A DNA stretch of 64,000 nucleotides from Burkholderia singularis (lineage in GTDB: Bacteria; Pseudomonadota; Gammaproteobacteria; Burkholderiales; Burkholderiaceae): assembly GCF_900176645.1 (NCBI RefSeq), contig NZ_FXAN01000045.1, positions 1-64,000 on the forward strand. Direction: 5' to 3'. The notes beneath the pieces were generated by a model. It searched no databases and had not been told where the DNA came from. It saw nothing but the letters and a program-made list of their open reading frames with translations. This document shows positions 1 to 64,000 of this stretch, piece after piece. The position numbers were made by a program, and so were the translations under genes. Every line of letters starts with the position of its first letter. Positions within the stretch are counted from its first letter, which is position 1.

Positions 1-63
1 GGGATCCAGGCGGGTGGGGTCGGGGGGGATTCGGTTGTCTTCCCTTTTGATGCGCTGGGGTGA
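1..63 (+). CDS. C-terminal end of an unidentified protein (partial)
   Basis: An open frame enters from the left edge and stops with TGA at 61-63. It encodes about 20 residues ending VVFPFDALG. Its stop overlaps the GTG of the next small frame in a GTGA arrangement, typical of translational coupling, and this is the main reason to believe either is real. The visible part is too short to assign a family. An opposite-strand frame starting at 222 is also open to the edge, so strand choice is uncertain. Confidence 0.3.
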   Translation, partial: GIQAGGVGGDSVVFPFDALG

Positions 64-236
64 CGATTCCCGCGTCTGTTTTAGATGTTGGACGACGCCC
101 TTCTTCAGTGCCTGAGGTGCTTGGGCTGGCGCAGGCCAATCTGCGCCGGATGGCCGACTCTTTCGATGATCAAACTGAATCGATGCTTGCTCGATCTGCC
201 TTGAACCTACTGCTATCGACATTCAAAAACTCCTAA
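60..236 (+). CDS. Small hypothetical protein (58 aa), coupled to the preceding gene
   Basis: GTG start at 60 overlaps the preceding stop as GTGA; the frame ends at TAA 234-236. The product is short and mostly helical by eye, with an amphipathic stretch LGLAQANLRRMADS and a leucine-rich C-terminus ending LLSTFKNS. No family was recognised. No clear Shine-Dalgarno is seen, which fits re-initiation from the upstream gene. The competing minus-strand frame (ATG at 222-220, preceded by TTAGGAG) is Pro/Gln/Arg-rich and looks less protein-like, but cannot be excluded. Confidence 0.35.
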   Translation: MTIPASVLDVGRRPSSVPEVLGLAQANLRRMADSFDDQTESMLARSALNLLLSTFKNS

Positions 237-615
237 GGAAACTCCAAATTTTCCCTCTACCTATGCGCGAATAATGGGTGAAGGGAAGAGGCGCAGCTCA
301 GGAGGCTAATGGATATAACGACGAAACCCGCGTCACTGCCCGAAAGCATCGCTCGTCGAGCGAAAGCGGGCGGTTTATCGCCATATTTAATTCCGCCATT
401 TTTGATGGCCGTCTCATCGCGGTTTTTCGTCGCGATGGTCAGTTTGACTAAATGTGCTGCGAATTTTTCGAGTGCCGGGATGTCGGGAAAAGCAGGGTGT
501 TGGGTGATTTTGACGAGTCGGAAAATCCGTGAAGCGTGACGGCGCGCGGATACTTGCTGAAAACGCGCGAGCGCACGCCGCCGGTGCAGCCGACCCGCCG
601 TCGTCGCTCGCCGCG
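237..615. other. Intergenic region at the end of the six-gene operon
   Basis: No convincing gene. An ATG at 309 follows AGGAGG closely and opens a 76-codon frame, but its composition is unlike neighbouring proteins. A short inverted repeat (ATCGCG...CGCGAT, about 416-436) could form a hairpin. The region lies downstream of the minus-strand operon ending at 616, so it may hold that operon's terminator, although no classic stem with a T-run was found. Confidence 0.4.
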
Positions 616-1863
616 CTAATCAGCCGCCTGCTCCGCTGGATCGGTCCGGCCCGCTTGCTTCCACTTCGCCGAGTACCGGAAATGGCTGCCCACCTCGATC
701 GCGACGCCCAATGCGATACCGCAAGCCGCGACCAGCAGTCCGACATGCCGGAACGCAATCTGATCGGCAAGCCAACCGGTCAGCAATGCGAAGAAGACGA
801 GCAAGCCGGTTCCGATCGCATTGCTGCCGGCCGTCAGCGTGACGATATCTTCCGGTTCGCTGGTTTGGATCAGCGCCGATTGCGCTGCTGTAAACGCAAC
901 TTCGAACAAGAAGATGAACGCGAAGTAAAGCGCGAGCAATTGCGTGCGCGATTGCGCGAAGGTCGTTGCATAAAGGCTCGCCGATGCCAGAAGGTTGACG
1001 GCGAAGCCGAAATGGCCGAGCTTCACGAGCTTCGGCATGATCGACACGGCGAGTGCGCCGAGCACGATCGCAATGCCGCTTGCGACCTGCAATTGCATGA
1101 CCGCGGTATCGGACAACGCCATCGTCCGGATCGGCAGGATGGTGCGCGCGGCGTTGTGAAAACCTTGGAATACGCCGGTTGCGACACACAGATAGCAGAA
1201 CGCGCTGAACAGCGCGCGGTGCTTCATGGCTGCGGCGGCGGCCGACGCGATCGCGCCGCGCGCAACAGGTGCAGCGCGCCGCTGCGGTGTCACGTTCGGT
1301 AGTAATGCGTAGCAACTCGCCGAGAACACGAATGCAGCCGCGCTGATCTGTGCGACGCCGAGCAACGACACGCGGCTCACGAGCACGCTGCCAAGCACGC
1401 CGCCAAGCACGCCGCCCAGGTAATACGACAGATTGAATGTCGATGATGCCAGTTCAAGCTGACGGCCTTCGAACAAGTATTTGACCATCACCACGCGGCT
1501 CGTTTTCGTGATCGCTTCGACAAAACCGCGCAGCAGGAAGCAACCAAGCACAGGTATCACCCAGCCGTGCGCGAGCAACAGCCCGATCGTCAATGACAGC
1601 ACGGCGCCGCTCAGATCGCTGGTTACGATGGTGCGACGCAAGCCGGCGGTCTCGCAGATGCGCCGGATCGTCGAGACGAGCAGCACCGGCAGGATCCATT
1701 GGAACGCAAACACCGACGCCGCGCCGATGCCTGAACCATGCACGCGGACCAGATTGGACGACACCGCGAGCAACAGAAAGAACGTGCCGGTGGCGCTGAC
1801 CAGCATCGCCAGCCATAGCAGCAGGAACCGTCGGTCGCGCGCGAGGAGTAGCCAATCCCGCAT
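616..1863 (-). CDS. MFS transporter, probable exporter of the operon's product
   Basis: A 415-residue, strongly hydrophobic protein with about 12 predicted membrane segments, most like drug or siderophore exporters of the major facilitator superfamily (EntS/DHA1-like). Translation starts at ATG 1863 behind AGGACAACT, a clear ribosome binding site, 12 nt after the stop of the ATP-grasp gene. As the last gene of a tight six-gene minus-strand operon it most likely exports the small molecule made by the other five enzymes, or protects the producer from it. That role is inferred from position; the substrate cannot be read from sequence. Confidence 0.8.
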   Translation of the reverse strand: MRDWLLLARDRRFLLLWLAMLVSATGTFFLLLAVSSNLVRVHGSGIGAASVFAFQWILPVLLVSTIRRICETAGLRRTIVTSDLSGAVLSLTIGLLLAHGWVIPVLGCFLLRGFVEAITKTSRVVMVKYLFEGRQLELASSTFNLSYYLGGVLGGVLGSVLVSRVSLLGVAQISAAAFVFSASCYALLPNVTPQRRAAPVARGAIASAAAAAMKHRALFSAFCYLCVATGVFQGFHNAARTILPIRTMALSDTAVMQLQVASGIAIVLGALAVSIMPKLVKLGHFGFAVNLLASASLYATTFAQSRTQLLALYFAFIFLFEVAFTAAQSALIQTSEPEDIVTLTAGSNAIGTGLLVFFALLTGWLADQIAFRHVGLLVAACGIALGVAIEVGSHFRYSAKWKQAGRTDPAEQAAD

Positions 1864-1875
1864 AGTTGTCCTTTC

Positions 1876-3159
1876 TCAATCGTTGATTTCGACCAGCTTG
1901 ATGCCCAGCACCCGCTCCACGTCCGCGTGCACTTGCGCGACCTGGCGTACCACGTCCGTGTAATTGTCCGCGGTCATGCGCACCACGCCGTGAACGCCAT
2001 AGTTGTTGTCCATTTTACGCAGCGCCATTCCGGCGCGGATATCCGAGCTGCCGGAATGCAGCCGCGGGAGAAACGCATCGAACCAGTCGGCCGGCAGATC
2101 GTCGCGCACCACGCAGTCGCGCTCGGCCGCGATGAACGAATGGCTCGCGGCCGTCAGCGTTGGCAGGCGCTCGATGTTCAGGCGCTCGCCCAGGTAGACG
2201 CGCACCAGCAGCTCAAACAGGTTGACGCCGCTCGATGCGCGAATCAGATCCGGAATCGAGCCGCCGGCGATGCGCGGATTGACTTCGACGAGCTGCGGGC
2301 CGTCATGAGTGTAGATGAATTCGACGTGGAAGATCCCGAGATCCAGCCCGAGCGTGCGCACTACGCGGATCGCATAATCGGCCGCCGCCGCGTATTGCTC
2401 GTCGCTCAGACCGGACGGAATCGTCGAGCCCATTTCGAGGATCGGATTGTGGCGGCCGGTCTTGCGCCGCACGATCGCAAGCGGTGCCCATTCGCCGTGG
2501 GCGCTCGCCGCGACTTCGATCGAGAACAGCGGCCCGAGCGCGATCTCTTCGATGATGAACGCGAGCGAGACTTCGTCCTTCAGGCCATCCTCCAGTGCGT
2601 CGAATTCCCTGACCGCTTGCTCGAAGTGCGCGGCGAGCCCGGCGTCGTCGTGAACCACCGAGGTCAGGATCTTGCCCATGCCGGTGGCCGGCTTGACGAT
2701 CGCCGGATAGCCGATCCTAGTGAGTGCGTGCCGTGCTGCGTCGAGCGACGTGACGAACGCGTATTTGACGCACGGCACGCCCGCTGCCGAGAGTAGATCG
2801 CGGCACGTTGCCTTGTTGCGGGCATTTTGAATGCCGGCGACGCTGGTGCCGCGCAGTTTTGCGCGCTCGGCCGCGATCGCGGCGGGCAGCGCACACATGT
2901 GCAGCGCGCTGAGCACCGTATCGACGCGGTGCTCGGCGGCGCATGCCGTGAGCGCCGCGTGAACGGCGTCGGCGTTTTGCGTGTCGGCGGCTTGCCAGGT
3001 GAAATCGACAAGGCGCTTGCGCTCGCCCTTGGCGGTGTCGTCAAGCAGCCAGTCGAACTTGCCGGACGTGATCAGCGACACGGTATGGCCGAACCGCTTC
3101 GCGGCTTCCAGCGCTTGAAGGCCGGGGCGGGTCGTTTCGACGAAAACTAGGTGAGCCAT
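1876..3159 (-). CDS. ATP-grasp ligase (amino-acid/carboxylate ligase type)
   Basis: A 427-residue ATP-grasp enzyme. The N-terminal third is a Rossmann-like preATP-grasp region starting MAHLVFVETTRPG. The central motif PAIVKPATGMGK near residue 150 is the ATP-binding lysine loop, and VEFIYT...VEVNPRIAGG near 290-315 carries the Mg-binding Glu and Asn. Such enzymes activate a carboxylate as acyl phosphate and join it to an amine, often forming dipeptides or amides. The frame runs open upstream to 3657, but that extension lies over the neighbouring FAD gene; ATG 3159, 11 nt after that gene's stop, is the sensible start. Here it probably forms the final amide, or an amino-acid conjugate, of the unknown product. 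Confidence 0.85.
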   Translation of the reverse strand: MAHLVFVETTRPGLQALEAAKRFGHTVSLITSGKFDWLLDDTAKGERKRLVDFTWQAADTQNADAVHAALTACAAEHRVDTVLSALHMCALPAAIAAERAKLRGTSVAGIQNARNKATCRDLLSAAGVPCVKYAFVTSLDAARHALTRIGYPAIVKPATGMGKILTSVVHDDAGLAAHFEQAVREFDALEDGLKDEVSLAFIIEEIALGPLFSIEVAASAHGEWAPLAIVRRKTGRHNPILEMGSTIPSGLSDEQYAAAADYAIRVVRTLGLDLGIFHVEFIYTHDGPQLVEVNPRIAGGSIPDLIRASSGVNLFELLVRVYLGERLNIERLPTLTAASHSFIAAERDCVVRDDLPADWFDAFLPRLHSGSSDIRAGMALRKMDNNYGVHGVVRMTADNYTDVVRQVAQVHADVERVLGIKLVEIND

Positions 3160-3170
3160 GAGGGGGTAGT

Positions 3171-4415
3171 TTATTCGTATTCGTGGGTGGAAACAGAAAT
3201 ATCGGACGACGGCTCGTTCGGCGCAAGCCCCGGACCTTGCGGCTCGCGGCCGCCTGCGCGCAAAGCTTGCAGGATCTGGCCGCCGCGCAGCGCGTATTGT
3301 CCGGTGGGCGTCAGGCTGTTGTCGTCGTATGGGTATGGATTCATCCCCATCACGAAGAGCGGCAGCGTTCCGGCGCCGGGCACGCGCAGCCGGCCGGCGC
3401 GATCCGTCTCTACGATGCCGCCTGCCGCGCACATTGGCACGTCGACGCCGTCGACGGTAAGCGGCAGCACGTTGCTTTCGTAGCCGAGCGCCTGAACGAT
3501 GTAGTCGGCTGCGTCCAGTTTCGGTGCGGCCGCCGCGATCGACGGCGCGCGCAGCAATGTGAAGCCGGACACGCGGCCCGCCGCGATGTCGACGAACGTG
3601 GCGCGCGCCGCATGGCGCAGGCCGGAGTAGCGGAACACGTTGCCGGTTTCGGGGCACTGATTGAGCGCCGGATCGGGCACGGCTTCCAGTGGATGATGAG
3701 GCTCGGCCGCGTATTCGTCGAAATTGCGGTAGAACAGCTTGACCGGGCCACGGTGCTGCAGCGTCACGGTGCTGCCGGCCGCCAGCGCACCCGGCGCGCG
3801 CAACAGATTCGCGATCGCATACGCGCTATGTGAGCCGCCGACGATATGCACGTTGACCGGTGCCTCGCGCCAGCGGGCGGGCACGCCGTGTTCGACGATG
3901 TGCCGGGACAAGAGCAGCTTGTCGCGCCAGCGTGCCAATTCGGCGTGCGGCCGTTCGCGGATGCCGGTGGCCAGCACCGCCATATGCGTATGAATGCGCG
4001 TGCCGTCGTCGAGATGCACGGTCGCTGCGTCGTGCTCCACGTCGATGCGCATCGCCCGGCGGCGTTGCCATACACGCGTCGCGCCCAATTGATCGCGGAT
4101 CGCGTCGCCAAACGGACGCAGCGCGTTCGCGAGCCGCGCGAGCGGGAAGCTGCCGGCTGACTGGCGCAGCAAGGTCACGTCGGCGTGGCGCAGCGCACCG
4201 CCGAATGCGCGCTCGGGGTGGACCCAGCCGAAGAAATCCGAGCCGTAGGAGTTCGAATCGATCCGATACGACGCGAAGCTGCCCGGACCGAGACGGTCTC
4301 CGGCATCGACGACGCCGATCCGGCATTCGAGCAAATCGGGATTGGCGCTCAGCAGGCCGGTGCCGCGCAGTCCGCATCCCACCAGTAGCAAGTCGAGGGC
4401 TTGATCGGGTTTCAT
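3171..4415 (-). CDS. FAD/NAD(P)-binding oxidoreductase resembling N-hydroxylating monooxygenases
   Basis: About 414 residues. The N-terminus LLLVGCGLRGTG is an FAD Rossmann loop. ATGIRERP near residue 150 is the second conserved flavoprotein segment, and VHIVGGSHSAYAIANLL near 185 is a second nucleotide-binding loop like that of ornithine/lysine N-monooxygenases. The C-terminal ALGYES segment also fits flavoprotein monooxygenases. The family match is to the broad FAD/NAD(P)-binding superfamily; N-hydroxylation is an inference. Start choice is weak: ATGs at 4445, 4427 and 4415 all lack a good ribosome site, and 4415 (MKPDQALD) sits just before the FAD loop. It is the fourth gene of the operon. 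Confidence 0.75.
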   Translation of the reverse strand: MKPDQALDLLLVGCGLRGTGLLSANPDLLECRIGVVDAGDRLGPGSFASYRIDSNSYGSDFFGWVHPERAFGGALRHADVTLLRQSAGSFPLARLANALRPFGDAIRDQLGATRVWQRRRAMRIDVEHDAATVHLDDGTRIHTHMAVLATGIRERPHAELARWRDKLLLSRHIVEHGVPARWREAPVNVHIVGGSHSAYAIANLLRAPGALAAGSTVTLQHRGPVKLFYRNFDEYAAEPHHPLEAVPDPALNQCPETGNVFRYSGLRHAARATFVDIAAGRVSGFTLLRAPSIAAAAPKLDAADYIVQALGYESNVLPLTVDGVDVPMCAAGGIVETDRAGRLRVPGAGTLPLFVMGMNPYPYDDNSLTPTGQYALRGGQILQALRAGGREPQGPGLAPNEPSSDISVSTHEYE

Positions 4416-4470
4416 GGTTGCTGGCATTGGTACGCGACGGCGCATGACCGTCGCGTGCCTGCTTTGCCGT

Positions 4471-5529
4471 TCAGGCTGCGAGCGAAGCGGGCTGAACCGT
4501 CGGCAGCATGACCATCATCCTGTCGCAGACTTCGGCCGCATGTTCGAGCCGGCGCGCCATGCCGAGCGCGATCGGCGCGAGCAGTTCGGGCTGCTTGTCG
4601 AGCAACGGCAGTACCACTTCGTTCATCCATCCGTGTGCGTGCTCCACGTCGACCACGGTGTGTTCGAGCAGATAGCGCATCCGGTCATCCGCCCAGCCGA
4701 CCCGGCGCCAACCCATGATCTGCTGGTCCAGGCGGCCTGGCACCATCAATTCGGTCGCGAGCATCATGCCGATTGCCTGCGGCAGCAACGCGCGATTGAA
4801 CACGGCGTGGAAGTACATGTTGGCAAGTCGCAGCTCTTCGACGCAGAAGCGTTCGATCTGCGACAGATAAACGTCGTCGACTTCGTCGAGCGCGCTCGTC
4901 ATGTCCAGGCGCAGTTGCCGGTGCATAGCGGCCGTTTCGCCGCGGCCCATTTCATCCCAGAAGTTCTTCGAAAATTCCGATTTGGCCGCGCCGTAGACGC
5001 CCGGCAGCATTTTGGCGAGGATGTCGCCGAAATGGATGTCGAACGGCGTTTCTTGAATCAGGAATTCGCGCAGTTGCGCGTAGCTTGCGGTGTCGCGCAA
5101 AAAGGCGAAGAGCGGGTGGCCGACGTTCGAGCGATGCGCTTGACAATGCCGTGTCGCCCACGCTTCGAAATCGGCCGGCGCGGGCAATGGGCCGAAGAAA
5201 TCGCAATAACACGCGGTTTCGCGTTCGGACCACGCATCCTCGAACATTTGCCGTAGCCGGTCGAAGCGGTGATGATCGAGATTGCGCCAGCCGGGTGTCC
5301 ACGGCGCGGCGATCCGGCCGGCATACAACGCGTAGAGGACGCGGTGCAACGCCATCTCGGCGCTGGCCTGTCTTTCGTCCGGCGTGCCGAACGCCGCCCT
5401 GCAGGCATCCTCGGCTGCCTGGAACAGGCGCTGCCACTCCTGCTCGGTCGAGACGGCCTCGATGCCGAGAAACAGCGGCCAGACGGGATGGCTCGTCGTT
5501 GCTTGGGAATGCGCGATCATGGGAGTCAT
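4471..5529 (-). CDS. Haem-oxygenase-like diiron oxidase (HDO family)
   Basis: A 352-residue all-helical protein of the iron-containing redox family related to UndA, BesC and the central domain of SznF. Candidate diiron ligands are visible: Glu160 and His166 in QETPFDIHFGD, Glu193 in WDEMGRGE, Glu260 in ATELMVPG, and the family signature His290-x3-Asp294-x2-His297 in HTVVDVEHAHGW. Members use O2 to cleave C-C bonds of amino acids or fatty acids, or to oxidise nitrogen. ATG 5529 follows GAGAGACAACC. It lies between the acyltransferase and flavoprotein genes, so it probably transforms an amino-acid intermediate. The exact reaction is not predictable from sequence. Confidence 0.85.
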   Translation of the reverse strand: MTPMIAHSQATTSHPVWPLFLGIEAVSTEQEWQRLFQAAEDACRAAFGTPDERQASAEMALHRVLYALYAGRIAAPWTPGWRNLDHHRFDRLRQMFEDAWSERETACYCDFFGPLPAPADFEAWATRHCQAHRSNVGHPLFAFLRDTASYAQLREFLIQETPFDIHFGDILAKMLPGVYGAAKSEFSKNFWDEMGRGETAAMHRQLRLDMTSALDEVDDVYLSQIERFCVEELRLANMYFHAVFNRALLPQAIGMMLATELMVPGRLDQQIMGWRRVGWADDRMRYLLEHTVVDVEHAHGWMNEVVLPLLDKQPELLAPIALGMARRLEHAAEVCDRMMVMLPTVQPASLAA

Positions 5530-5547
5530 GGTTGTCTCTCGATTTCG

Positions 5548-6936
5548 TTAGTTGTGTTGAAGCAATTGCGTATTCAGCCACTCGGCGACTTCATCCTCGG
5601 TGAAGAGCGACTGATTGAGGGCGCGGTGATAATCGGCGATGCAGCGGCGCAGATCGTCGTGTGCCGATGCGCTGCGCCGTTTCCACTCGGCTTCGAGCAG
5701 CGGATACAGCCGATCCGCAAGCTCGGCGGTCGGTTCGAGTCCGTGAGGCTCGAGCAAGCGGGTTTCCCGCAAAAAGCGCAGCAAACCATCCCGTCCACTG
5801 CGCACGCCGAACATCTTGACGAGACTTGAGCCGATCTCGTGCGGATCGAGGATGTCGAAAATCGTCGGTGCTTTGGCGAGCAGCTCGGTGCGTATGCCGC
5901 TCTGGATGCTGTGCGTGATCACGCCGGTGATCGCTTGCGCGGGATTCTCAAGCAATCCGTACAATCGTTCGCTGAGCCGGCTCAAAGCGAACAGGCCACG
6001 GTAGTCGAAGCCCGCGAGTTTGATGCCGTACAGCTTGCGCAATGCCATTGCCACTTCGGCAAGCGCCGGATGGCCGGCGCGATTCGCGAAGCCGCCAACC
6101 GACACGTCGACGCCCTGCAAGCCGAGCGACAGGCCCACGATCGCATTGCTCGTTGCCATGCCGAAATCGTCATGGAAATGGCCGTAGAAGCGCAGTGCCG
6201 GATGGCGCGTGACGAGCGTGCCGACGGTCTGCTCGAGTTGATGCGGCAGGCAGGTACCGGCGGTATCGACGAGCCGCACCTGTTCGAAGCCATGCCGGGC
6301 GACGAGATCGACCGCATTGACGAGATGGCCGTGGTCTGCGCGAAATGCATCGAGCAGACCGATCATCACGCCACCGCCTCGAAAGCGTTTGAGCGTCGGC
6401 AGAAACGCGTCGAGCCACTGTAGATTGAAATCGCGCCGCTCGGCCGTGGTGTGGGCGTCCCAATCGGCCTGATCGAAATCGATCGCGCAATCCTTGCGCA
6501 GAATCACCGGGAACAGATGTTGGACTTGTTGATCGGAGACCGAATGAATCGCGATCAGCCACACCGAATCCAGCGGCAGGCCATGTTCGTGCGCGATCCC
6601 GTCGAGTGCCGCGAACGATTGCTCCATCGTGATGCCGACATGCGAGATCACCATGAAGCGCACATGCGCGGCAATCCGGCCTGCCTGCTGCCGGCGCAGC
6701 AATTCGGCGAGGAACGCGATGTTGTGCGGGACGTCCGGAAACATGCCCACCACGATCGTGCGCACGCCGCACGCGGCAATGGCTTCCGCAAGATCGCATT
6801 TCGCTTCGATCGTCGGTGGCACGGTTGCGCGCTCGGCGCCTTCGCGCAGCGATTCGTCCATCAAATCGATATCGGACTTGAAGTAATACGTGCGTTCCGG
6901 CAGCACCATGCGTGTAATGCTCGAAGCGGTGCTCAT
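5548..6936 (-). CDS. DRE-TIM acyltransferase/lyase (homocitrate or isopropylmalate synthase-like)
   Basis: A 462-residue TIM-barrel protein of the HMGL-like family. The signature DESLREGAER near residue 28 replaces the usual DGTLRDG, and YGHFHDDFG (near residue 250) supplies the HxH metal ligands. Family members condense acetyl-CoA with a 2-oxoacid or run the reverse lyase reaction. There is no leucine or lysine pathway gene nearby, so it is not a housekeeping LeuA. It starts at ATG 6936, overlapping the previous stop as ATGA. In this operon it probably makes or cleaves the carbon skeleton of the unknown metabolite. The divergent first motif suggests an unusual substrate. Confidence 0.8.
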   Translation of the reverse strand: MSTASSITRMVLPERTYYFKSDIDLMDESLREGAERATVPPTIEAKCDLAEAIAACGVRTIVVGMFPDVPHNIAFLAELLRRQQAGRIAAHVRFMVISHVGITMEQSFAALDGIAHEHGLPLDSVWLIAIHSVSDQQVQHLFPVILRKDCAIDFDQADWDAHTTAERRDFNLQWLDAFLPTLKRFRGGGVMIGLLDAFRADHGHLVNAVDLVARHGFEQVRLVDTAGTCLPHQLEQTVGTLVTRHPALRFYGHFHDDFGMATSNAIVGLSLGLQGVDVSVGGFANRAGHPALAEVAMALRKLYGIKLAGFDYRGLFALSRLSERLYGLLENPAQAITGVITHSIQSGIRTELLAKAPTIFDILDPHEIGSSLVKMFGVRSGRDGLLRFLRETRLLEPHGLEPTAELADRLYPLLEAEWKRRSASAHDDLRRCIADYHRALNQSLFTEDEVAEWLNTQLLQHN

Positions 6937-7949
6937 GCGGCCACCTCGTCTGTCGCACGCGTGCGATGGTCGGTATCGACGGCGTAGCCGTTGGCGCGCA
7001 TCCAGTCGTCGTCGAGGAATTTACTCAGATACATATTGCCCGAGTCGGGCAGGATCACCACGATGTTCTTGCCCGGATAGCGGGCGCTGATGCGCGTGGC
7101 GACCGACATCGCGCTGCCGCTCGATCCTCCGCACAGAATCCCTTCTTCGCGCACGAGGCGGCGCGCCATCACGAACGATTCGCGATCGTCGACCTGGACG
7201 ATGTCGTCGATCACGCTGAAATCGACGGCCTTGACCAGATAATCCTCGCCGATGCCCTCGACCTGGTAGGTATGCGGCGTGCTCAGACGCCGGTGATGGA
7301 AGTATTCGTAGAACACGCTGCCGATCGGATCGACGCCAATGATCTGCACATTGGGATTGCGCTCTTTCAGATAGCGCCCAATGCCGCTGATCGTGCCGCC
7401 GGTTCCAATGCCGGAAACCAGAACGTCGATTTCCCCTTCGGTTTGCTCCCATATTTCGGGGCCGGTGCTCATATAGTGCGCTTCGGCATTCAGCGGGTTG
7501 TTGTATTGATCGGGGTAGATCGCGTGCGGCGTCGTCGAGGCGATTTGCCGGGCGACGCTGTAGTAGCTGCGAGGATCGGCGGCGTCGACTGCGGTGGGCG
7601 CCACGACGACTTGCGTGCCATAGGCCCGCATTCGAGAGATTTTTTCGCGGCTCATCTTGTCAGGAATGGTGACGATGCAACGCAGGCCATGTGCTGCCGC
7701 CACCATGCTGAGTGCCGCGCCGGTATTGCCGGACGAATTCTCCACCAACACCGAATCCTGCGTGAGTTCGCCGCTTTCCTGCATGCGCTTAACCAGATGC
7801 TTGACCAGGCGATCCTTGATGCTGCCCCCGGGGTTCATGAACTCGAGTTTGGCGTAGATGTTTGCAACATGCCCCTCGCCGAGTAACCGATTGATCTTGA
7901 CGAGTGGGGTATGGCCGATCGCATCGAGAATCGATTCTGAAGCCTTCAT
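6933..7949 (-). CDS. PLP-dependent cysteine synthase/CBS-like beta-replacement enzyme
   Basis: First gene of the operon, 338 residues, fold type II PLP enzyme. ILDAIGHTPLVKIN opens the protein; Lys45 in NPGGSIKDR is the PLP lysine, followed by SSGNTG, the phosphate loop GTGGTISG and GGSSGSA near the C-terminus. Members (CysK/CysM, CBS, SbnA, DcsD) replace the beta-substituent of serine, O-acetylserine or O-phosphoserine. The start at 7949 is fixed by GGAGT six bases upstream; a longer frame to 8054 lacks support. Heading a biosynthetic operon, it likely makes a beta-substituted alanine, or diaminopropionate-type building block, rather than bulk cysteine. Confidence 0.85.
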   Translation of the reverse strand: MKASESILDAIGHTPLVKINRLLGEGHVANIYAKLEFMNPGGSIKDRLVKHLVKRMQESGELTQDSVLVENSSGNTGAALSMVAAAHGLRCIVTIPDKMSREKISRMRAYGTQVVVAPTAVDAADPRSYYSVARQIASTTPHAIYPDQYNNPLNAEAHYMSTGPEIWEQTEGEIDVLVSGIGTGGTISGIGRYLKERNPNVQIIGVDPIGSVFYEYFHHRRLSTPHTYQVEGIGEDYLVKAVDFSVIDDIVQVDDRESFVMARRLVREEGILCGGSSGSAMSVATRISARYPGKNIVVILPDSGNMYLSKFLDDDWMRANGYAVDTDHRTRATDEVAA

Positions 7950-9032
7950 GTCATTACTCCGCTTATTAATTGGCATAACTAACAGATTGATGTTGGGAAC
8001 GACGCGTCCAGGCGTGTTCCGACATATCTGTCGGGCCGCCCTATGCCTGAGCATCCGACAAGAAAATGGATATGCGGAGATACCCTCGGTGCAGCGAGTG
8101 GTTTGCCCTGATCGCTGCGCTTATCACATTTAGTTCTATGGTTATTCCATAGAAAAAATAAAGCAGTGTCAATCCGTGATTTGGAAGGCCAAATCGAAGG
8201 GGCTAAGTAATGTATAGAAAATTAGGAGAACGGTCGTTCGAAAAAGACGGCTTTGAGAGGGCGATGGCAGATATTGAAGTGGGTGCCGGGAATCAGATAT
8301 TGATTTTGTTATTTTCCGGAAAGAGTTGCTGTCAAAATTAACAGGTTGCGAAATGGGAAGTTCTATTGATTTATTTTTGGACAAATCTATGAAGATTCAG
8401 ACGTAGGATAAGTTCGATAGGGGATTACCCGCGTTTGGCGCTGGTTGAACTACTTGCATTTCTCGATGATGACTGGTGCGCTTGCTTTTCGACACATTGT
8501 GAGGTGCGCTGCCGTGATCGCGCACTTCCTTGGGATTTAATTCGACGGCATGTGACGGTGCAATTCGCTGAATGATCGTAAGATTGATGGATGTGACGAG
8601 TGGCTCATGCCGCCTTGTGAAGTGGCTGCTTGTTCGGTGAAAATTAGTCCCTCGAGATCATCCGCGCTCGATATTTTCAGTATTCTTGAAATTGCGCTTT
8701 AAAGAAACTGCGCTATGTGACCTGGTCGAGCGAAAGACCTGCAGGAAACGCACGACACCAAAGTTCTTGACGACGATGTCCGATCCCGCCTTCTTTGGGA
8801 CGAACGGAACTTGGTCATCGGTGAGCCACTACGGCTGGCTGTTTTGCGGCAGGCTCGAAATCACTGCTCGGCAAAATCGGTACACGTCACATTACTTCGA
8901 AACGCTTCGCGCGCAGCAAACTTGAACACATTGAGTGCCTTGCGTCATTGAAGCCTTGTCGCGCGACTGTCGGCAATTGGAGCGGAAATCCCGCGGTTTC
9001 TATAAGGTCAGGCACAGTCGAGCTTGCTAATG
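7950..9032. other. A+T-rich intergenic region upstream of the orphan operon
   Basis: About 1.1 kb clearly poorer in G+C than its surroundings, especially 8130-8700. Two short frames (8169-8384 minus, 8686-8925 plus) begin only at TTG and look random. The left part must hold the promoter of the six-gene operon starting at 7949, including the palindrome listed separately. The composition suggests either a strong regulatory region open to H-NS-type silencing or remains of transferred DNA. No recognisable gene or mobile element was found. Confidence 0.5.
8134..8154. promoter_or_regulatory. Perfect 8-bp inverted repeat, possible operator
   Basis: TTCTATGG and CCATAGAA flank the 5-nt spacer TTATT, 185 nt before the first ATG of the six-gene operon and followed by an A-run. 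A dyad of this size in A+T-rich promoter DNA could bind a dimeric regulator. Read on the plus strand it could instead be a weak stem-loop, but no gene on that strand ends nearby. No regulator gene adjoins the operon. Confidence 0.35.
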
Positions 9033-9533
9033 TCAGCGGGTGACAAACGGCGGCGTAACGCCCGCCGCGCTCTCGCTGCGGGCGAATTTTCGTTCGCGTA
9101 ACAGCGCGACCCGGCAATTTTCGCGGGCCGTTTCGTTGCCGGCGTCGTCGAGCAGCACGAGATTCCCACGCATCACATTGAACGTGACGACCGCGCCGGT
9201 ATCGGACGCAAGTGCTTCAGGCGTGTGGTGCGAACCGGTTGGCTCGAGCACGGTGCTGCCTGGCCGGGCGACCCAGTCGTATTCGCGATAACGCCATTCG
9301 CCTTGCAGCGTATAGACGAATACCGGACCATCGTGCCGATGGCGCGGCAACGCGAGACCTACCGGCATCTTTAGGAGTACAGTCAGTTCGTCGCTTGCGA
9401 CATTGATGTGCAGATACTTGATTTCGAGACCAGGCAGCTTTGCATCCATTGGCAGCCACGGGCGATCGTCGTCCTGTACGCATGGAATCGGCGGCAAAAG
9501 GGCAGAGGGAATGAGCGGAGGCGGTTGATGCAT
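9033..9533 (-). CDS. Cupin-domain protein (2,4'-dihydroxyacetophenone dioxygenase/ChrR-like)
   Basis: About 166 residues with a single cupin barrel. The metal motif is seen in LPRHRHDGPVFVYTLQGEW and the second histidine in EPTGSHHTPEAL. The arrangement matches the DAD/ChrR-cupin group, which includes an Fe-dependent dioxygenase cleaving a hydroxylated acetophenone. The exact substrate is uncertain. The ATG at 9533 (MHQPPPLIP) is chosen over an upstream TTG. An MFS transporter of the aromatic-acid/sugar type lies immediately upstream on the same strand, so the two may import and degrade one compound. Confidence 0.65.
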   Translation of the reverse strand: MHQPPPLIPSALLPPIPCVQDDDRPWLPMDAKLPGLEIKYLHINVASDELTVLLKMPVGLALPRHRHDGPVFVYTLQGEWRYREYDWVARPGSTVLEPTGSHHTPEALASDTGAVVTFNVMRGNLVLLDDAGNETARENCRVALLRERKFARSESAAGVTPPFVTR

Positions 9534-9614
9534 GGCGTCGATATGGCGCTTCGTGCGCGGCAAAATGTGTGAAGCGCGATTATCGCAGACCGGGCCGTGG
9601 AATGCCGCGCGGGC

Positions 9615-11114
9615 TCAATTCGCGGCGGCGCGGATTGGATCGCGAGCGCTGTCGTCGGTATGGTTTGCCGATGAAAGTATTTCCAGCGCGATGCCTTTTG
9701 TTTCGATGCCAAGCAAGCCGACTGCGAGCGCCGCCGCGGCGAACGACAGCGCACCAAGCGTGAATACGCCGCGTTGCCCGAACACGGGCAGCACGATGCC
9801 GACAACGTATGGCCCGATCAGCGAGCCGACGCGCCCGATTGCCGAGGCGAAGCCAGAGCCTGTTGCACGCACGCCGGTACCGTACAACTCCGGCGTATAC
9901 GTATAGAGTACGGCCCACATGCCGAACAGGAAGAACTGCATCGCGAGACCGGTGCCGATCAGCAGAGCGATGCTGCTGCCGGCGATCGCACTTTGTCCGT
10001 ATGCATAAGCCATTGCACCGCCGCCGACGAGTGATGCAATGCAGGTAGGCTTGCGGCCCCAGCGTTCGACGAGCCATGCGGCGCACAGAAAACCAGGGAT
10101 GCCGCCGAGCGAAATGAGCACCGTATAGAACACCGACTGCGTGACGGCGAAGCCCGCTTGTTGTAACAACGCGCCCAACCACGACGTGAGACCATAAAAA
10201 CCAAGCAGTGCGAAGAACCACAGCAGCCAGACCATTGCCGTGCGACGGCGATAGGCGGCGCTCCAGAGCTCGAGCAGCGCGCCGCCTCGGCGGGTGACGG
10301 GCGCGCCGGGATCGGCGTTCAATCGTGCGGGCGCGGGCAGGCTCGTGATGCGGGCGGATCGCCTTACCTTTGTTTCGATATCTGCGAGCACACGCTCGGC
10401 ATCGGCGAGACGCCCCTGGTGCTCGAGCCAGCGAGGTGATTCCGGCACGAGCCGGCGGATGACGAGCACGAACACGGCGGGCAGCGCGAGCAACGCAAAC
10501 ACGGTGCGCCAGCCGAACGTCGGTAACACGTAATAGCTGACGATGCCGGCGGTGATGAAGCCGAGCGGCCAGAAACCGTCCATCAGCGCAATCAGCCGGC
10601 CGCGTTTTGCCGCCGGAACGAATTCGGACAACAGGGTTTGCGCAACCGGAAACTCCATTCCCATGCCGATGCCGAGCAATACCCGATAGACGATCAGCGT
10701 TTCAACGCTTTGCGCGGTCGAACACAGATAGGATGCCGCACCCCATAGCACCATGCTCCACTGAAACACCGGCCGCCGGCCGAAGCGATCGGCAAGCAGG
10801 CCCGCGGCGGCGGCGCCGGCCACCATTCCGAAGAAACTCGCGCTCGCCACGGCACCGGCCGTCGCGCTCGACAGGCCGAATTCCTTTTTGATCGAGCCGA
10901 GTACGAATGTCATCGTGCCGAGATCGATCGAGTCGAAGAAGAAGGCGATTGCGATGATCGAGAAAATCAGCCGGTGATAGCCGGAAAACGGCAGACGTTC
11001 GAGACGCTCGGCGGCACTCGCGCGCGGGGCGGACGAGCGGAAGGCGGCGGTCATGGCATCCTCCGGCAAGGCGGCCTCGAAGCGAGGCGCGGTCTGCTCA
11101 GTAGACTCGGCCAT
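9615..11114 (-). CDS. MFS transporter, SV2/aromatic-acid-proton-symporter-like
   Basis: About 499 residues and 12 predicted helices after a hydrophilic N-terminus. Family motifs are clear: GLLADRFGRRPVF between helices 2 and 3, PESPRWLEHQG after helix 6, and ERWGRKP in the second half. This PESPRWL signature is typical of metabolite/H+ symporters that take up sugars, aromatic acids or niacin-like compounds. ATG 11114 (MAESTEQTAPR) is preferred to an upstream start at 11171. It is followed 81 nt later by the cupin gene, suggesting a transport-and-catabolism pair. Substrate unknown. Confidence 0.75.
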   Translation of the reverse strand: MAESTEQTAPRFEAALPEDAMTAAFRSSAPRASAAERLERLPFSGYHRLIFSIIAIAFFFDSIDLGTMTFVLGSIKKEFGLSSATAGAVASASFFGMVAGAAAAGLLADRFGRRPVFQWSMVLWGAASYLCSTAQSVETLIVYRVLLGIGMGMEFPVAQTLLSEFVPAAKRGRLIALMDGFWPLGFITAGIVSYYVLPTFGWRTVFALLALPAVFVLVIRRLVPESPRWLEHQGRLADAERVLADIETKVRRSARITSLPAPARLNADPGAPVTRRGGALLELWSAAYRRRTAMVWLLWFFALLGFYGLTSWLGALLQQAGFAVTQSVFYTVLISLGGIPGFLCAAWLVERWGRKPTCIASLVGGGAMAYAYGQSAIAGSSIALLIGTGLAMQFFLFGMWAVLYTYTPELYGTGVRATGSGFASAIGRVGSLIGPYVVGIVLPVFGQRGVFTLGALSFAAAALAVGLLGIETKGIALEILSSANHTDDSARDPIRAAAN

Positions 11115-11189
11115 TATTCGCCGCCATAGAAGGAAAGCGGCATTGGGCTGGAACGCCCGCGCCATGCACAACGCGCGCCGTTCGTCGAT

Positions 11190-11954
11190 TCAACTCTTCA
11201 AGCGGTAGCCGGTCCGGAAGATCCACGCGACGACGGCGAGCAGCACGACGAGGAAAAGCGCGGTCATGCCGAGGCTTGCGCCGATGTGCACGTCGGCGAG
11301 CCCGTAGAATGCCCAGCGAAAGCCGCTGATCAAATAGACGATCGGATTGAACAGTGTGACGACTCGCCAGAATGGCGGCAGCATGTCGACCGAATAAAAG
11401 CTGCCGCCGAGGAACGTGAGCGGGGTGATGATGAGTAGCGGCACGAGTTGCAGCTTCTCGAAGTTATCGGCCCAGATTCCGATCACGAAGCCGAACAGGC
11501 TGAAGGTGAAAGCCGTCAGAAGCAGAAAGACGAGCATCCAGACTGGGTGCAGGATATGGAGCGGTACGAAGAGCGCGGCTGTCGCGAGGATGATGAGTCC
11601 AAGTATGATCGATTTCGTCGCCGCCGCGCCAACGTAGGCGACGACGATTTCGAGCGGCGAGATTGGTGCCGACAGCAGTTCGTAAATTGTGCCGGTGAAG
11701 CGCGGGAAGTAGATGCCGAACGACGCGTTCGAGATGCTCTGCGACAGCAGTGACAGCATCACGAGGCCCGGCACGATGAACGAACCGTAGCCGATGCCGT
11801 TTACGTCGCTGATCCGCGAACCGATCGCGGAGCCGAACACGACGAAGTACAGCGATGTCGAGATCACGGGCGCGATGACGCTTTGCATCATCGTGCGCCG
11901 GGTGCGGGCCATTTCGGCGCGGTAAATCGCGCGGATCGCGTGGAAATTGATCAT
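11190..11954 (-). CDS. ABC-2 type transporter permease
   Basis: A 254-residue protein with six predicted membrane helices, matching the NodJ/YadH class of ABC-2 permeases: [18 protein letters not shown] is the characteristic cytoplasmic segment and [17 protein letters not shown] precedes the last helices. It starts 12 nt after the stop of the ATPase gene, forming a two-gene exporter. Members export polysaccharides, lipids or drugs. Nothing nearby identifies the cargo. Confidence 0.85.
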
Positions 11955-11966
11955 TCGTCGTTACGC

Positions 11967-12947
11967 TTATCGGGTATCGGCCGCGTGGCCGTTTGCATTT
12001 TCGTTGCCATTGCCTTCTCCGTTGCGCTGGTTGCCGACCAGGCGCACGAAGATTTCCTCGAGCGAGCTTTGTGTCGTGCGCAGATCTCTGAAGCGGATGC
12101 CTGCCGCGCCGAGCGCGTTCATCAACTCGACGATACTGGTGCGCTCGCTGCGCGTGTCGTAGGTATAGACGAGTTCGCCGCCGTCGCGCGACAGCTCCAG
12201 CCGGTACGCGGCAAGCTCGGGCGGCACGCCCGCGAGCGGCTGCTCGAGTTGTAGCGTGAGCTGTTTCTTGCCGAGCTTGCGCATCAGATCGGCTTTCTTA
12301 TCGACGAGCATGATTTCGCCGCCGTTGATGATGCCGATGCGGTCGGCCATTTGTTCGGCCTCCTCGATATAGTGCGTAGTCAGTACGATCGTCACGCCGT
12401 CGGCGCGCAATTCTTCGACGAGCCGCCACATGTCGCGGCGCAGCTCGACATCGACGCCCGCAGTCGGCTCGTCGAGAAACAGCACGCGCGGCTCGTGCGC
12501 GAGCGCCTTGGCAATCAGCACACGCCGCTTCATGCCGCCGGACAGCGTGATCAGCTTGCTGTCACGCTTGTCCCAGAGCGACAAATCCTTCAGTACCTTC
12601 TCGATATAGTCTGCGGCCGGTGCTTTGCCGAACAGGCCGCGGCTGAAAGACACCGTGTTCCATACCGTTTCGAACGCGTCGATCGTCAACTCCTGCGGCA
12701 CGAGCCCGATCAGCGCGCGGGCCGCGCGGAAATCGTCGCGGATGTCGTGCCCGCCGACTGTCACACGGCCTTCGGTCGGCGTGACGATGCCGCAAATCGT
12801 GCTGATCAGCGTGGTCTTGCCGGCGCCGTTCGGCCCGAGCAGCGCGAAGATTTCGCCGCTCAGGATATCGAGATTGATGTTTTTCAGCGAACGCACGCCG
12901 GATTTGTAAGTTTTCGACAGATTGGAAACGGACAGGATCGGCTGCAT
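11967..12947 (-). CDS. ABC transporter ATP-binding protein (YadG/CcmA-like)
   Basis: A 326-residue ATPase partnering the downstream permease. The Walker A loop is GPNGAGKTT near residue 40, the signature is [15 protein letters not shown], and Walker B is [13 protein letters not shown], followed by the switch histidine in [17 protein letters not shown]. After about residue 220 there is a C-terminal extension typical of the multidrug/polysaccharide exporter ATPases, ending in a Gly/Asn-rich tail. The gene starts at ATG 12947 and leads a two-gene unit. Function as energy source for an exporter is secure; substrate is unknown. Confidence 0.9.
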
Positions 12948-13512
12948 GCTTGGCGGACGTTGAGTCGAGCGGGCAAAGGCTCTTGTTGCGAAGCGCGCGG
13001 GCAGACAGGCCGGATGCGGGACGGCGCGACGCGGACATATCGGAACACTTGCCGCAACGACGGGATCGCTATCTTAGCAACCGCCCGGAAAATTTGCACA
13101 ACGCACCGACGCAGGCTTTCGGCGATGGTTTTATAGCAGGCGGAAGCAGATGTCAGCAGGAGGGAGATCGGGGAGGCGGCGCGCTGGCTGGCGCGGTTCG
13201 GCGCGGCCAGGATGCGGCCGGCGATTTGACGGATCGGCGCAGACGGACTGTTTTCGGCTGCGCCGATGGCCGGCACTGAGCGGGCGCGGCCTGCGCCGTG
13301 CATGGGCGGCCGGCGCCTTTGTGCAGCACTGGCCGGACGCCCCCGTTTGCCGGGCCGATTACAGTCTGCCTGCTGTGCGATTGCGCCGGCCGGGCCGATT
13401 GCCCTAGTTGGCACGACGAGCCCGCCGTCGGTGTGCGGCCTGATTTGCTCCATTGTTGTCTGCGGGAATCACCCGCTGCCCGGCCGCTCGTCGGTGCGCT
13501 TCGCGCGGCGCG
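12948..13512. other. Intergenic region between the ABC operon and betA
   Basis: Very GC-rich (C/G-rich from 13140 on) with several open frames but none with a ribosome site or recognisable product. The right part must include the 3' end of the bet operon transcript, and the left part the promoter of the ABC exporter. Two copies of GCCGGGCCGATT occur about 40 nt apart (near 13350 and 13390). No other structure stood out. Confidence 0.4.
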
Positions 13513-15216
13513 TTACGTGATGGCCGGTGTGGGCGCCGAGGTGCCGCACTGCCGCGCGGGCGCGCCGTTCGCGACGTAGTATGCAACGTTTGCCCGAGCG
13601 AGCGGCGGACGCTTGCGGATTCTGTCGGCGATTTTTTCGGCAATCATGATCGTCGGCGCGTTCAGATTGCCGGTCGTGATGATCGGCATGATCGACGCGT
13701 CGACGACTCGCAATCCGTCGATGCCATGCACCCGGCCTTCATCGTCGACGACTGCCATGTCGTCGAAACCCATCTTGCATGAGCATGACGGATGAAACGC
13801 GGTTTCCGCGCGAGCTCGCACGAATGCGTCGAGTTCGGCGTCGGTCTTCAGATCCGCGCCGGGGTTCAACTCACGGCCGCGATAGCGATCGAGTGCGGGT
13901 TGCCGCATGATCTCGCGCGTCGCGCGGATCGCGTCGCGGAACTCGCGCCAGTCGAGTGCTTCGGACATGTAGTTGAACAGAATGCTCGGATGGTCGTGCG
14001 GGTCGCGCGAGCGCAGCTTCACGCGGCCGCGGCTTGGTGAGCGCATCGAGCCGACGTGGGCCTGGAAGCCATGCATCTCGATTGCATTCGAGCCGTTGTA
14101 GTTGATTGCGACGGGTAGGAAGTGGTACTGAACATTCGGCCAGAGGTCGTCGTCGCGGGTGCGGATGAAGCCGCCCGCCTCGAAATGGTTGCTCGCGCCA
14201 AGGCCCGTGCCGGCCAGCATCCATTCGAGCCCGATCTTCGGCTGGTTATACCATTTGAGTGCGGGATACAGCGATACGGGTTCCTTGCACTCGTATTGGA
14301 TGTACATCTCCAGGTGGTCCTGCAGATTGCGTCCGACGCCGGGCAGATCGAGTACGACCGGGATGTCCAGTTCGCGCAGCCATTCGCCGGGTCCGACGCC
14401 TGAGCGTTGCAGCAACTGCGGCGACGCGATCGCGCCGCTGCACACGAGCACTTCGCGGCGGGCGTGCGCGGTGACGCGCTCGCTGCCCCGCACGAACGTG
14501 ACGCCCGTTGCGCGCTTGCCGGAAAACAGAATGCGATCGGCCATCGCATGCGTGACGATTTCTAGGTTCGGGCGCGCGCGGGCTTGATCGAGATAGCCGC
14601 GCGCGGTCGACGCGCGTCGGCCGCGGGGCGTGACCGTGCGGTCCATCGGCCCGAAACCTTCTTGCTGGTAGCCGTTGAGATCGTCGGTGCGAGGATAGCC
14701 GGCTTGCACGCCGGCCTCGACCATGGCCTCGAACAGCGGATTCACGCCGGGTTTGCTCGTCGTTACCGAAACAGGGCCGTCGCCGCCGTGATAGTCGTTC
14801 GGGCCCGCGTCGCGGCTTTCCGCTTTCTTGAAATACGGCAGGCAGTCGAGATATGTCCAGTTGGCGAGGCCCTTGTGCTGCTGTGCCCAGTTGTCATAGT
14901 CGAGTGCATTGCCGCGGATGTAGCACATCCCGTTGATCAGGGACGAGCCGCCGAGTCCCTTGCCGCGCCCGCACTCCATCCGGCGGTTGTTCATGTGCGG
15001 TTCGGGGTCCGTTTCGTATGCCCAGTTGTAACGGCGGCCCTGCAGCGGATAAGCGAGGGCCGCGGGCATCTGCGTGCGGAAATCGAAACGGTAGTCCGGG
15101 CCACCCGCTTCGAGCAGCAGCACACGGACTTCCGGATCTTCGGTCAGGCGCGTGGCGAGCACGTTGCCCGCCGAACCCGCGCCGCAAATGATGTAATCGA
15201 ATTCGCGAGTCGTCAT
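13513..15216 (-). CDS. betA: Choline dehydrogenase
   Basis: A 567-residue GMC oxidoreductase, the usual BetA length. The FAD loop is [16 protein letters not shown] at residues 8-23, [14 protein letters not shown] sequence ([16 protein letters not shown]) is the first GMC signature, and the C-terminal catalytic histidine lies in [13 protein letters not shown]. It oxidises choline to betaine aldehyde at the membrane, feeding the osmoprotectant glycine betaine. ATG 15216 follows GGGAGAA; the frame runs open to 15387 without support. Last gene of betIBA, 26 nt after betB. Confidence 0.95.
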
Positions 15217-15242
15217 CGCAGCGGTTCTCCCAAATAGGATGC

Positions 15243-16712
15243 TTAGAACACCGGCTGATAGCGGCCGAGTTCGACCTGCACCGATTTGATCCGAGTGTAG
15301 TGCTCGAGCGTCGTGATGCCGTTTTCTCGCCCGACGCCGGATTGCTTGTAACCGCCAACCGGCATTTCGGCGGGCGATTCTCCCCACGTGTTGATCCAGC
15401 AGATGCCGGCTTCGAGGCGATGGATCGCACGATGCGCGCGCGACAGGTTCTCGGTGACGACGCCGGCGGCGAGCCCGTAGTCGGTCGCGTTCGCGCGTGC
15501 GATCGCTTCGTCCTCCGTATCGAATACGAGGATGCTCATTACCGGGCCGAAGATTTCCTCGCGGACGATCTTCATATCGTCGCGACAGCCGTCGAACACG
15601 GTTGGCGCGACGTACTGGCCGTTCGCGAAATGATCGTGCACGAGGCGCTCACCGCCCGCGAGCAGCTTCGCGCCTTCGGCCTTGCCGCTTTCGATGTAGC
15701 CGAGCACCTTGTCGAGTTGCGCGGCGCTGGCGAGCGGGCCGAAATTCGTATCGGGGTCCGAAGGTTTGCCGATGCGGATCCGCGCGACGCGCTCGAGCAC
15801 GCGCGCGACGAAGGCATCCTTCACTGAGCGTTGGACGAAGACGCGCGTGCCGTTCGTGCATACCTGGCCTGCGCTGAAGAAGTTCGCGGTGACGGCGATG
15901 TCGGCTGCGCGGTCGAGGTCGGCGTCGTCGAATACGATGAGCGGTGACTTACCGCCGAGTTCCATCGTCACTTCCTTGAGCGACGACGCGCCTGCGATCG
16001 ACATGACTTTCTTGCCGGTTTCGACACCGCCCGTAAACGACACCTTCGCGATTCCCGGATGCGCCGTGAGCAGCGCGCCAACCGTGCCGTCGCCTTGCAC
16101 GACGTTGAACACGCCGGCGGGCACGCCTGCCTCGGTATAGATCTCGGCAAGCTGGAGCGCGGACAGCGGCGTGACTTCGCTCGGCTTGAAGATCATCGCG
16201 TTGCCGGCCGCGAGCGCGGGAGCGCTTTTCCAGCACGCGATCTGGATCGGATAATTCCATGCGCCGATGCCGCAGCACACGCCGAGCGGCTCGCGGCGCG
16301 TATAGACGAACGAGTCGGGGCGCAACGGCACTTGCAGCCCTTCGATCGCGGTCGCAAGGCCTGCGTAATACTCGATCACATCCGCGCCGGTGGCGATGTC
16401 GACGGCGCGCGTTTCCGCGATCGGCTTGCCGGTATCGCGCATTTCCAGCTCGGCAAGCACATCGTTGCGCTCGCGCAGCAACTCGACCGCGCGGCGCAGG
16501 ATCCGTGAGCGCTGCATCGCGCTCATCGCCGCCCATTCGCGCTGGCCTTCGTGTGCGGAGGCGACCGCGCGGTCGATGTCGTCGGCGCTCGCTTGTTGAA
16601 CCGTCGCGAGCAGTGCGCCCGTCGCGGGATCGAGCGTGTCGAACGTCTTGCCGCTAGTGGCATCGGCATAGGCGCCGGCGATGTAAAGGCGTTGCAGACC
16701 GAATACGGCCAT
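15243..16712 (-). CDS. betB: Betaine aldehyde dehydrogenase
   Basis: A 489-residue NAD(P)-dependent aldehyde dehydrogenase matching BetB in length. It has the cofactor segment [13 protein letters not shown], the catalytic glutamate in [11 protein letters not shown] and the nucleophilic cysteine in [12 protein letters not shown]. It converts betaine aldehyde to glycine betaine, the second step after BetA. The start at 16712 is fixed by AAGGAG seven bases upstream; a longer open frame to 16859 overlaps betI and is rejected. The gene lies 40 nt downstream of betI in the same operon. Confidence 0.95.
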
Positions 16713-16752
16713 GTGGATCTCCTTGTACGGGATAGGGCGAATGCGCGTCGCG

Positions 16753-17340
16753 TCAGGGGGCCGACGCGAGCAGCAGGTCGATGTAATCGTTGGCGAGCGC
16801 GAGCGCCGCCTGGGTGTCGAATGGTCCGCCCGCGAGCGCGCCGCGCAGCCACAGGCCATCGATCAACGCCGCCAGGCCGCTGGCCGCTTCGCGGGCGCGC
16901 AGGCGCGGCAGCGCCAGCGCGAACGCTGCGCACAGATTCGAATAGAGCCGCCTCGTGTTGACGCGTTGCAGGCGCTTCAGCGCCGGCTCGTGCATGCTTT
17001 GCGACCAGAATGCGAGCCAGGTCTTCATCGCCGGCGCGTTGATCTGCGTGTCGTCGAAATTCGCTGCGGCGATCGCGCGCAGGCGTTCGCGTGGCGTGCT
17101 TGGCGCGGCGGCGCGGTGGCAGGCGGCAGCCGCGCGCAGATCGCCCAGCACCCGGCGCATCGTTGCTTCGAGCAACCCGTCCTTGTCGCCGAAGTAGTGG
17201 CTGACGATGCCGGTCGAGATGTTCGCGCGCTGTGCGACGGACGCGAGCGTCGTGCCGGGCAGGCCGACCTCGTCGATCGAGCGCAGCGTCGCATCGATCA
17301 ATTGCGCGCGACGAATCTCGCGCATTCCAAGTTTCGGCAT
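16753..17340 (-). CDS. betI: Choline-responsive TetR-family repressor
   Basis: A 195-residue TetR-type repressor. The N-terminal HTH includes [16 protein letters not shown] followed by [17 protein letters not shown], the BetI-type HTH continuation. It heads the betIBA operon and by family knowledge represses it until choline is present. A dyad closely like known BetI operators lies 53-72 nt upstream (listed separately), supporting autoregulation. Confidence 0.93.
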
Positions 17341-17392
17341 CGTGTGTCTCAGTGCACCGGGTTGGAAGGAGATCGTGAGGATATCTTTTTTT

Positions 17393-17412
17393 TATTGAGC
17401 GATCAATCAATA
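17393..17412 (-). promoter_or_regulatory. Candidate BetI operator upstream of betI
   Basis: TATTGA and TCAATA half-sites flank an 8-nt centre. Read on the minus strand it contains TTGATTGATCGCTCAAT, which closely resembles, from memory, the E. coli BetI operator (TTGATTG...GTTCAAT). It sits just before betI in an A/T-rich stretch suited to a promoter, so binding here would silence betIBA. Confidence 0.65.
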
Positions 17413-17558
17413 AAAAAATAAAAAGGGGATGATCACGTCTCTGGCGTGCGGCTGAGGGTGGAGTGGGTGGCTGTTGTGCGGCGCGGGTGGGTGGCGGCGG
17501 CGCGGCGTGAGCGCGTGGTGGTGCGAACGAAAGGAAAAGGAAGGAATGCTGAGAATGT

Positions 17559-17616
17559 TTAAAACGTTTTAATCGAGTGCTCACCATTACTTATTATCTA
17601 AACGGTAATTTAGATA
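17559..17616. promoter_or_regulatory. Two adjacent palindromes in the bet-rhl intergenic region
   Basis: 17559-17572 is the perfect palindrome TTAAAACGTTTTAA. At 17595-17616, TATCTAAA and TTTAGATA flank CGGTAA. Two dyads within 60 nt, about 220-275 nt upstream of betI and 740 nt upstream of rhlA, look like operators, but the regulator and target operon are unknown. Confidence 0.4.
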
Positions 17617-18355
17617 CGACTTATTGATCGGCCGATGAGTGGTAATGGATTGGTGGTCGGATATTGAGGTGTCGGATTGGATGTAAGTTTGCACTTGGCC
17701 GGGTAGCGTCTGAAATAAAGTGAGTCCGGGGTGGCTGGCAAAAATATGTAAGGTGGAGTTGGGTATTTTTTAAGTCCTATGTGCTTGATTTTTATGGGGC
17801 CTCGTGGAGCGAGCCGCGGGCGTAGGGTGTGGCGGGTGCGTTCGGGAGCCAGGCTGCATGAGGGTTCGCTATAGCACAGCCAATATTTCGTGGTGATGAA
17901 TGAGTTAAGTTTGAAGGGGAATTAGAGGGCGCTGTTCAATGTTGGCTGGAACACATTCGGTGAATTTTTGAAGAAAGTTAGCAAAAGTAGTTGAGGCAGC
18001 AATATTTGGCGTATTAATATCACACACATAAAAACGCCAGCGGCCGCGTAATTGCCGGCGAGTACGTTGGAATCGGGGTGCGATTGGCCGAAATCAGAAG
18101 GGGCGTCATGCGAGACAAAGGGACTGGAGACCGCGAGCCGATGATGAAGGCAGGACTGGGCTCGGCGGGAAGCATGGTCTGCGATGGTGGTAGGCAGGGG
18201 GGGTAAGCAGGCGTGTTCAGTTCCATCGGACGGGTAACCCATGCGGCATTGGGCGTGACCAAGGTCGCGTGCGGATGGCGTGGGGTTACATGAAAGCGCC
18301 CTGGAGAGGGGGCGCACTAACAGTTCAATTGTCGAGCAGATGCGGGAGAAACTCG

Positions 18356-19258
18356 ATGGCTATCGAAAAACAGGTCGTAGCGCTGCCGAGCGGATTGAAG
18401 GTCCATGTCGAACGTCACGTGTTCGACCCATCTTTTGAAACGGTCATTCTCGTCAACGGAGCGCTGGCGACGACCGCGTCGTTTGGCCAGACGATCCGTT
18501 ATCTGGGTGAGCGCCTGAATGCGGTGTGTTTCGATTTGCCTTACGCGGGCCAGTCGCGGCAGCACAATCCGAACGAATTCATCCTGACGAAGGACGACGA
18601 GGTCGATATTCTGCTGTATCTCGTCGACCGGTTCGCGCCGAGCTATCTGCTGTCGGTGTCATGGGGCGGCGTCGCGTCGCTGTTCGCGTTGGCGCGCGGC
18701 TGCGCGAGCGTGCGGCGGGCGGTGATCGCGTCGTTCTCGCCGTTCCTGAACGACGCGATGGTCGACTACGTGACCCGGGCGCGCGATCATATCGCTGCGG
18801 GCGAGAACCTGAAGGCCGCGCAATTGCTGAACGATACAGTCGGATGCAATTTGCCGCGGATCATGAAGCTCTATAACTACCGCTATCTGACGAAGCTGCC
18901 GAAGAGCGAGCAGAATCAGGTTGCGTTCCACGTGGACCAGATTCTGTCGATGCAGCCGGAGCAGTATTTGCCGTCATTTCGCAATATCAACTGTCACGTG
19001 CGATTCATCAACGGCGAGCTGGACGAATACACGACGGCGGCGGACGTGCGGCGGCTGGGCGAGTACATTCGCAGGGCGGATTTTCAGGCGATCCGGCAGG
19101 CAGGCCATTTCCTGGATCTCGAGGGGCGGCAGCAGCAGGAGCAGATGCGCAACGCGATGCTCGGTTTCTTCTGCGCGGAACGCGGGGCTGACGACGCGAC
19201 CGAACCGTTCAGCCGGCAGGCGAATCTCGTCCATGGCGAACTGCCCGCGATGTCGTGA
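18356..19258 (+). CDS. rhlA: RhlA, HAA synthase for rhamnolipid
   Basis: A 300-residue alpha/beta-hydrolase-fold protein. It links two 3-hydroxyacyl-ACPs into the 3-(3-hydroxyalkanoyloxy)alkanoate lipid tail. Hallmarks shared with Pseudomonas RhlA are VNGALATTASF, FDLPYAGQSRQHNP, TKDDEVDILL, the nucleophile Ser102 in SVSWGG, FINGELDEYTTA and the catalytic His in GHFLDLE. ATG 18356 is preceded by GGGAG at proper spacing; upstream in-frame ATGs lack this. It opens a seven-gene rhl operon that continues to 26525. Confidence 0.95.
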   Translation: MAIEKQVVALPSGLKVHVERHVFDPSFETVILVNGALATTASFGQTIRYLGERLNAVCFDLPYAGQSRQHNPNEFILTKDDEVDILLYLVDRFAPSYLLSVSWGGVASLFALARGCASVRRAVIASFSPFLNDAMVDYVTRARDHIAAGENLKAAQLLNDTVGCNLPRIMKLYNYRYLTKLPKSEQNQVAFHVDQILSMQPEQYLPSFRNINCHVRFINGELDEYTTAADVRRLGEYIRRADFQAIRQAGHFLDLEGRQQQEQMRNAMLGFFCAERGADDATEPFSRQANLVHGELPAMS

Positions 19259-19307
19259 TTCGTCGGGCAGACGTTTCCCTCTCCTTCGTCGATAAAGGCT
19301 GACAACC

Positions 19308-19877
19308 GTGAACATCGTTCAAACCCTCGCCATCATCGTGCCGTGGCTCCTATGGCTCGCCTACTGGATCGCAACGTCGAAGGCCGTCAAGAAGACGGCG
19401 CGCACGGAGACGTCGATCGCACGCAAGCTTCAGTCGTATCCACTGATCGTCGGGGGCGCGTTGATCGTGCTGCCTGATCTGTCCGCAAGCGCGCTCGTTC
19501 CTGACTGGTCGCATATCGGCCCGCTCCAGTATGCGGGCCTGGCGGTTTCAATCGCCGGTTTGCTGTTCTCGGTTTGGGCGCGCGTGCATCTGGGCACCAA
19601 CTGGAGCGTGTCGGTTACGCTGAAGGAAGGACATGAACTCATCCGTAGCGGCCCTTACGCACTCGTTCGGCATCCGATCTATACCGGCTGCCTGCTGGCG
19701 CTCGTCGGCGACGTGATGATCGGCGGCGTGTGGCGCGGCGTGCTCGGCATCGTGCTGATCTTCGCGTCGCTCGCCTACAAGGTGCGCGTCGAGGAAAGCT
19801 GGCTGTCCGGGTACTTCGGCAACGCCTATGCACAGTATCGCCGTGAAGTGGCGGCGCTGATCCCCGGCCTTTACTGA
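19308..19877 (+). CDS. Isoprenylcysteine carboxyl-methyltransferase-like membrane protein
   Basis: A 189-residue integral membrane protein with about five predicted helices. The C-terminal half carries the ICMT/PEMT signature: SGPYALVRHPIYTG and, near the end, RVEESWLSGYFGNAYAQYRREV. Family enzymes use S-adenosylmethionine to methylate a carboxyl, amine or lipid at the membrane. It sits between rhlA and rhlB, 49 nt after rhlA and 20 nt before rhlB, where the Pseudomonas operon has nothing. It may methylate the terminal carboxyl of the lipid or glycolipid; that is inference. Confidence 0.8.
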   Translation: MNIVQTLAIIVPWLLWLAYWIATSKAVKKTARTETSIARKLQSYPLIVGGALIVLPDLSASALVPDWSHIGPLQYAGLAVSIAGLLFSVWARVHLGTNWSVSVTLKEGHELIRSGPYALVRHPIYTGCLLALVGDVMIGGVWRGVLGIVLIFASLAYKVRVEESWLSGYFGNAYAQYRREVAALIPGLY

Positions 19878-19897
19878 TCTCTCGCCGGACGTTCGTC

Positions 19898-21217
19898 ATG
19901 GCGAAGATGGTGATTACCGCTATCGGCTCGGCCGGAGACATCCATCCGATGCTCGGGATCGGTCGCGCGCTCGGCGCGCGCGGCCATCACGTCGTGTTCT
20001 GCACGCATCCGCAGTTCGAAGCCGACGCGCGGCATTGCGGCTTCGAATTCGCGCCGGTCGGCACTGCCGACGAATACGCACGCGCGATGGCGGACCCGGC
20101 GCTTTGGAATCCGCGCACGTCGTTCAAGACGCTGTGGCGCGTGATCGCGCCGAGCATGCAGCCGCACTTCGATACGTTGCGTGCATTCACCGATCGCGAC
20201 ACGGTGCTGATCGGCACGCTTTGGGCGTTTTCCGCCCGGATGATGCAAGAGCGGTACGGTACGCCGTATGTGTCAGTGCAGATCTCGCCGTCGACGCTGT
20301 TGTCCGCGCACGCGCCGCCGACGCACAAGCGCCTGACGATCCCGCGCCGCATGCCGCTCGTCCTGAAAGCGGGGCTGATGACGCTGATCGAGCGGCAGGT
20401 GCTCGATAAGGTGTGCGGCCCGCAGCTCAATGCGTTGCGCGCGTCGCTCGGCCTTGCGCCGGCCAAGCGTATTCTCGGCCGCTGGCTGCATTCGACGGAC
20501 GGCGTGCTGTGCTTGTTTCCGGACTGGTTCGCGGCGCCCCAGCCGGATTGGCCCGCCAATCACCTGCAAAGCGGTTTCCCGCTCTTCAACGATGCAGGCG
20601 AGCGCAACGCCGATCCGGAACTCGACGAATTCGTCGCGGCAGGCGAGCCACCCGTCGTGTTCACCGCGGGCTCGACGCTTGTCGATGCGCTCGAGTATGC
20701 GCGTGCGGTTGCCGAAGCAGTGCACGCGACGGGCGTGCGAGGGTTGCTGCTGACGCCCGATGTGGAGCGCGTTGCGCGCGACGCGGTATCGGCTGGCCTG
20801 CTCGTGCGCCGCTACGTGCCGCTGCGCACGTTGCTGCCGCGCTGTCGCGCGCTCGTTCATCACGGCGGTATCGGCACTGCATCGCTTGCATATGAAGCGG
20901 GTATTGCACAGGTCGTTACGCCGTTCGCGCACGATCAATTCGACAATGCGCAGCGCGTTGCCGACAGCGGCTGCGGGTTGCGCGTCGACGCGCCGGTGCG
21001 CGGCGTGGCACTTGCCGATGCATTGGCGCGGGTGCTTGGGAACGCGTCGATTGCGAAGCGCTGCGCGCAGGCCCGCGAGCGGATTCTGGCCGCGCCGGAC
21101 GGTTGTGTCGAAGCGGCGCGGTTCATCGAGCGTTTCGTACCTGCCGCCGGCGGCGTGGGTGCGCGGCTCGCGCCCGCGCCCGCGGTTGTCGGCGCACCGA
21201 TGGCGCGAGGCGTATGA
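19898..21217 (+). CDS. rhlB: RhlB, rhamnosyltransferase 1
   Basis: A 439-residue GT-B glycosyltransferase of the family-1 type. AIGSAGDIHPMLGIGRAL opens the acceptor domain and RALVHHGGIGTASLAYEAGIAQ is the nucleotide-sugar-binding signature. By family it transfers rhamnose from dTDP-L-rhamnose onto the RhlA product to give mono-rhamnolipid. Its TGA overlaps the ATG of the next gene (ATGA), so the exporter is translationally coupled. Confidence 0.93.
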   Translation: MAKMVITAIGSAGDIHPMLGIGRALGARGHHVVFCTHPQFEADARHCGFEFAPVGTADEYARAMADPALWNPRTSFKTLWRVIAPSMQPHFDTLRAFTDRDTVLIGTLWAFSARMMQERYGTPYVSVQISPSTLLSAHAPPTHKRLTIPRRMPLVLKAGLMTLIERQVLDKVCGPQLNALRASLGLAPAKRILGRWLHSTDGVLCLFPDWFAAPQPDWPANHLQSGFPLFNDAGERNADPELDEFVAAGEPPVVFTAGSTLVDALEYARAVAEAVHATGVRGLLLTPDVERVARDAVSAGLLVRRYVPLRTLLPRCRALVHHGGIGTASLAYEAGIAQVVTPFAHDQFDNAQRVADSGCGLRVDAPVRGVALADALARVLGNASIAKRCAQARERILAAPDGCVEAARFIERFVPAAGGVGARLAPAPAVVGAPMARGV

Positions 21218-22773
21218 GTACCGCTCCGGTGTTGCCGGCCGAGGCTGCGGCGCCTTCGGCGAACCGTGGTTTGCGGCTCGTGCTGCTGACGTTCGCGCTG
21301 TCGCTCGCGACCTTCATCGAAGTGCTCGATTCGACCGTCACGAACGTCGCGGTGCCTGCGATTTCGGGCAGTCTCGGTGTGTCGAACAGCCAGGGTACGT
21401 GGGTGATCAGCTCATATTCCGTCGCCGCGGCAATCGCAGTGCCGCTGACAGGCTGGTTCGCGCGGCGCGTCGGCGAGGCGCGCTTGTTCGTTGCGGCGGT
21501 GATCCTGTTCACGTTGACATCGCTGCTTTGCGCGTTCGCAACCGACATACGGATGCTGGTCGTCTGCCGCGCGCTGCAAGGATTGTTCTCCGGGCCGATG
21601 GTGCCGCTGTCGCAGACCATTCTGTTGCGCAGCTTCCCGCCCGAGCGGCGCACGCTCGCGCTTGCGCTATGGGCGATGACCGTGCTGCTCGCGCCGATCT
21701 TCGGGCCGGTGGTGGGCGGCTGGATCATCGATAACTTTTCGTGGCCCTGGATCTTCCTGATCAATCTGCCGATCGGCGTGTTCTCATTTGCCGTCTGCAC
21801 GACGTTGCTGAACCAGGAGCCGGGCGACAAGGCGGCAGGTCGGGTCGATGTCGTCGGTATTGTGCTGCTAATGGTCGGCGTCGGTTCGCTGCAGGCCGTG
21901 CTCGATCTCGGTCATGACCGAGGCTGGTTCGATTCCACGCTGATCACGACGCTTGCGATCGTCGCGGTGCTGTCGCTTGGGTCGTTACTGATCTGGGAGG
22001 CGGGCGAGGCCCATCCCGTCGTCGATCTGAGCCTGTTTCGAGATCGCACGTTTTCGTTCTGCGTACTGATCATTTCGCTTGGGATGATGAGTTTTTCCGT
22101 CGTCGGCGTGGTATTTCCGCTGTGGCTTCAGGCCGTGATGGGCTATACGGCATTCCATGCGGGGCTGGCGACCGCGCCCCTCGGCATCCTTGCACTCGTG
22201 TTTTCGATTCTCGTCGGCATCTATGCGAACCGCTTTGACGCACGCGTGCTCGTGACGTTCGGCTTTCTCGTGTTCGCGGGCGTGCTGTGGTGGGATGCGC
22301 ATTTCACGCTGACAATGACATTCACGCAGATCATCACGCCGGGCCTGATCCAGGGGATTGGCCTGCCGTGCTTCTTCATTCCGCTGACGGCGGCGACGTT
22401 GTCTCGAATTCCCGACGACAAACTTGCGGCGGCTTCAAGCCTGTCGAACTTCCTTCGGACGCTGTCGGCGGCATTCGGCACGGCGATGAGCGTGACGCTC
22501 TGGGACAACCGTGCGACCTATCATTACGATATCGTGTCGCAGGCGGTCAACCAGGCATCGGGCAACACGCAGCGTTTTGTCGGGACGCTCCATGCGATGG
22601 GATTCGACGGTGCGCGGGAGTTGAGCGTGCTGCATCAAGTCGTGATGCAGCAGGCCTATATGATGGCCACGGGCGACATGTTCTTCATCGCATGCGTCAC
22701 GTGCTTGGTGCTTGCCGCGATGATGTGGCTGACGCGCCCGAAACGCGGCGCCGCTGCCGCGTTCGGGCATTGA
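21214..22773 (+). CDS. DHA2-family MFS exporter (EmrB-like)
   Basis: A 519-residue, 14-helix exporter of the EmrB/QacA group. Motifs include LATFIEVLDSTVTNVAVPAI in helix 1, WVISSYSVAAAIAVPLTGW in helix 2 and GPVVGGWIIDNFSWPWIF in the antiporter region. The start at 21214 is set by the ATGA overlap with rhlB. With the NodT-like channel and EmrA-like adaptor encoded downstream it can form a complete EmrAB-TolC-type pump, here dedicated to rhamnolipid export by context. Confidence 0.9.
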   Translation: MSTAPVLPAEAAAPSANRGLRLVLLTFALSLATFIEVLDSTVTNVAVPAISGSLGVSNSQGTWVISSYSVAAAIAVPLTGWFARRVGEARLFVAAVILFTLTSLLCAFATDIRMLVVCRALQGLFSGPMVPLSQTILLRSFPPERRTLALALWAMTVLLAPIFGPVVGGWIIDNFSWPWIFLINLPIGVFSFAVCTTLLNQEPGDKAAGRVDVVGIVLLMVGVGSLQAVLDLGHDRGWFDSTLITTLAIVAVLSLGSLLIWEAGEAHPVVDLSLFRDRTFSFCVLIISLGMMSFSVVGVVFPLWLQAVMGYTAFHAGLATAPLGILALVFSILVGIYANRFDARVLVTFGFLVFAGVLWWDAHFTLTMTFTQIITPGLIQGIGLPCFFIPLTAATLSRIPDDKLAAASSLSNFLRTLSAAFGTAMSVTLWDNRATYHYDIVSQAVNQASGNTQRFVGTLHAMGFDGARELSVLHQVVMQQAYMMATGDMFFIACVTCLVLAAMMWLTRPKRGAAAAFGH

Positions 22774-22785
22774 CGGGGAGCCGCG

Positions 22786-23727
22786 ATGAAACTCGGGGCG
22801 CTGGTCATTCTTTATCATCCGACTGCCGATCATCTGGCGCGTATCGCGACGATTCGGAGCGAGTGCGACGCGCTCGTCGTCGTCGACAATACTCCGCAGC
22901 CCGATCGGGAGGCGCGCGCACTGGCTGAGCGAGACGGTATCACGCTATTGCATCACGGCAATCGTGGCGGCATCGCCGGCGGGTTCAACGTGGGGCTTGA
23001 GGCGTTGTTTCCGGACGTCGATGCGGTTGCGTTGTTCGATCAGGACTCGACGTTGCCGGATCGATATTTCCCGATGATGCGCGAGATCGGCTCGGGGCTC
23101 GCGCCGCGACCGTTCATCGTCGGTCCGCGTATTTTCGACGAGAACGGGCAATGCTTCCTGCCCGAACTGATGACGAACGGCGTGACGGTGCGCCGCGTGC
23201 GGTTGGAGCCGGGCGGCGAGATGCAGCGCTGTGCGTTTCTGATCTCGTCGGGAAGCGTGGTGTCTCGAGAAGCGTTCCAGTTGCTCGGGCGCTTCGACGA
23301 GTCGCTCGTCATCGATCACGTCGATACCGAATACTGCTTTCGCGCGCTCGCGAGCAATGTACCGCTTTACGTGGTGCCGTCGCTCGTGCTGTCGCACAGG
23401 ATCGGCGTGCGGCAGCGGCACCGGATCGGGCCGTTCGAATTCACGTCGATGAACCATCCGTGGTATCGCCGCTATTACAGCGCGCGCAATGCGGTGCGGC
23501 TCGGCATTCAATATGGCATGCGTTTTCCCGTGGCGATCGTGCCGAATTTGCTGACCGTCTGGCAAATCGTGCAGATCATGTTGTACGAGCACGATAAGCG
23601 GACGAAGCTGAAGGGTATTCTGCTGGGCGTCGCTGACGGATTGCTGGGGCGGCTCGGCGCGCTTGAGGATGTGCGGCCGCAGTGGACGGCGCGTGTCGCG
23701 CGGCGCAGAGCAGCGCGTCACGGATGA
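22786..23727 (+). CDS. rhlC: RhlC, rhamnosyltransferase 2
   Basis: A 313-residue GT2-family transferase with the N-terminal fold GALVILYHPTADHL, the VVVDNTP turn, HGNRGGIAGGFNVGL and the acidic motif LFDQDSTLPDRYF. It adds the second rhamnose to make di-rhamnolipid. In Pseudomonas rhlC is unlinked to rhlAB; here, as in Burkholderia, it lies in the same operon, 12 nt after the exporter. Starts at ATG 22786 behind a GGGGAG ribosome site. Confidence 0.92.
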   Translation: MKLGALVILYHPTADHLARIATIRSECDALVVVDNTPQPDREARALAERDGITLLHHGNRGGIAGGFNVGLEALFPDVDAVALFDQDSTLPDRYFPMMREIGSGLAPRPFIVGPRIFDENGQCFLPELMTNGVTVRRVRLEPGGEMQRCAFLISSGSVVSREAFQLLGRFDESLVIDHVDTEYCFRALASNVPLYVVPSLVLSHRIGVRQRHRIGPFEFTSMNHPWYRRYYSARNAVRLGIQYGMRFPVAIVPNLLTVWQIVQIMLYEHDKRTKLKGILLGVADGLLGRLGALEDVRPQWTARVARRRAARHG

Positions 23728-23753
23728 CAAGGTTGACGAGGAGGCGGTCGAAT

Positions 23754-25328
23754 ATGGTTTTGCGCGCTTGGGCCGGGGTGGTCGCGCTCTCGTTCGTACT
23801 CGCCGGCTGCGTGCCGTCGGGTTTTCACACGTCGCTCACGCCGCGCGCGAGCGCGAGCGACGCGCTCGCGCATACCGCGCCCGGCTCGCCCGACGGCGAG
23901 TGGCCTGCGCCCGACTGGGTCGCGCGGCTCGGCGATCCGCAGCTTGACGCGCTCGTGGCCGACGCGCTGCGCGACAACCCCGATCTACAGGCGGCGCGCG
24001 CGCGAATCGACATTGCGCAGGCACAGTTGCAGCAATTCTCGTCGTTGACGGGATTGACGGGCACCAGCGCGCTGTCCGTCAGCAAGGCGCGCATGCCGCA
24101 ATCCGACGACGTCGCCAACGTATCGGTTCAAGGCTATCAAGTGCCGGTGCAGTTGTTCGGCGATCCGGTGGTGTCGCCGTCGTCGTTGTTCGTCGCGCTT
24201 CATTACCAGCTCGACTTATGGGGCAGCAACGCGGCCGCGACGCGCGGGCTGGTGTCGATGCGCGACGCGGTGCGCATCGATGCGCAGCAGGCGCGGCTCT
24301 CGCTGACGGTTGCTCTCGTCACGCTGTATTGCCAGCTCGACCAAGCGTATGCGACGCGCGATTTACTCAATGAGAAGCTTGCCGCGAGCGAGCAAGTCGA
24401 CGCAGTGCTGCGCGAACGTGCGGCGCGCGGCATCGATAACGCATACGACGCGAACGACGCGACGCTCAAGCGCAACCGGCTGCGCGCGCAGGTACAGCTC
24501 AACGACGAGCGCTTGCAATTGACCGAACTGCAGCTCGGCGCGCTGTCGGGGCGCGGGCCCGAGGCCGGGCTGTCGCTGAAGCGGCCGCATCTCGCGCCGC
24601 TGGCCGATGCACCGCTGCCGCCGCGACTGTCGCTGGACCTGATGGGCCGCCGGCCCGACATCGTCGCGGCGCGGTTGCGCGTCGAAGCCGCTTATGCGAA
24701 TCTTGATTCGACACGCGCGCAGTTCTACCCGGATGTGAATCTCGCCGCATTCGGCGGGCTGTTCGCGCTGACGCCGGCCGGGCTGTTTTCGAGGAAGGCG
24801 CTCGCGGGTTCGATCGGCCCGGCGATCTCGCTGCCGATCTTCGATCGCGCGAGGCTCAAGGCGAAGCTCGGCGAGGACGCCGGCCGCGCGGATGTCGCGA
24901 TCGCGCTGTACAACAAGACGGTCGACGATGCGCTCGGTCAGGTCGCGCAGCAGATGACGTCGCTGCGCTCGGTCGATGCGCTTCTCGCGCATCAGGCGCA
25001 ATCGGTCGACGCGGCTGCGAAGATCGCCTCGATTGCCGCGCAGCGGCACCGGCGCGGCCTGATGATGATGCGCGACGTGAATCTCGCGCGGCTTTCGCTG
25101 ATCGACGAGCGCATGCAGCTCGTCGAGTTGCGCGCGCGTCGGCGCACGTTGCGCGTCGGGTTGATCGGCGCACTTGGCGGAGGCTTCGACGCGGGCCCGG
25201 ACGCGGCCGCGCCGCCGACGCCCGGCCGGCGCCAGCCGCCTGCCGGGAAGAGCCGGCACGATGGCGCTGGCACGCCGTCCACCTTGTCTCAACAACACGC
25301 TCGTCCGAACGATACAAGACTCGACTGA
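23754..25328 (+). CDS. NodT-like outer-membrane efflux lipoprotein
   Basis: About 524 residues. The signal peptide ends in the lipobox LAGC with Cys19, so the mature protein is a lipoprotein. Two outer-membrane efflux (OEP) repeats follow; DLMGRRPDIVAARLRVEAAYANL is the typical start of the second, and LPIFDRARLKAKL precedes the final helices. It supplies the TolC-like exit duct of the tripartite pump in this operon. ATG 23754 has GAGGAGG upstream; an alternative ATG at 23724 overlaps the rhlC stop as ATGA. The last 40 residues are Pro/Ala/Gly-rich. Confidence 0.88.
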   Translation: MVLRAWAGVVALSFVLAGCVPSGFHTSLTPRASASDALAHTAPGSPDGEWPAPDWVARLGDPQLDALVADALRDNPDLQAARARIDIAQAQLQQFSSLTGLTGTSALSVSKARMPQSDDVANVSVQGYQVPVQLFGDPVVSPSSLFVALHYQLDLWGSNAAATRGLVSMRDAVRIDAQQARLSLTVALVTLYCQLDQAYATRDLLNEKLAASEQVDAVLRERAARGIDNAYDANDATLKRNRLRAQVQLNDERLQLTELQLGALSGRGPEAGLSLKRPHLAPLADAPLPPRLSLDLMGRRPDIVAARLRVEAAYANLDSTRAQFYPDVNLAAFGGLFALTPAGLFSRKALAGSIGPAISLPIFDRARLKAKLGEDAGRADVAIALYNKTVDDALGQVAQQMTSLRSVDALLAHQAQSVDAAAKIASIAAQRHRRGLMMMRDVNLARLSLIDERMQLVELRARRRTLRVGLIGALGGGFDAGPDAAAPPTPGRRQPPAGKSRHDGAGTPSTLSQQHARPNDTRLD

Positions 25329-26525
25329 ATGCACGCCGATAACCACGTTCACCAAGATCCGATCGTCGCCCAGCGCGAAGCTGAAGCGCTCGAGAAAAAG
25401 CGCGCAACGCGCCGGCGCCGTTTCGCGATATTTTTTGGCCTCGTCGCGCTGATCGCGATCGGCGCGGGCGCGCACTGGTTTCTCAGCGCGCGCTTCAACG
25501 AAGAAACCGACGATGCATATGTCGCCGGCAACGTCGTGCAGATCGCCGCGCAGACGGCGGGCACGGTCACCGACATCCTCGTGGCCGATACGCAGCAGGT
25601 CAAGGCCGGTCAGACGCTCGTGAAGCTCGACGACACCGAGGCATCGGCTTCGTTCGAGCAGGCGCGCGCGCAACTCGCGCAAGCGGTGCGGCAGGTGACG
25701 AACACGCGTGTTTCGATGGGCATGTACGAGCAGACGGTCAAGGCGCGCGAAGCCGATCTGAAGCTGGCGCAGCAGGCATACGCGGCGCGTGCCGGCGCGT
25801 CGGTCGAAGTGGTCGCGCCGGAGGAGTTGGCACGGGCGAAATCGGCGCTTGCGGGCGCGCAGGCGGCGCTTGCCGGTGCGCAGGCGCAGCTCGATGCGGC
25901 GCGCACGTTCGGCCCCGAGCGTCCGGTCGACCAGGCGCCGAGCGTGCAGCAGGCGGCCGCGCAATTCAAGCTCGCGTTTCGCAACCTGAAGCGCACGACG
26001 ATCATATCGCCCGTCGACGGAACGGTCGGGCAGCGTTCGGTGCAGATCGGCCAGCAGGTGGGGCCCGGTGTGCCACTGATGTCTGTCGTGCAGTTGCGGA
26101 AGGTCTGGGTCGACGCGAACTTCAAGGAAGGGCAGCTTCGGCATATGCGGGTGGGGCAGCCGGTGCGACTGGTCTCGGATCTGTACGGCTCGCAAATCGT
26201 GTATCGCGGGCGGGTGGAAGGTTTTTCCGCGGGAACGGGAAGTGCGTTCTCGATGCTGCCGTCGCAGAACGCGGCGGGAAATTGGATCAAGGTCGTGCAG
26301 CGGGTGCCGGTGGTGATCTCGCTCGATCCGGCCCAGCTCGCCGCGCATCCGTTGCGTGTCGGGCTGTCGATGCAGGTGACGGTCGATACGCGGGAACGCG
26401 GCGGCCACTTGCTGGACAGCGACGCACCGCTGCCGGCGCTTGGCACGCGCGTGCACGACAGTTACGCGAGCGAGGCGGACGCGGCGGCCGACGCGGTGAT
26501 TCGGGAAAACAGCGGGCGGCGCTAA
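25329..26525 (+). CDS. HlyD/EmrA-like membrane fusion protein
   Basis: A 398-residue periplasmic adaptor anchored by one helix at residues 31-53. ETDDAYVAGNVVQIAAQTAGTV begins the biotinyl-lipoyl-like domain, followed by an Ala/Gln-rich coiled hairpin and the second lipoyl half (RTTIISPVDGTVGQRSVQIG). It starts directly after the stop of the channel gene (TGAATG). It bridges the DHA2 exporter and outer-membrane channel. Last gene of the rhl operon. Confidence 0.92.
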   Translation: MHADNHVHQDPIVAQREAEALEKKRATRRRRFAIFFGLVALIAIGAGAHWFLSARFNEETDDAYVAGNVVQIAAQTAGTVTDILVADTQQVKAGQTLVKLDDTEASASFEQARAQLAQAVRQVTNTRVSMGMYEQTVKAREADLKLAQQAYAARAGASVEVVAPEELARAKSALAGAQAALAGAQAQLDAARTFGPERPVDQAPSVQQAAAQFKLAFRNLKRTTIISPVDGTVGQRSVQIGQQVGPGVPLMSVVQLRKVWVDANFKEGQLRHMRVGQPVRLVSDLYGSQIVYRGRVEGFSAGTGSAFSMLPSQNAAGNWIKVVQRVPVVISLDPAQLAAHPLRVGLSMQVTVDTRERGGHLLDSDAPLPALGTRVHDSYASEADAAADAVIRENSGRR

Positions 26526-27075
26526 ATCGGGTGGCGGGCCGCACGTGCTGTGTCGCAAGCGCGTTTGCGCTGCATGCGCAGCCGAGGATCGAGCCGGTGC
26601 GCACCGATGATGCGCCAAGCGCGTCGGATAACGAAACATTCGCGGCGATGCGGTGCACCGTTGGGTTTGATTGGAGGATTCGGCTATGGGCAGCCGTTTC
26701 TGTGGAGCGTTGATCGGAAAATTGCGCTACCGGCGTTTCCGGGCGATCGCGACGGGGTTGCCCGCAGACGATCGCACGCCACGGCTTCGATCGCCGTTTG
26801 AGCGCTCGGCCGCGGCCACCGATCTTTGCGCAGCCGGACCGTCTCTTCCGCCTGTTCGGCCGCAAGCGGCCTATTTAGGCCGCTGCGTATGCGGGGCGAT
26901 TCGCGACGTTATTTCTATCGTTTGATCGTTGTCCGTTCTTTTGAAATGAAAAATAATTAGTTCGACTTTTTCGGCGTCTCTCTCATAGTGGGTGCCTGAT
27001 GGCTATAGACGGCATCAGGTCGTCAAGCCTGCCCCATATTTAGCGCGCCACGCGCGATATTCCGAAGGAGACGCC
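26526..27075. other. Intergenic region between rhl and encapsulin loci
   Basis: No gene is supported. AGCGGCC/GGCCGCT at 26865-26884 forms a 7-bp stem with a 6-nt loop, without a T-run. Nearer the rhodanese gene, CCTGATG (26995-27001) and CATCAGG (27013-27019) form an inverted repeat around GGCTATAG. Between them lies an A/T-rich stretch (26930-26985) likely to contain the promoter of the rhodanese-serine acetyltransferase unit. Confidence 0.45.
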
Positions 27076-27546
27076 ATGACGGTCGAACTCGACGAACGCA
27101 CCACTCATCCAATACTCGAAGCCGCACGCGAAGCCGCTCGCGAGGCGGGATTGCCTTATGCAGGCGGTGTATCGCCGCAGGACGCATGGGCGCTCGTCAC
27201 GGCCGGCAGCGCATTGCTCGTCGACGTGCGCACGGCCGAAGAGCGCGCGTTTGTCGGCCACGTGCCGGACAGCCTGCACGTGCCCTGGGCCACCGGCACG
27301 AGCCTGACGCGCAATCCGCGCTTCGTGCGCGAACTCGAGGCGAAAGCAGGCGGTAAGGATACGGTCGTGTTGCTACTGTGCCGCAGCGGCAATCGCTCGG
27401 CGCAGGCCGCCGAGGCTGCCGCGAAGGCGGGCTTCTCGCAGGTTTTCAATGTGCTCGAAGGCTTCGAGGGCGACCTCGACGGCGCCGGCCATCGCGGTGC
27501 AATCAACGGTTGGCGCCTGCACGGTTTGCCGTGGCAACAAAGCTGA
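27076..27546 (+). CDS. Rhodanese-like sulfurtransferase
   Basis: A 156-residue single-domain rhodanese. The catalytic Cys102 lies in LLLCRSGNRSAQAA, the six-residue loop size expected for sulfur (not phosphate) transfer, and LLVDVRTAEERAFVGHVP is the upstream signature. It would carry sulfane sulfur as a persulfide. ATG 27076 follows GAAGGAG. First gene of the unit leading to the encapsulin shell and cysteine desulfurase; rhodaneses are common companions of family 2A encapsulins, so it may pass sulfur to or from the compartment. Confidence 0.9.
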   Translation: MTVELDERTTHPILEAAREAAREAGLPYAGGVSPQDAWALVTAGSALLVDVRTAEERAFVGHVPDSLHVPWATGTSLTRNPRFVRELEAKAGGKDTVVLLLCRSGNRSAQAAEAAAKAGFSQVFNVLEGFEGDLDGAGHRGAINGWRLHGLPWQQS

Positions 27547-27627
27547 TGCACGGGTGCGTGCGCAGGCACTGACGAGAATCAATCGCAATGCAGGTGAACT
27601 GCATATATAGACTGAGGGGCGGCAACC

Positions 27628-28614
27628 GTGGCGGTATTCGATATCGACGACATCGTTCAATCGCTTCAGACAGTGCGCCAACGCTGGCGCGAAGTGCAGC
27701 GGCGTTCACTGGAACCCGGCGGGCGCGAGTTTCCGGCGCGCGAGGCGCTCGCGGATATCGTCGACGCATTGAAAGGCGTGCTGTTTCCGATGCGGCTGGG
27801 CCCCCCCGAACTTCGTCAGGAAAGCGAAAACTTCTATATCAGCCATGCGCTCGACGATGCGCTGCACGCGCTTCTTGCGCAGGCGCGGCTTGAGCTGCGC
27901 TACAGGGCTCGGCACGATACTGCGCCGCCGGCCGACGCCGCGCTCGACGCGAATGCCGCAACCGCGGTGCGCGCATTCGCCGCCCGGCTGCCGGAGATTC
28001 GCGCGCTGCTCGATTCCGACGTGCTCGCCGCGTTTCATGGCGATCCGGCGGCAGGCAGCGTGGACGAGGTGTTGCTCTGCTATCCCGGCGTGCTCGCGAT
28101 GATCCATCATCGGCTTGCCCATGCCCTGTACCGCCTCGGGCTGCCGTTGCTCGCGCGCATCGTCGCCGAGCATGCGCATGCGCAGACCGGCATCGACATT
28201 CATCCGGGGGCGCAGATCGGCGCCGGATTCTTCATCGATCACGGCACGGGTGTCGTGATCGGCGAAACCGCGATCATCGGCGAGCGCGTGCGTGTCTATC
28301 AAGCGGTGACGCTCGGCGCGAAGCGTTTTCCACGCGATGCGGCCGGCCATCTCGAGAAAGGGCTCGCGCGCCATCCGATCGTCGAGGACGATGTCGTCAT
28401 TTATGCGGGCGCGACGATTCTCGGCCGCGTCACGATCGGCAAGGGCGCGGTGATCGGCGGCAACGTCTGGATCACGCAGGACGTCGCACCTGGCAGCCAT
28501 GTCACGCAGGCCGTTACACGCAACGATCCAGCGCGGCCGGCCGATGCCTCGCTGCCGTCACCGCAGGCGCAAGGCGCGGGCGGCGCGGCGCTGTCGTCGG
28601 CCGGAGTGCTGTGA
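27628..28614 (+). CDS. Serine O-acetyltransferase (SrpH/EpsC type)
   Basis: A 328-residue left-handed beta-helix acetyltransferase, starting at GTG 27628. After a helical N-terminal domain, hexapeptide repeats begin at TGIDIHPGAQIGAGFFIDHG and continue through VVIGETAIIGERVRVYQAVTLGAK, with active-site His and Asp as in CysE. It makes O-acetylserine, the precursor of cysteine. The long N-terminal domain fits the SrpH/EpsC branch found beside SrpI encapsulins rather than classical CysE. It would supply cysteine to the downstream cysteine desulfurase. The C-terminal 30 residues are low complexity. Confidence 0.9.
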   Translation: MAVFDIDDIVQSLQTVRQRWREVQRRSLEPGGREFPAREALADIVDALKGVLFPMRLGPPELRQESENFYISHALDDALHALLAQARLELRYRARHDTAPPADAALDANAATAVRAFAARLPEIRALLDSDVLAAFHGDPAAGSVDEVLLCYPGVLAMIHHRLAHALYRLGLPLLARIVAEHAHAQTGIDIHPGAQIGAGFFIDHGTGVVIGETAIIGERVRVYQAVTLGAKRFPRDAAGHLEKGLARHPIVEDDVVIYAGATILGRVTIGKGAVIGGNVWITQDVAPGSHVTQAVTRNDPARPADASLPSPQAQGAGGAALSSAGVL

Positions 28615-28901
28615 TGACCGCGCTCGTTCAACGCTTTGGTGCGGCGATTCGCGCGTTGCGCGAATCGCGCGCGTGGTCGCAGGAGCAACTCGCCGAGCAC
28701 GCGGGGCTGAATCGTTCGTATGTCGGCGAAATCGAGCGCGGCACCGCGATTGCGTCCATCGTTACCGTCGACAAGCTTGCGCGCGCGTTCGATGTGCCGA
28801 TCGCGCACCTGTTGCCGCCCGCCGTCGAAATGTCCGATCAACCGCCGCCTGGCCTCGGTGCGTCGGGCACATCGAGCCGGCGTTGTGCCGATCCGAGCTG
28901 A
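28614..28901 (+). CDS. Small XRE-family transcriptional regulator
   Basis: A 95-residue protein whose first 65 residues are a Cro/C1-type HTH: LRESRAWSQEQLAEHAGL, then NRSYVGEIERGTAIASIVTV. The remainder is a short Pro/Ser-rich tail without a ligand domain. Its ATG overlaps the acetyltransferase stop by one base (TGATG). Located between the sulfur-enzyme genes and srpI, it is the obvious candidate regulator of the encapsulin transcription unit. Confidence 0.8.
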   Translation: MTALVQRFGAAIRALRESRAWSQEQLAEHAGLNRSYVGEIERGTAIASIVTVDKLARAFDVPIAHLLPPAVEMSDQPPPGLGASGTSSRRCADPS

Positions 28902-28981
28902 ATTTTCAGCGTCGAGTTCCGATTCCAATCGTTGAATGTTGACGGCTATAGCATGTTGAGCCGCCCAAATCACGTCTCGAT

Positions 28982-28995
28982 AATGCAAATGCATT
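28982..28995 (+). promoter_or_regulatory. Palindrome in the srpI promoter, candidate operator
   Basis: AATGCA and TGCATT flank a central AA, a perfect dyad 49 nt upstream of the srpI ATG. GGCTATAG at 28944-28951 repeats an 8-mer found before the rhodanese gene. The XRE regulator gene ends only 80 nt upstream, so the dyad is a plausible binding site for it. Confidence 0.45.
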
Positions 28996-29043
28996 CTCGT
29001 GATAAGCATTTCTTTTTTTGTTCTAAGAAATCCGGAGTTACCT

Positions 29044-29976
29044 ATGTCGACGACCGTGGGCGCCCAGACGGCGCTCGGCGACAACGCAGCACGGCAACTC
29101 GCCAATGCCACCAAGACTGTTCCGCAGCTTTCCACGATTACGCCGCGTTGGCTGACGCATTTGCTGCAATGGGTGCCGGTCGAGGCCGGTATTTACCGGC
29201 TCAATCAGGTGAAGAATCCCGAAGCCGTGCGCGCCGCCTGCACCGCGCGCGAGGACGAAGGCACGCTGCCGACCACATTCGTGCCTTACGAGGAAGAGCC
29301 GCGCGAATATTTTCTGAATGCCGTGAGCACGGTGCTCGACGTGCATACGCGGATTTCGGATCTCTACAGCAGTCCGCACGATCAGATCAAGGAACAGCTT
29401 CGTCTGACGATCGAAACGATCAAGGAGTTGCAGGAAAGCCAGCTCATCAACAATCCGGACTACGGACTCCTTGCGAACGTCGCTGAAGAGCAGCGCGTGT
29501 TTCCGCTGACGGGCGCGCCCACGCCCGACGATCTGGACGAACTGCTGACGAAGGTATGGAAGGAGCCCGCGTTCTTTCTCACGCATCCGCTCGCGATTGC
29601 CGCGTTCGGCCGTGAGTGCACGCGGCGCGGCGTGCCGCCGCCGACCGTCAGTCTGTTCGGCTCGCAATTCCTCACCTGGCGCGGCATTCCGCTGATTCCG
29701 TCGGATAAGGTGCCGGTGGCCGATGGCAAGACCAAGATTCTGCTGCTGCGCGTGGGCGACAAGCGTCAGGGCGTCGTCGGCCTCTACCAGCCGGGCGTCG
29801 CGGGTGAGCAGGGGCCGGGGCTGTCGGTCCGCTTCATGGGGATCAACAATCAGGCGATCGCGTCGTATCTGATTTCGCTTTATTGTTCGCTTGCCGTCCA
29901 TTCGCCGGATGCGCTGGCTGTCCTCGATGACGTGGAGATCGGCAAGTACCATGACTATCCGGACACCTACCGTTAA
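29044..29976 (+). CDS. srpI: Family 2A encapsulin shell protein
   Basis: A 310-residue HK97-fold shell protein of the SrpI type. The N-terminal AARQLANATKTVPQLSTITPRWL and VEAGIYRLNQVKNP segments are hallmark family 2A sequence, and LLLRVGDKRQGVVGLYQPG lies in the second half. Subunits self-assemble into an icosahedral nanocompartment. ATG 29044 follows CCGGAG at good spacing; a longer frame from 28999 is not needed. The last 26 nt overlap the cargo gene. The gene order rhodanese, serine acetyltransferase, SrpI, cysteine desulfurase matches the known sulfur-metabolism encapsulin system. Confidence 0.93.
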   Translation: MSTTVGAQTALGDNAARQLANATKTVPQLSTITPRWLTHLLQWVPVEAGIYRLNQVKNPEAVRAACTAREDEGTLPTTFVPYEEEPREYFLNAVSTVLDVHTRISDLYSSPHDQIKEQLRLTIETIKELQESQLINNPDYGLLANVAEEQRVFPLTGAPTPDDLDELLTKVWKEPAFFLTHPLAIAAFGRECTRRGVPPPTVSLFGSQFLTWRGIPLIPSDKVPVADGKTKILLLRVGDKRQGVVGLYQPGVAGEQGPGLSVRFMGINNQAIASYLISLYCSLAVHSPDALAVLDDVEIGKYHDYPDTYR

Positions 29977-32053
29977 TCCGGCGGCGAGCGCCGCCACCGC
30001 CACGCCGGCCGCGCGTGGGTCCTTGCCTGCGGCTGGCGTGCCGAACGCGGCGGTGCCGCCGTCCGATGTGGCCGTGCCCACGGCGACTTTGCCCGCGGGA
30101 TTGCCCGATCCGGCCGTGCTTGCCCGGCTCGCGTCGGAGTTCTTGTCGGCGTTGCCGGGACAAGCCGCCGCGCCGGACGTGAGCGCAGGCAGCGGCGCGG
30201 TGGGCGGCGTGCCGTCGGCGCTGCCGGCCGCCGCGCCGATCATCGCTTCAGTATCGAACCCCGCGCCGCCGGGTTCGCCATTCGCTGGCCCCGGCGGCAG
30301 TGGAACCGGCGTGCCGGGCGTTGGCGTGCCGCAGGGCAAGGTGCCGGGCGCGAATCTCGCGCCCGCTCCGACGCATGTGCTGTCGCTTGGCAACCGCGCG
30401 CCCGCGCTTGTGCCGCACGCGGCCGCGCAGAACGGCCTGCCGGACAACGTGGTGTCGGTTGCGCCGGCGTTGGAGCCGCGGGTCGGCGGCGTTGCGCTTG
30501 GCGTGCCGCCGGTGGACGGGGCTGCCGCGCAGCCGGCGCTCGCGCACGAAGCGCCGCCCGTCGCTGCGTCGCCATATTACTTCGTCGGTGATGCGTTGCA
30601 CGGTTGGCATCGCGATGCGCAGCAAATCGGCGTGCCGCAGCAGGGTATTGCGTCGCCGCAGGCTTTCGGCTTGCCGGACGAGAGCGAGTTGCGCGAACTG
30701 CTGTGGATTCGTCGTCCTGATGCCGGGCTGCACGATGCCTCGCCGCGCTATTTCATTGACGACGCACGGGCGGGCAACCCACACGCGCCCGCCCCGGGCA
30801 TTGCGCAGGACAACGTACTGCGCGGCGCTCATCCGCCGTTCGACGTCAACGCAATCCGCCGCGATTTCCCGATTCTGGCCGAGCGCGTGAATGGCAAGCC
30901 GCTGATCTGGTTCGACAACGCCGCGACGACGCATAAGCCGCAGTCGGTGATCGATCGCCTCGCCTATTTCTATGCGCATGAGAATTCGAATATCCATCGC
31001 GCCGCGCATACGCTCGCGGGCCGCGCGACCGATGCTTACGAACATGCGCGCGAAACGGTGCGGCGCTTCATCGGCGCCGCGTCGCCCGACGAAATCGTGT
31101 TCGTCCGCGGCACGACTGAAGCGATCAACCTGATCGCGAAGACGTGGGGTGTGCAGAACGTAGGAGAAGGCGACGAGATCGTCGTGTCGCATCTCGAACA
31201 TCACGCGAACATCGTGCCGTGGCAGCAGCTCGCCGCGCTGAAAGGGGCGAAGCTGCGCGTGATCCCGGTCGACGATTCCGGCCAAGTGCTGCTCGACGAG
31301 TATCGCAAGCTGCTCAGCGACCGGACCAAGATCGTGTCGGTGACGCAGGTGTCGAATGCGCTCGGCACGGTCGTGCCTGTGCGGGAGATCATCGAGCTTG
31401 CGCATCGCGCGGGCGCAAAGGCGTTGGTCGACGGCGCGCAATCGATCTCGCACATGCGCGTGGACGTGCAGGCGCTCGACGCCGATTTTTTCGTGTTTTC
31501 CGGCCATAAGATTTACGGACCGACGGGTATCGGCGCGGTGTACGGCAAGCGCGCGCTGCTCGACGCGATGCCGCCGTGGCAAGGCGGCGGCAACATGATT
31601 GCCGACGTGACCTTCGAGCGTACCGTGTTCCAGCCGCCGCCGAACCGTTTCGAAGCCGGCACGGGCAATATTGCCGATGCGGTCGGGCTTGGTGCGGCGC
31701 TCGATTATGTGTCGCGGATCGGCATCGAGAACATCGCGCGTTATGAGCACGATCTGCTTGCCTATGCGACGAGCGTGCTCGCGCCGGTGCCGGGCGTGCG
31801 GCTCATCGGCACCGCGCGCGACAAGGCGAGCGTATTGTCACTCGTGCTGAAGGGTTACGAGACAGAGGAGGTCGGACAGGCGCTGAACGAAGAGGGCATT
31901 GCCGTGCGCTCCGGACATCACTGCGCGCAACCGATCCTGCGGCGTTTTGGGCTCGAGGCGACGGTGCGGCCCTCGCTCGCGTTCTACAACACGTGTGACG
32001 AAGTCGATGTGATGGTCGACGTGATACGGCGGCTCGCCGCCCGGCGCGCGTAG
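29951..32053 (+). CDS. Cysteine desulfurase, encapsulin cargo with long N-terminal extension
   Basis: A 700-residue protein. Residues 1-295 are disordered and rich in Ala, Pro, Val and Gly; this is the cargo-loading region of family 2A cargos. Two related motifs occur in it: ASPYYFVGDALHG (206-218) and ASPRYFIDDARAG (263-275). Residues 296-700 are a SufS-like class V aminotransferase: LIWFDNAATTHKPQ, PLP Lys520 in FSGHKIYGPTG and catalytic Cys658 in RSGHHCAQP. It frees sulfur from cysteine as a persulfide. ATG 29951 lies inside srpI (26-nt overlap), suggesting coupled synthesis of shell and cargo. The extension appears longer than the roughly 225 residues I recall for the cyanobacterial cargo. 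Confidence 0.92.
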   Translation: MTIRTPTVNPAASAATATPAARGSLPAAGVPNAAVPPSDVAVPTATLPAGLPDPAVLARLASEFLSALPGQAAAPDVSAGSGAVGGVPSALPAAAPIIASVSNPAPPGSPFAGPGGSGTGVPGVGVPQGKVPGANLAPAPTHVLSLGNRAPALVPHAAAQNGLPDNVVSVAPALEPRVGGVALGVPPVDGAAAQPALAHEAPPVAASPYYFVGDALHGWHRDAQQIGVPQQGIASPQAFGLPDESELRELLWIRRPDAGLHDASPRYFIDDARAGNPHAPAPGIAQDNVLRGAHPPFDVNAIRRDFPILAERVNGKPLIWFDNAATTHKPQSVIDRLAYFYAHENSNIHRAAHTLAGRATDAYEHARETVRRFIGAASPDEIVFVRGTTEAINLIAKTWGVQNVGEGDEIVVSHLEHHANIVPWQQLAALKGAKLRVIPVDDSGQVLLDEYRKLLSDRTKIVSVTQVSNALGTVVPVREIIELAHRAGAKALVDGAQSISHMRVDVQALDADFFVFSGHKIYGPTGIGAVYGKRALLDAMPPWQGGGNMIADVTFERTVFQPPPNRFEAGTGNIADAVGLGAALDYVSRIGIENIARYEHDLLAYATSVLAPVPGVRLIGTARDKASVLSLVLKGYETEEVGQALNEEGIAVRSGHHCAQPILRRFGLEATVRPSLAFYNTCDEVDVMVDVIRRLAARRA

Positions 32054-32094
32054 GCGGTGCAGCCGCAGAGCGGTTTGACTTGACGCGCTGCATG

Positions 32095-32128
32095 CGCGAG
32101 CGGCGGGCAACGGCGCCCGCCGCTCGCG
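32095..32128. terminator. Strong bidirectional terminator after the encapsulin operon
   Basis: A perfect 14-bp stem (CGCGAGCGGCGGGC pairing with its complement) closes a 6-nt loop AACGGC, followed by TTTGGTTT. It sits between the cargo gene (plus) and the hydrolase gene (minus), which converge here, so it can stop both transcripts. Confidence 0.8.
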
Positions 32129-32142
32129 TTTGGTTTATCCAG

Positions 32143-32721
32143 TCAGAACGCTGTTCCGCCTGGCGCGATATCGCCGATAAATTGCGCTGCATCGAAGTGC
32201 TGCAAGAGCCCATATCCTTGCGCCCAATCGTCTAACTGGCTGTCGGCGTTCAGATGCCCGCGTGCCCCGGCGTCGACGAAAGCGCTGCCCCATTTATTTG
32301 CGTGGTAACGCGCATAGTCGATGGTTGCGTAGACATCGTCATTGCTTGCGACCACGATGCTGCGAAAGGGCAGCCTCGTGAGCGGTACGGGCGAAAACCC
32401 CGTGCAGAAGGCGCGAGGAAAAGCGGGTGCAGACGGATCGGGAACTGCCACGAGCAATGCGCCGCGGATCGCAACCGCATGCTGCGCGGCCCAGTGCGCG
32501 AGTGCGAGGCAACCGAGACTATGGGCGACGATGATCGTATCGGGGCCAAGCGCCTCGATTTCGCGATGGATTGCCCTCACCCATTCGTCGCACACGGCGT
32601 GCTGCCAATCGTCGACCTTCATGCGGCGCCAGTGCCCTGGCTTCGTGACTTCCCAGATGCTCTGCCAGTGCGTCGCTCCCGAGTTGCCGTGACCGGGCAC
32701 GTTCAATACGCGGCGGTTCAT
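32143..32721 (-). CDS. RBBP9/YdeN-family serine hydrolase
   Basis: A 192-residue small alpha/beta hydrolase. It opens with VLNVPGHGNSGATHWQSIWE, typical of the RBBP9/YdeN group; the nucleophile is in IVAHSLGCLALAHWA, the acid in VASNDDVYA and the histidine in GARGHLNADS. The substrate is unknown for most bacterial members. ATG 32721 is preceded by AGGAGAATC. It converges with the encapsulin operon and is divergent from the Lrp-type regulator. Confidence 0.88.
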   Translation of the reverse strand: MNRRVLNVPGHGNSGATHWQSIWEVTKPGHWRRMKVDDWQHAVCDEWVRAIHREIEALGPDTIIVAHSLGCLALAHWAAQHAVAIRGALLVAVPDPSAPAFPRAFCTGFSPVPLTRLPFRSIVVASNDDVYATIDYARYHANKWGSAFVDAGARGHLNADSQLDDWAQGYGLLQHFDAAQFIGDIAPGGTAF

Positions 32722-32839
32722 GCGCGATTCTCCTGAATGAGCATTGAGTGTAAAAGCGGTTCGTCTTCGCCGGAACAGTTAAGCTAATGAAATCGACGCT
32801 GGCGGGCATGGAAACCACGGAAATGACGGGTACGCACGA

Positions 32840-33295
32840 ATGAAACCTAAGCAGGTCGAACTGGATCGGCTCGATTGGCGCATCATCGAGGCACTGCAAG
32901 CTCACGCGCGTATGACCAATACTGAACTGGGCAAGCGGATCGGACTGTCGCAACCGGCAGTCAGCGCCCGGATCAAACGACTGGAGGAACAGGGCGTAAT
33001 CGAAGGCTATTCGGCGAGGATCAACGCGGCGCTGGTAGGGCGCGACATTTCAGCGTTGATCCGGATACGGACGAGCCATGCGCAGATTGCGAAGTGCCTG
33101 AAGGTATTCGCGACGATGCCGGAGGTTGTCGATGCGCATCGCATCACCGGCGAGGATTGCTTCGTTGTGCGTGTGGCAGTCCAGCGAATGAACCAACTGG
33201 AGGCGGTTATCGATGCACTGGCGAAATTCGGCCCGGTGACTACTTCGATGATTCTTGCAAGCTATCCACCTAAGGCGATCGGCGAGCCGAAATGA
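32840..33295 (+). CDS. Lrp/AsnC-family transcriptional regulator
   Basis: A 151-residue regulator with an N-terminal HTH (LDWRIIEALQAHARMTNTEL, then GLSQPAVSARIKRLEEQGVI) and a C-terminal RAM ligand-binding domain (HRITGEDCFVVRVAV). Such proteins sense amino acids. It is divergent from the small hydrolase gene across a 118-nt gap, so that gene may be a target. Confidence 0.93.
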   Translation: MKPKQVELDRLDWRIIEALQAHARMTNTELGKRIGLSQPAVSARIKRLEEQGVIEGYSARINAALVGRDISALIRIRTSHAQIAKCLKVFATMPEVVDAHRITGEDCFVVRVAVQRMNQLEAVIDALAKFGPVTTSMILASYPPKAIGEPK

Positions 33296-34087
33296 GACGA
33301 TTCACGCCTCTTTCTCGGCCTGTTGGCGGTATTGGTTTAGACCGATTTGAGAGAGACATCGCGCGTCGAAGCGCCGCTTTTACCGATGCGAAGCATGTCT
33401 TGTTGTCAGACTTGTGCCAATGAGCAGCGCATTCGATATGCGTGAAAATCGGCTTGGAGGTGTCGAGCACACGAGCTTTGCCAATATCGGTCAGGTGATT
33501 GTGTTTCGTCTGATTATGAAGGGAGCGTCGATCTTCTTGTCGGTGCGATTGTTCGGTGGTGAAGAAGCGTATAAGGGCTGCAAATTGGCGTTTGAAATAT
33601 TCGCACCCATGCTGGAAAGAATGCGCGGTTTTGAGCATTCTATGATTTAAGCTGCATCTTGCCGCGTCCCCGCCCCTGATGAATGATATTCTGCCTGCTG
33701 AGGCGCGTTACGTATTCCACGACGGAGCGATGGCGTATGCGCGACGTATCCGCAGAGAAACGGAATTGTGCCGCTGTAACATAGCAGTCGCGTCTGCTTG
33801 TTGCATTGGAGCGATCGTGCGTCTATTGTGTTTGCGCATGGTGTTGACGGAATGCGCAATCGTATTGACCTGATTCAGTCCTTAACGGTGGCGTAAGATC
33901 ATCTGGATTATATGATTTATTTGTTTTTGTTTTATGGGTTTTGTGGGAAATAGATATTGATTGTTTGGCGGTGATTTGATTGTATTTAATTTATAAAATT
34001 AAAATATAAGTGAGGCGTGCATTTATTCGGTAAATATTTGTCGGGCATGAATCTCGCGGATTGGGGGCGATATTGGTAAAAACTTAT
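33296..34087. other. Intergenic region, low GC toward its right end
   Basis: No gene could be supported. Two overlapping frames (33270-33638 minus, 33414-33650 plus) show no family features and may be remnants of an older gene. From about 33890 the DNA becomes A/T-rich and probably contains the promoter for the peptidase-bactofilin set. Confidence 0.4.
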
Positions 34088-34990
34088 ATGACCGGCGCGG
34101 ACGCATTGACGGTGCTGTCTCGACGGACGTTGCGCCGCGCGTTTGCGTTCACCGCTGGACTGGCGGCAGTGGCCGGACTGGCTGTCGGTCTGGCATTGGG
34201 TAGCCGGTTCTTGCCTTCCGTTCCTCCGGTTGCCGGATCTGCCGATGGCGCGATGCAGCGCTATATGGCATCGGAACTCGGCCAGCTCAGTGCATCGCTC
34301 AACCAGATCGAACCGCGCATGCAAAGGCTCATGGTCGAGGTTGATCGGTTGCGGGATTTCGACGAACACCTGCATCGCGCATTTTCAGCCCGTCCCGGCA
34401 CCGGCGCCCGGAAGCAAGCAGGGCCTTTGGGCGGGGAAGGCGGTCCTGAACGGCCGCCTCAGGTCTGCACTGCGCGGTCTAACAGCGTTACGGCGCTCGC
34501 CAAGCAAACTCAGTGTGTGCTGCAAACGCTTGCCGCGCTCGAAGCGGAACTCGGTCACGACCAGGTCGCGTTGGCGACTTATCCAGGTCGCTTGCCCACG
34601 CTGGCGGCCAAGTTCGGTTCACCGTTCGGCAATCGGGTCGATCCGTTTACGCATCATTTGGCATTCCACCCCGGCCTTGATCTTGTCGCGTCCGCGGGCA
34701 CGGCAATTCTCGCCACTGCCGCCGGACGCGTGAGTTTCTCCGGAGAGAAGCCCGGTTATGGCAAGGTTGTCGAGATCGATCACGGCCACGGTATTGTTAC
34801 CCGTTATGCCCACGCATCGCGCTTGCTCGTACACGCAGGTCAACCCGTGTTGCCGGGCGACGTGATTGCCGAGGTGGGTTCGACCGGCCGCTCCACGGGG
34901 CCGCATCTTCATTTTGAGGTGTTGCGCGATGGTATGCCGACTGATCCCGAAATGTATTTGACGCTCTTCGATCATCATGCACCCGGTTGA
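34088..34990 (+). CDS. Membrane-anchored M23 peptidase (LytM-type)
   Basis: About 300 residues: a short cytoplasmic start, one membrane helix (AFTAGLAAVAGLAVGLALG), a coiled linker, then a C-terminal M23 domain. Zinc ligands are visible in FHPGLDLVA (HxxxD) and in PHLHFEVLRDG (HxH), with IDHGHGIVTRYAHAS between. Such enzymes cut peptidoglycan cross-bridges or activate amidases. The start is uncertain: ATG 34088 has a weak ribosome site and a TTG lies upstream. It overlaps the next small membrane gene by 14 nt, and a bactofilin gene follows, a grouping linked to cell-shape control. Confidence 0.88.
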   Translation: MTGADALTVLSRRTLRRAFAFTAGLAAVAGLAVGLALGSRFLPSVPPVAGSADGAMQRYMASELGQLSASLNQIEPRMQRLMVEVDRLRDFDEHLHRAFSARPGTGARKQAGPLGGEGGPERPPQVCTARSNSVTALAKQTQCVLQTLAALEAELGHDQVALATYPGRLPTLAAKFGSPFGNRVDPFTHHLAFHPGLDLVASAGTAILATAAGRVSFSGEKPGYGKVVEIDHGHGIVTRYAHASRLLVHAGQPVLPGDVIAEVGSTGRSTGPHLHFEVLRDGMPTDPEMYLTLFDHHAPG

Positions 34991-35357
34991 TTTGGTTTCC
35001 TTACGATCGCTGCAGCGCCGGCGCGCGCAGCAGAGGTATCGCGTGAGGCCGGTTCGCTCGCCAAGCGTGCTGCTCGCCATCATGTTCGGTTTTTGCGTGG
35101 TATGCGCGGCGGCGGGAGGCGCGGTTGCGCGGTTCGTTTGGCCGTTGCCTGCCGCATCTTGTCCGGCAATACCGCCTGGCGATGTGCTGCAAGCCGAACT
35201 CGTGCGTGCGCAGTTGGCCCTCACGCAGGAGCGTGCGTCAAAAGCAACCATCCAGCATCTGGCCGATGCGTCGGCCGCTGAACTGGCACATCTGAAGAAC
35301 GATCTTCGTGTGCTGCGTAGTGTAGCCAGGCCGCGTGATGCATCGGCGCGACGATGA
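34977..35357 (+). CDS. Small single-pass membrane protein with coiled coil
   Basis: A 126-residue protein with a basic N-terminus (about 28 residues), one membrane helix (SVLLAIMFGFCVVCAAAGGAVA) and a periplasmic heptad-like stretch (LQAELVRAQLALTQERASKA). No family was recognised. The layout suggests a coupling subunit between cytoplasmic bactofilin and the periplasmic peptidase. It overlaps the peptidase gene by 14 nt and lies 36 nt before the bactofilin gene. Confidence 0.7.
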   Translation: MHPVDLVSLRSLQRRRAQQRYRVRPVRSPSVLLAIMFGFCVVCAAAGGAVARFVWPLPAASCPAIPPGDVLQAELVRAQLALTQERASKATIQHLADASAAELAHLKNDLRVLRSVARPRDASARR

Positions 35358-35393
35358 TGGCGAGGGGCTTTGGCATTTCCAACGGAGATAATC

Positions 35394-35873
35394 ATGTTTG
35401 GCAAAAATAAATCGATCAATTCGATCTCGACCAAGATCACGACGCTGATTTCCAGTGATGTGCAGATCGTCGGGGATGTGGAGTTTGGTGAAGGATTACG
35501 AATTGATGGCCGCATTACCGGCCATGTAGTCAGCAGACCGGGTAGCCAGACGCTGCTGGTGGTGAGCGACCAGGGGACGATCGACGGTAACGTACACGGC
35601 TACGACGTGGTGGTGAACGGTACGATCAACGGAGATGTGACGGCTGAGCACTTCGTGGAGTTGCAGCCGCAAGCCCGTATTACGGGCAATATTGCATACC
35701 AACAGTTGCGAATGGATTGCGGCGCCGCCGTGGACGGCAAGCTGACGCGGCGCGAGAACACGCCGGGGATGGATGCGGGGCAGCCGGCACGGCTGTTACA
35801 GGCCATTGCGGCGAGCGATAGCGAGGGTCCGAGCCACGAGGCGCGGCGGATGGCGGACGAACTCCGCGTTTGA
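35394..35873 (+). CDS. Bactofilin (BacA/CcmA family)
   Basis: A 159-residue bactofilin: short disordered start, then a right-handed beta-helix core with repeats such as VQIVGDVEFGEGLRIDGRI and GTINGDVTAEHFVEL, and a charged tail. Bactofilins polymerise without nucleotide and position cell-wall enzymes. ATG 35394 follows GGAGATAATC; a longer frame from 35370 begins at a non-ATG codon. Downstream of the M23 peptidase and small membrane protein, it probably scaffolds that peptidase in cell-shape control. Confidence 0.93.
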   Translation: MFGKNKSINSISTKITTLISSDVQIVGDVEFGEGLRIDGRITGHVVSRPGSQTLLVVSDQGTIDGNVHGYDVVVNGTINGDVTAEHFVELQPQARITGNIAYQQLRMDCGAAVDGKLTRRENTPGMDAGQPARLLQAIAASDSEGPSHEARRMADELRV

Positions 35874-36130
35874 TCAGGTTGCAGCGACTTCGGATACTGC
35901 GGTAAATCGTGTTCAAGCTACAACGAAGGTAGCGTGGCTTTCCCGCGTTCTCTCCATCCGGAGCCTCCGATTACGCGGTCGTCTCTTTTGCCTGCAGAGC
36001 AGCGAATGACGAGCGCGACCCGCGTGTGCGAGCCAATGCTTTGATGAATCGCATAGGGCTGGGCGCCTGGCGCAACGCTGGAAATGCGGCAGCGCAGGGC
36101 GGCGTTCCAGCAAGCGATTCGGCGCGTGGA

Positions 36131-36400
36131 CTATCTGCCCGCATACGCCGCCAGATGCTGGCGAATCAACGACAGGTAACGGTCGCCAACCGAATGATCT
36201 GTATCGTCGCGCTGAGCGGGATAGCGCAGCGAGATCGGCGGCCAGACGCCTAGATAGCGGCATACGGCCGACAGATAAGGCTTGCGGACGCGTCCCATGT
36301 GCCGCGCAGCGCGTTCGACGCGTTCGTCACCGACTTGGCTGCGCAGCCACGCGAGGATTTGGCGGTCTGTTTCGTTGACGATGCGGACCAGGTGCTCCAT
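36131..36400 (-). CDS. Small protein behind tandem LexA-type boxes
   Basis: An 89-residue basic, helical protein starting MEHLVRIVNETDRQILAWLR and containing ERVERAARHMGRVRKPYLSA, which could be an HTH-like segment. No family is recognised. ATG 36400 is preceded by GAGGTGTGAG, a fitting ribosome site. Two CTG-N10-CAG elements lie 12-45 nt upstream (listed separately), so expression after DNA damage is predicted. It may act as a small SOS effector or regulator. The gene is convergent with the bactofilin gene. Confidence 0.6.
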   Translation of the reverse strand: MEHLVRIVNETDRQILAWLRSQVGDERVERAARHMGRVRKPYLSAVCRYLGVWPPISLRYPAQRDDTDHSVGDRYLSLIRQHLAAYAGR

Positions 36401-36411
36401 CTCACACCTCA

Positions 36412-36445
36412 CTGGCTATAAATACAGTGCTGTTAATTTATACAG
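36412..36445 (-). promoter_or_regulatory. Two adjacent LexA (SOS) boxes
   Basis: 36430-36445 is CTGTTAATTTATACAG, a full match to CTGT-N8-ACAG. 36412-36427 is CTGGCTATAAATACAG, differing in one outer base. They are separated by 2 nt and abut the start region of the 89-residue gene. On the minus strand the first box contains TATAAA with TTGCAC 15 nt upstream, so LexA binding would cover the promoter. Confidence 0.7.
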
Positions 36446-37057
36446 TATTTGGCGGATGTGCAACATCAATAAATGGGGTGTGAAGAATTGCAAGCGCTCC
36501 GAACCGCTTTTAAAGGGTGTCGATACGAGAGGGGCATCGAGATTGCGGTTGGCCGATTCTTGACGGTAATTTGGTTATCGCCGTCGTCCATGCTCGAGGA
36601 ACGCTGCGGGGAGGCTTCGAGCGAGGCTCGGACGAGGCGCTGAGGAGTCCGGACAACTGATGAACGCGGCTTGGCCACCCGTTGGATGCGTTCGTTCGAA
36701 ATGCAACTTTTCGGCGGCAATGGCGTATGGGACCGGCGAGCGGGGTTTTTGCCGTCAGCGGGCAGTGCATCCAGCGCGAGGTGCTTTCACTTGCATCGGG
36801 CTCGTCGGAAAAGACGCCACGGCGGATAGGCGGGGGTGAACGCTCGATGAATTGGACACGATATTTGAAACGATTTATCGGAGCGCGCTTATTCGACGAT
36901 GCCCGCAGGCAGGGAGTTTCGGACGACGAACGACCGGAGTGTCCCGTGACGGCTGTATGATAAATAAGGCCGAACCCGCCCGCCCATCAGATATAGGCGA
37001 GCATACTACATATACTACCCGATCCGTGCGGGATGCATGGCAGCAGACTATTGCCGC
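36446..37057. other. Intergenic region
   Basis: About 610 nt between the LexA-box promoter and the end of the H-NS-like gene. Short frames on both strands (for example 36682-36960 plus, 36510-36770 minus) have no ribosome sites or family features. Nothing recognisable was seen. Confidence 0.4.
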
Positions 37058-37387
37058 TCAATTATCTTCGCCCGGCCACCAAGGCTTGGGGGCGCGGTCG
37101 ATCAGATAGTCGTCCAGATCCTTGCCCTCGAGCCACTTTGGCCGCGGGCCGCGACCGGACCATGAGCGTCCCGACGATGGGTCGTAATACTTGGCTTCGG
37201 CACGACGTTTGCGCTCCGGTTTCAAGTAACCGAGTGCGCGCATTACTTCGTCCTGCGTAATATTGTACAGCTCGACTTGTTCCTTGAATGCCGCGAGCGC
37301 TGCGCGTTTTTCATCATTCTTGGCTTCTGCCAGACGGATATTGGTGTCGCGCAACTGCGCTTGGAGTTCCTGGAGGGTTGGGTTCAC
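37058..37387 (-). CDS. H-NS-family nucleoid protein
   Basis: About 109 residues. The N-terminal half is a coiled coil (LQELQAQLRDTNIRLAEAK) used for oligomerisation. The C-terminal half has the DNA-binding signature YYDPSSGRSWSGRGPRPKWL, equivalent to the H-NS TWTGQGR hook region, followed by LDDYLID. It silences A/T-rich DNA by family analogy. GTG 37387 (MNPTLQELQ) is chosen because no ATG is near the domain; the frame is open to 37744 but that extension is not protein-like. Confidence 0.8.
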   Translation of the reverse strand: MNPTLQELQAQLRDTNIRLAEAKNDEKRAALAAFKEQVELYNITQDEVMRALGYLKPERKRRAEAKYYDPSSGRSWSGRGPRPKWLEGKDLDDYLIDRAPKPWWPGEDN

Positions 37388-38007
37388 GATCAAATCGAAG
37401 TTGAATACGGTACTGAGCCGCAATGATACAAGACACTTGCGGAGTGGGGAAATCCGAAGTACCGGGCTAGCGGTTTTCGGACGGATTTTAATGCTTGCAT
37501 TGGGATTACTGCCGTGAAGATTCACTCGCTTACCGCTTCGAGGAGACGGTAGCGAATGGCGGTAATTGTGAGTTATATGAACTCGTTCGTACAGCCTCTG
37601 CTGATAAGTGCCGGCCCGAGCCGCGCGGGCCTGGGCGCTGTTCGGCTGTTTCTCGCGCATCCAACTTGCATTCCTGTTGGAGAAGCGGTCGCGGGAGGGC
37701 GGGGCATCATTCGAACGCGACTGGGAGCAATACGCCGATCTCATGCGGGACGAAGGCGCACCGCTCAGCGTGCGCGTGGCGGCGGCGCAGCCGCTGTGCG
37801 AGCTTGTCGAGGCGATGAATTGTTGCGATGCATCTCACATATTTCGAAGGTGCTCCGAGGCGCCATGCGGCGCCTGGGGGCAATCACAGCTCTTCACGGA
37901 CGCTTTGGGCTGGCATGGACGATGACGCAGGGATCGAAGTGGCCGGGCGCGCCGGTCCTGATCCGGCCTTCGATAGGATGAAATCGTAGCGGCGCCGAAA
38001 GCCGGCA
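37388..38007. other. Intergenic region with a possible gene remnant
   Basis: Left part contains the promoter of the H-NS-like gene (A/T-richer). The plus frame 37608-37925 contains a protein-like middle (ERDWEQYADLMRDEGAPLSV, then VAAAQPLCELVEAMN) but no convincing start or family match, so it may be a decayed gene. Not called as a gene. Confidence 0.35.
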
Positions 38008-38871
38008 TCAGGCCCGAACCGACGCCACGACGAATTCCTCACCGCTTGCCGGCCGAAGGCCGTCGGTCCGCTTCGAGAAATAGCGTTCGACGAGATCGCG
38101 TCCGCTGACATGCCGAACGTCGTCGAAGCCGGCTTGCTCGGCGAGCGCGACGATCTCGGCCGGGCTGAAGAAACTGACGAAGGGCGTTCCGGCGGCGCGC
38201 GCCCGTTCATACACGGCCTGATGCTGTGCCCGCTCGGCCGGATCGATTAGATCCAGCGGCAGCAGGAACGTCATCGCAAGTGTCGTGCCCGGTCCGAACG
38301 CTGCGATCTGGCGTAGCGTCGCCGCGATTGCGTCGCGGGTCAAATACATCGATACGCCTGTCGATGCGACGATCGCTGGCCGGGTGACATCGAAGCCGGC
38401 GGCGCTCAGTTGATCGCGCCAAAGTTCGCCTGCCTCGAAATCGACAGGCACGAACGTCAGCCAGGCAGGCGCGCCGAAGCCGAGTTCCGTCAGGCGTTGC
38501 TGTTTCCATGCTTGCGTGCCGGGTCGGTCCACTTCGAATACGCGCAGACGGGAGGCGATTTCCGGCCTGCGCTGGGCGAAAGTATCGAGACCCGCGCCGA
38601 GTATCACATACTGATCGACACCCTGGTCCGCCCGTTCGGCGACTAGATCCTCGACGAAGCGGGCGCGTGCGACGATCGCCGCGCGATAGCCGGCCGTGCC
38701 TTGCGGGTGCATGTCGGGGCGCTCGCGCCAGCCTTCGGGCGGCGCGGCGAGCCGCAGGCCGATCTCGTCTTCGAGCACATGCGGCGGCGGATCGATCTGC
38801 ACGTGCAGCGCACGCCACAGCGCGACGCGCACCGCTGTGCTGTCAGGTATCGCAGTTTGCTCGTCTTGCAT
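38008..38871 (-). CDS. Class I SAM-dependent methyltransferase (LCMT/TIGR00027 type)
   Basis: A 287-residue protein with the SAM-binding loop YVILGAGLDTFAQR near residue 90, then VFEVDRPGTQAWKQQRL and a later IVASTGVSMYLTRDA segment, all typical of the PPM1/LCMT-like O-methyltransferases (TIGR00027). Substrates are unknown; some methylate carboxyl groups or polyketides. ATG 38871 follows CGGAGAACC. It stands alone on the minus strand. Confidence 0.88.
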   Translation of the reverse strand: MQDEQTAIPDSTAVRVALWRALHVQIDPPPHVLEDEIGLRLAAPPEGWRERPDMHPQGTAGYRAAIVARARFVEDLVAERADQGVDQYVILGAGLDTFAQRRPEIASRLRVFEVDRPGTQAWKQQRLTELGFGAPAWLTFVPVDFEAGELWRDQLSAAGFDVTRPAIVASTGVSMYLTRDAIAATLRQIAAFGPGTTLAMTFLLPLDLIDPAERAQHQAVYERARAAGTPFVSFFSPAEIVALAEQAGFDDVRHVSGRDLVERYFSKRTDGLRPASGEEFVVASVRA

Positions 38872-39353
38872 GCGGTTCTCCGTTCACGGCCGAGCGCCGT
38901 TTGCCGATGAGCGCAAGTGTAGCGGGTAACGAGCCGCATCTCATCCTGCCCGTGCCATATTTCCAGTATCGATCGGGCGTCGCGCCGCTTGCCGCAGCGG
39001 GTGCGTTCGGCTTGTTGTCGAGCGGATGCGGATTGATAGACGGCTGCGGATGCCGGTGTGCATGCGGTTCGCTTCCGGCGATGGTCCGGCTCGTGAAAAA
39101 CCGGCGGGCTGGCTCGCTTGATGTCCGTCTCCTCGCTGATCCGCGAATCCAGTTGCGATTCCAGCGATTCGGCAAACACATGTGGAGCAGCGCCACCGCC
39201 GTGGCGGCAGGTGGGCGCGCGCTGCGCACGGGTTTCCATCGCGGCGGCGGTTTGCGGCTGGCGTGTGCGGCGAGGTTCGCTCAACGTCTCCATCTAGGTG
39301 TGCGCGCGGCGTCGACGCAGTAAACTTTGGCTTCCTTCCGAGGGAGACGAACG
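38872..39353. other. Intergenic region
   Basis: GC-rich, with overlapping open frames on both strands but no ribosome sites or recognisable products. One plus frame beginning at ATG about 38906 (MSASVAGNEPHLILPV) continues to 39323; its Cys/Gly-rich middle is not typical of a folded protein. No repeat or RNA gene was noticed. Confidence 0.35.
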
Positions 39354-39911
39354 ATGAGGATCGACTCCGCGCCTGAGCCGGGCTATCCGGGCATCTCGTT
39401 GCGGCAACTGGAACGCGTCGATCTGCATGACTGGTATGCATACTTGCGGGTTCCGGCTGTCACGCGGCATACGAGTTGGGATTTGCGATCCGCGCAAGAT
39501 CTCACGCCGATATTCGATGCGATCGAATCCACCGATCCGCAGTCGGTTCGGCGCCTGGCGATCGTCGACGCGCGGTCGGGAAAGCTTGCCGGCACGATAG
39601 GATTCCATACGATTTCCTTGCGCAACCAATCGGCGGAAATCGCTTACGATGTCGCGCCCGAATACTGGGGAAAAGGTATCGCGACGGCTGTTTGCAACGC
39701 CGTGACCGAGTGGGCGTTTGCCGAATACGGCTGGGTGCGCGTGCAGGGCACGGTGTTGACGACTCACCCGAACTCAGCGCGCGTGCTGCGCAAATGCGGC
39801 TTTTGCCATGAAGGTGTGCTGCGATCGTATCGGATCGTGCGCGGACGGCCGAGGGATTTCGATAGCTATGCGCGCTTGGCGGACGAACGCGGTGCTGCCG
39901 CCGCGCCGTGA
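39354..39911 (+). CDS. GNAT-family N-acetyltransferase (RimJ/RimL-like)
   Basis: A 185-residue GNAT protein. The core motif AEIAYDVAPEYWGKGIATAV binds acetyl-CoA and NSARVLRKCGFCHEGVLRSY is the C-terminal signature shared with RimJ/RimL. Substrates are often protein N-termini or small amines. ATG 39354 is preceded by GGGAGACG; the frame upstream to 39327 is not needed. Convergent with the di-haem peroxidase gene. Confidence 0.9.
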   Translation: MRIDSAPEPGYPGISLRQLERVDLHDWYAYLRVPAVTRHTSWDLRSAQDLTPIFDAIESTDPQSVRRLAIVDARSGKLAGTIGFHTISLRNQSAEIAYDVAPEYWGKGIATAVCNAVTEWAFAEYGWVRVQGTVLTTHPNSARVLRKCGFCHEGVLRSYRIVRGRPRDFDSYARLADERGAAAAP

Positions 39912-39968
39912 ATGCCATGCATCGCGCCTGCGCGCGGCGGACGGTATCGTGCATGGTTTGCCGCAAGG

Positions 39969-41564
39969 TCAAGGCCGTGCGGCCTTGCCGCCGAGAGTCG
40001 CGGGCATCAGGCCGGCATAGCGCTCGTCGGTCAGCGTTCGCAGGAACGCGACGAGATCGTCGATATCGGCTTCTGTCATTGCGGGCGGCATGCCGGGGCG
40101 GCGGTTCATCGGTGTCGAATTCACGTTGATGTTGCCGCGATACGCGGTGGGCACGTCATCGAACGTGTCCCGGCCGTGGTACCAGTGTTTGGGATCGGTC
40201 GACCGCGTGTTATAGAACGCGACTGCGTCTCGCAGCGTGTCGAACACGCCGTTATGCATGAACGTCTCCTTGATCGCTACGTTGCGCAACCCAGGGGTGC
40301 GCAGATAGCCGCACCATTGCGTGGGATCGGGCCAGCGCAGTTGCTTGGCCGTCTCGCACAGGCCATTGTCGAAATGGCGCGGGTCGCGGTTGGCGGGCAG
40401 CGCGTAATTGCGCGGCACGGCGATCGCGTCGTAACCGAAATCGGTGAACAGCGAGCGTTCGGGGCGGCTGGCCGTATCCGACAGCGCGTGGCAGCTCATG
40501 CAGTTGCCCTTGTCGGGATTCTTGAAGAGCGCCAGTCCGTGCTGTTCCTGCGGCGTGAGCGGCACATGCTTCGTCACGTATCGATCGAAGCGCGACGTGA
40601 AGGGTGCCATTTCGTCGCTTTGCAGATACGCCTGCATCGCGTCGCCGAGCGCGCGCGTCATGCGTGCGGCATCCCGGTGGACGTCCGGGCCGAAGCGTTC
40701 GACAAGCGCCTGGCCGAGCTCCGTGCTTTCGATCTTGCGCAACAGTGCGGCGGGTGATGCATTGTTCATCTCGTTCGGATCGAACAGCGGGCCGCGTAGC
40801 TGCTCGGCGAGCGTGTCGGCGCGGCCATCGGAGAAGAGGCCGCCGAACGGTGCGGGTGCGAGGGCGTCGTCGTCCTGATAGAAGTAGCGGCGTGGTATGT
40901 AGCGCACGTACAGTAGCGACGGCGCGTTGCGGCGGCTGAAGTGCGTGGGGCGGCTGCCCTGCGGCACGCGTGGGCCGGCGAGTGACGCGGGCGACAGCGT
41001 CGGTGCGAACGCGCGGCCGGGGTCGTGGCAACTCGCGCAGGACGTGCCGCGCGGCTCGGACAGGCGCGGGTCGAAAAAGATGCGCCGCCCGAGCGCGGCA
41101 AGCGCCGGGTCGGGGCGGAATACCGCGGCTGCCGGATCGATTTTTGCCGCGACTTGCGGTGTGCCGCGGCCGATCATGGCGACGATGCGCGATGCCGGCG
41201 CGCCGGGTAGCAGCTGTGTGGACGGCTGAGGCTCGGATTGCGCCGACACCGCAACGGGGCGGGACAGGTCGGCGGCCGTGGCGGCTACGGTCGTTGCCGT
41301 CGTCGCGGCCGCGGCCGCGAGCATCGCGACGACGAGCGCCGCGCGCGCCCATCCCGCGCTGGCACGACGCTGTAATGTGCGAGGCGGGGAATGGGGTGCA
41401 GCCGGGGCCGCTGCAAACGCGCCGGTGCGCGGCACCCGATACCGAGCGGGAGCATTCGCGTTGGCCGGATCGGATCGATGCAGGGCATTGTCATGCATAT
41501 GTCGCGATCCGATGTGCGTCTGCGATTCGTTGATTGGCCGCTCGCGATGCCTGCACGACGTCAT
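39969..41564 (-). CDS. Di-haem cytochrome c peroxidase/MauG-family protein
   Basis: About 531 residues. A hydrophobic segment (ARAALVVAMLAAAAATTATT) acts as signal or anchor after a long N-terminus. Two haem c sites, CASCH and CMSCH, and the spacing typical of CcpA/MauG enzymes are present. They reduce peroxide or modify partner proteins in the periplasm. The start is uncertain: ATG 41564 overlaps the phosphoesterase stop as ATGA, while ATG 41498 gives a shorter leader. Co-translation with the phosphoesterase suggests a shared periplasmic role. Confidence 0.88.
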   Translation of the reverse strand: MTSCRHRERPINESQTHIGSRHMHDNALHRSDPANANAPARYRVPRTGAFAAAPAAPHSPPRTLQRRASAGWARAALVVAMLAAAAATTATTVAATAADLSRPVAVSAQSEPQPSTQLLPGAPASRIVAMIGRGTPQVAAKIDPAAAVFRPDPALAALGRRIFFDPRLSEPRGTSCASCHDPGRAFAPTLSPASLAGPRVPQGSRPTHFSRRNAPSLLYVRYIPRRYFYQDDDALAPAPFGGLFSDGRADTLAEQLRGPLFDPNEMNNASPAALLRKIESTELGQALVERFGPDVHRDAARMTRALGDAMQAYLQSDEMAPFTSRFDRYVTKHVPLTPQEQHGLALFKNPDKGNCMSCHALSDTASRPERSLFTDFGYDAIAVPRNYALPANRDPRHFDNGLCETAKQLRWPDPTQWCGYLRTPGLRNVAIKETFMHNGVFDTLRDAVAFYNTRSTDPKHWYHGRDTFDDVPTAYRGNINVNSTPMNRRPGMPPAMTEADIDDLVAFLRTLTDERYAGLMPATLGGKAARP

Positions 41565-43039
41565 GGCGCGATGAAACCGGTCTTGTCGCACGTAAGCGTC
41601 GTGCCGGACTGGTTGCAGGTTGCCAGCAGCTTGCCCGCCGCCGTGTAGGCATTGAACGTCCAACCGCGCGCCGGCGCCGCGCGGCGCTCCATGATCAGGA
41701 AACCGAAGCTGTTGTTGTGCGACAGCTTGTCGATCACGACGCCGGGTGCGGGCGTCAAATTCGCCGGGAACGGATCGGGCAGCGCGACATCGAGGTTATC
41801 GCCGCCGTTGCCCGACACGATCGTCGCCGGATGGCCGGATGCGAAATTGATCGCCTGGAAGTCGTGCACGTGCCCGTGCAGCGCGACCTGCACGCCGGGC
41901 GGATAGTACGCCTGCGCATAAAGGCTCGACATCACCGATTGCAGTGCGAGATTGCCCGGCGCGGGCGAGTTGCCAGGGATCGGTGCGAACGCGAGGATCG
42001 GATGATGGTTCGTGAAGATCGTCGTCGTCATGCCTGCCTTGTTCGCGAGCGCAGCAACCGTCTGGAACTGCTTCTGATAGATCTGGAACTGCACGTCCGT
42101 CGTTTTCAGCGGGTTGCGGCCGACCTTCGCGGTATCGAACACGATCACCTGCGAGCCGGTGCCGAGCGGCACTGCATAGGGCTCCGAATAGTTTGCGTTG
42201 CCGTCGTTGGCCGGATCGTCACACGAGCGCGCCGCAGTGTATGGCCGCGGATCGAGGAAGCGGAACCAGCCCTGGCCGCCGCGCGCGCATTCTTCATGAT
42301 TGCCGCGCACGACTACCCATGGCGCCTTCGCGAACAGCGGCGCGGCGGGCTCGAACAGATCCGCGCGCCAGGTGTCCCAGCCGTAGCCCCACGGGCTGTT
42401 TCTGCAGCCGGCGATGTCCGGCGGGCAGGCGTTTTCGCGGTAGTGATAGTCGCCTACATGCAGCACGAGATCCGGGTTCAACCGCGCGACGCTTGCCGCG
42501 ATCGTCGCGAACGGCCACGCGGCCGCGTCGCTGCATGCCTGGAATGCGTTATCCGCCTTCTTCATCCGGCAGCCGGTGTCGGCGATGATCGCCACACGCT
42601 GCGGCTCGGCTTTCGGCAGCGGCAACGCGCGCCCGGCGACCGTTACGTCCTTGGTGCCGGTGGGTAGCGTCGTTTCGCACACCGATACCGGAAAGCTCGA
42701 CGGCTTCGAATCTGCCGGATCGCTTGCGGTCGGGCGTTGCGCGACAGTGCCCGCGGCGACGCGCAGCGTCATTCGCGCGATCTTGCCGTCGGCATTCAAT
42801 TGCGGACAGACCGGGCTTGCCGGATCGCTCGCGGCGGCAGGCAGTGCGTAGCTGGTGATGACCCGAGCGATCGCCTGATTCGCGTCGCCGATCTCTACCC
42901 AAGCGGCCTGGATGTTTGCGGCGGCGCTGGCCGGGTCCTGCTGCGCGTCGATATCGCTCTTGCAGGCGTGGAGAAAAAAAGTGGCGCTCGCAAGCGTCAG
43001 CAGGAACGCGGCGGTATGGCGAAGGAGCGGTCGTCGCAT
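41561..43039 (-). CDS. Secreted metallophosphoesterase (putative lipoprotein)
   Basis: A 492-residue calcineurin-like phosphoesterase. A signal peptide ends in LHAC, a possible lipobox with Cys26. Metal-binding motifs appear in order: IADTGCR, LHVGDYHYR, VVRGNHEEC, FTNHHPIL and ALHGHVHDF. It probably hydrolyses phosphate esters in the periplasm or at the outer surface. ATG 43039 follows AGGACGACC. Its last bases overlap the start of the di-haem peroxidase gene. Confidence 0.88.
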   Translation of the reverse strand: MRRPLLRHTAAFLLTLASATFFLHACKSDIDAQQDPASAAANIQAAWVEIGDANQAIARVITSYALPAAASDPASPVCPQLNADGKIARMTLRVAAGTVAQRPTASDPADSKPSSFPVSVCETTLPTGTKDVTVAGRALPLPKAEPQRVAIIADTGCRMKKADNAFQACSDAAAWPFATIAASVARLNPDLVLHVGDYHYRENACPPDIAGCRNSPWGYGWDTWRADLFEPAAPLFAKAPWVVVRGNHEECARGGQGWFRFLDPRPYTAARSCDDPANDGNANYSEPYAVPLGTGSQVIVFDTAKVGRNPLKTTDVQFQIYQKQFQTVAALANKAGMTTTIFTNHHPILAFAPIPGNSPAPGNLALQSVMSSLYAQAYYPPGVQVALHGHVHDFQAINFASGHPATIVSGNGGDNLDVALPDPFPANLTPAPGVVIDKLSHNNSFGFLIMERRAAPARGWTFNAYTAAGKLLATCNQSGTTLTCDKTGFIAP

Positions 43040-43232
43040 GGTCGTCCTCGTTTGGGAGCCGTAATGGTAAGCATGCTATATGCAATATATGTGAAAGCCG
43101 TTAGCTTGGTTGCGGCGAGCGGCATGCCTACGCAGGCGCCGGGGCGGCGTGCACGGCGGCGCGAACGGCAAAGCCGCCGTGCGTTGCCGGCCGCGATGGC
43201 GAAGGAGCGATCGCTGCACGTACGTTCGTGCG

Positions 43233-43955
43233 TCAGCGGATTTCGGCCTGATAGACGAATTCGCGCGCCGGGCCACGCGAGCGTCGCCATTCGAGCGGCC
43301 GGCGATCGTAGCCATATGCGAGCCGCTCGATCACGACGGCGGGCGTGCCCGGTTCGATCCGCAGCAGCCGCGCATGCACGGGGCCGATCGCCTCCACCGT
43401 CAGCGTTTCGGTTGCGGACGCGACGATTTGGCCGCAATGCGATTCGTAGGCCGGATAGAGCAGATCGCCGATCGCGTCGAGTTCCAGCCGCGCGAACGCG
43501 GCGAACGGCTCGTATGGCAGCCAGATTTCTTCGGCGAGCATCGGTATGGCGTCGATCACGCGCAGCCGCGTCATTTCGATGACCTGCGCGCGGTTCGGCA
43601 GTTGCAGCGCGGCGGCGACGGCCGACGTCGCTTCGACGATTTCGCGGCGTAGGATCCGGCTCTGCGGTATCCGCCGCTCGCCGTCCTTGCTCTGGAAGCG
43701 GAAGAATCGGAACAGCGAACTGTCGAAGCTCGCGCGCCTGACGAACGTGCCGCGCCCCTGAAAGCGTTCGAGCATTCCTTCGCTGACGAGCAGTTCGACC
43801 GCCTTGCGTACCGTGCCGATCGCTAGGTCATAACGTTTCGCGAGCGCTTGTTCGGTCGGAATCGCTTCGCCCGGCTGCCAATGGCGAGCCGCGATCAACG
43901 AGGCCAGTTCGTCGTGCAGGCGTTGGTAACGGGGCAGGCGGTCGTCGGCAATCAT
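43233..43955 (-). CDS. GntR/HutC-family regulator with UTRA domain
   Basis: A 240-residue regulator. The N-terminal winged helix (IPTEQALAKRYDLAIGTVRK) is followed by GRGTFVRR and a UTRA ligand domain (EIVEATSAVAAALQLPNRAQ onward). HutC-type members sense a small metabolite. It is divergent from an anion/cation-symporter-type MFS gene starting 170 nt away, the likely target. Confidence 0.92.
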   Translation of the reverse strand: MIADDRLPRYQRLHDELASLIAARHWQPGEAIPTEQALAKRYDLAIGTVRKAVELLVSEGMLERFQGRGTFVRRASFDSSLFRFFRFQSKDGERRIPQSRILRREIVEATSAVAAALQLPNRAQVIEMTRLRVIDAIPMLAEEIWLPYEPFAAFARLELDAIGDLLYPAYESHCGQIVASATETLTVEAIGPVHARLLRIEPGTPAVVIERLAYGYDRRPLEWRRSRGPAREFVYQAEIR

Positions 43956-44124
43956 GGGAGGTCGCTGTATTCATCTGTATGTTTGCATGACTGGATCGGG
44001 CCGGAATCGGGAAAAACCCGTTTAGACAGCCGGATATTTCATCTTCTGCACGGGTTACCACGCATTGTCGAAGCAGGTGGGTCAATCAATCATCTATATG
44101 AATTTGACGGCAAGGAGACGGCCG

Positions 44125-45417
44125 ATGGACGAGCCCGCAGTCAGCGAGCAGGCATTGATGACAAAAATCGCGCGGCGGCTGATGCCGCTGCTCGTCATCA
44201 TGTTTCTGATCGCATTCATCGATCGGCAGAACGTCGGCTTCGCGAAACTGCAGATGGTGCATGCGCTCGGGATGAGCGAGTCGTCTTACGGGCTTGGCGC
44301 GTCGCTGTTCTTCATCGGCTATCTGCTGTTCGAAGTGCCGAGCACGCTTGCGTTGCATCGGTTTGGCGCAAGGCTTTGGCTCGCACGGATCATGATGACG
44401 TGGGGCGTGGTTACGATGCTGCTCGGCTTTACGCATTCGACCGGGCTTTTTTACGTGTTGCGTTTCGCGCTTGGCGTCGCGGAAGCGGGGTTTTACCCAG
44501 GCGTTATCTATTACCTGACGCTGTGGTTCCCGCAAAGCCAGCGTACTCGCGTGCTTGGTTTTTTCACGCTTGGCAGCGCGCTTGCGAACATGCTGGGCTC
44601 GCTCGCCGGCGGGTTGCTGCTGTCGCTCGACGGATGGTTTGGGCTTGCCGGCTGGCAATGGGTGTTCGTTGCGACGGGTGCGCCCGCCGTCGCCGTTGCG
44701 CTCGTCGCGCTGCGCTGGTTGCCGGAATCGGTCGAGCGCGCGACGTTCCTGTCCGACGACGAGAAGCGGCGCGTGCGCGCCGCGCTCGAACGGGAGGCGT
44801 CGCCCGAGGCGGTATCCGAATCGCCGTGGCGCGCGCTCGTCGATCCGCGCGTGCTGATGTTCGCGCTCGCGTACATGCTGATGTCGACATCGCTGTACGG
44901 CGTGACATATTGGCTGCCGACGCTGCTCAAGAGCAGCGGCGTGGCGGCATCGGCGAACGGGATGCTAAACATGATCCCGTGGGCGATTGCCGCGCTGCTG
45001 CTGCTGTGGCTGCCCGCGCGGCTCAAGCGCGAGCGTATCGTGTTGAAGGCGATGGCGGCCGTGGCGGGCATCGGTGTTGTCGGCTTCGCGCTCAGCCTCG
45101 CGCTGCCGGGCCTGCCGCTGCGCTTTGCGGCGCTCGTGCTCGGCGGCGCATGCATCCCGCTGCTTTACCCGTGCTTCTGGTCGCTGCCGCCGCGTTTCTT
45201 CTCCGGCGCGCGCGCCGCCGCGAGCATTGCCGCGATCAATTCGATCGGCAACCTCGGCGGCTTTTTCGCGCAAAACCTGATGCCGTATGTCGGCAAGGTC
45301 GCGGGCAATGCGGGCGCGCCGATGCTCGTGCCCGTCGTTTGTCTTGCGGCACTTGGCATCGGCATGCTGGTGGCGTCGATGTCCGGGCGCAGGCCGGCGG
45401 CTGGGGTGGCGGCGTGA
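44125..45417 (+). CDS. MFS transporter, anion:cation symporter (ACS) family
   Basis: A 430-residue, 12-helix transporter. FLIAFIDRQNVGFAKLQM in helix 1, FFIGYLLFEVPSTLAL in helix 2 and GVAEAGFYPGVIYYLTLWFP in helix 4 are textbook ACS signatures (ExuT, tartrate and phthalate carriers), so an organic anion is expected. ATG 44125 follows AAGGAGACGG. The divergent GntR/UTRA regulator probably controls it. No catabolic enzymes adjoin. Confidence 0.9.
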   Translation: MDEPAVSEQALMTKIARRLMPLLVIMFLIAFIDRQNVGFAKLQMVHALGMSESSYGLGASLFFIGYLLFEVPSTLALHRFGARLWLARIMMTWGVVTMLLGFTHSTGLFYVLRFALGVAEAGFYPGVIYYLTLWFPQSQRTRVLGFFTLGSALANMLGSLAGGLLLSLDGWFGLAGWQWVFVATGAPAVAVALVALRWLPESVERATFLSDDEKRRVRAALEREASPEAVSESPWRALVDPRVLMFALAYMLMSTSLYGVTYWLPTLLKSSGVAASANGMLNMIPWAIAALLLLWLPARLKRERIVLKAMAAVAGIGVVGFALSLALPGLPLRFAALVLGGACIPLLYPCFWSLPPRFFSGARAAASIAAINSIGNLGGFFAQNLMPYVGKVAGNAGAPMLVPVVCLAALGIGMLVASMSGRRPAAGVAA

Positions 45418-45548
45418 TGGGGGCGGCCGCGTGCGGGCTGGCGGATCGCTCCGCCTGCGAGGATGCTTCGCCGCAGCCGGGTTCAGCAGCCCCGACGCCG
45501 GTAACGCAGGACTGCGCCGGCGGCGCACGCCTCCGTATCGCGCCGTGT

Positions 45549-46952
45549 TTAGGCTTCGTCTGCCGATGCGCTCTTGCGCGGCCGCCGCGGGCGCGCCACC
45601 GATTGACGCGCCGGTTTTTTCACCGTCGTCTGCGCGAGCTCGGCCCCTGCACGGGCCCGGGCCGGGATTCCTTCGTCAGGTATGACGTCGTCGGTCGCCG
45701 CTTGAGGTTCGGCTGCGTGGTTCGCGCGGCCCTGGGTTTTTTTCGGCGTGGTTTTGCGCGCACGCGAACGGGCGGGCTTCGGCGTATCGGCCGCGCCGAG
45801 GTCTGCGGCTTCGTCCGTGTTTGCTGATTCGTGGGCGGCGCGCGATGCGCGTGCCTCTTGCGCCATGCGCGCACTATGCGCGGTGTGATGCGCGACGGTT
45901 TCGGCGTCGGTTTCGACAGCGAAGTCGATTTCGTCGCCGATGCTCGCTGTCGCCTCGACGATCAGCGGCATTTGCTCAGGCAGCCGCTTTTTCGCGCCGC
46001 GTGCCTTGCCGTGCCCTTTCTTGCCGGATGGCTTCGTATCGGGCGTACCGGCTACGTTGGTTACGGCAGCCGGTTCGGCCGGCACGATTGACAAGCCGGG
46101 CGTTTCGAGCGCGGCGGCGCGTGGCGAAATCTGAAGCGGCCGGAATACGAACGTGCCGGATTTGTCGTCGCGGCCGATCCCGAGCAGGCCGCGCGCCTGC
46201 GCTTCGTCGAGCAGATTGCCAAACGCGCGGAATCCATAATATGACTCGTTGAAATCGGGTTTGCGGCGCTTGATCGCGCTTTTCAGCACCGACGCCCAGA
46301 TTTTGCCGCTCTCGCCGCGCTCGGACGCGAGTGCGTCGAACGTCTCGACTGCGAGCGAGATCGCCTCCGACTTGCGCGCGTCGCCGTCGTGCTTGCGGTG
46401 CTTGTCGTCGTCGGCCGGACGCTTGGCGTTCGGGCTTGCCGTGCGCGCGTCGCGTTTGGCGAGCGCGCGCTGCTGTTCGCGAGCGAGATCATCATAAAAG
46501 ATGAATTCGTCGCAGTTCGCGACGAGCAGATCGGACGTCGAGTTCTTCACGCCGACGCCGATCACGCGTTTCGCGTTTTCGCGCAGTTTCGACACGAGTG
46601 GCGAGAAGTCCGAATCGCCGCTGATGATGACGAAGGTATCGACGTGCGCTTTCGTATAGCAGAGATCGAGCGCATCGACGACCAGGCGGATATCGGCCGA
46701 ATTCTTGCCGGATTGGCGCACGTGCGGGATTTCGATCAATTCGAAGCTTGCTTCATGCATCGCCGCTTTGAACGTCTTGTAGCGTTCCCAATCGCAATAC
46801 GCCTTTTTGACGACGATGCTGCCTTTCAGCAGCAGTTTTTCGAGGACGGGCTTGATGTCGAATTTTTCGAACTTCGTGTCTCGCACGCCGAGCGCGATGT
46901 TTTCGAAGTCGCAAAAGAGCGCCATGTTGACGCTGTCTTGAGGTAAGGCCAT
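45549..46952 (-). CDS. NYN-domain RNase-like protein with LOTUS (OST-HTH) domain
   Basis: A 467-residue protein. Residues 10-165 form a NYN/PIN-like nuclease domain with acidic residues Asp15 (LFCDFENIA), Asp87 (SADIRLVVDA), Asp113 and Asp115 (ISGDSDFSPL). Residues about 200-275 form a LOTUS/OST-HTH RNA-binding domain (WASVLKSAIKRRKPDFNESY). The last 180 residues are Ala/Lys/Arg-rich and disordered. It likely cleaves or binds RNA. ATG 46952 has GGAGATTTC upstream. Four tandem hairpin repeats lie directly upstream in the leader, a possible target for self-control. Confidence 0.88.
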   Translation of the reverse strand: MALPQDSVNMALFCDFENIALGVRDTKFEKFDIKPVLEKLLLKGSIVVKKAYCDWERYKTFKAAMHEASFELIEIPHVRQSGKNSADIRLVVDALDLCYTKAHVDTFVIISGDSDFSPLVSKLRENAKRVIGVGVKNSTSDLLVANCDEFIFYDDLAREQQRALAKRDARTASPNAKRPADDDKHRKHDGDARKSEAISLAVETFDALASERGESGKIWASVLKSAIKRRKPDFNESYYGFRAFGNLLDEAQARGLLGIGRDDKSGTFVFRPLQISPRAAALETPGLSIVPAEPAAVTNVAGTPDTKPSGKKGHGKARGAKKRLPEQMPLIVEATASIGDEIDFAVETDAETVAHHTAHSARMAQEARASRAAHESANTDEAADLGAADTPKPARSRARKTTPKKTQGRANHAAEPQAATDDVIPDEGIPARARAGAELAQTTVKKPARQSVARPRRPRKSASADEA

Positions 46953-46968
46953 GAAATCTCCAGTGTTT

Positions 46969-47176
46969 GTCGACCGGAGTTGGCGCTTTAGCGCTTACTC
47001 CGGTCCCATGCCCTGTGGCGGTCGACCGGAGTTGGCGCTTTAGCGCTTACTCCGGTCCCATGCCCTGTGGCGGTCGACCGGAGTTGGCGCTTTAGCGCTG
47101 ACTCCGGTCCCATGCCTTATGGCGCCCGACCGGAGTCAGCGCTTTCGCGCTCGCTCCGGTCCCACGCCGTGTTTGG
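46969..47176. repeat. Four tandem 52-bp repeats, each forming a hairpin
   Basis: Units at 46969-47020, 47021-47072, 47073-47124 and a diverged one at 47125-47176. Each holds ACCGGAGT...ACTCCGGT with an inner GCGC-TTTA-GCGC stem; hairpins span 46973-47004, 47025-47056, 47077-47108 and 47129-47160. The fourth has changed inner bases (TTTC loop) but keeps most of the outer stem. Units 1-3 are near identical. They begin 17 nt upstream of the NYN gene start and would lie in its mRNA leader. Confidence 0.9.
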
Positions 47177-47409
47177 CACAAGGGGGCGCTCAGTACCCGC
47201 TCCATCCCCGGTGGCGGCCGGCTGGTTGCGGCGCTGCAACGTCCACTTCAATCCCTGATGCTGCCGGCCGGAACCGGCATTTCGACGCCGGCGTCTATCC
47301 GGGCGGCCTGCCGGAGCCGCGTTTGCAGCCGTGCTGCCGTCCCGGCCCGGGTAGCCAGCCGATCACGCTACCGGATTCGGCGCACATGATACCGGTTGCG
47401 GCTCGCCGT

Positions 47410-48051
47410 TCATCCGAGCGCGCCGCCCGGCGGCATACCGGCGAGCGCGCGGCTGCGCATCACCTTCCGATACCAGAACGTCCAGAGCATCAGTGCGCCA
47501 TAGACGCCGTAACCGACAATCGGCGTGACTACCAGCACGCGTTCGACTGGCCAATGCCAGACCATCCAAGCGCGCAACAGGTTTTCCGCGACGAGGCCGC
47601 AACCCCAGACAAGCGTGATGAGCCGCATCGCGAAGACGAACGCCGGCTGCTCGTTCCAGAGGCGGTCGAGCCGGGCGGCGCCGTCGCTCTGCTCACGTGC
47701 GACGGTTGCGCGCGCAAGATAGAACACGAGCGGCTTGCGCCGTGCGAGCGACAACAGGAACGTGACGCCGATCGCACCGGACGCGAGCGATTCGCGCATC
47801 AGCAGCATTCGCGGGCTGCCGCCTGCGAGCGCGGCGGCGATCGATAGCACGATGCCGAACAGCACGAGCGCGGAGAGCGCGTCAATCCGGCGAAAGCGAA
47901 CGAGTTCGAGCACACTCCAGACGATCGGCGGCACGGCCGACGCGATCAGGCCGCCTGTTTCCCCCCAGTGAGGCGCCGCCGCGCGGTAGGCGGCCCAGGG
48001 AAGCAGCAGATTGACTGTCAGTTCGACGAGCAGGCCGGGACGTATTTTCAT
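47410..48051 (-). CDS. VC0807-like integral membrane protein
   Basis: About 213 residues with six predicted helices. The segments LLVELTVNLLLPWAAYR, IASAVPPIVWSVLELVRFRR and FVFAMRLITLVWGCGL match the VC0807-type membrane proteins of unknown function (septation-protein-A-like pattern). ATG 48051 is chosen; an upstream TTG at 48078 is also in frame. No operon partner; it lies between the NYN repeats and soxR. Confidence 0.65.
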   Translation of the reverse strand: MKIRPGLLVELTVNLLLPWAAYRAAAPHWGETGGLIASAVPPIVWSVLELVRFRRIDALSALVLFGIVLSIAAALAGGSPRMLLMRESLASGAIGVTFLLSLARRKPLVFYLARATVAREQSDGAARLDRLWNEQPAFVFAMRLITLVWGCGLVAENLLRAWMVWHWPVERVLVVTPIVGYGVYGALMLWTFWYRKVMRSRALAGMPPGGALG

Positions 48052-48249
48052 GTCGATGAAATCGTTGGCGGTGGGCAAGAAGGCGGTCGCGGCAGCGGGA
48101 GTGCCATATCGCGGCGCGCCTATCGCATCATGCCCGATTCTGGCCGATTTTGAAGAGGCTTAAACATGGCGGCCGGCCGCTGGCGCAGCGCGCGATGCAC
48201 CGTTGCCGATTGCAACCCGGCACATCGATGGCAGGCATGCCTGCGCGCG

Positions 48250-48720
48250 TCAAACCGGCGGCGGATCGCCGAGCCAGCGCCGAGCGCCCGGCCCGGCGCG
48301 CCCCGCGCGGTCATCGGGATTCGTCAGCTTGCAGCGGCGCAAGGACAGGCAGCCGCAACCGATGCAGTGATCGAGGTCGATATTCAGGCGCTGCAATTCG
48401 TCGATCTTTTTCGCTACGCGCTGCTTCCATTGCCGCGATAAGCGCAGCCAGTCCTTGTTGGTCGGCAGTGTATCGATCGGCAGCGTCGCGAGCTGTTCGG
48501 CGATTTCGTCGAGCGAGTAACCGATGCGCTGCGCGAATACGATGAATGCGATCCGGCGCAGGCTCGAGCGCGGATAAAAGCGGTGGCTGCGTCCGTGCCG
48601 TGTCGACACGAGCAGGCCGCGCGATTCATAGAAACGCAGCGCGGACGCTGCCACGCCGCTGCGCGCGACGACCTCGCTGATCGGCAACAGCGGATCGTTG
48701 ACGGGACGGGATGGAGTCAT
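48250..48720 (-). CDS. soxR: Redox-sensing MerR-family regulator SoxR
   Basis: A 156-residue MerR-family protein. The winged HTH includes ISEVVARSGVAASALRFYES. The [2Fe-2S] cluster cysteines are Cys119, Cys122, Cys124 and Cys130 in CIGCGCLSLRRC, the same spacing as E. coli SoxR. It senses redox-cycling compounds. ATG 48720 follows GAGAGGCGAG. A SoxR-box-like dyad lies 26-45 nt upstream. No soxS is nearby, as usual outside enterics. Confidence 0.95.
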   Translation of the reverse strand: MTPSRPVNDPLLPISEVVARSGVAASALRFYESRGLLVSTRHGRSHRFYPRSSLRRIAFIVFAQRIGYSLDEIAEQLATLPIDTLPTNKDWLRLSRQWKQRVAKKIDELQRLNIDLDHCIGCGCLSLRRCKLTNPDDRAGRAGPGARRWLGDPPPV

Positions 48721-48745
48721 GGCTCGCCTCTCTGATTCTGTTTCA

Positions 48746-48765
48746 ACTTCATGTTAACTTTAATT
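48746..48765 (-). promoter_or_regulatory. SoxR-box-like site upstream of soxR
   Basis: ACTTCATGTTAACTTTAATT shares the GTTAAC centre and 13 of 18 core bases with the E. coli SoxR box as remembered (CCTCAAGTTAACTTGAGG). Its position just ahead of soxR suggests autoregulation. The right half is imperfect. Confidence 0.5.
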
Positions 48766-49169
48766 TAAACGGCTGGCGACGGGCGGCTAGTCTAACGCAC
48801 ATCGGCGGCGTGATGCGCGGCTGACGCCGAATCGTTGCCGCGCGCGATGCGTGCGGCGTGCCTGTGTTCAGTCAGTGAGTCAATCAGCGATCTTCGGCAT
48901 CTGTGCCGGATGGCGAGCGGGGGTATTGTGGCGTCGACTATTGACGCGGTGGCTGCTGGGAAGCGGCGAAGCAAACACATGCGGTCGAATCGACGCGACC
49001 GGGCCGAGCATTGTGCGCCGCGCGCGCTCGGGCCTGCGGTTGTGATGACCAGAAGGAATGGAAAGCGAATCGGGTTATCGGCGAACCATGACAAAGGGCA
49101 CCGCTCACGGCGCGGATGCCCTTTGTCACCGCGTAAATCGTGCGATACCCGGTTCGGGCGGCGATCGGC
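48766..49169. other. Intergenic region with a hairpin after the hydrolase gene
   Basis: No gene supported between soxR and the hydrolase. The only clear structure is the 12-bp inverted repeat at 49089-49128, listed separately as a terminator-like hairpin. Remaining sequence shows nothing notable. Confidence 0.4.
49089..49128 (-). terminator. Terminator-like hairpin downstream of the hydrolase gene
   Basis: TGACAAAGGGCA (49089-49100) and TGCCCTTTGTCA (49117-49128) form a perfect 12-bp stem with a 16-nt loop. It begins 42 nt after the stop of the minus-strand hydrolase gene. There is no T-run, so termination would be of the weaker kind. Confidence 0.55.
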
Positions 49170-49955
49170 TTACGATTCTAGTCCGCGCGGCTCGTTGCGG
49201 GGCACTTGAATGAACGTCACGGCCGCATCGATTACTTCGTCGGCGTCCAGAATCCGGCGGTGGCCGAGGCCGTTGACCGCGACAAAACGCGCGCCCGGCC
49301 AAGCCGCGGCGATTTCGCGGCCTTGCGAAACCGGCACCACGCGATCGTCCTCCGAATGAACGATCAACGCACGCGTGCCGAACGCTTGCACGGCGCGGGG
49401 GGTATCGACAGAAGCGACGTCGACGCCAAGCGCGAGAAGATGGGCGACCATTTGCTTTGCATCGTCGGTCGACAGCCCCGCTTGCATTGCAAAGGCGCTG
49501 GCGTAATCGCGGTATCGGGCCGGTGGAGCGATCAGCACGGCCGCATTCGCCGATGCGCCGGCCTTCATCGCCTCGACGGCGATCGCGCAGCCGATCGAGT
49601 GCGCGACGAGCCCATGAACGGGGCCGAGATGCTCGATCAGCTGGCGCACGGCCCTCGCGCCATCGACGATCGACGTGCGCGAGCCGGCGGAGCGGCCGTG
49701 CGCGGGCAGATCGATCGCCACGACCCGGTAGCCCGCCGCGACGAGCGGTGGCACGAAGCGCTTGAATGCGCCGGCGCTCGCCTCCCAACCGTGAACCAGC
49801 AGCACGGTCGGCCCCGCACCCGCCTGCCATGACACGAGCGCGGCGCCTTCGAAGTCGGTGGTGTCGCCGGATGCGCCGTCGAAAGGCGGATGGTTGTCGG
49901 TGACGGCCTCGCGCCTCGGCGTGAGAAAAAGAATGGCGGCTTGTTCAGGAGTCAT
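49170..49955 (-). CDS. Alpha/beta-fold hydrolase
   Basis: A 261-residue hydrolase. VLLVHGWEASAGAFKRFVPP carries the oxyanion-hole motif, GLVAHSIGCAIAVEAM holds the nucleophilic serine, VHSEDDRVVPVSQG the acid and VNGLGHRRILD the catalytic histidine. Substrate unknown. It lies about 50 nt downstream of the Rieske oxygenase gene on the same strand, so it may act on that enzyme's product. Confidence 0.85.
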   Translation of the reverse strand: MTPEQAAILFLTPRREAVTDNHPPFDGASGDTTDFEGAALVSWQAGAGPTVLLVHGWEASAGAFKRFVPPLVAAGYRVVAIDLPAHGRSAGSRTSIVDGARAVRQLIEHLGPVHGLVAHSIGCAIAVEAMKAGASANAAVLIAPPARYRDYASAFAMQAGLSTDDAKQMVAHLLALGVDVASVDTPRAVQAFGTRALIVHSEDDRVVPVSQGREIAAAWPGARFVAVNGLGHRRILDADEVIDAAVTFIQVPRNEPRGLES

Positions 49956-50004
49956 CGCTGATTTCTCGACAGAAGGGCGCCCGTGGCACGTCGCCCGCTA
50001 CGGG

Positions 50005-51063
50005 CTATCGAATCTGAGCCACCGCGCTTTCGATTTGCGAGAACGTCGACGTGGCTTGCCTGGCGGCCTGCTGGATATCGGCCGGTTGCGCTCGGTTTTT
50101 GATCATCCGACGCGCAGCGAGGCAAGCTTGATCGACGCCGAAATGAACGATCGGATAGTCGTCGTCCCAATTCGATTGTACCTGCTCGCAAATATAAATA
50201 TCTTCGTCGATCGTTTTCTTGATTTGCTGTGCCGTGAGTTCGCTCAGCTGCCGATTACCGATCTCGAAGTTGCGGTACAGTCCGGCGAACAAATGGCATG
50301 TCGATTCCGTCTCGGGCGTGAACAGGCCGAAGGTGCGCGTTTTCATCATGGGACTGTTCTCGACGCCGCAAAGCGTGATCGTCGTATCGATCCACGTATG
50401 GCTGATCGGGCGAAAGACGGCGTCCTGGATGCGATCGATGAAATCGACTTTCAGCATGCTCTTGAACATCGGTGAGCAGGCTTCGTTGGGCATCGTGCGG
50501 CGAACGCGCACCTCGTCGTCGGTGACGAACAGTTCGGTCTGCGCGGCGGTGACGGCTGCCGACGCGACGGTCCATGGGTGCACGAAGAGAACGTGCGAGG
50601 CATCGAGAAAATTGTCGATGCCGAGCCGGTAGTCCGTTTTGGCGTGCGCATAGAGCATTTCGCCCGCGTACTGCTCGGACGAGCACACGGAGAATTCGTC
50701 GGGCGCGCTGAACGATGCGGGTTCGCTGTCGCCGATCCAGATCCATGCGAAGCCGTGCGCATCAGCGACGCGATACGGCTTCAGATGTGCGCGCTCGGGC
50801 ACGATCGACTGGCTGGGAATGCTTACGCACCGCCCGGCCGACGAGAATTTCATGCCGTGATAACCGCATTGGATATGATCATCGACGACGCAGCCTTCCG
50901 AGAGCGGCACTTGACGATGCGGACAACGATTTGGCAGTGCAATCAAATCGCCATTGGCCGTGCGATAAAAAACGATCTTTTCATTGGCGATGGTTCTTGG
51001 AAACGGCGTCGCGCCGATTTCGCTCGACAAACCGGCGACATACCACTGATTTCGAACAAACAC
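50005..51063 (-). CDS. Rieske non-haem iron oxygenase, oxygenase component
   Basis: About 352 residues, VanA-like. Rieske cluster ligands appear as C-x-H (NRCPHRQVPL) and C-x2-H (IQCGYHGMKF); the mononuclear iron region is DNFLDASHVLFVH. It would hydroxylate or demethylate an aromatic or similar substrate with electrons from a separate reductase, but no reductase gene is near. GTG 51063 is preferred because VFVRNQWYVAG matches family N-termini and GAGGGGG lies just upstream; the longer ATG form (51102) lacks a ribosome site. Confidence 0.85.
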   Translation of the reverse strand: MFVRNQWYVAGLSSEIGATPFPRTIANEKIVFYRTANGDLIALPNRCPHRQVPLSEGCVVDDHIQCGYHGMKFSSAGRCVSIPSQSIVPERAHLKPYRVADAHGFAWIWIGDSEPASFSAPDEFSVCSSEQYAGEMLYAHAKTDYRLGIDNFLDASHVLFVHPWTVASAAVTAAQTELFVTDDEVRVRRTMPNEACSPMFKSMLKVDFIDRIQDAVFRPISHTWIDTTITLCGVENSPMMKTRTFGLFTPETESTCHLFAGLYRNFEIGNRQLSELTAQQIKKTIDEDIYICEQVQSNWDDDYPIVHFGVDQACLAARRMIKNRAQPADIQQAARQATSTFSQIESAVAQIR

Positions 51064-51735
51064 TTGGACCCCCTCGTGGTTGAATGGAATAGCACGGCGC
51101 ATGTCACAATCATATTCTTTATATTAGTTGCGTATGCATATATTGGTTAGAACGTTGACTCCAGATGCCAGGGCACAGGTATATATCATGCGCGCGAAGC
51201 GGCGACGGCGCATACCGCTTCATACTTTGAGCATGCCAATGCAATGGAATGAACAATACGCCGGAGGTAAATTTTTGACCGGTTGACAGAACGAAACTGT
51301 CATCCCAGATAGGTGGGCGGCGGCGAATATTGCACTGGTCGGGTTATTTTCATGATTCGAAGCGAAAGTGTTGAATGTTTTTTTGTCGCATTAAATAAGA
51401 ATAAGGATTGGGTGAGAACGGCAGGCTTGGTATGAAAAATAATTTTCGACTGTTGCTCGATCGATCGCGCCGATTCGAAATGGCCGGTGAATCCGGTTAT
51501 TCGCGTGCGGTGCGTGAAGACTCGGCCCGCTGGGCGCCGCGCTCGGCGATGCAACGATAGATCGACTGCCGATCTGCCGGCCCGGTGCGAGATTTTTCTG
51601 CTCGCCGCGAGCGATGGCGGCGGCGAATGACTGCACATCGCCGTTTGCCGGGCCGAGTGCCCTTGCACGGGTTCGGCTTCGCATGGTGACTGGCGCGGGC
51701 CGGTGTGCGCCGCCGCCTGCCAGAAAAGACACGGC
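51064..51735. other. A+T-richer intergenic region upstream of the Rieske gene
   Basis: About 670 nt. It must contain the Rieske gene promoter near 51100-51250, where the sequence is A/T-rich. Frames at 51300-51668 and 51391-51732 (minus) show no family features. No repeats or palindromes of note were seen. Confidence 0.4.
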
Positions 51736-52071
51736 TTAATGGAATTTGTGCCGCAATCGTGCGATTGTTTGCCACGCGCAGCCCGCGCTCACGCCGGCGA
51801 TGCCAAGCAGCGCGACGTCCACGCCGAACCCGAAGCCTGCCGGCATTTCGTCCGAGCCGGCCGGCGACGATGTCGCAAAGTATGCGATTGCGCTGCCGGC
51901 GGCGATCAACGCGATGCACGCGAGCCAGTAACCGCGTCCGCGGGCACGTGTGATCGCGCAGTACGACGCCCAACCGATGCCGAACAGATACAACAACGCG
52001 AGCGCGCCTAATCCGATCCATTCGGCGGCTGGCATCGCGCCGGCGGACGCGAGCGTGACGGGGGAATTCAT
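51736..52071 (-). CDS. Small integral membrane protein
   Basis: A 111-residue protein with about three predicted helices (WIGLGALALLYLFGIGWASY, WLACIALIAAGSAIAYFATS, VDVALLGIAGVSAGCAW). No family recognised. ATG 52071 follows AAAGGAACC, a good site; the frame upstream to 52149 is not protein-like. It stands alone, so its role is open. Confidence 0.6.
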   Translation of the reverse strand: MNSPVTLASAGAMPAAEWIGLGALALLYLFGIGWASYCAITRARGRGYWLACIALIAAGSAIAYFATSSPAGSDEMPAGFGFGVDVALLGIAGVSAGCAWQTIARLRHKFH

Positions 52072-52496
52072 CAACGGTTCCTTTTCGACATTTCTCGACT
52101 CGATAACCGGATATCTTAGCGAATGACGCCGCGTGGCCCGGCCGCGCATGGCAGGCGCGTCGCGCGCCGTCGTGCGTGTTGTTCGATCGGTCGATCGCGC
52201 CGCATTTGTATCCGGCGGCGCGAGTATGTCCGCAGGCGCGACCGACGCGCTGCGTGGGCAAGAAGCGATTCATATGGAGCCGCACGCGCGGGTATGCGAC
52301 GGCCTCGATGCCGCGCGCGGCGTGACCGTGTTGCGGCTGGCCTATAACGCTGACGCCGCAGTGGACGGGGCGTTGCCGGCTGTCATGAGAGACGCGGTTT
52401 ATGTCACGCGAGATGACCGATCCGGCCCGGCCCGTGCGCGCAACGTGGTCCGTGAGCCCGACGGGTGGGCTGGTACGGCGCCGCTCGCCTCAGATA
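52072..52496. other. Intergenic region downstream of pcaG
   Basis: No gene supported; a plus frame (52133-52687) runs through but continues antisense into pcaG. The repeated AGATATC at 52496-52502 overlaps the pcaG stop. No terminator stem was clear. Confidence 0.35.
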
Positions 52497-53102
52497 TCAG
52501 ATATCGAAAAACACCGTCTCCAACTCGCCCTGCATCCGCACGTCGAAGCGGTACACCACGGCGCGGCGAGCCGCCGTGTCCGGATCGCGCCGGGCGATCA
52601 GCGTCGCGCGCCGGTCGGCGGGCACGCGCGCGAGGGTCGCGTCGGCTGCGTTGGCGGCCGCTTCATCGTCGAAGTAGATCCGCGTGAATGCGTGTGTGAG
52701 TACACCGCGCATCATCACCGTCACGTCGATGTGCGGCGCGTCCGTCTCCGATGTCCGCCCCGGTTTGACGGTATGGACGACGAAGCGATGGTGCGGATCG
52801 GTGCCTGTGCCGATTCGCGCGAAACCCCGAAAGCCGCTTTGCCGGACGTCGTCGCGCGACGTCGGATAGTGGCCGTCGCCGTCGGCCTGCGTGAATTCGA
52901 GCAGTGCATCGTTGACCGGCTTGCCGTCGCCGTCGAGCACCTGGCCGATGACGACGATGTGCTCGCCCGCCGCATCGGGCGTGGCCAGCGCCGGCTCGAA
53001 CAGGCTCTCCAGGTCGTAGCCATATTGCCGAGGGCAGAGACCGTATGCGAAATACGGGCCGACGGTTTGCGAAGGGGTTTGTTTCAGCTTGAGGGTCGTC
53101 AT
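52497..53102 (-). CDS. pcaG: Protocatechuate 3,4-dioxygenase alpha subunit
   Basis: A 201-residue intradiol dioxygenase subunit. TPSQTVGPYFAYGL is the alpha-subunit N-terminus and GQVLDGDGKPVNDALLEF the shared fold signature; the alpha chain lacks the full iron-ligand set, as expected. With PcaH it opens the ring of protocatechuate to beta-carboxy-cis,cis-muconate. Starts 2 nt after pcaH, so the two are co-translated. Confidence 0.95.
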   Translation of the reverse strand: MTTLKLKQTPSQTVGPYFAYGLCPRQYGYDLESLFEPALATPDAAGEHIVVIGQVLDGDGKPVNDALLEFTQADGDGHYPTSRDDVRQSGFRGFARIGTGTDPHHRFVVHTVKPGRTSETDAPHIDVTVMMRGVLTHAFTRIYFDDEAAANAADATLARVPADRRATLIARRDPDTAARRAVVYRFDVRMQGELETVFFDI

Positions 53103-53104
53103 GT

Positions 53105-53809
53105 TCAGCGCTCCATCGGGGTGGCGTCGCGGCCGCGCAGCACGATGTCGAATTCGTAGCCGAGCGCGAAACCTTCCTGGGTCGTGTCGATCGAGAAGCG
53201 CGAGATCAGCCGCTCGCGCGCGCTTTCGGGCGTGCCCTGGAAAATCGGATCGAGCGCGAGCAGCGGATCGCCAGGGAAATACATTTGCGTGACCAGGCGC
53301 GAGCCGAAATATTCGCCGAACAGCGAGAAGTGGATGTGATTAGGCCGCCATGCATTCGGATGGTTGCCCCACGGATACGCGCCCGGCTTGATTGTGAGGA
53401 ACCGGTAGCGGCCTTGCGCGTCGGTCAGGCAGCGGCCCGCGCCGAGAAAATTCGGATCGAGCGGCGCGTCGTGCTGATCGGCTTTGTGCACATAGCGGCC
53501 CGCTGCGTTCGCCTGCCAGATCTCGACGAGCGTGTTGGCGAGCGGCCTGCCGGACTCGTCGAGTACGCGGCCGGTTACGATGATCCGCTCGCCGAGCGGC
53601 TCGCCGTTTTTCACGGCGTTCTTCGTCAGATCGTGATCGAGCGGGCCAAGATCGTCTGCGCCGTAGACGGGCACATGCTGGTTGCGCAGCTTCTCTTGCA
53701 GCGGAATCAGCGGTTGCGTCGGCCCGCGTTTCACCGACGAGCGGTACGGCGGGTGCACGTAGGCGGGATGCGACGGCCAGTCGCGCGGGGTCAGGTGAGG
53801 GGAGTCCAT
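53105..53809 (-). CDS. pcaH: Protocatechuate 3,4-dioxygenase beta subunit
   Basis: A 234-residue catalytic subunit. GRVLDESGRPLANTLVEIWQ is the fold signature; iron ligands are the tyrosines in GRYVHKADQ and PGAYPWGN and the histidines in WRPNHIHFSLFG. It forms the active site with PcaG. ATG 53809 follows AGGAGACACC. It is divergent from pcaQ across 112 nt containing the regulator site. No other pca genes are in the window, so the rest of the beta-ketoadipate pathway lies elsewhere. Confidence 0.96.
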   Translation of the reverse strand: MDSPHLTPRDWPSHPAYVHPPYRSSVKRGPTQPLIPLQEKLRNQHVPVYGADDLGPLDHDLTKNAVKNGEPLGERIIVTGRVLDESGRPLANTLVEIWQANAAGRYVHKADQHDAPLDPNFLGAGRCLTDAQGRYRFLTIKPGAYPWGNHPNAWRPNHIHFSLFGEYFGSRLVTQMYFPGDPLLALDPIFQGTPESARERLISRFSIDTTQEGFALGYEFDIVLRGRDATPMER

Positions 53810-53877
53810 CGCGGGTGTCTCCTGATGATTTTGTGGATGACAAAGCGGGTTTTCAGGACTTTAGCTAATCAGAAAAG

Positions 53878-53931
53878 TTATGCAAAATGATGTTTTATCG
53901 CCATTCGTATAACTAGACGTTATGCAAAATC
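53878..53931. promoter_or_regulatory. PcaQ-type control region between pcaH and pcaQ
   Basis: ATAAC-N5-GTTAT at 53910-53924 is a LysR-type dyad covering the pcaQ start. GTTATGCAAAAT occurs twice, at 53878-53889 and 53920-53931, as a direct repeat 42 nt apart; the second copy contains the pcaQ ATG. The dyad resembles published PcaQ sites (ATAACC-N4-GGTTAA, from memory). Confidence 0.55.
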
Positions 53932-54917
53932 GTGATCGCGGCGGCCGCCGCGCCGTCGGCCGAAGCCCAAGCGGGGACCGGCTCGCCGACGGCTGGGTCA
54001 AATTCCGGCATTTGCAGTGCTTTCTCGCCATCGCGCAGTTCGGCAGTGTGCAGAAGGCGGCGCAGAGCTTGTCGATCACGCAGCCGGCGGTATCGAAGAC
54101 GATCGCCGAACTCGAGTCGATTCTCGGCGTGCCGCTGTTCGAAAGGGGGCGGCACGGCGCGACGCCGACGCGCGACGGGCAGCGCTTCCTGCCGCACGCG
54201 AACGCGTGCGTGCTTGCGCTGAGGCAGGGCGTCGGGTTGCTGGCGCGCGACAGCGGCGGCGCGGCGGCGACGCTCGCGCTCGGCATGCTGCCGAGCGTTG
54301 CGGCATCGCTTGCGCCTGCCGTGCTGAAGGCGCTGGCCGATGCATGGCCGCGCGCCGTGGTGCGGATCACGACCGCCGCGAATGCCGAGCTGCTCGAGCA
54401 CTTGAAGTCCGGGGCGCTCGAATGTGCGATCGGGCGGCTGTCGGAGCCCGAGCGGATGGTCGGGCTGTCGTTCGAGCATTTGTACAACGAGCCGCTCATC
54501 GCGGTCGTTCGTGCGGGGCACCCGCTCGCGGCGAGCGCCGCGCCCGCCGAGCGGCTCGCGCAGTATCCGGTCGTATTGCCGCCTTACGGCACGCTGATCC
54601 GCCAGTCCGCCGAGCAGTTGTTGAGCGCGTGCGGCGCGCCTTTGCTCGAATCGTTCGTCGAGGTGCTGTCGGTATCGGTGGCGCGCGCGCTCGCGCTCGA
54701 GAACGATGCGATCTGGTTCGTGCCGCGCTATGCGGCCGAATATGACCTCGCGGCCGGCACGCTCGTGCGGCTGGCATTGCCGGTCGAAGGCGCCGACGAG
54801 CCGGTCGGTTTGATCCTGCGCACCGACGCGCAGCCGTCGCCCGTCGCGTATACGCTGATCGATGCGGTGCGCGCGCTCGCGCGTGCTCGCTTGGCCTCGG
54901 GGCGCCGGGCGCCGTGA
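53922..54917 (+). CDS. pcaQ: LysR-family activator of protocatechuate genes
   Basis: A 331-residue LysR-type regulator. HTH: FRHLQCFLAIAQFGSVQKAA, then QSLSITQPAVSKTIAELE; effector domain from about residue 110. PcaQ activates pca genes in response to beta-carboxy-muconate or related compounds. Divergent orientation next to pcaH supports the assignment. The N-terminal 25 residues are longer than usual for LysR proteins; an internal start before VKFRHLQCF is possible. Confidence 0.88.
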   Translation: MQNRDRGGRRAVGRSPSGDRLADGWVKFRHLQCFLAIAQFGSVQKAAQSLSITQPAVSKTIAELESILGVPLFERGRHGATPTRDGQRFLPHANACVLALRQGVGLLARDSGGAAATLALGMLPSVAASLAPAVLKALADAWPRAVVRITTAANAELLEHLKSGALECAIGRLSEPERMVGLSFEHLYNEPLIAVVRAGHPLAASAAPAERLAQYPVVLPPYGTLIRQSAEQLLSACGAPLLESFVEVLSVSVARALALENDAIWFVPRYAAEYDLAAGTLVRLALPVEGADEPVGLILRTDAQPSPVAYTLIDAVRALARARLASGRRAP

Positions 54918-54942
54918 CGGGCGTGGGCGGCCAAGCCCGTCA
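54915..54942. terminator. Bidirectional terminator containing both stop codons
   Basis: TGACGGGC (54915-54922) and GCCCGTCA (54935-54942) form an 8-bp stem with a 12-nt loop. The pcaQ TGA is the first three bases and the aroG stop is the last three, so two convergent genes share one hairpin. Confidence 0.55.
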
Positions 54943-56058
54943 AAGCGCGCGGCGGCGGCGCACTGCGTGCGCGAGCGTATCGAGCACCGGCTCGGTCTGC
55001 GCCCAGCTCAGGCACGCGTCGGTGATCGACACGCCGTATTGGAGCGGGACGCCCGGCTTCAGATCCTGGCGGCCGGCCTCCAGATGACTCTCGATCATCA
55101 CGCCGACGATGCGCCGTTCGCCGTCCGAGATCTGTTGCGCGAGATCGCCGGCGACGTCGATTTGCCGCCGATGCGATTTGTTCGAATTCGCGTGCGAGCA
55201 ATCGACCATCACCTGCTCGCGCAGACCGGCCGCGCGCAACGCCGCGCAGCTTGCTTCGATGCTGGCGCGCTCGTAGTTCGGGCCTTGCTTGCCGCCGCGC
55301 AGGATCACGTGCGTGTCGTCGTTGCCGCGCGTCTCGAAGATCGCGGCCTGGCCCATTTTCGTCATGCCCATGAACGCATGGTTCGAGCGCGCGGCGATAA
55401 TCGCATCGGCGGCGATCTGCACGCCTCCGTCGGTGCCGTTCTTGAAGCCGATCGGGCACGACAGCCCCGATGCGAGCTGGCGGTGGCTTTGGCTCTCGGT
55501 CGTGCGCGCGCCGATCGCGCCCCACGCGATCAGGTCCGCGATGTATTGCGGACTCAGCAGGTCGAGAAATTCGGTTGCCGCGGGCAGGCCGAGCGCGTTG
55601 ATGTCGAGCAGCAATTGCCGGGCGGCGCGCAGCCCTTCGTTGATGCGGAAGCTGCCGTCGAGCCGCGGATCGTTGATGTAGCCTTTCCAGCCGATTGTCG
55701 TTCGCGGTTTTTCGAAATACACGCGCATGACGATCAGCAGATCGTCCCGCAACGCGTCGGCGGCGGCCTTCAGCCGCTGCGCGTAGGCGAGCGCCTGATC
55801 GTGGTCGTGGATCGAGCACGGGCCGACCACGGTCACGAGCCGGTCGCCACGGCCGTGCAGAATGTCGCCGATCTCGGCGCGGGTGCGCTCGACGAGCGCC
55901 TGGGCGCCGGGCGGCACCGGCATCTCGTCCTGCAGCAGTGCGGGCGAAATCAGCGGCCGCACCGCGCTGATGCGCACGTCGTCGATGCGGGTGGTGTCCT
56001 GGGTGGCGTCGGCGGTGCCGGCTTCGTGGTCGTGGCGGGGATCGTCGATGTGGGTCAT
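54940..56058 (-). CDS. aroG: 3-deoxy-7-phosphoheptulonate (DAHP) synthase, class I
   Basis: A 372-residue AroFGH-type enzyme joining PEP and erythrose 4-phosphate, the first step of aromatic synthesis. Motifs: VVGPCSIHD, MRVYFEKPRTTIGWKG, IGFKNGTDG, RGGKQGPNY and DCSHANSNK, all with conserved metal and substrate residues. ATG 56058. Which of the three E. coli isozymes it matches in feedback control cannot be told by eye. Confidence 0.94.
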   Translation of the reverse strand: MTHIDDPRHDHEAGTADATQDTTRIDDVRISAVRPLISPALLQDEMPVPPGAQALVERTRAEIGDILHGRGDRLVTVVGPCSIHDHDQALAYAQRLKAAADALRDDLLIVMRVYFEKPRTTIGWKGYINDPRLDGSFRINEGLRAARQLLLDINALGLPAATEFLDLLSPQYIADLIAWGAIGARTTESQSHRQLASGLSCPIGFKNGTDGGVQIAADAIIAARSNHAFMGMTKMGQAAIFETRGNDDTHVILRGGKQGPNYERASIEASCAALRAAGLREQVMVDCSHANSNKSHRRQIDVAGDLAQQISDGERRIVGVMIESHLEAGRQDLKPGVPLQYGVSITDACLSWAQTEPVLDTLAHAVRRRRAL

Positions 56059-56281
56059 GTCGTTGTCCTGGCGGCGAGGCCGGCAAAGCGGAAATTATCG
56101 CATTGGTTGCACGGCGGCATAGGCGTGACGGCGGCGTATGCGGGATTGATCGAATGGCGATGGCCGGCGTTGTCGATTTCGGCTAGGTTGGCGCGTCGTG
56201 GTATCGGAGCCGCCGGATGCCGGGTCGGCGGCGGACATGTGGCCCGTTGGGCCGATTCTGTTCAAGTCAAGGAGAGACGAA

Positions 56282-56716
56282 ATGCGTGTGATGGTGATCG
56301 TCAAGGCGACCAGCGAATCCGAGGCCGGCAAGATGCCGAGCACCGCGCTGCTCGACGCCATGGGCAAATTCAATGAGGAACTCGTCAACGCAGGCGTGAT
56401 GCTGGCGGGCGAAGGCTTGCATCCAAGCTCGAAGGGCAAGCGGGTGCGTTTTTCCGGCAGCGGGCGCAGCGTGATCGATGGGCCGTTCGCGCCAACCGGC
56501 GAACTCGTTGCCGGGTTCTGGCTGTGGCAGGTCGAGTCGATGGAAGAAGCCGTCGAATGGGTCAAGCGGTGCCCGAATCCGATGGAAAGTGAATCCGAGA
56601 TCGAGATCCGGCCGCTGTTCGAGGCGCAGGATTTCGGCCCGGAGTTGACGCCGGAATTGCGCGGCCAGGAGGAGCGTCTGCGCGCGCAAATCAGCGGCGG
56701 GCAATCGCGCGGTTGA
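56282..56716 (+). CDS. YciI-like (DGPF-domain) protein
   Basis: A 144-residue protein starting MRVMVIVKATSESEAGKMPS. The central IDGPFAPTGELVAGFWLW is the DGPF/YciI signature. These proteins often accompany ECF sigma factors; no sigma gene is adjacent here. Function is unknown. ATG 56282 follows AAGGAGAGACG, which rejects the longer frame from 56198. Confidence 0.88.
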   Translation: MRVMVIVKATSESEAGKMPSTALLDAMGKFNEELVNAGVMLAGEGLHPSSKGKRVRFSGSGRSVIDGPFAPTGELVAGFWLWQVESMEEAVEWVKRCPNPMESESEIEIRPLFEAQDFGPELTPELRGQEERLRAQISGGQSRG

Positions 56717-56871
56717 GGTGAGGCGCGCCGATGCGCGCTGCGGGCGGCGCATTCGCGCGCCCGCGTTTTCCCGCGGCTCGGGCGGGGTGCCGGTACGCCG
56801 GTTTGCCGGTGGTTGCGCGCATGGCGGGGCGGCTGCGCGGCCGGGCGCCGCACGCGGCGTACCGCGCCGCG

Positions 56872-58167
56872 TCACTGGCTTTGCGCGGGCCGGCTGATTC
56901 GCGTATAAGCCAGCGCCGCCGCCGTCACCAGCAGCGGCCAGAGCAAATACCACCCGCTCGTTGCGAACAGCATGGCTGCCGTTACGAACGCGACGAGCGA
57001 GCATCGATGCGCGAACGCGCCGCGCGGCAGCAACTTTGCCGCGGCGGCCGCGCCGAGCAGATAAACCATCACGAAATTCCCGGAGGTCGCGAGCACGAGC
57101 GGCTTCGGCCCCATGCCGGTCGCAACCGTGGCGCCGAGCGCGCAGCCCGCGAGCACGGCGATCAACGCGAGGCTGCGTCGCGGCACGCCGCCGGTCTGGC
57201 TGCCGTGTGCGAGCCATGCCGGCAGTGCGCCGTCGCGTCCGAGCGCCGCGCCCAGCTTCGCCGCGCCGGCAAAGTAGGCGTTCATCGTGCCGAGTGTCAG
57301 CAGCAGCGCAGCGGCGGTGGCGAGCCATTGCGCGCGGGCGCCGATGCCGCGCGCGATCAGCTCGGCAAGCGGCGCGCCCGACGCGCCCGCTGTCGGGCCG
57401 AGCACGAGCACGCTGGCCGCCGCGACCGACAGATACAGCAATCCGACCACCGCGACGGCAATGCCGGTCGAGCGCGGCAGATCGCGCGCGGGGTGGCGGA
57501 ATTCGGCGGCCAGATGCGTGATCGCTTCCCAGCCGGCGAAGCTCCAGACGAGCAGCGCGGCGGCTTGTCCCACGGCGAGCCAGCCGTGCGGCGCGAACGG
57601 ATGCAAATTGGCGGTGCGCGCATGCGGCGCGGACGCCAGCACGGCCGCGAGCAGCAGCGCGACGAGCAGCGCGGACAGCACGAGCTGCATGCGCCCTGAC
57701 ACGGTGACGCCGAATGCATTGGCCGCCGCGACGATCGCGATCAGCACGGCCGCCGCGACGACGACCGTCGTGTGGCCGCCGCCCGTGACGGAGGCGACGT
57801 ATGCGCCGCCGAACATCGCGGCGGCGGGCGCGCCGGCGGGCACGGCGAAGTAGAAACACCAGCCGACGACGGCTGCCGCACGCGGGCCGAATGCGTTGCG
57901 CACGTAAGTCGACACTCCACCGGCATCCGGATAGCGCGCGCCGAGCGCGGCGAAGGTCGCGGCGAGCGGGACCGACAGCAGCACGAGCGCGGCCCACGCG
58001 ACGAGCGACGCGGGGCCGGCGATTTCGGCGGCGAGCGCGGGCAGTGCGATCACGCCGGTACCGAGCACGGCGCCCACATAGAGCGCCGTGCCTTGGACGA
58101 TCGTCAGCGAACCGGCGTGGTGAGATTGGGCGGCGGCGGGCGCGCCGTGTTCGGCAGTGACGTTCAT
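56872..58167 (-). CDS. APC-superfamily amino-acid transporter (YjeH-like)
   Basis: A 431-residue transporter with about 12 helices. The N-terminal helix 1 GTALYVGAVLGTGVIALPAL is the substrate-binding break typical of APC carriers and matches the YjeH branch (amino-acid export). ATG 58167 follows GGAGACACC; the frame to 58365 is not supported. Convergent with the YciI-like gene. Substrate and direction are inferred from the family. Confidence 0.85.
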   Translation of the reverse strand: MNVTAEHGAPAAAQSHHAGSLTIVQGTALYVGAVLGTGVIALPALAAEIAGPASLVAWAALVLLSVPLAATFAALGARYPDAGGVSTYVRNAFGPRAAAVVGWCFYFAVPAGAPAAAMFGGAYVASVTGGGHTTVVVAAAVLIAIVAAANAFGVTVSGRMQLVLSALLVALLLAAVLASAPHARTANLHPFAPHGWLAVGQAAALLVWSFAGWEAITHLAAEFRHPARDLPRSTGIAVAVVGLLYLSVAAASVLVLGPTAGASGAPLAELIARGIGARAQWLATAAALLLTLGTMNAYFAGAAKLGAALGRDGALPAWLAHGSQTGGVPRRSLALIAVLAGCALGATVATGMGPKPLVLATSGNFVMVYLLGAAAAAKLLPRGAFAHRCSLVAFVTAAMLFATSGWYLLWPLLVTAAALAYTRISRPAQSQ

Positions 58168-58461
58168 CCGGGTGTCTCCGTTGTCGTATTCGTATATCGG
58201 GCCTGCGTCGGTCGGCGCATGCATGCGGCACACGCGGTTCGCGACGCTCGCGGCTGCGGCGATGATAGTGGATCGCGTCTTTTTTTGGGGATGGCCGCGT
58301 TTAATTTTTCGGCGGGACGGTGCGGGCCGCACGGCGGCGATGAGCGGCAAAGCAGCCGTATGCACCGTGACAGGCAGCGGCGGTGTCTGCTGGCGGCAGT
58401 GTCATGATTATTCGTGTGAGCAATATTGTGTGCGATGGGGGCCGTCAACGGTCGCACGGTC

Positions 58462-61400
58462 TCAACGGCGCGCGAGCTTCGTTCGCGCAGCCTCTCGCTC
58501 CGAGGCGTCGAGATCGGGCGCATAGACGAACTGGCCGCCGACGAGCGACGCGACCGGCACGCCGTCGCGGAACAGGATGCGGTTGCCGGCGAGCGCAGGC
58601 ACGCGCTCGCCCGGCAGCAGCGTGCCGGTCAGATTGAGCGGGTCGGCGCCGCTGACGCACAGCATCAGTCCCTCAGCCGGCCGGCGGCGGATCTCGCGCA
58701 GAATCGGAATCGCATCGGGCAGCGCGAATTGTTCGCCCGCCAAGCCGGCGACGAAACGTCCGCCGCGAATCTCGCCGCGCGCCTCGAGCCGCCGGTAGAC
58801 GGGCAGCAGTTCGCGCCAGCTCGGCATCCATTCGGCTTCGCGCGCGAGGATGCGCCAGAACACGACGCCGTAGCGGCGCAGCAGCGTTCGGGCGACATGC
58901 TCGAGCGCGGCCGGCTCGATCGCCGTGCGGCCGGCAGACATCGGCGGCGGCGCGGCATTGCCGTGAGCTTCTACATCGGCGCGCCCATCGTCGTCGCGAC
59001 GGCAGTGATCGTCGCCGGATTCGACCGCCGCAAGCGGCAGCCGCCGTACCAGCGCCCAGCGTCCTGCATCGTCCATGCCGCCGATCAGCGCGCCGCCACG
59101 CCGCGTGCGCGGCACGTAGAACGCATGCGCATGGCGTTTGACCGACGGTTTGAGCAGCGCGCGCAGGCCCGCGAAGCTGTCCGCATTGACGAGTCCCGCC
59201 GCGACCAGTTCGCCGAGCGCGCGCTCGAGTTCGACGGGCAGCAGCCGGGCGTGCGCGGCCAGCTCGTCGAAGAACATCGCGCCGTATGTGGCGAGTGTCG
59301 CGCGCACGCGTTCGGCGCGCGCGGACAGCGCAGGCTGCGCGGCCGGGTTGCGCAGCGCTTGCCAGCATGCCAGTTCGCGGCGCGGCAGCAGCACGATCGG
59401 CGTTGTCCTGACGGGCGCGCTGGCCGCTTTCGCGGGCGCGCCGAGCCGCGTCCATGTGAGCTTGCCCGCGCGGCATGGTTCGTCGAGGCCGCCCGTCACG
59501 TAATCGGCGAGCCGCGCGGGCAGCAATTCCTCCTCCCATGCGCTTGCTGCCGCTTCGAACCCTTCTAGCAGGTGGACGACCGAGGCGAGCGCTTCGACGC
59601 CGATGCCGCGCGTTTCGGGCGCGACGCGTTGCCAGTGACACAGAAAGCGCATGAAGTCGGCAAGTTCGACCGGCTCGATCTCGCGGCGCAGCCGTTTGAC
59701 CGTGTAGCGGTGGATGCGCGCGAGCAGATGCCTTTCGCACCATTCGTCGTTGCGCGCGCCGGGCGTGAAGCGCCCGCGCATCACATAACCCTCGCGCTCG
59801 AGCGCGGCGAGCGCGCGCGTGAGCGCGGCATGCGGCAGCGCGAGCGGCGCGGCGATCGCCGGGACCGTCTGCGGTCCAAAGCCGGTGAGCCGTGCGCGGA
59901 TTACGTCGACGAGCGCGGCGCCGGGTTCCCATCGCGCGTCGAAGCCGGGCGGTGGGCTGAGCGGCGGCGCGGCGGGGGCGTCGCCATACAGCGCGCGCAT
60001 GCAGGCGATGCGCTCGACCGGAATCCATAGGCTGCGGTGACGGGCGGATGCGTGGCGCGGGTCGACGGGGATGCCGGCCGGTTCGGGGCTGTCGGTGAGC
60101 ATGATCCGTGTGGCCCGGCCGCCGGCGGCGAGCCGTTCGAGGCAAGCGAGCCAACCGTCGTTCGCGTGCGCTTCGTCGTCCGAGATGCATGCGAGGCCGA
60201 TGAGCGCGTCGTGCATCTCGTCGTCGTCGCGCACGAGCGGCCACGCTTGTTCCCGCACCGCGTCGATCGCGCCGGCATCGAGCGCGCCGAGATCGTCGGC
60301 CGATTCCGGGTCGCTCCAGCGGCGCGCAAGCACCGCCTGCGTGCGGCGTTCCTCGAGCGGCGCGTCGTCGAGAAACGCGTATGGCTTCGCGTTCAAAATC
60401 TCGGCGGCGAGCGGTGACGGCGCGGGCAGCTCGCGCGCGACGAGCGCGACATCGCCCGCCTCGATCCGGCGTAGCAGCGCGAGCCAGCCGTCGGTATCCA
60501 TCGCGTCGTGCAGGCAATCATCGAGCGTTTGATCGACGAGCGGGTGCCGCGGGACGTCGCGCTCGCCGACCAGATTCTCCGCGCACGCGGCCTGATCGGG
60601 GAACACGGCGGCGAGCAGATCGTCGCTTTTCATGCGCTGCAATTGCGGTGCGACCTTGCGGCCGCCCGCGAAGCGCGGCAGCGCGAGCGACGTCGTCGCG
60701 TTCCAGCGCCAGCGCACGCCGAACAAAGGCGCGTCGAGCAGCGCCTGGATCAGCACGTGTTCGGCGTTTGCCGAGCGCAGATAGCGCCACACTTCGTCGA
60801 GCGGGAAACTGTGCGCGAGCGATAGCGACAGGATCAGCGTATCGTCGGTTGCCGCCGCCTGCAGTTCGAAGTTGAACGTGCGGCAGAAGCGCTTGCGTAG
60901 CGCGAGCCCCCATGCGCGGTTGATCCGGCTGCCGAAGGGCGCGTGAATCACGAGTTGCATGCCGCCGGATTCGTCGAAGAAGCGCTCCATCACGAGCGTA
61001 TGCTGCGTGGGCAGCGCGCCGAGCGCCGCGCGCGCGCGTGCGAGATAGTCGGCGATTTGCCGCGCGGCTTCGGCATCCAGACCAAGCTCGTTCGTCAGCC
61101 ACGCCAGCACGGGGGCGAGGCGGCCAGGCTCGGCCGGGGCGCCGGCTTCGGCGGTCTCAGCCCGGAGCGCGGGTGTTGCGGGCGTTGGGTTCGCACCGGC
61201 GGGCGCGCCGGGCCCGTTGGGTTGCGCGCCCGGTCCGGCAGCCTTGGTCGCAGTCCGAACCGTCGACGTGTTGGTCCGGGCGGATCGAGCGGACGTGCGG
61301 GCAGCGGCTGCCGCCGCGCGGGCCGCATTGCCGGCCCGATCCGGCTCTGGCAGACGCGGTGCGGCGAGCGCCTGTTGAGCAGGCGCGGCGGCTTGCGCGA

Positions 61401-63225
61401 GCAGCGCGTCGATCCGCTCGCGCAGCCGCGCGACGCCTCTGGACAGCTCGTCGCTGCGCGCGGGCGCCTCGCCTAACCAGAACGGAATGTTCGGCGCCTG
61501 CCCGTGCGCGTCCTCCACGCGCACGCGCCCGGTTTCGACACGAATGATCCGGTAGGACTGGTTGCCGAGCTGGAATACATCTCCCGCGAGGCTTTCGATC
61601 GCAAAATCCTCATTGACCGTGCCGATGTTGATGCCTTGCGGTTCGAGCAGCACCGTGTAATCGGCGTTGTCGGGGATCGTGCCGCCCGAGGTGACGGCCG
61701 CGAGCCGCGCGCCGCGCCGCGCTCGCACCGTGCGCGATACCACGTCCCGATGCAGATACGCAGCGCGCGGGCCACGCCGGCCCACGAAGCCTTCGGCCAG
61801 CATCTTCAGCACGCCGTCGAACGACTCGCGCGTCAGCGCTGCATAAGGCGCGGCTTGCGTCACGCAGCGATAAAGCGCGTCCTCGTCCCATTCGCGGCAC
61901 GCGGTTTCGGCGACGATCTGCTGGGCGAGCACGTCGAGCGGCGCGCGCGGCATGCGCAGCAGATCCAGTTCGCCGCGCCTCACGCAATCGAGTAGCGCGG
62001 CGCATTCGACGAGTTCGTCGCGCGACAGCGGAAAAAGCCGCCCCTTCGGCACGCCGCCGACCTGGTGCCTCGAGCGGCCGACGCGCTGCAGCAACGGTGC
62101 GATTGCGCGTGGCGAGCCGAGCTGGCAGACGAGGTCGACATCGCCGATGTCGATGCCGAGTTCGAGCGACGCAGTCGCGACGAGCAGCTTCAGCCGGCCG
62201 TTCTTCAAGCGCTGTTCCGCGTCGACGCGATGTTCCTTCGCGAGGCTGCCGTGATGCGCGGCGATAGCGTCGGCGCCGACGCGCTGCGCGAGATGGCGTG
62301 CGGCGCGCTCGGCCATCCGCCGTGTGTTGACGAACACGAGCGTTGTGCGGTGCGCGGCCGCGAGTTCGGCGATCCGGTCGTAGACGCGCTCCCAGACGTC
62401 GGTGGCCATCACCGGCCCGAGCGGCACCGGCGGCAGCTCCAGCGCGAGGTCGCGCTCGCGCGCGTGGCCCGTGTCGACGATCGCGCAATCGGGCGGCGCG
62501 TCGCCGGTATCGGCGCGGGCGCCGACCAAAAAGCGCGCGACAGCGTCGATCGGCCGCTGCGTCGCCGACAGCCCGATGCGCGTCAGCCGCCGGCCGGCGA
62601 GCGCGTCGAGTCGTTCGAGCGACAGCGCGAGATGGCTGCCGCGCTTATTGTTTGCGAGCGCGTGGATTTCATCGACGATCACGGTGCGTGCGCTTTCGAG
62701 CATTCGCCGCCCCGATTCGGACGACAGCAGCACATACAGCGATTCCGGGGTCGTGACGACGATGTGCGGCGCGCGCTTGCGCAGCGCGGCGCGCTCAGCC
62801 GACGGCGTGTCGCCGGTGCGCACGGCGGTGCGGATATCGGGCACCGGCAGCCCGCGCCGCGCAAGCTCGGCGGCGATGCCGGCGAGCGGCGCGGCGAGAT
62901 TCACGCGGATATCGTTCGACAGCGCTTTGAGCGGCGATACGTAGACCACGAGCGTCGCGTCCGGCAGCGCGCCGCCGTGCGCGAGCGCGTCGCGCACCAG
63001 ATCGTCGAGCGCGCTCAGAAACGCGGTGAGGGTTTTGCCGGAGCCGGTCGGCGCGGCAACGAGCGTCGATCGGCCCGCCTTGATATGCGGCCACGCGAGC
63101 GTTTGCGCGTCGGTCGGCGTGGCGAAGGTGCCGGCGAACCACGCGGCGACGGCGGGGTGAAACGCGTCGAGCGCGCCGGTGGCGCAGCGGGTGGGGGCGA
63201 GATCCATGGTGGCGGGGCAAGGCAT
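58462..63225 (-). CDS. lhr: Lhr-type ATP-dependent helicase
   Basis: A 1587-residue helicase, near the 1538 of E. coli Lhr. Walker A APTGSGKTLTAF (residues 58-69), DEIHAL box, SATQRP motif III and RVGRSRHQVGG motif VI form the Lhr core, followed by the winged-helix Lhr region and long C-terminal domain. Residues about 610-700 form an Ala/Pro-rich linker. It unwinds DNA or RNA:DNA hybrids in repair. ATG 63225 and ATG 63207 are both possible starts. Confidence 0.95.
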   Translation of the reverse strand: MPCPATMDLAPTRCATGALDAFHPAVAAWFAGTFATPTDAQTLAWPHIKAGRSTLVAAPTGSGKTLTAFLSALDDLVRDALAHGGALPDATLVVYVSPLKALSNDIRVNLAAPLAGIAAELARRGLPVPDIRTAVRTGDTPSAERAALRKRAPHIVVTTPESLYVLLSSESGRRMLESARTVIVDEIHALANNKRGSHLALSLERLDALAGRRLTRIGLSATQRPIDAVARFLVGARADTGDAPPDCAIVDTGHARERDLALELPPVPLGPVMATDVWERVYDRIAELAAAHRTTLVFVNTRRMAERAARHLAQRVGADAIAAHHGSLAKEHRVDAEQRLKNGRLKLLVATASLELGIDIGDVDLVCQLGSPRAIAPLLQRVGRSRHQVGGVPKGRLFPLSRDELVECAALLDCVRRGELDLLRMPRAPLDVLAQQIVAETACREWDEDALYRCVTQAAPYAALTRESFDGVLKMLAEGFVGRRGPRAAYLHRDVVSRTVRARRGARLAAVTSGGTIPDNADYTVLLEPQGINIGTVNEDFAIESLAGDVFQLGNQSYRIIRVETGRVRVEDAHGQAPNIPFWLGEAPARSDELSRGVARLRERIDALLAQAAAPAQQALAAPRLPEPDRAGNAARAAAAAARTSARSARTNTSTVRTATKAAGPGAQPNGPGAPAGANPTPATPALRAETAEAGAPAEPGRLAPVLAWLTNELGLDAEAARQIADYLARARAALGALPTQHTLVMERFFDESGGMQLVIHAPFGSRINRAWGLALRKRFCRTFNFELQAAATDDTLILSLSLAHSFPLDEVWRYLRSANAEHVLIQALLDAPLFGVRWRWNATTSLALPRFAGGRKVAPQLQRMKSDDLLAAVFPDQAACAENLVGERDVPRHPLVDQTLDDCLHDAMDTDGWLALLRRIEAGDVALVARELPAPSPLAAEILNAKPYAFLDDAPLEERRTQAVLARRWSDPESADDLGALDAGAIDAVREQAWPLVRDDDEMHDALIGLACISDDEAHANDGWLACLERLAAGGRATRIMLTDSPEPAGIPVDPRHASARHRSLWIPVERIACMRALYGDAPAAPPLSPPPGFDARWEPGAALVDVIRARLTGFGPQTVPAIAAPLALPHAALTRALAALEREGYVMRGRFTPGARNDEWCERHLLARIHRYTVKRLRREIEPVELADFMRFLCHWQRVAPETRGIGVEALASVVHLLEGFEAAASAWEEELLPARLADYVTGGLDEPCRAGKLTWTRLGAPAKAASAPVRTTPIVLLPRRELACWQALRNPAAQPALSARAERVRATLATYGAMFFDELAAHARLLPVELERALGELVAAGLVNADSFAGLRALLKPSVKRHAHAFYVPRTRRGGALIGGMDDAGRWALVRRLPLAAVESGDDHCRRDDDGRADVEAHGNAAPPPMSAGRTAIEPAALEHVARTLLRRYGVVFWRILAREAEWMPSWRELLPVYRRLEARGEIRGGRFVAGLAGEQFALPDAIPILREIRRRPAEGLMLCVSGADPLNLTGTLLPGERVPALAGNRILFRDGVPVASLVGGQFVYAPDLDASEREAARTKLARR

Positions 63226-63523
63226 CGGGGCGGGCCGGGCATTGGCGGCCGGAACGATAAGTGTGCCAGACGCCGCGCGGATGTGCCGAGCGCGAGCCGT
63301 GCGGGGTTAAGCCGGATGTCGAAGGCATCGCCACGCGATGCCGGTTGTCGCGCGCAGCCTGCCGCAATGCGGGCGCGCGCGGCTGGGAGGCTGCCCAACC
63401 GGACGGCGTGCGCCCCGCAAGCGGCCGCAACGTTTGCTCGATCGGGATGATTGGTTGAGAAGAAAAGCGATTCGCCGCCGCGCCGGTGCGGGCGCGCTTG
63501 ATCGGCGGGGCGCTCGTTCGCGG

Positions 63524-64000
63524 TCAAACCCGCCGCAACCATCCGAGCCAATGCGCGAGCGGCGTTGCATGTCCCCACGCCGCTTGCGTGAGCCATAGCG
63601 CTCCGGCCCAGGCCGCCGCGACGACGATCAGATCGCAGTGCCCGCTGTTCCACCAGTTCAGCGAATGACGCTTCCAGATCCACGGAATGCCGAGCGGGTT
63701 CGGCCAATCTGCGATCAGATGGACGAGGCCGCCACACGCAAAGCCGACGAGCGGCGCGGCCCACGGATGCCCGTGCCCGAGCGAGCGGTAAGCAAACACG
63801 AACGCCGCGAGCCACGCGATGCCCCAATGCGTGACGGTGCGATGCGTGATCCAGCGCCGTCGCGAGCGGCGCCACCATGCAAGTTCGAGCCAATCGGGCG
63901 CGGTGCCGCCCGCGACGCCGGCTGCGAATGCCGCGATGCAAAAGAGGTGCGACGGTCCCGCCGCGCCCGCCTGCGCGACCAGCGCCGCGGCGACTAGACC
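63524..64000 (-). CDS. DUF457/YdjM-type membrane protein (5' end missing)
   Basis: At least 158 residues of a protein whose start lies beyond the right edge; the frame is open to 64000. Several helices and the motifs WITHRTVTHWG and HLIADWPNPLGIPWIW match the DUF457 (metal-dependent membrane hydrolase-like) family. Its role is unknown. It ends 298 nt from lhr on the same strand. Confidence 0.85.
   Translation of the reverse strand, partial: GLVAAALVAQAGAAGPSHLFCIAAFAAGVAGGTAPDWLELAWWRRSRRRWITHRTVTHWGIAWLAAFVFAYRSLGHGHPWAAPLVGFACGGLVHLIADWPNPLGIPWIWKRHSLNWWNSGHCDLIVVAAAWAGALWLTQAAWGHATPLAHWLGWLRRV

What the first reader, a model, noticed from the sequence alone, without database searches (positions are those of the whole stretch)
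616..7949. Orphan operon combining diiron oxidase, N-hydroxylase-like flavoprotein, CBS-like enzyme, DRE-TIM enzyme and ATP-grasp ligase
Six genes on one strand, with gaps of at most 55 nt or an ATGA overlap, encode a coherent pathway: PLP beta-replacement, acyl transfer or lyase, haem-oxygenase-like diiron oxidation, flavin oxidation, ATP-grasp ligation and export. I do not know any described cluster with this set. Partial parallels from established knowledge are the bes cluster (ATP-grasp, HDO and transporter; beta-ethynylserine) and the cycloserine dcs cluster (CysK-like, ATP-grasp and transporter). There is no NRPS or PKS gene, so the product should be a small modified amino acid or dipeptide. 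A flavin enzyme beside an HDO also leaves N-oxidised or N-N products open.
Basis: partly seen in the sequence, partly recalled or inferred. Interest (0 to 1): 0.8.

Follow-up and report, generated by a model that had tools for sequence, protein, structure and literature searches.

The report
Travelling operon for oxidised amino-acid product
Six neighbouring genes, which travel together between distantly related bacteria, look like a compact production line that builds, oxidises, couples and exports a small unusual amino acid or dipeptide whose identity is still unknown.

Summary
Six minus-strand genes (616-7949) encode a CBS-like PLP enzyme, a DRE-TIM metalloenzyme, a haem-oxygenase-like diiron oxidase (HDO), a flavoprotein, an ATP-grasp ligase and an MFS transporter, with gaps of -4 to 25 nt. 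It is not a one-strain oddity: of 14 family loci found among 84,980 species genomes, 6 have all six genes, 5 in identical order (Burkholderia, three Pseudomonas, Tistrella). All 14 pair the DRE-TIM gene with an HDO gene; four proteins fuse the two. Components co-vary (r 0.89-0.98), yet the family is rare (2 of 398 genomes of the taxonomic family). The HDO is closest to HrmI, a lysine N-oxygenase; the flavoprotein has an N-hydroxylase-like fold; the ligase is nearest L-amino-acid ligases. Correction: the DRE-TIM enzyme keeps the metal/Arg site but lacks the Glu and His motifs of homocitrate and isopropylmalate synthases in 34 of 34 sequences, so it should not be called one. Most likely this is an NRPS-free pathway to an N-oxygenated amino acid or dipeptide; all chemistry is inferred. 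It is a new variant of the known HDO + ATP-grasp cluster kind; no product was found in the papers searched.

The parts
6933..7949 (-). CysK/CBS-like PLP enzyme, 338 aa, catalytic core only (no CBS domain match)
   Evidence: PF00291 E 9.8e-79; nearest solved structures are cystathionine beta-synthases; below the cut-offs of the CBS, SbnA and cysteate synthase equivalogs; nearest paralogue in own genome 40%
5548..6936 (-). DRE-TIM metalloenzyme, 462 aa, non-canonical active site
4471..5529 (-). Haem-oxygenase-like diiron oxidase (HDO), 352 aa, HrmI-related
   Evidence: PF14518 E 4.2e-37; HrmI E 3.2e-46 with the family profile; E160 E193 H203 H290 D294 H297 invariant in 28
3171..4445 (-). FAD/NADPH flavoprotein, 424 aa, class B monooxygenase-like fold
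1876..3159 (-). ATP-grasp ligase, 427 aa
   Evidence: PF13535; nearest solved: L-amino acid ligase BL00235 and BacD; start at 3159
616..1863 (-). MFS transporter, 415 aa, presumed exporter
   Evidence: PF07690; a homologue follows the ATP-grasp gene in 6 of 14 family loci
7950..9032 (.). Upstream intergenic region, GC 0.48, presumed promoter; no Fur-box signal
   Evidence: the sigma-70 scan found no promoter-like site here and no excess in 1-9600 (2 found, 2.9 expected)

Best explanation
The six genes are a self-contained, horizontally mobile biosynthetic operon that makes a small N-oxygenated non-proteinogenic amino acid or dipeptide without an NRPS and exports it. Proposed steps: (1) the CBS-like enzyme makes a beta-substituted alanine from serine or an activated serine; (2) the HDO uses O2 at a diiron site to N-oxygenate an amine of an amino-acid substrate, as its relative HrmI does to lysine; (3) the DRE-TIM enzyme, the constant partner of the HDO here, makes or breaks a C-C bond next to that chemistry with its metal/Arg site, probably not as an acetyl-CoA Claisen synthase; (4) the flavin monooxygenase oxidises further; (5) the ATP-grasp ligase forms an amide with a second amino acid; (6) the MFS protein exports the product. 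Shown here: operon structure, families, predicted folds, conserved ligand residues, synteny, co-variation, fusion. Inferred: every reaction, their order, the direction of transport and the product.
For: Operon structure. Synteny: 14 family loci, 14 with DRE next to an HDO, 9 with flavoprotein and ATP-grasp, 8 with the CBS-like gene, 6 with all six. Four fused proteins, DRE then HDO. Distance correlations r 0.89-0.98 over 10 gene pairs. HDO: HrmI far above the other solved HDOs, 161 bits against 42 for SznF; 3H/3C ligands invariant in 28; HrmI turns lysine into a nitro amino acid (PMC13108848, passages). Flavoprotein model matches PvdA, KtzI and SidA N-hydroxylases. Ligase nearest L-amino-acid ligases; both Streptomyces loci carry a second ATP-grasp gene, with an LAL_C2 domain shown in L029. 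CBS-like + HDO recur without DRE in B. stagnalis. A MAG locus puts DRE, HDO and CBS-like next to AMP-binding, DAP-epimerase and C-T-TE genes.
Against: HDO reactions are not predictable from similarity: the review notes that HrmI and BesC act on nearly identical substrates with different outcomes. The cluster HDOs do not fall with the HDOs that carry HrmI's own VPRR motif (L047, L077); they have VPGR and form another branch. In the cyanobacterial locus L030 the HDO is only 26% identical and its first ligand position aligns as His, not Glu. HrmI's substrate-binding residues could not be compared (paper not held). Small flavin monooxygenases rank above PvdA and bacillithiol and thioredoxin reductases close to it, so the flavoprotein may do another oxidation or be a reductase. 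CBS-like genes were not found in 6 of 14 loci (one a 6 kb contig), so that step may not belong to the core. The operon's GC gives no sign of recent import (0.629 against 0.645). No metabolite is known.
Confidence: 0.5

Rival explanations
1. Nucleophile-release logic like D-cycloserine biosynthesis: the HDO N-oxygenates a donor amino acid, the DRE-TIM enzyme acts as a lyase and releases a small N-oxy nucleophile, the CBS-like enzyme couples it to serine, and the ATP-grasp enzyme cyclises or ligates the result.
For: DRE lacks the Claisen motifs but keeps the metal site, as lyases of the fold do (recalled); DRE-HDO fusions; a DAP-epimerase-like gene beside CBS-like + DRE + HDO in a MAG, as recalled for dcs; CBS-type enzymes can use serine itself (recalled), so no serine acetyltransferase is needed.
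Against: No dcs sequence was compared (recalled only; one search found no paper); the CBS-like gene is not seen in 6 of 14 DRE-HDO loci; in B. stagnalis CBS-like + HDO occur without DRE in the 17 kb searched, so DRE would not be the source there.
Confidence: 0.17
2. Alkylmalate-type route: DRE condenses acetyl-CoA with a 2-oxo acid and the HDO oxidatively decarboxylates the product, in the manner recalled for the diiron enzyme PsfC of the Pseudomonas fosfomycin route.
For: Fold of homocitrate/isopropylmalate synthase, Arg/metal residues kept; fusion of DRE with HDO suggests direct hand-over; a His two residues before the lost one is present in 28 of 34 sequences and might take over.
Against: The Glu position holds Leu or Ile in 34 of 34, and the His of FAHxSGIH is absent in 34 of 34; the HDO is nearest an N-oxygenase. 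PsfC is of a different superfamily (recalled).
Confidence: 0.15
3. Metal-chelating product (siderophore or metallophore) built from N-hydroxylated amino acids.
For: Flavoprotein shares the fold of siderophore N-hydroxylases; MFS transporter.
Against: No Fur-box signal above shuffles upstream of the operon in five loci. No receptor gene was among the neighbours scanned, but only some neighbours were scanned.
Confidence: 0.1
4. Catabolic or primary-metabolic operon with an importer.
For: DRE-TIM and CBS-like folds are common in primary metabolism; a second non-canonical DRE group (Xenorhabdus, Agrobacterium) sits simply beside a membrane transporter and a LysR regulator; the direction of MFS transport is not known.
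Against: Very patchy distribution (2 of 398), ligase nearest dipeptide-forming enzymes, flavoprotein family of only 33 listed homologues, at least 13 of them on contigs whose length is shared with DRE or HDO homologues.
Confidence: 0.08

Closest known systems
Hormaomycin/belactosin HDOs HrmI and BelK
   Same: HDO is nearest HrmI by sequence over nearly full length; same 3H/3C ligands; amino-acid pathway
   Different: Separate branch from the HDOs with HrmI's VPRR motif; a DRE-TIM partner, sometimes fused, is not mentioned for HrmI in the passages read
Mangotoxin operon mboABCDEF
   Same: HDO, ATP-grasp ligases and a transporter in one operon (PMC13185094 sections 5, 7, 8; PMC3355146 passages)
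   Different: mbo has a flavin/Fe2S2 reductase, two ligases, an arginine deiminase and an EamA transporter; no CBS-like, DRE-TIM or class B flavoprotein gene
beta-Ethynylserine (bes) cluster (recalled)
   Same: HDO, ATP-grasp ligase, transporter
   Different: bes uses a halogenase and a PLP lyase; no DRE-TIM enzyme (recalled)
D-cycloserine (dcs) cluster (recalled)
   Same: CysK-like enzyme, ATP-grasp ligase, transporter, N-oxidation step
   Different: dcs uses a haem enzyme and an arginase-like hydrolase; no HDO or DRE-TIM (recalled)
Homocitrate / 2-isopropylmalate synthases
   Different: Glu and His motifs missing; His289 where three of four references have Asn

Membership tests
Haem-oxygenase-like diiron oxidases (HDO) | Fold family PF14518 and 3 His / 3 carboxylate ligands | tested here: met
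   PF14518 E 4.2e-37; six ligands invariant in 28 sequences
HrmI/BelK lysine N-oxygenases | Nearest characterised relative by sequence | tested here: met
   161 bits against 42 for the next, SznF; solved structures only
HrmI/BelK lysine N-oxygenases | Orthologue-level signature (VPRR, NYWDEMGNG) as printed for HrmI | tested here: not met
   Window has VPGR and NFWDEMGRG; L047 and L077 carry VPRR and branch apart
HrmI/BelK lysine N-oxygenases | N-oxygenation of lysine | not testable with these tools
   needs an enzyme assay
Claisen-type DRE-TIM synthases (homocitrate, isopropylmalate) | TIM barrel with Arg and metal ligands | tested here: met
Claisen-type DRE-TIM synthases (homocitrate, isopropylmalate) | Catalytic Glu (SPED/CED motif) and His (FAHxSGIH); roles recalled | tested here: not met
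   Glu position Leu or Ile in 34 of 34, His position not His in 34 of 34; equivalog cut-offs not reached
Cystathionine beta-synthase | NCBIfam equivalog TIGR01137 | tested here: not met
   415.8 bits, cut-off 510.25; core alignment is CBS-like
SbnA 2,3-diaminopropionate enzyme / cysteate synthase | NCBIfam equivalogs TIGR03945 / NF053679 | tested here: not met
   254.9 of 349.95 and 345.7 of 600 bits
Class B flavin N-hydroxylases (PvdA/KtzI/SidA) | Two-dinucleotide-domain fold with FAD and NADPH glycine motifs | tested here: met
Class B flavin N-hydroxylases (PvdA/KtzI/SidA) | Sequence match to an N-hydroxylase family | tested here: inconclusive
   no Pfam or NCBIfam family above cut-off; profile search gives only weak oxidoreductase hits, SsDesB at E 0.065
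L-amino acid ligases (ATP-grasp) | Nearest solved relatives and ATP-grasp_4 domain | tested here: met
   BL00235 E 1.1e-14, BacD E 8.4e-14; PF13535
L-amino acid ligases (ATP-grasp) | Dipeptide formation | not testable with these tools
   needs an enzyme assay
Mangotoxin (mbo) operon | HDO + MboB reductase + two ligases + deiminase + EamA | tested here: not met
   gene families against PMC13185094 and PMC3355146
D-cycloserine (dcs) cluster | Haem N-hydroxylating enzyme, arginase-like hydrolase, CysK-like, racemase, ATP-grasp (recalled) | not tested
   no dcs sequence fetched; one search found no paper

The most novel reading that the evidence does not exclude
The DRE-TIM/HDO pair is a new two-step catalytic unit: the HDO N-oxygenates an amino acid and the DRE-TIM enzyme, with a metal site Glu/His/His plus an invariant extra His (E32, H253, H255, H289) and no Claisen motifs, uses the N-oxidised (nitro, nitronate or oxime) carbon as electron sink to make or break a C-C bond, that is a nitro-aldol or retro-aldol in place of acetyl-CoA chemistry. 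This would be a new reaction class for DRE-TIM enzymes and a new source of N-O building blocks.
Probability: 0.14. Interest if true: 0.85.

Novelty: new variant of a known kind. Interest (0 to 1): 0.6.

Why it matters
HDOs are a large superfamily with only about a dozen characterised members (PMC13108848, section 4). This operon gives an HDO with a constant, sometimes fused, partner of another enzyme class whose active site has lost its textbook motifs. A small, complete operon with environmental carriers makes the reaction and the product directly testable, and the product may be a new amino-acid antimetabolite.

Tried and rejected
Mangotoxin operon: considered because P. avellanae carries the cluster; rejected, the gene set differs. 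Homocitrate synthase (the name some sources give the DRE homologues): rejected by missing motifs. Siderophore with Fur control: no signal. Phosphonomethylmalate synthase as closest DRE relative: suspected from memory for L037-L042; L037, L038, L039, L041 and L042 instead form a second non-canonical group with the DETLREG[AS]ER motif, and Winslowiella L038 pairs it with a D-type HDO, an aminotransferase and an NTP-transferase-like gene; their function stays open. DRE tree: the 34 cluster rows are one side of a branch but with weak support (45/0, 50% of bootstraps, long branches), so a single origin is not shown. HDO tree (quick method): the 28 A3 rows need two changes against the rest; the label means homologue in A3, not a proven DRE partner (Myxococcus P0212, for example, shares no contig length with the DRE list); HrmI itself was not in the tree because its sequence was not held as a file. 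Insertion-site test: four operon-free Burkholderia stretches match parts of one flank of TSV86 but not its other flank, so the junction was not resolved. Tistrella first looked like a DRE-HDO fusion in a greedy ORF call; a second caller showed two overlapping genes in different frames, so it is not counted. The Deltaproteobacterial locus L035 has its DRE match in two pieces in different frames; it was counted for presence only. Viral contigs: 39 pattern matches, no relative. Paper searches listed no paper that I recognised, from titles and abstract openings, as describing this gene set; two listings were capped (30 of 115 papers, 8 of 358).
Full report
What is there. The window is the first 64 kb of contig C21 of a 5.54 Mb genome, a Burkholderia close to strain TSV86 (operon proteins 95-98% identical; strain named). 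Six minus-strand genes occupy 616-7949: CBS-like 6933-7949, DRE-TIM 5548-6936, HDO 4471-5529, flavoprotein 3171-4445, ATP-grasp 1876-3159 and MFS 616-1863. The gaps are a 4-nt ATGA overlap, 18, 25, 11 and 12 nt (the 11 by subtraction with the ATG at 3159). Operon GC is 0.629 against 0.645 for window 9001-64000, so composition gives no sign of recent import.

Not a single-strain set. A scan of one genome for each of 84,980 species with the DRE alignment (three peptide patterns, so a lower bound) gave 22 loci, 14 of which belong to the family (L022-L035; the other 8 match at 27% identity or less). Counted over these 14: DRE next to an HDO 14 of 14 (in L030 the HDO is distant, 26%, but PF14518); flavoprotein and ATP-grasp 9 of 14 (ATP-grasp cut by the contig end in L035); CBS-like 8 of 14; a homologue of the same MFS gene 6 of 14; all six genes 6 of 14 (L022-L026, L028). 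The order is identical in five; in Actinomadura (L028) the CBS-like gene follows the transporter and carries CBS domains. DRE identities to the window are 73-74% in Pseudomonas, 66% in Tistrella (plasmid pTM3), 58% in Actinomadura and 55-56% in Streptomyces.

It is rare. Close orthologues were found in 2 of 65 genomes of the genus (all 65 also have weak matches, 88.8 bits or less, to other DRE-TIM genes), 2 of 398 of the family, 1 of 369 of the class and 1 of 398 of the phylum, each count including the window's own genome. Among 72,556 plasmid records only Tistrella pTM3 exceeds 60% identity. In protein databases 33 of 100 DRE homologues share an exact contig length with an HDO homologue, against a null mean of 0.48 and maximum of 4 in 2000 jittered trials; 13 of 33 flavoprotein homologues share one with either list. 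Pairwise distances of the components correlate at r = 0.889-0.977 over 15 to 45 pairs of loci; the window and nine loci were used, and L022 (near copy), L030, L033, L034 and L035 were left out, three of them the most divergent ones. Loci share ancestry, so these values are descriptive. Four proteins fuse DRE (N-terminal) with HDO (C-terminal): P0073, P0095, P0099 and P. fontis L027.

The HDO. All six predicted ligands (E160, E193, H203, H290, D294, H297) are invariant in 28 homologues. With one sequence the best solved relative is HrmI at E 2.8e-25, with the family profile 3.2e-46, far above SznF at 5e-10, aligned over positions 28-340 of 345. HrmI and BelK turn the side-chain amine of lysine into a nitro group, through N6-hydroxylysine in HrmI (PMC13108848, passages). 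But two other HDOs that carry HrmI's own motifs (L047 from Agrobacterium vitis beside a desaturase, a 2OG-Fe enzyme and dapF; L077) form their own branch, and the cluster HDOs another. N-oxygenation is therefore the best guess, not a transfer between orthologues.

Reading. A small amino-acid pathway with an N-oxygenating HDO as centre fits best (0.5). The rivals are a nucleophile-release logic like D-cycloserine (0.17), an alkylmalate route (0.15), a metallophore (0.1) and catabolism (0.08). Clusters with an HDO and a stand-alone ATP-grasp ligase are a known kind: Badding et al. report 1447 HDO sequences near an ATP-grasp ligase and at least 25 unique clusters (PMC13185094; sections 5, 7 and 8 read, other passages by search). 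I could not see their list, so the claim that this set is undescribed rests only on the searches in an open-access library that lacks most subscription papers. Of PMC13108848 I read section 4 and passages; of PMC3355146 passages.

Noticed in passing
window 19898-26525 (+): A glycosyltransferase, MFS transporter, an ORF without Pfam match, an outer-membrane efflux protein and a HlyD-type protein in a row; recalled as the layout of Burkholderia rhamnolipid clusters.
   Followed up: no
L046 6890-14964 (Burkholderia stagnalis plas1): A different cluster: CBS-like enzyme, HDO of the same family, GntB-like desaturase, DAO-family oxidase, metallo-beta-lactamase fold, DUF3291 protein and PLP decarboxylase, with a LuxR-type regulator at 15529-16224.
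   Followed up: partly
L038 5530-12795 (Winslowiella iniecta): TetR, D-type HDO, class V aminotransferase, NTP-transferase-like protein, non-canonical DRE-TIM enzyme, membrane transporter and GNAT in a row: a second, distant HDO + DRE-TIM pairing.
   Followed up: partly
L037 8840-12428, L039 8896-12196: Non-canonical DRE-TIM enzyme (DETLREG start, no Glu motif found) between a divergent LysR regulator and a Mem_trans transporter, with no HDO match in the fetched stretch.
   Followed up: partly
L047 6550-10481 (Agrobacterium vitis plasmid): HDO with HrmI's own motifs between a desaturase, a 2OG-Fe dioxygenase and a dapF-like epimerase; may be a nitro-amino-acid cluster.
   Followed up: no
L031 838-12085 (Betaproteobacteria MAG): DRE + HDO + CBS-like beside an AMP-binding enzyme, a DAP-epimerase-like protein and a C-T-TE NRPS gene, so the same unit may feed an NRPS.
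   Followed up: partly
window 8569-8942 against L022 6191-8362: The intergenic region upstream of the operon differs from TSV86: L022 6191-6781 and 7090-8362 have no match in the window although both sides are 93-94% identical.
   Followed up: no
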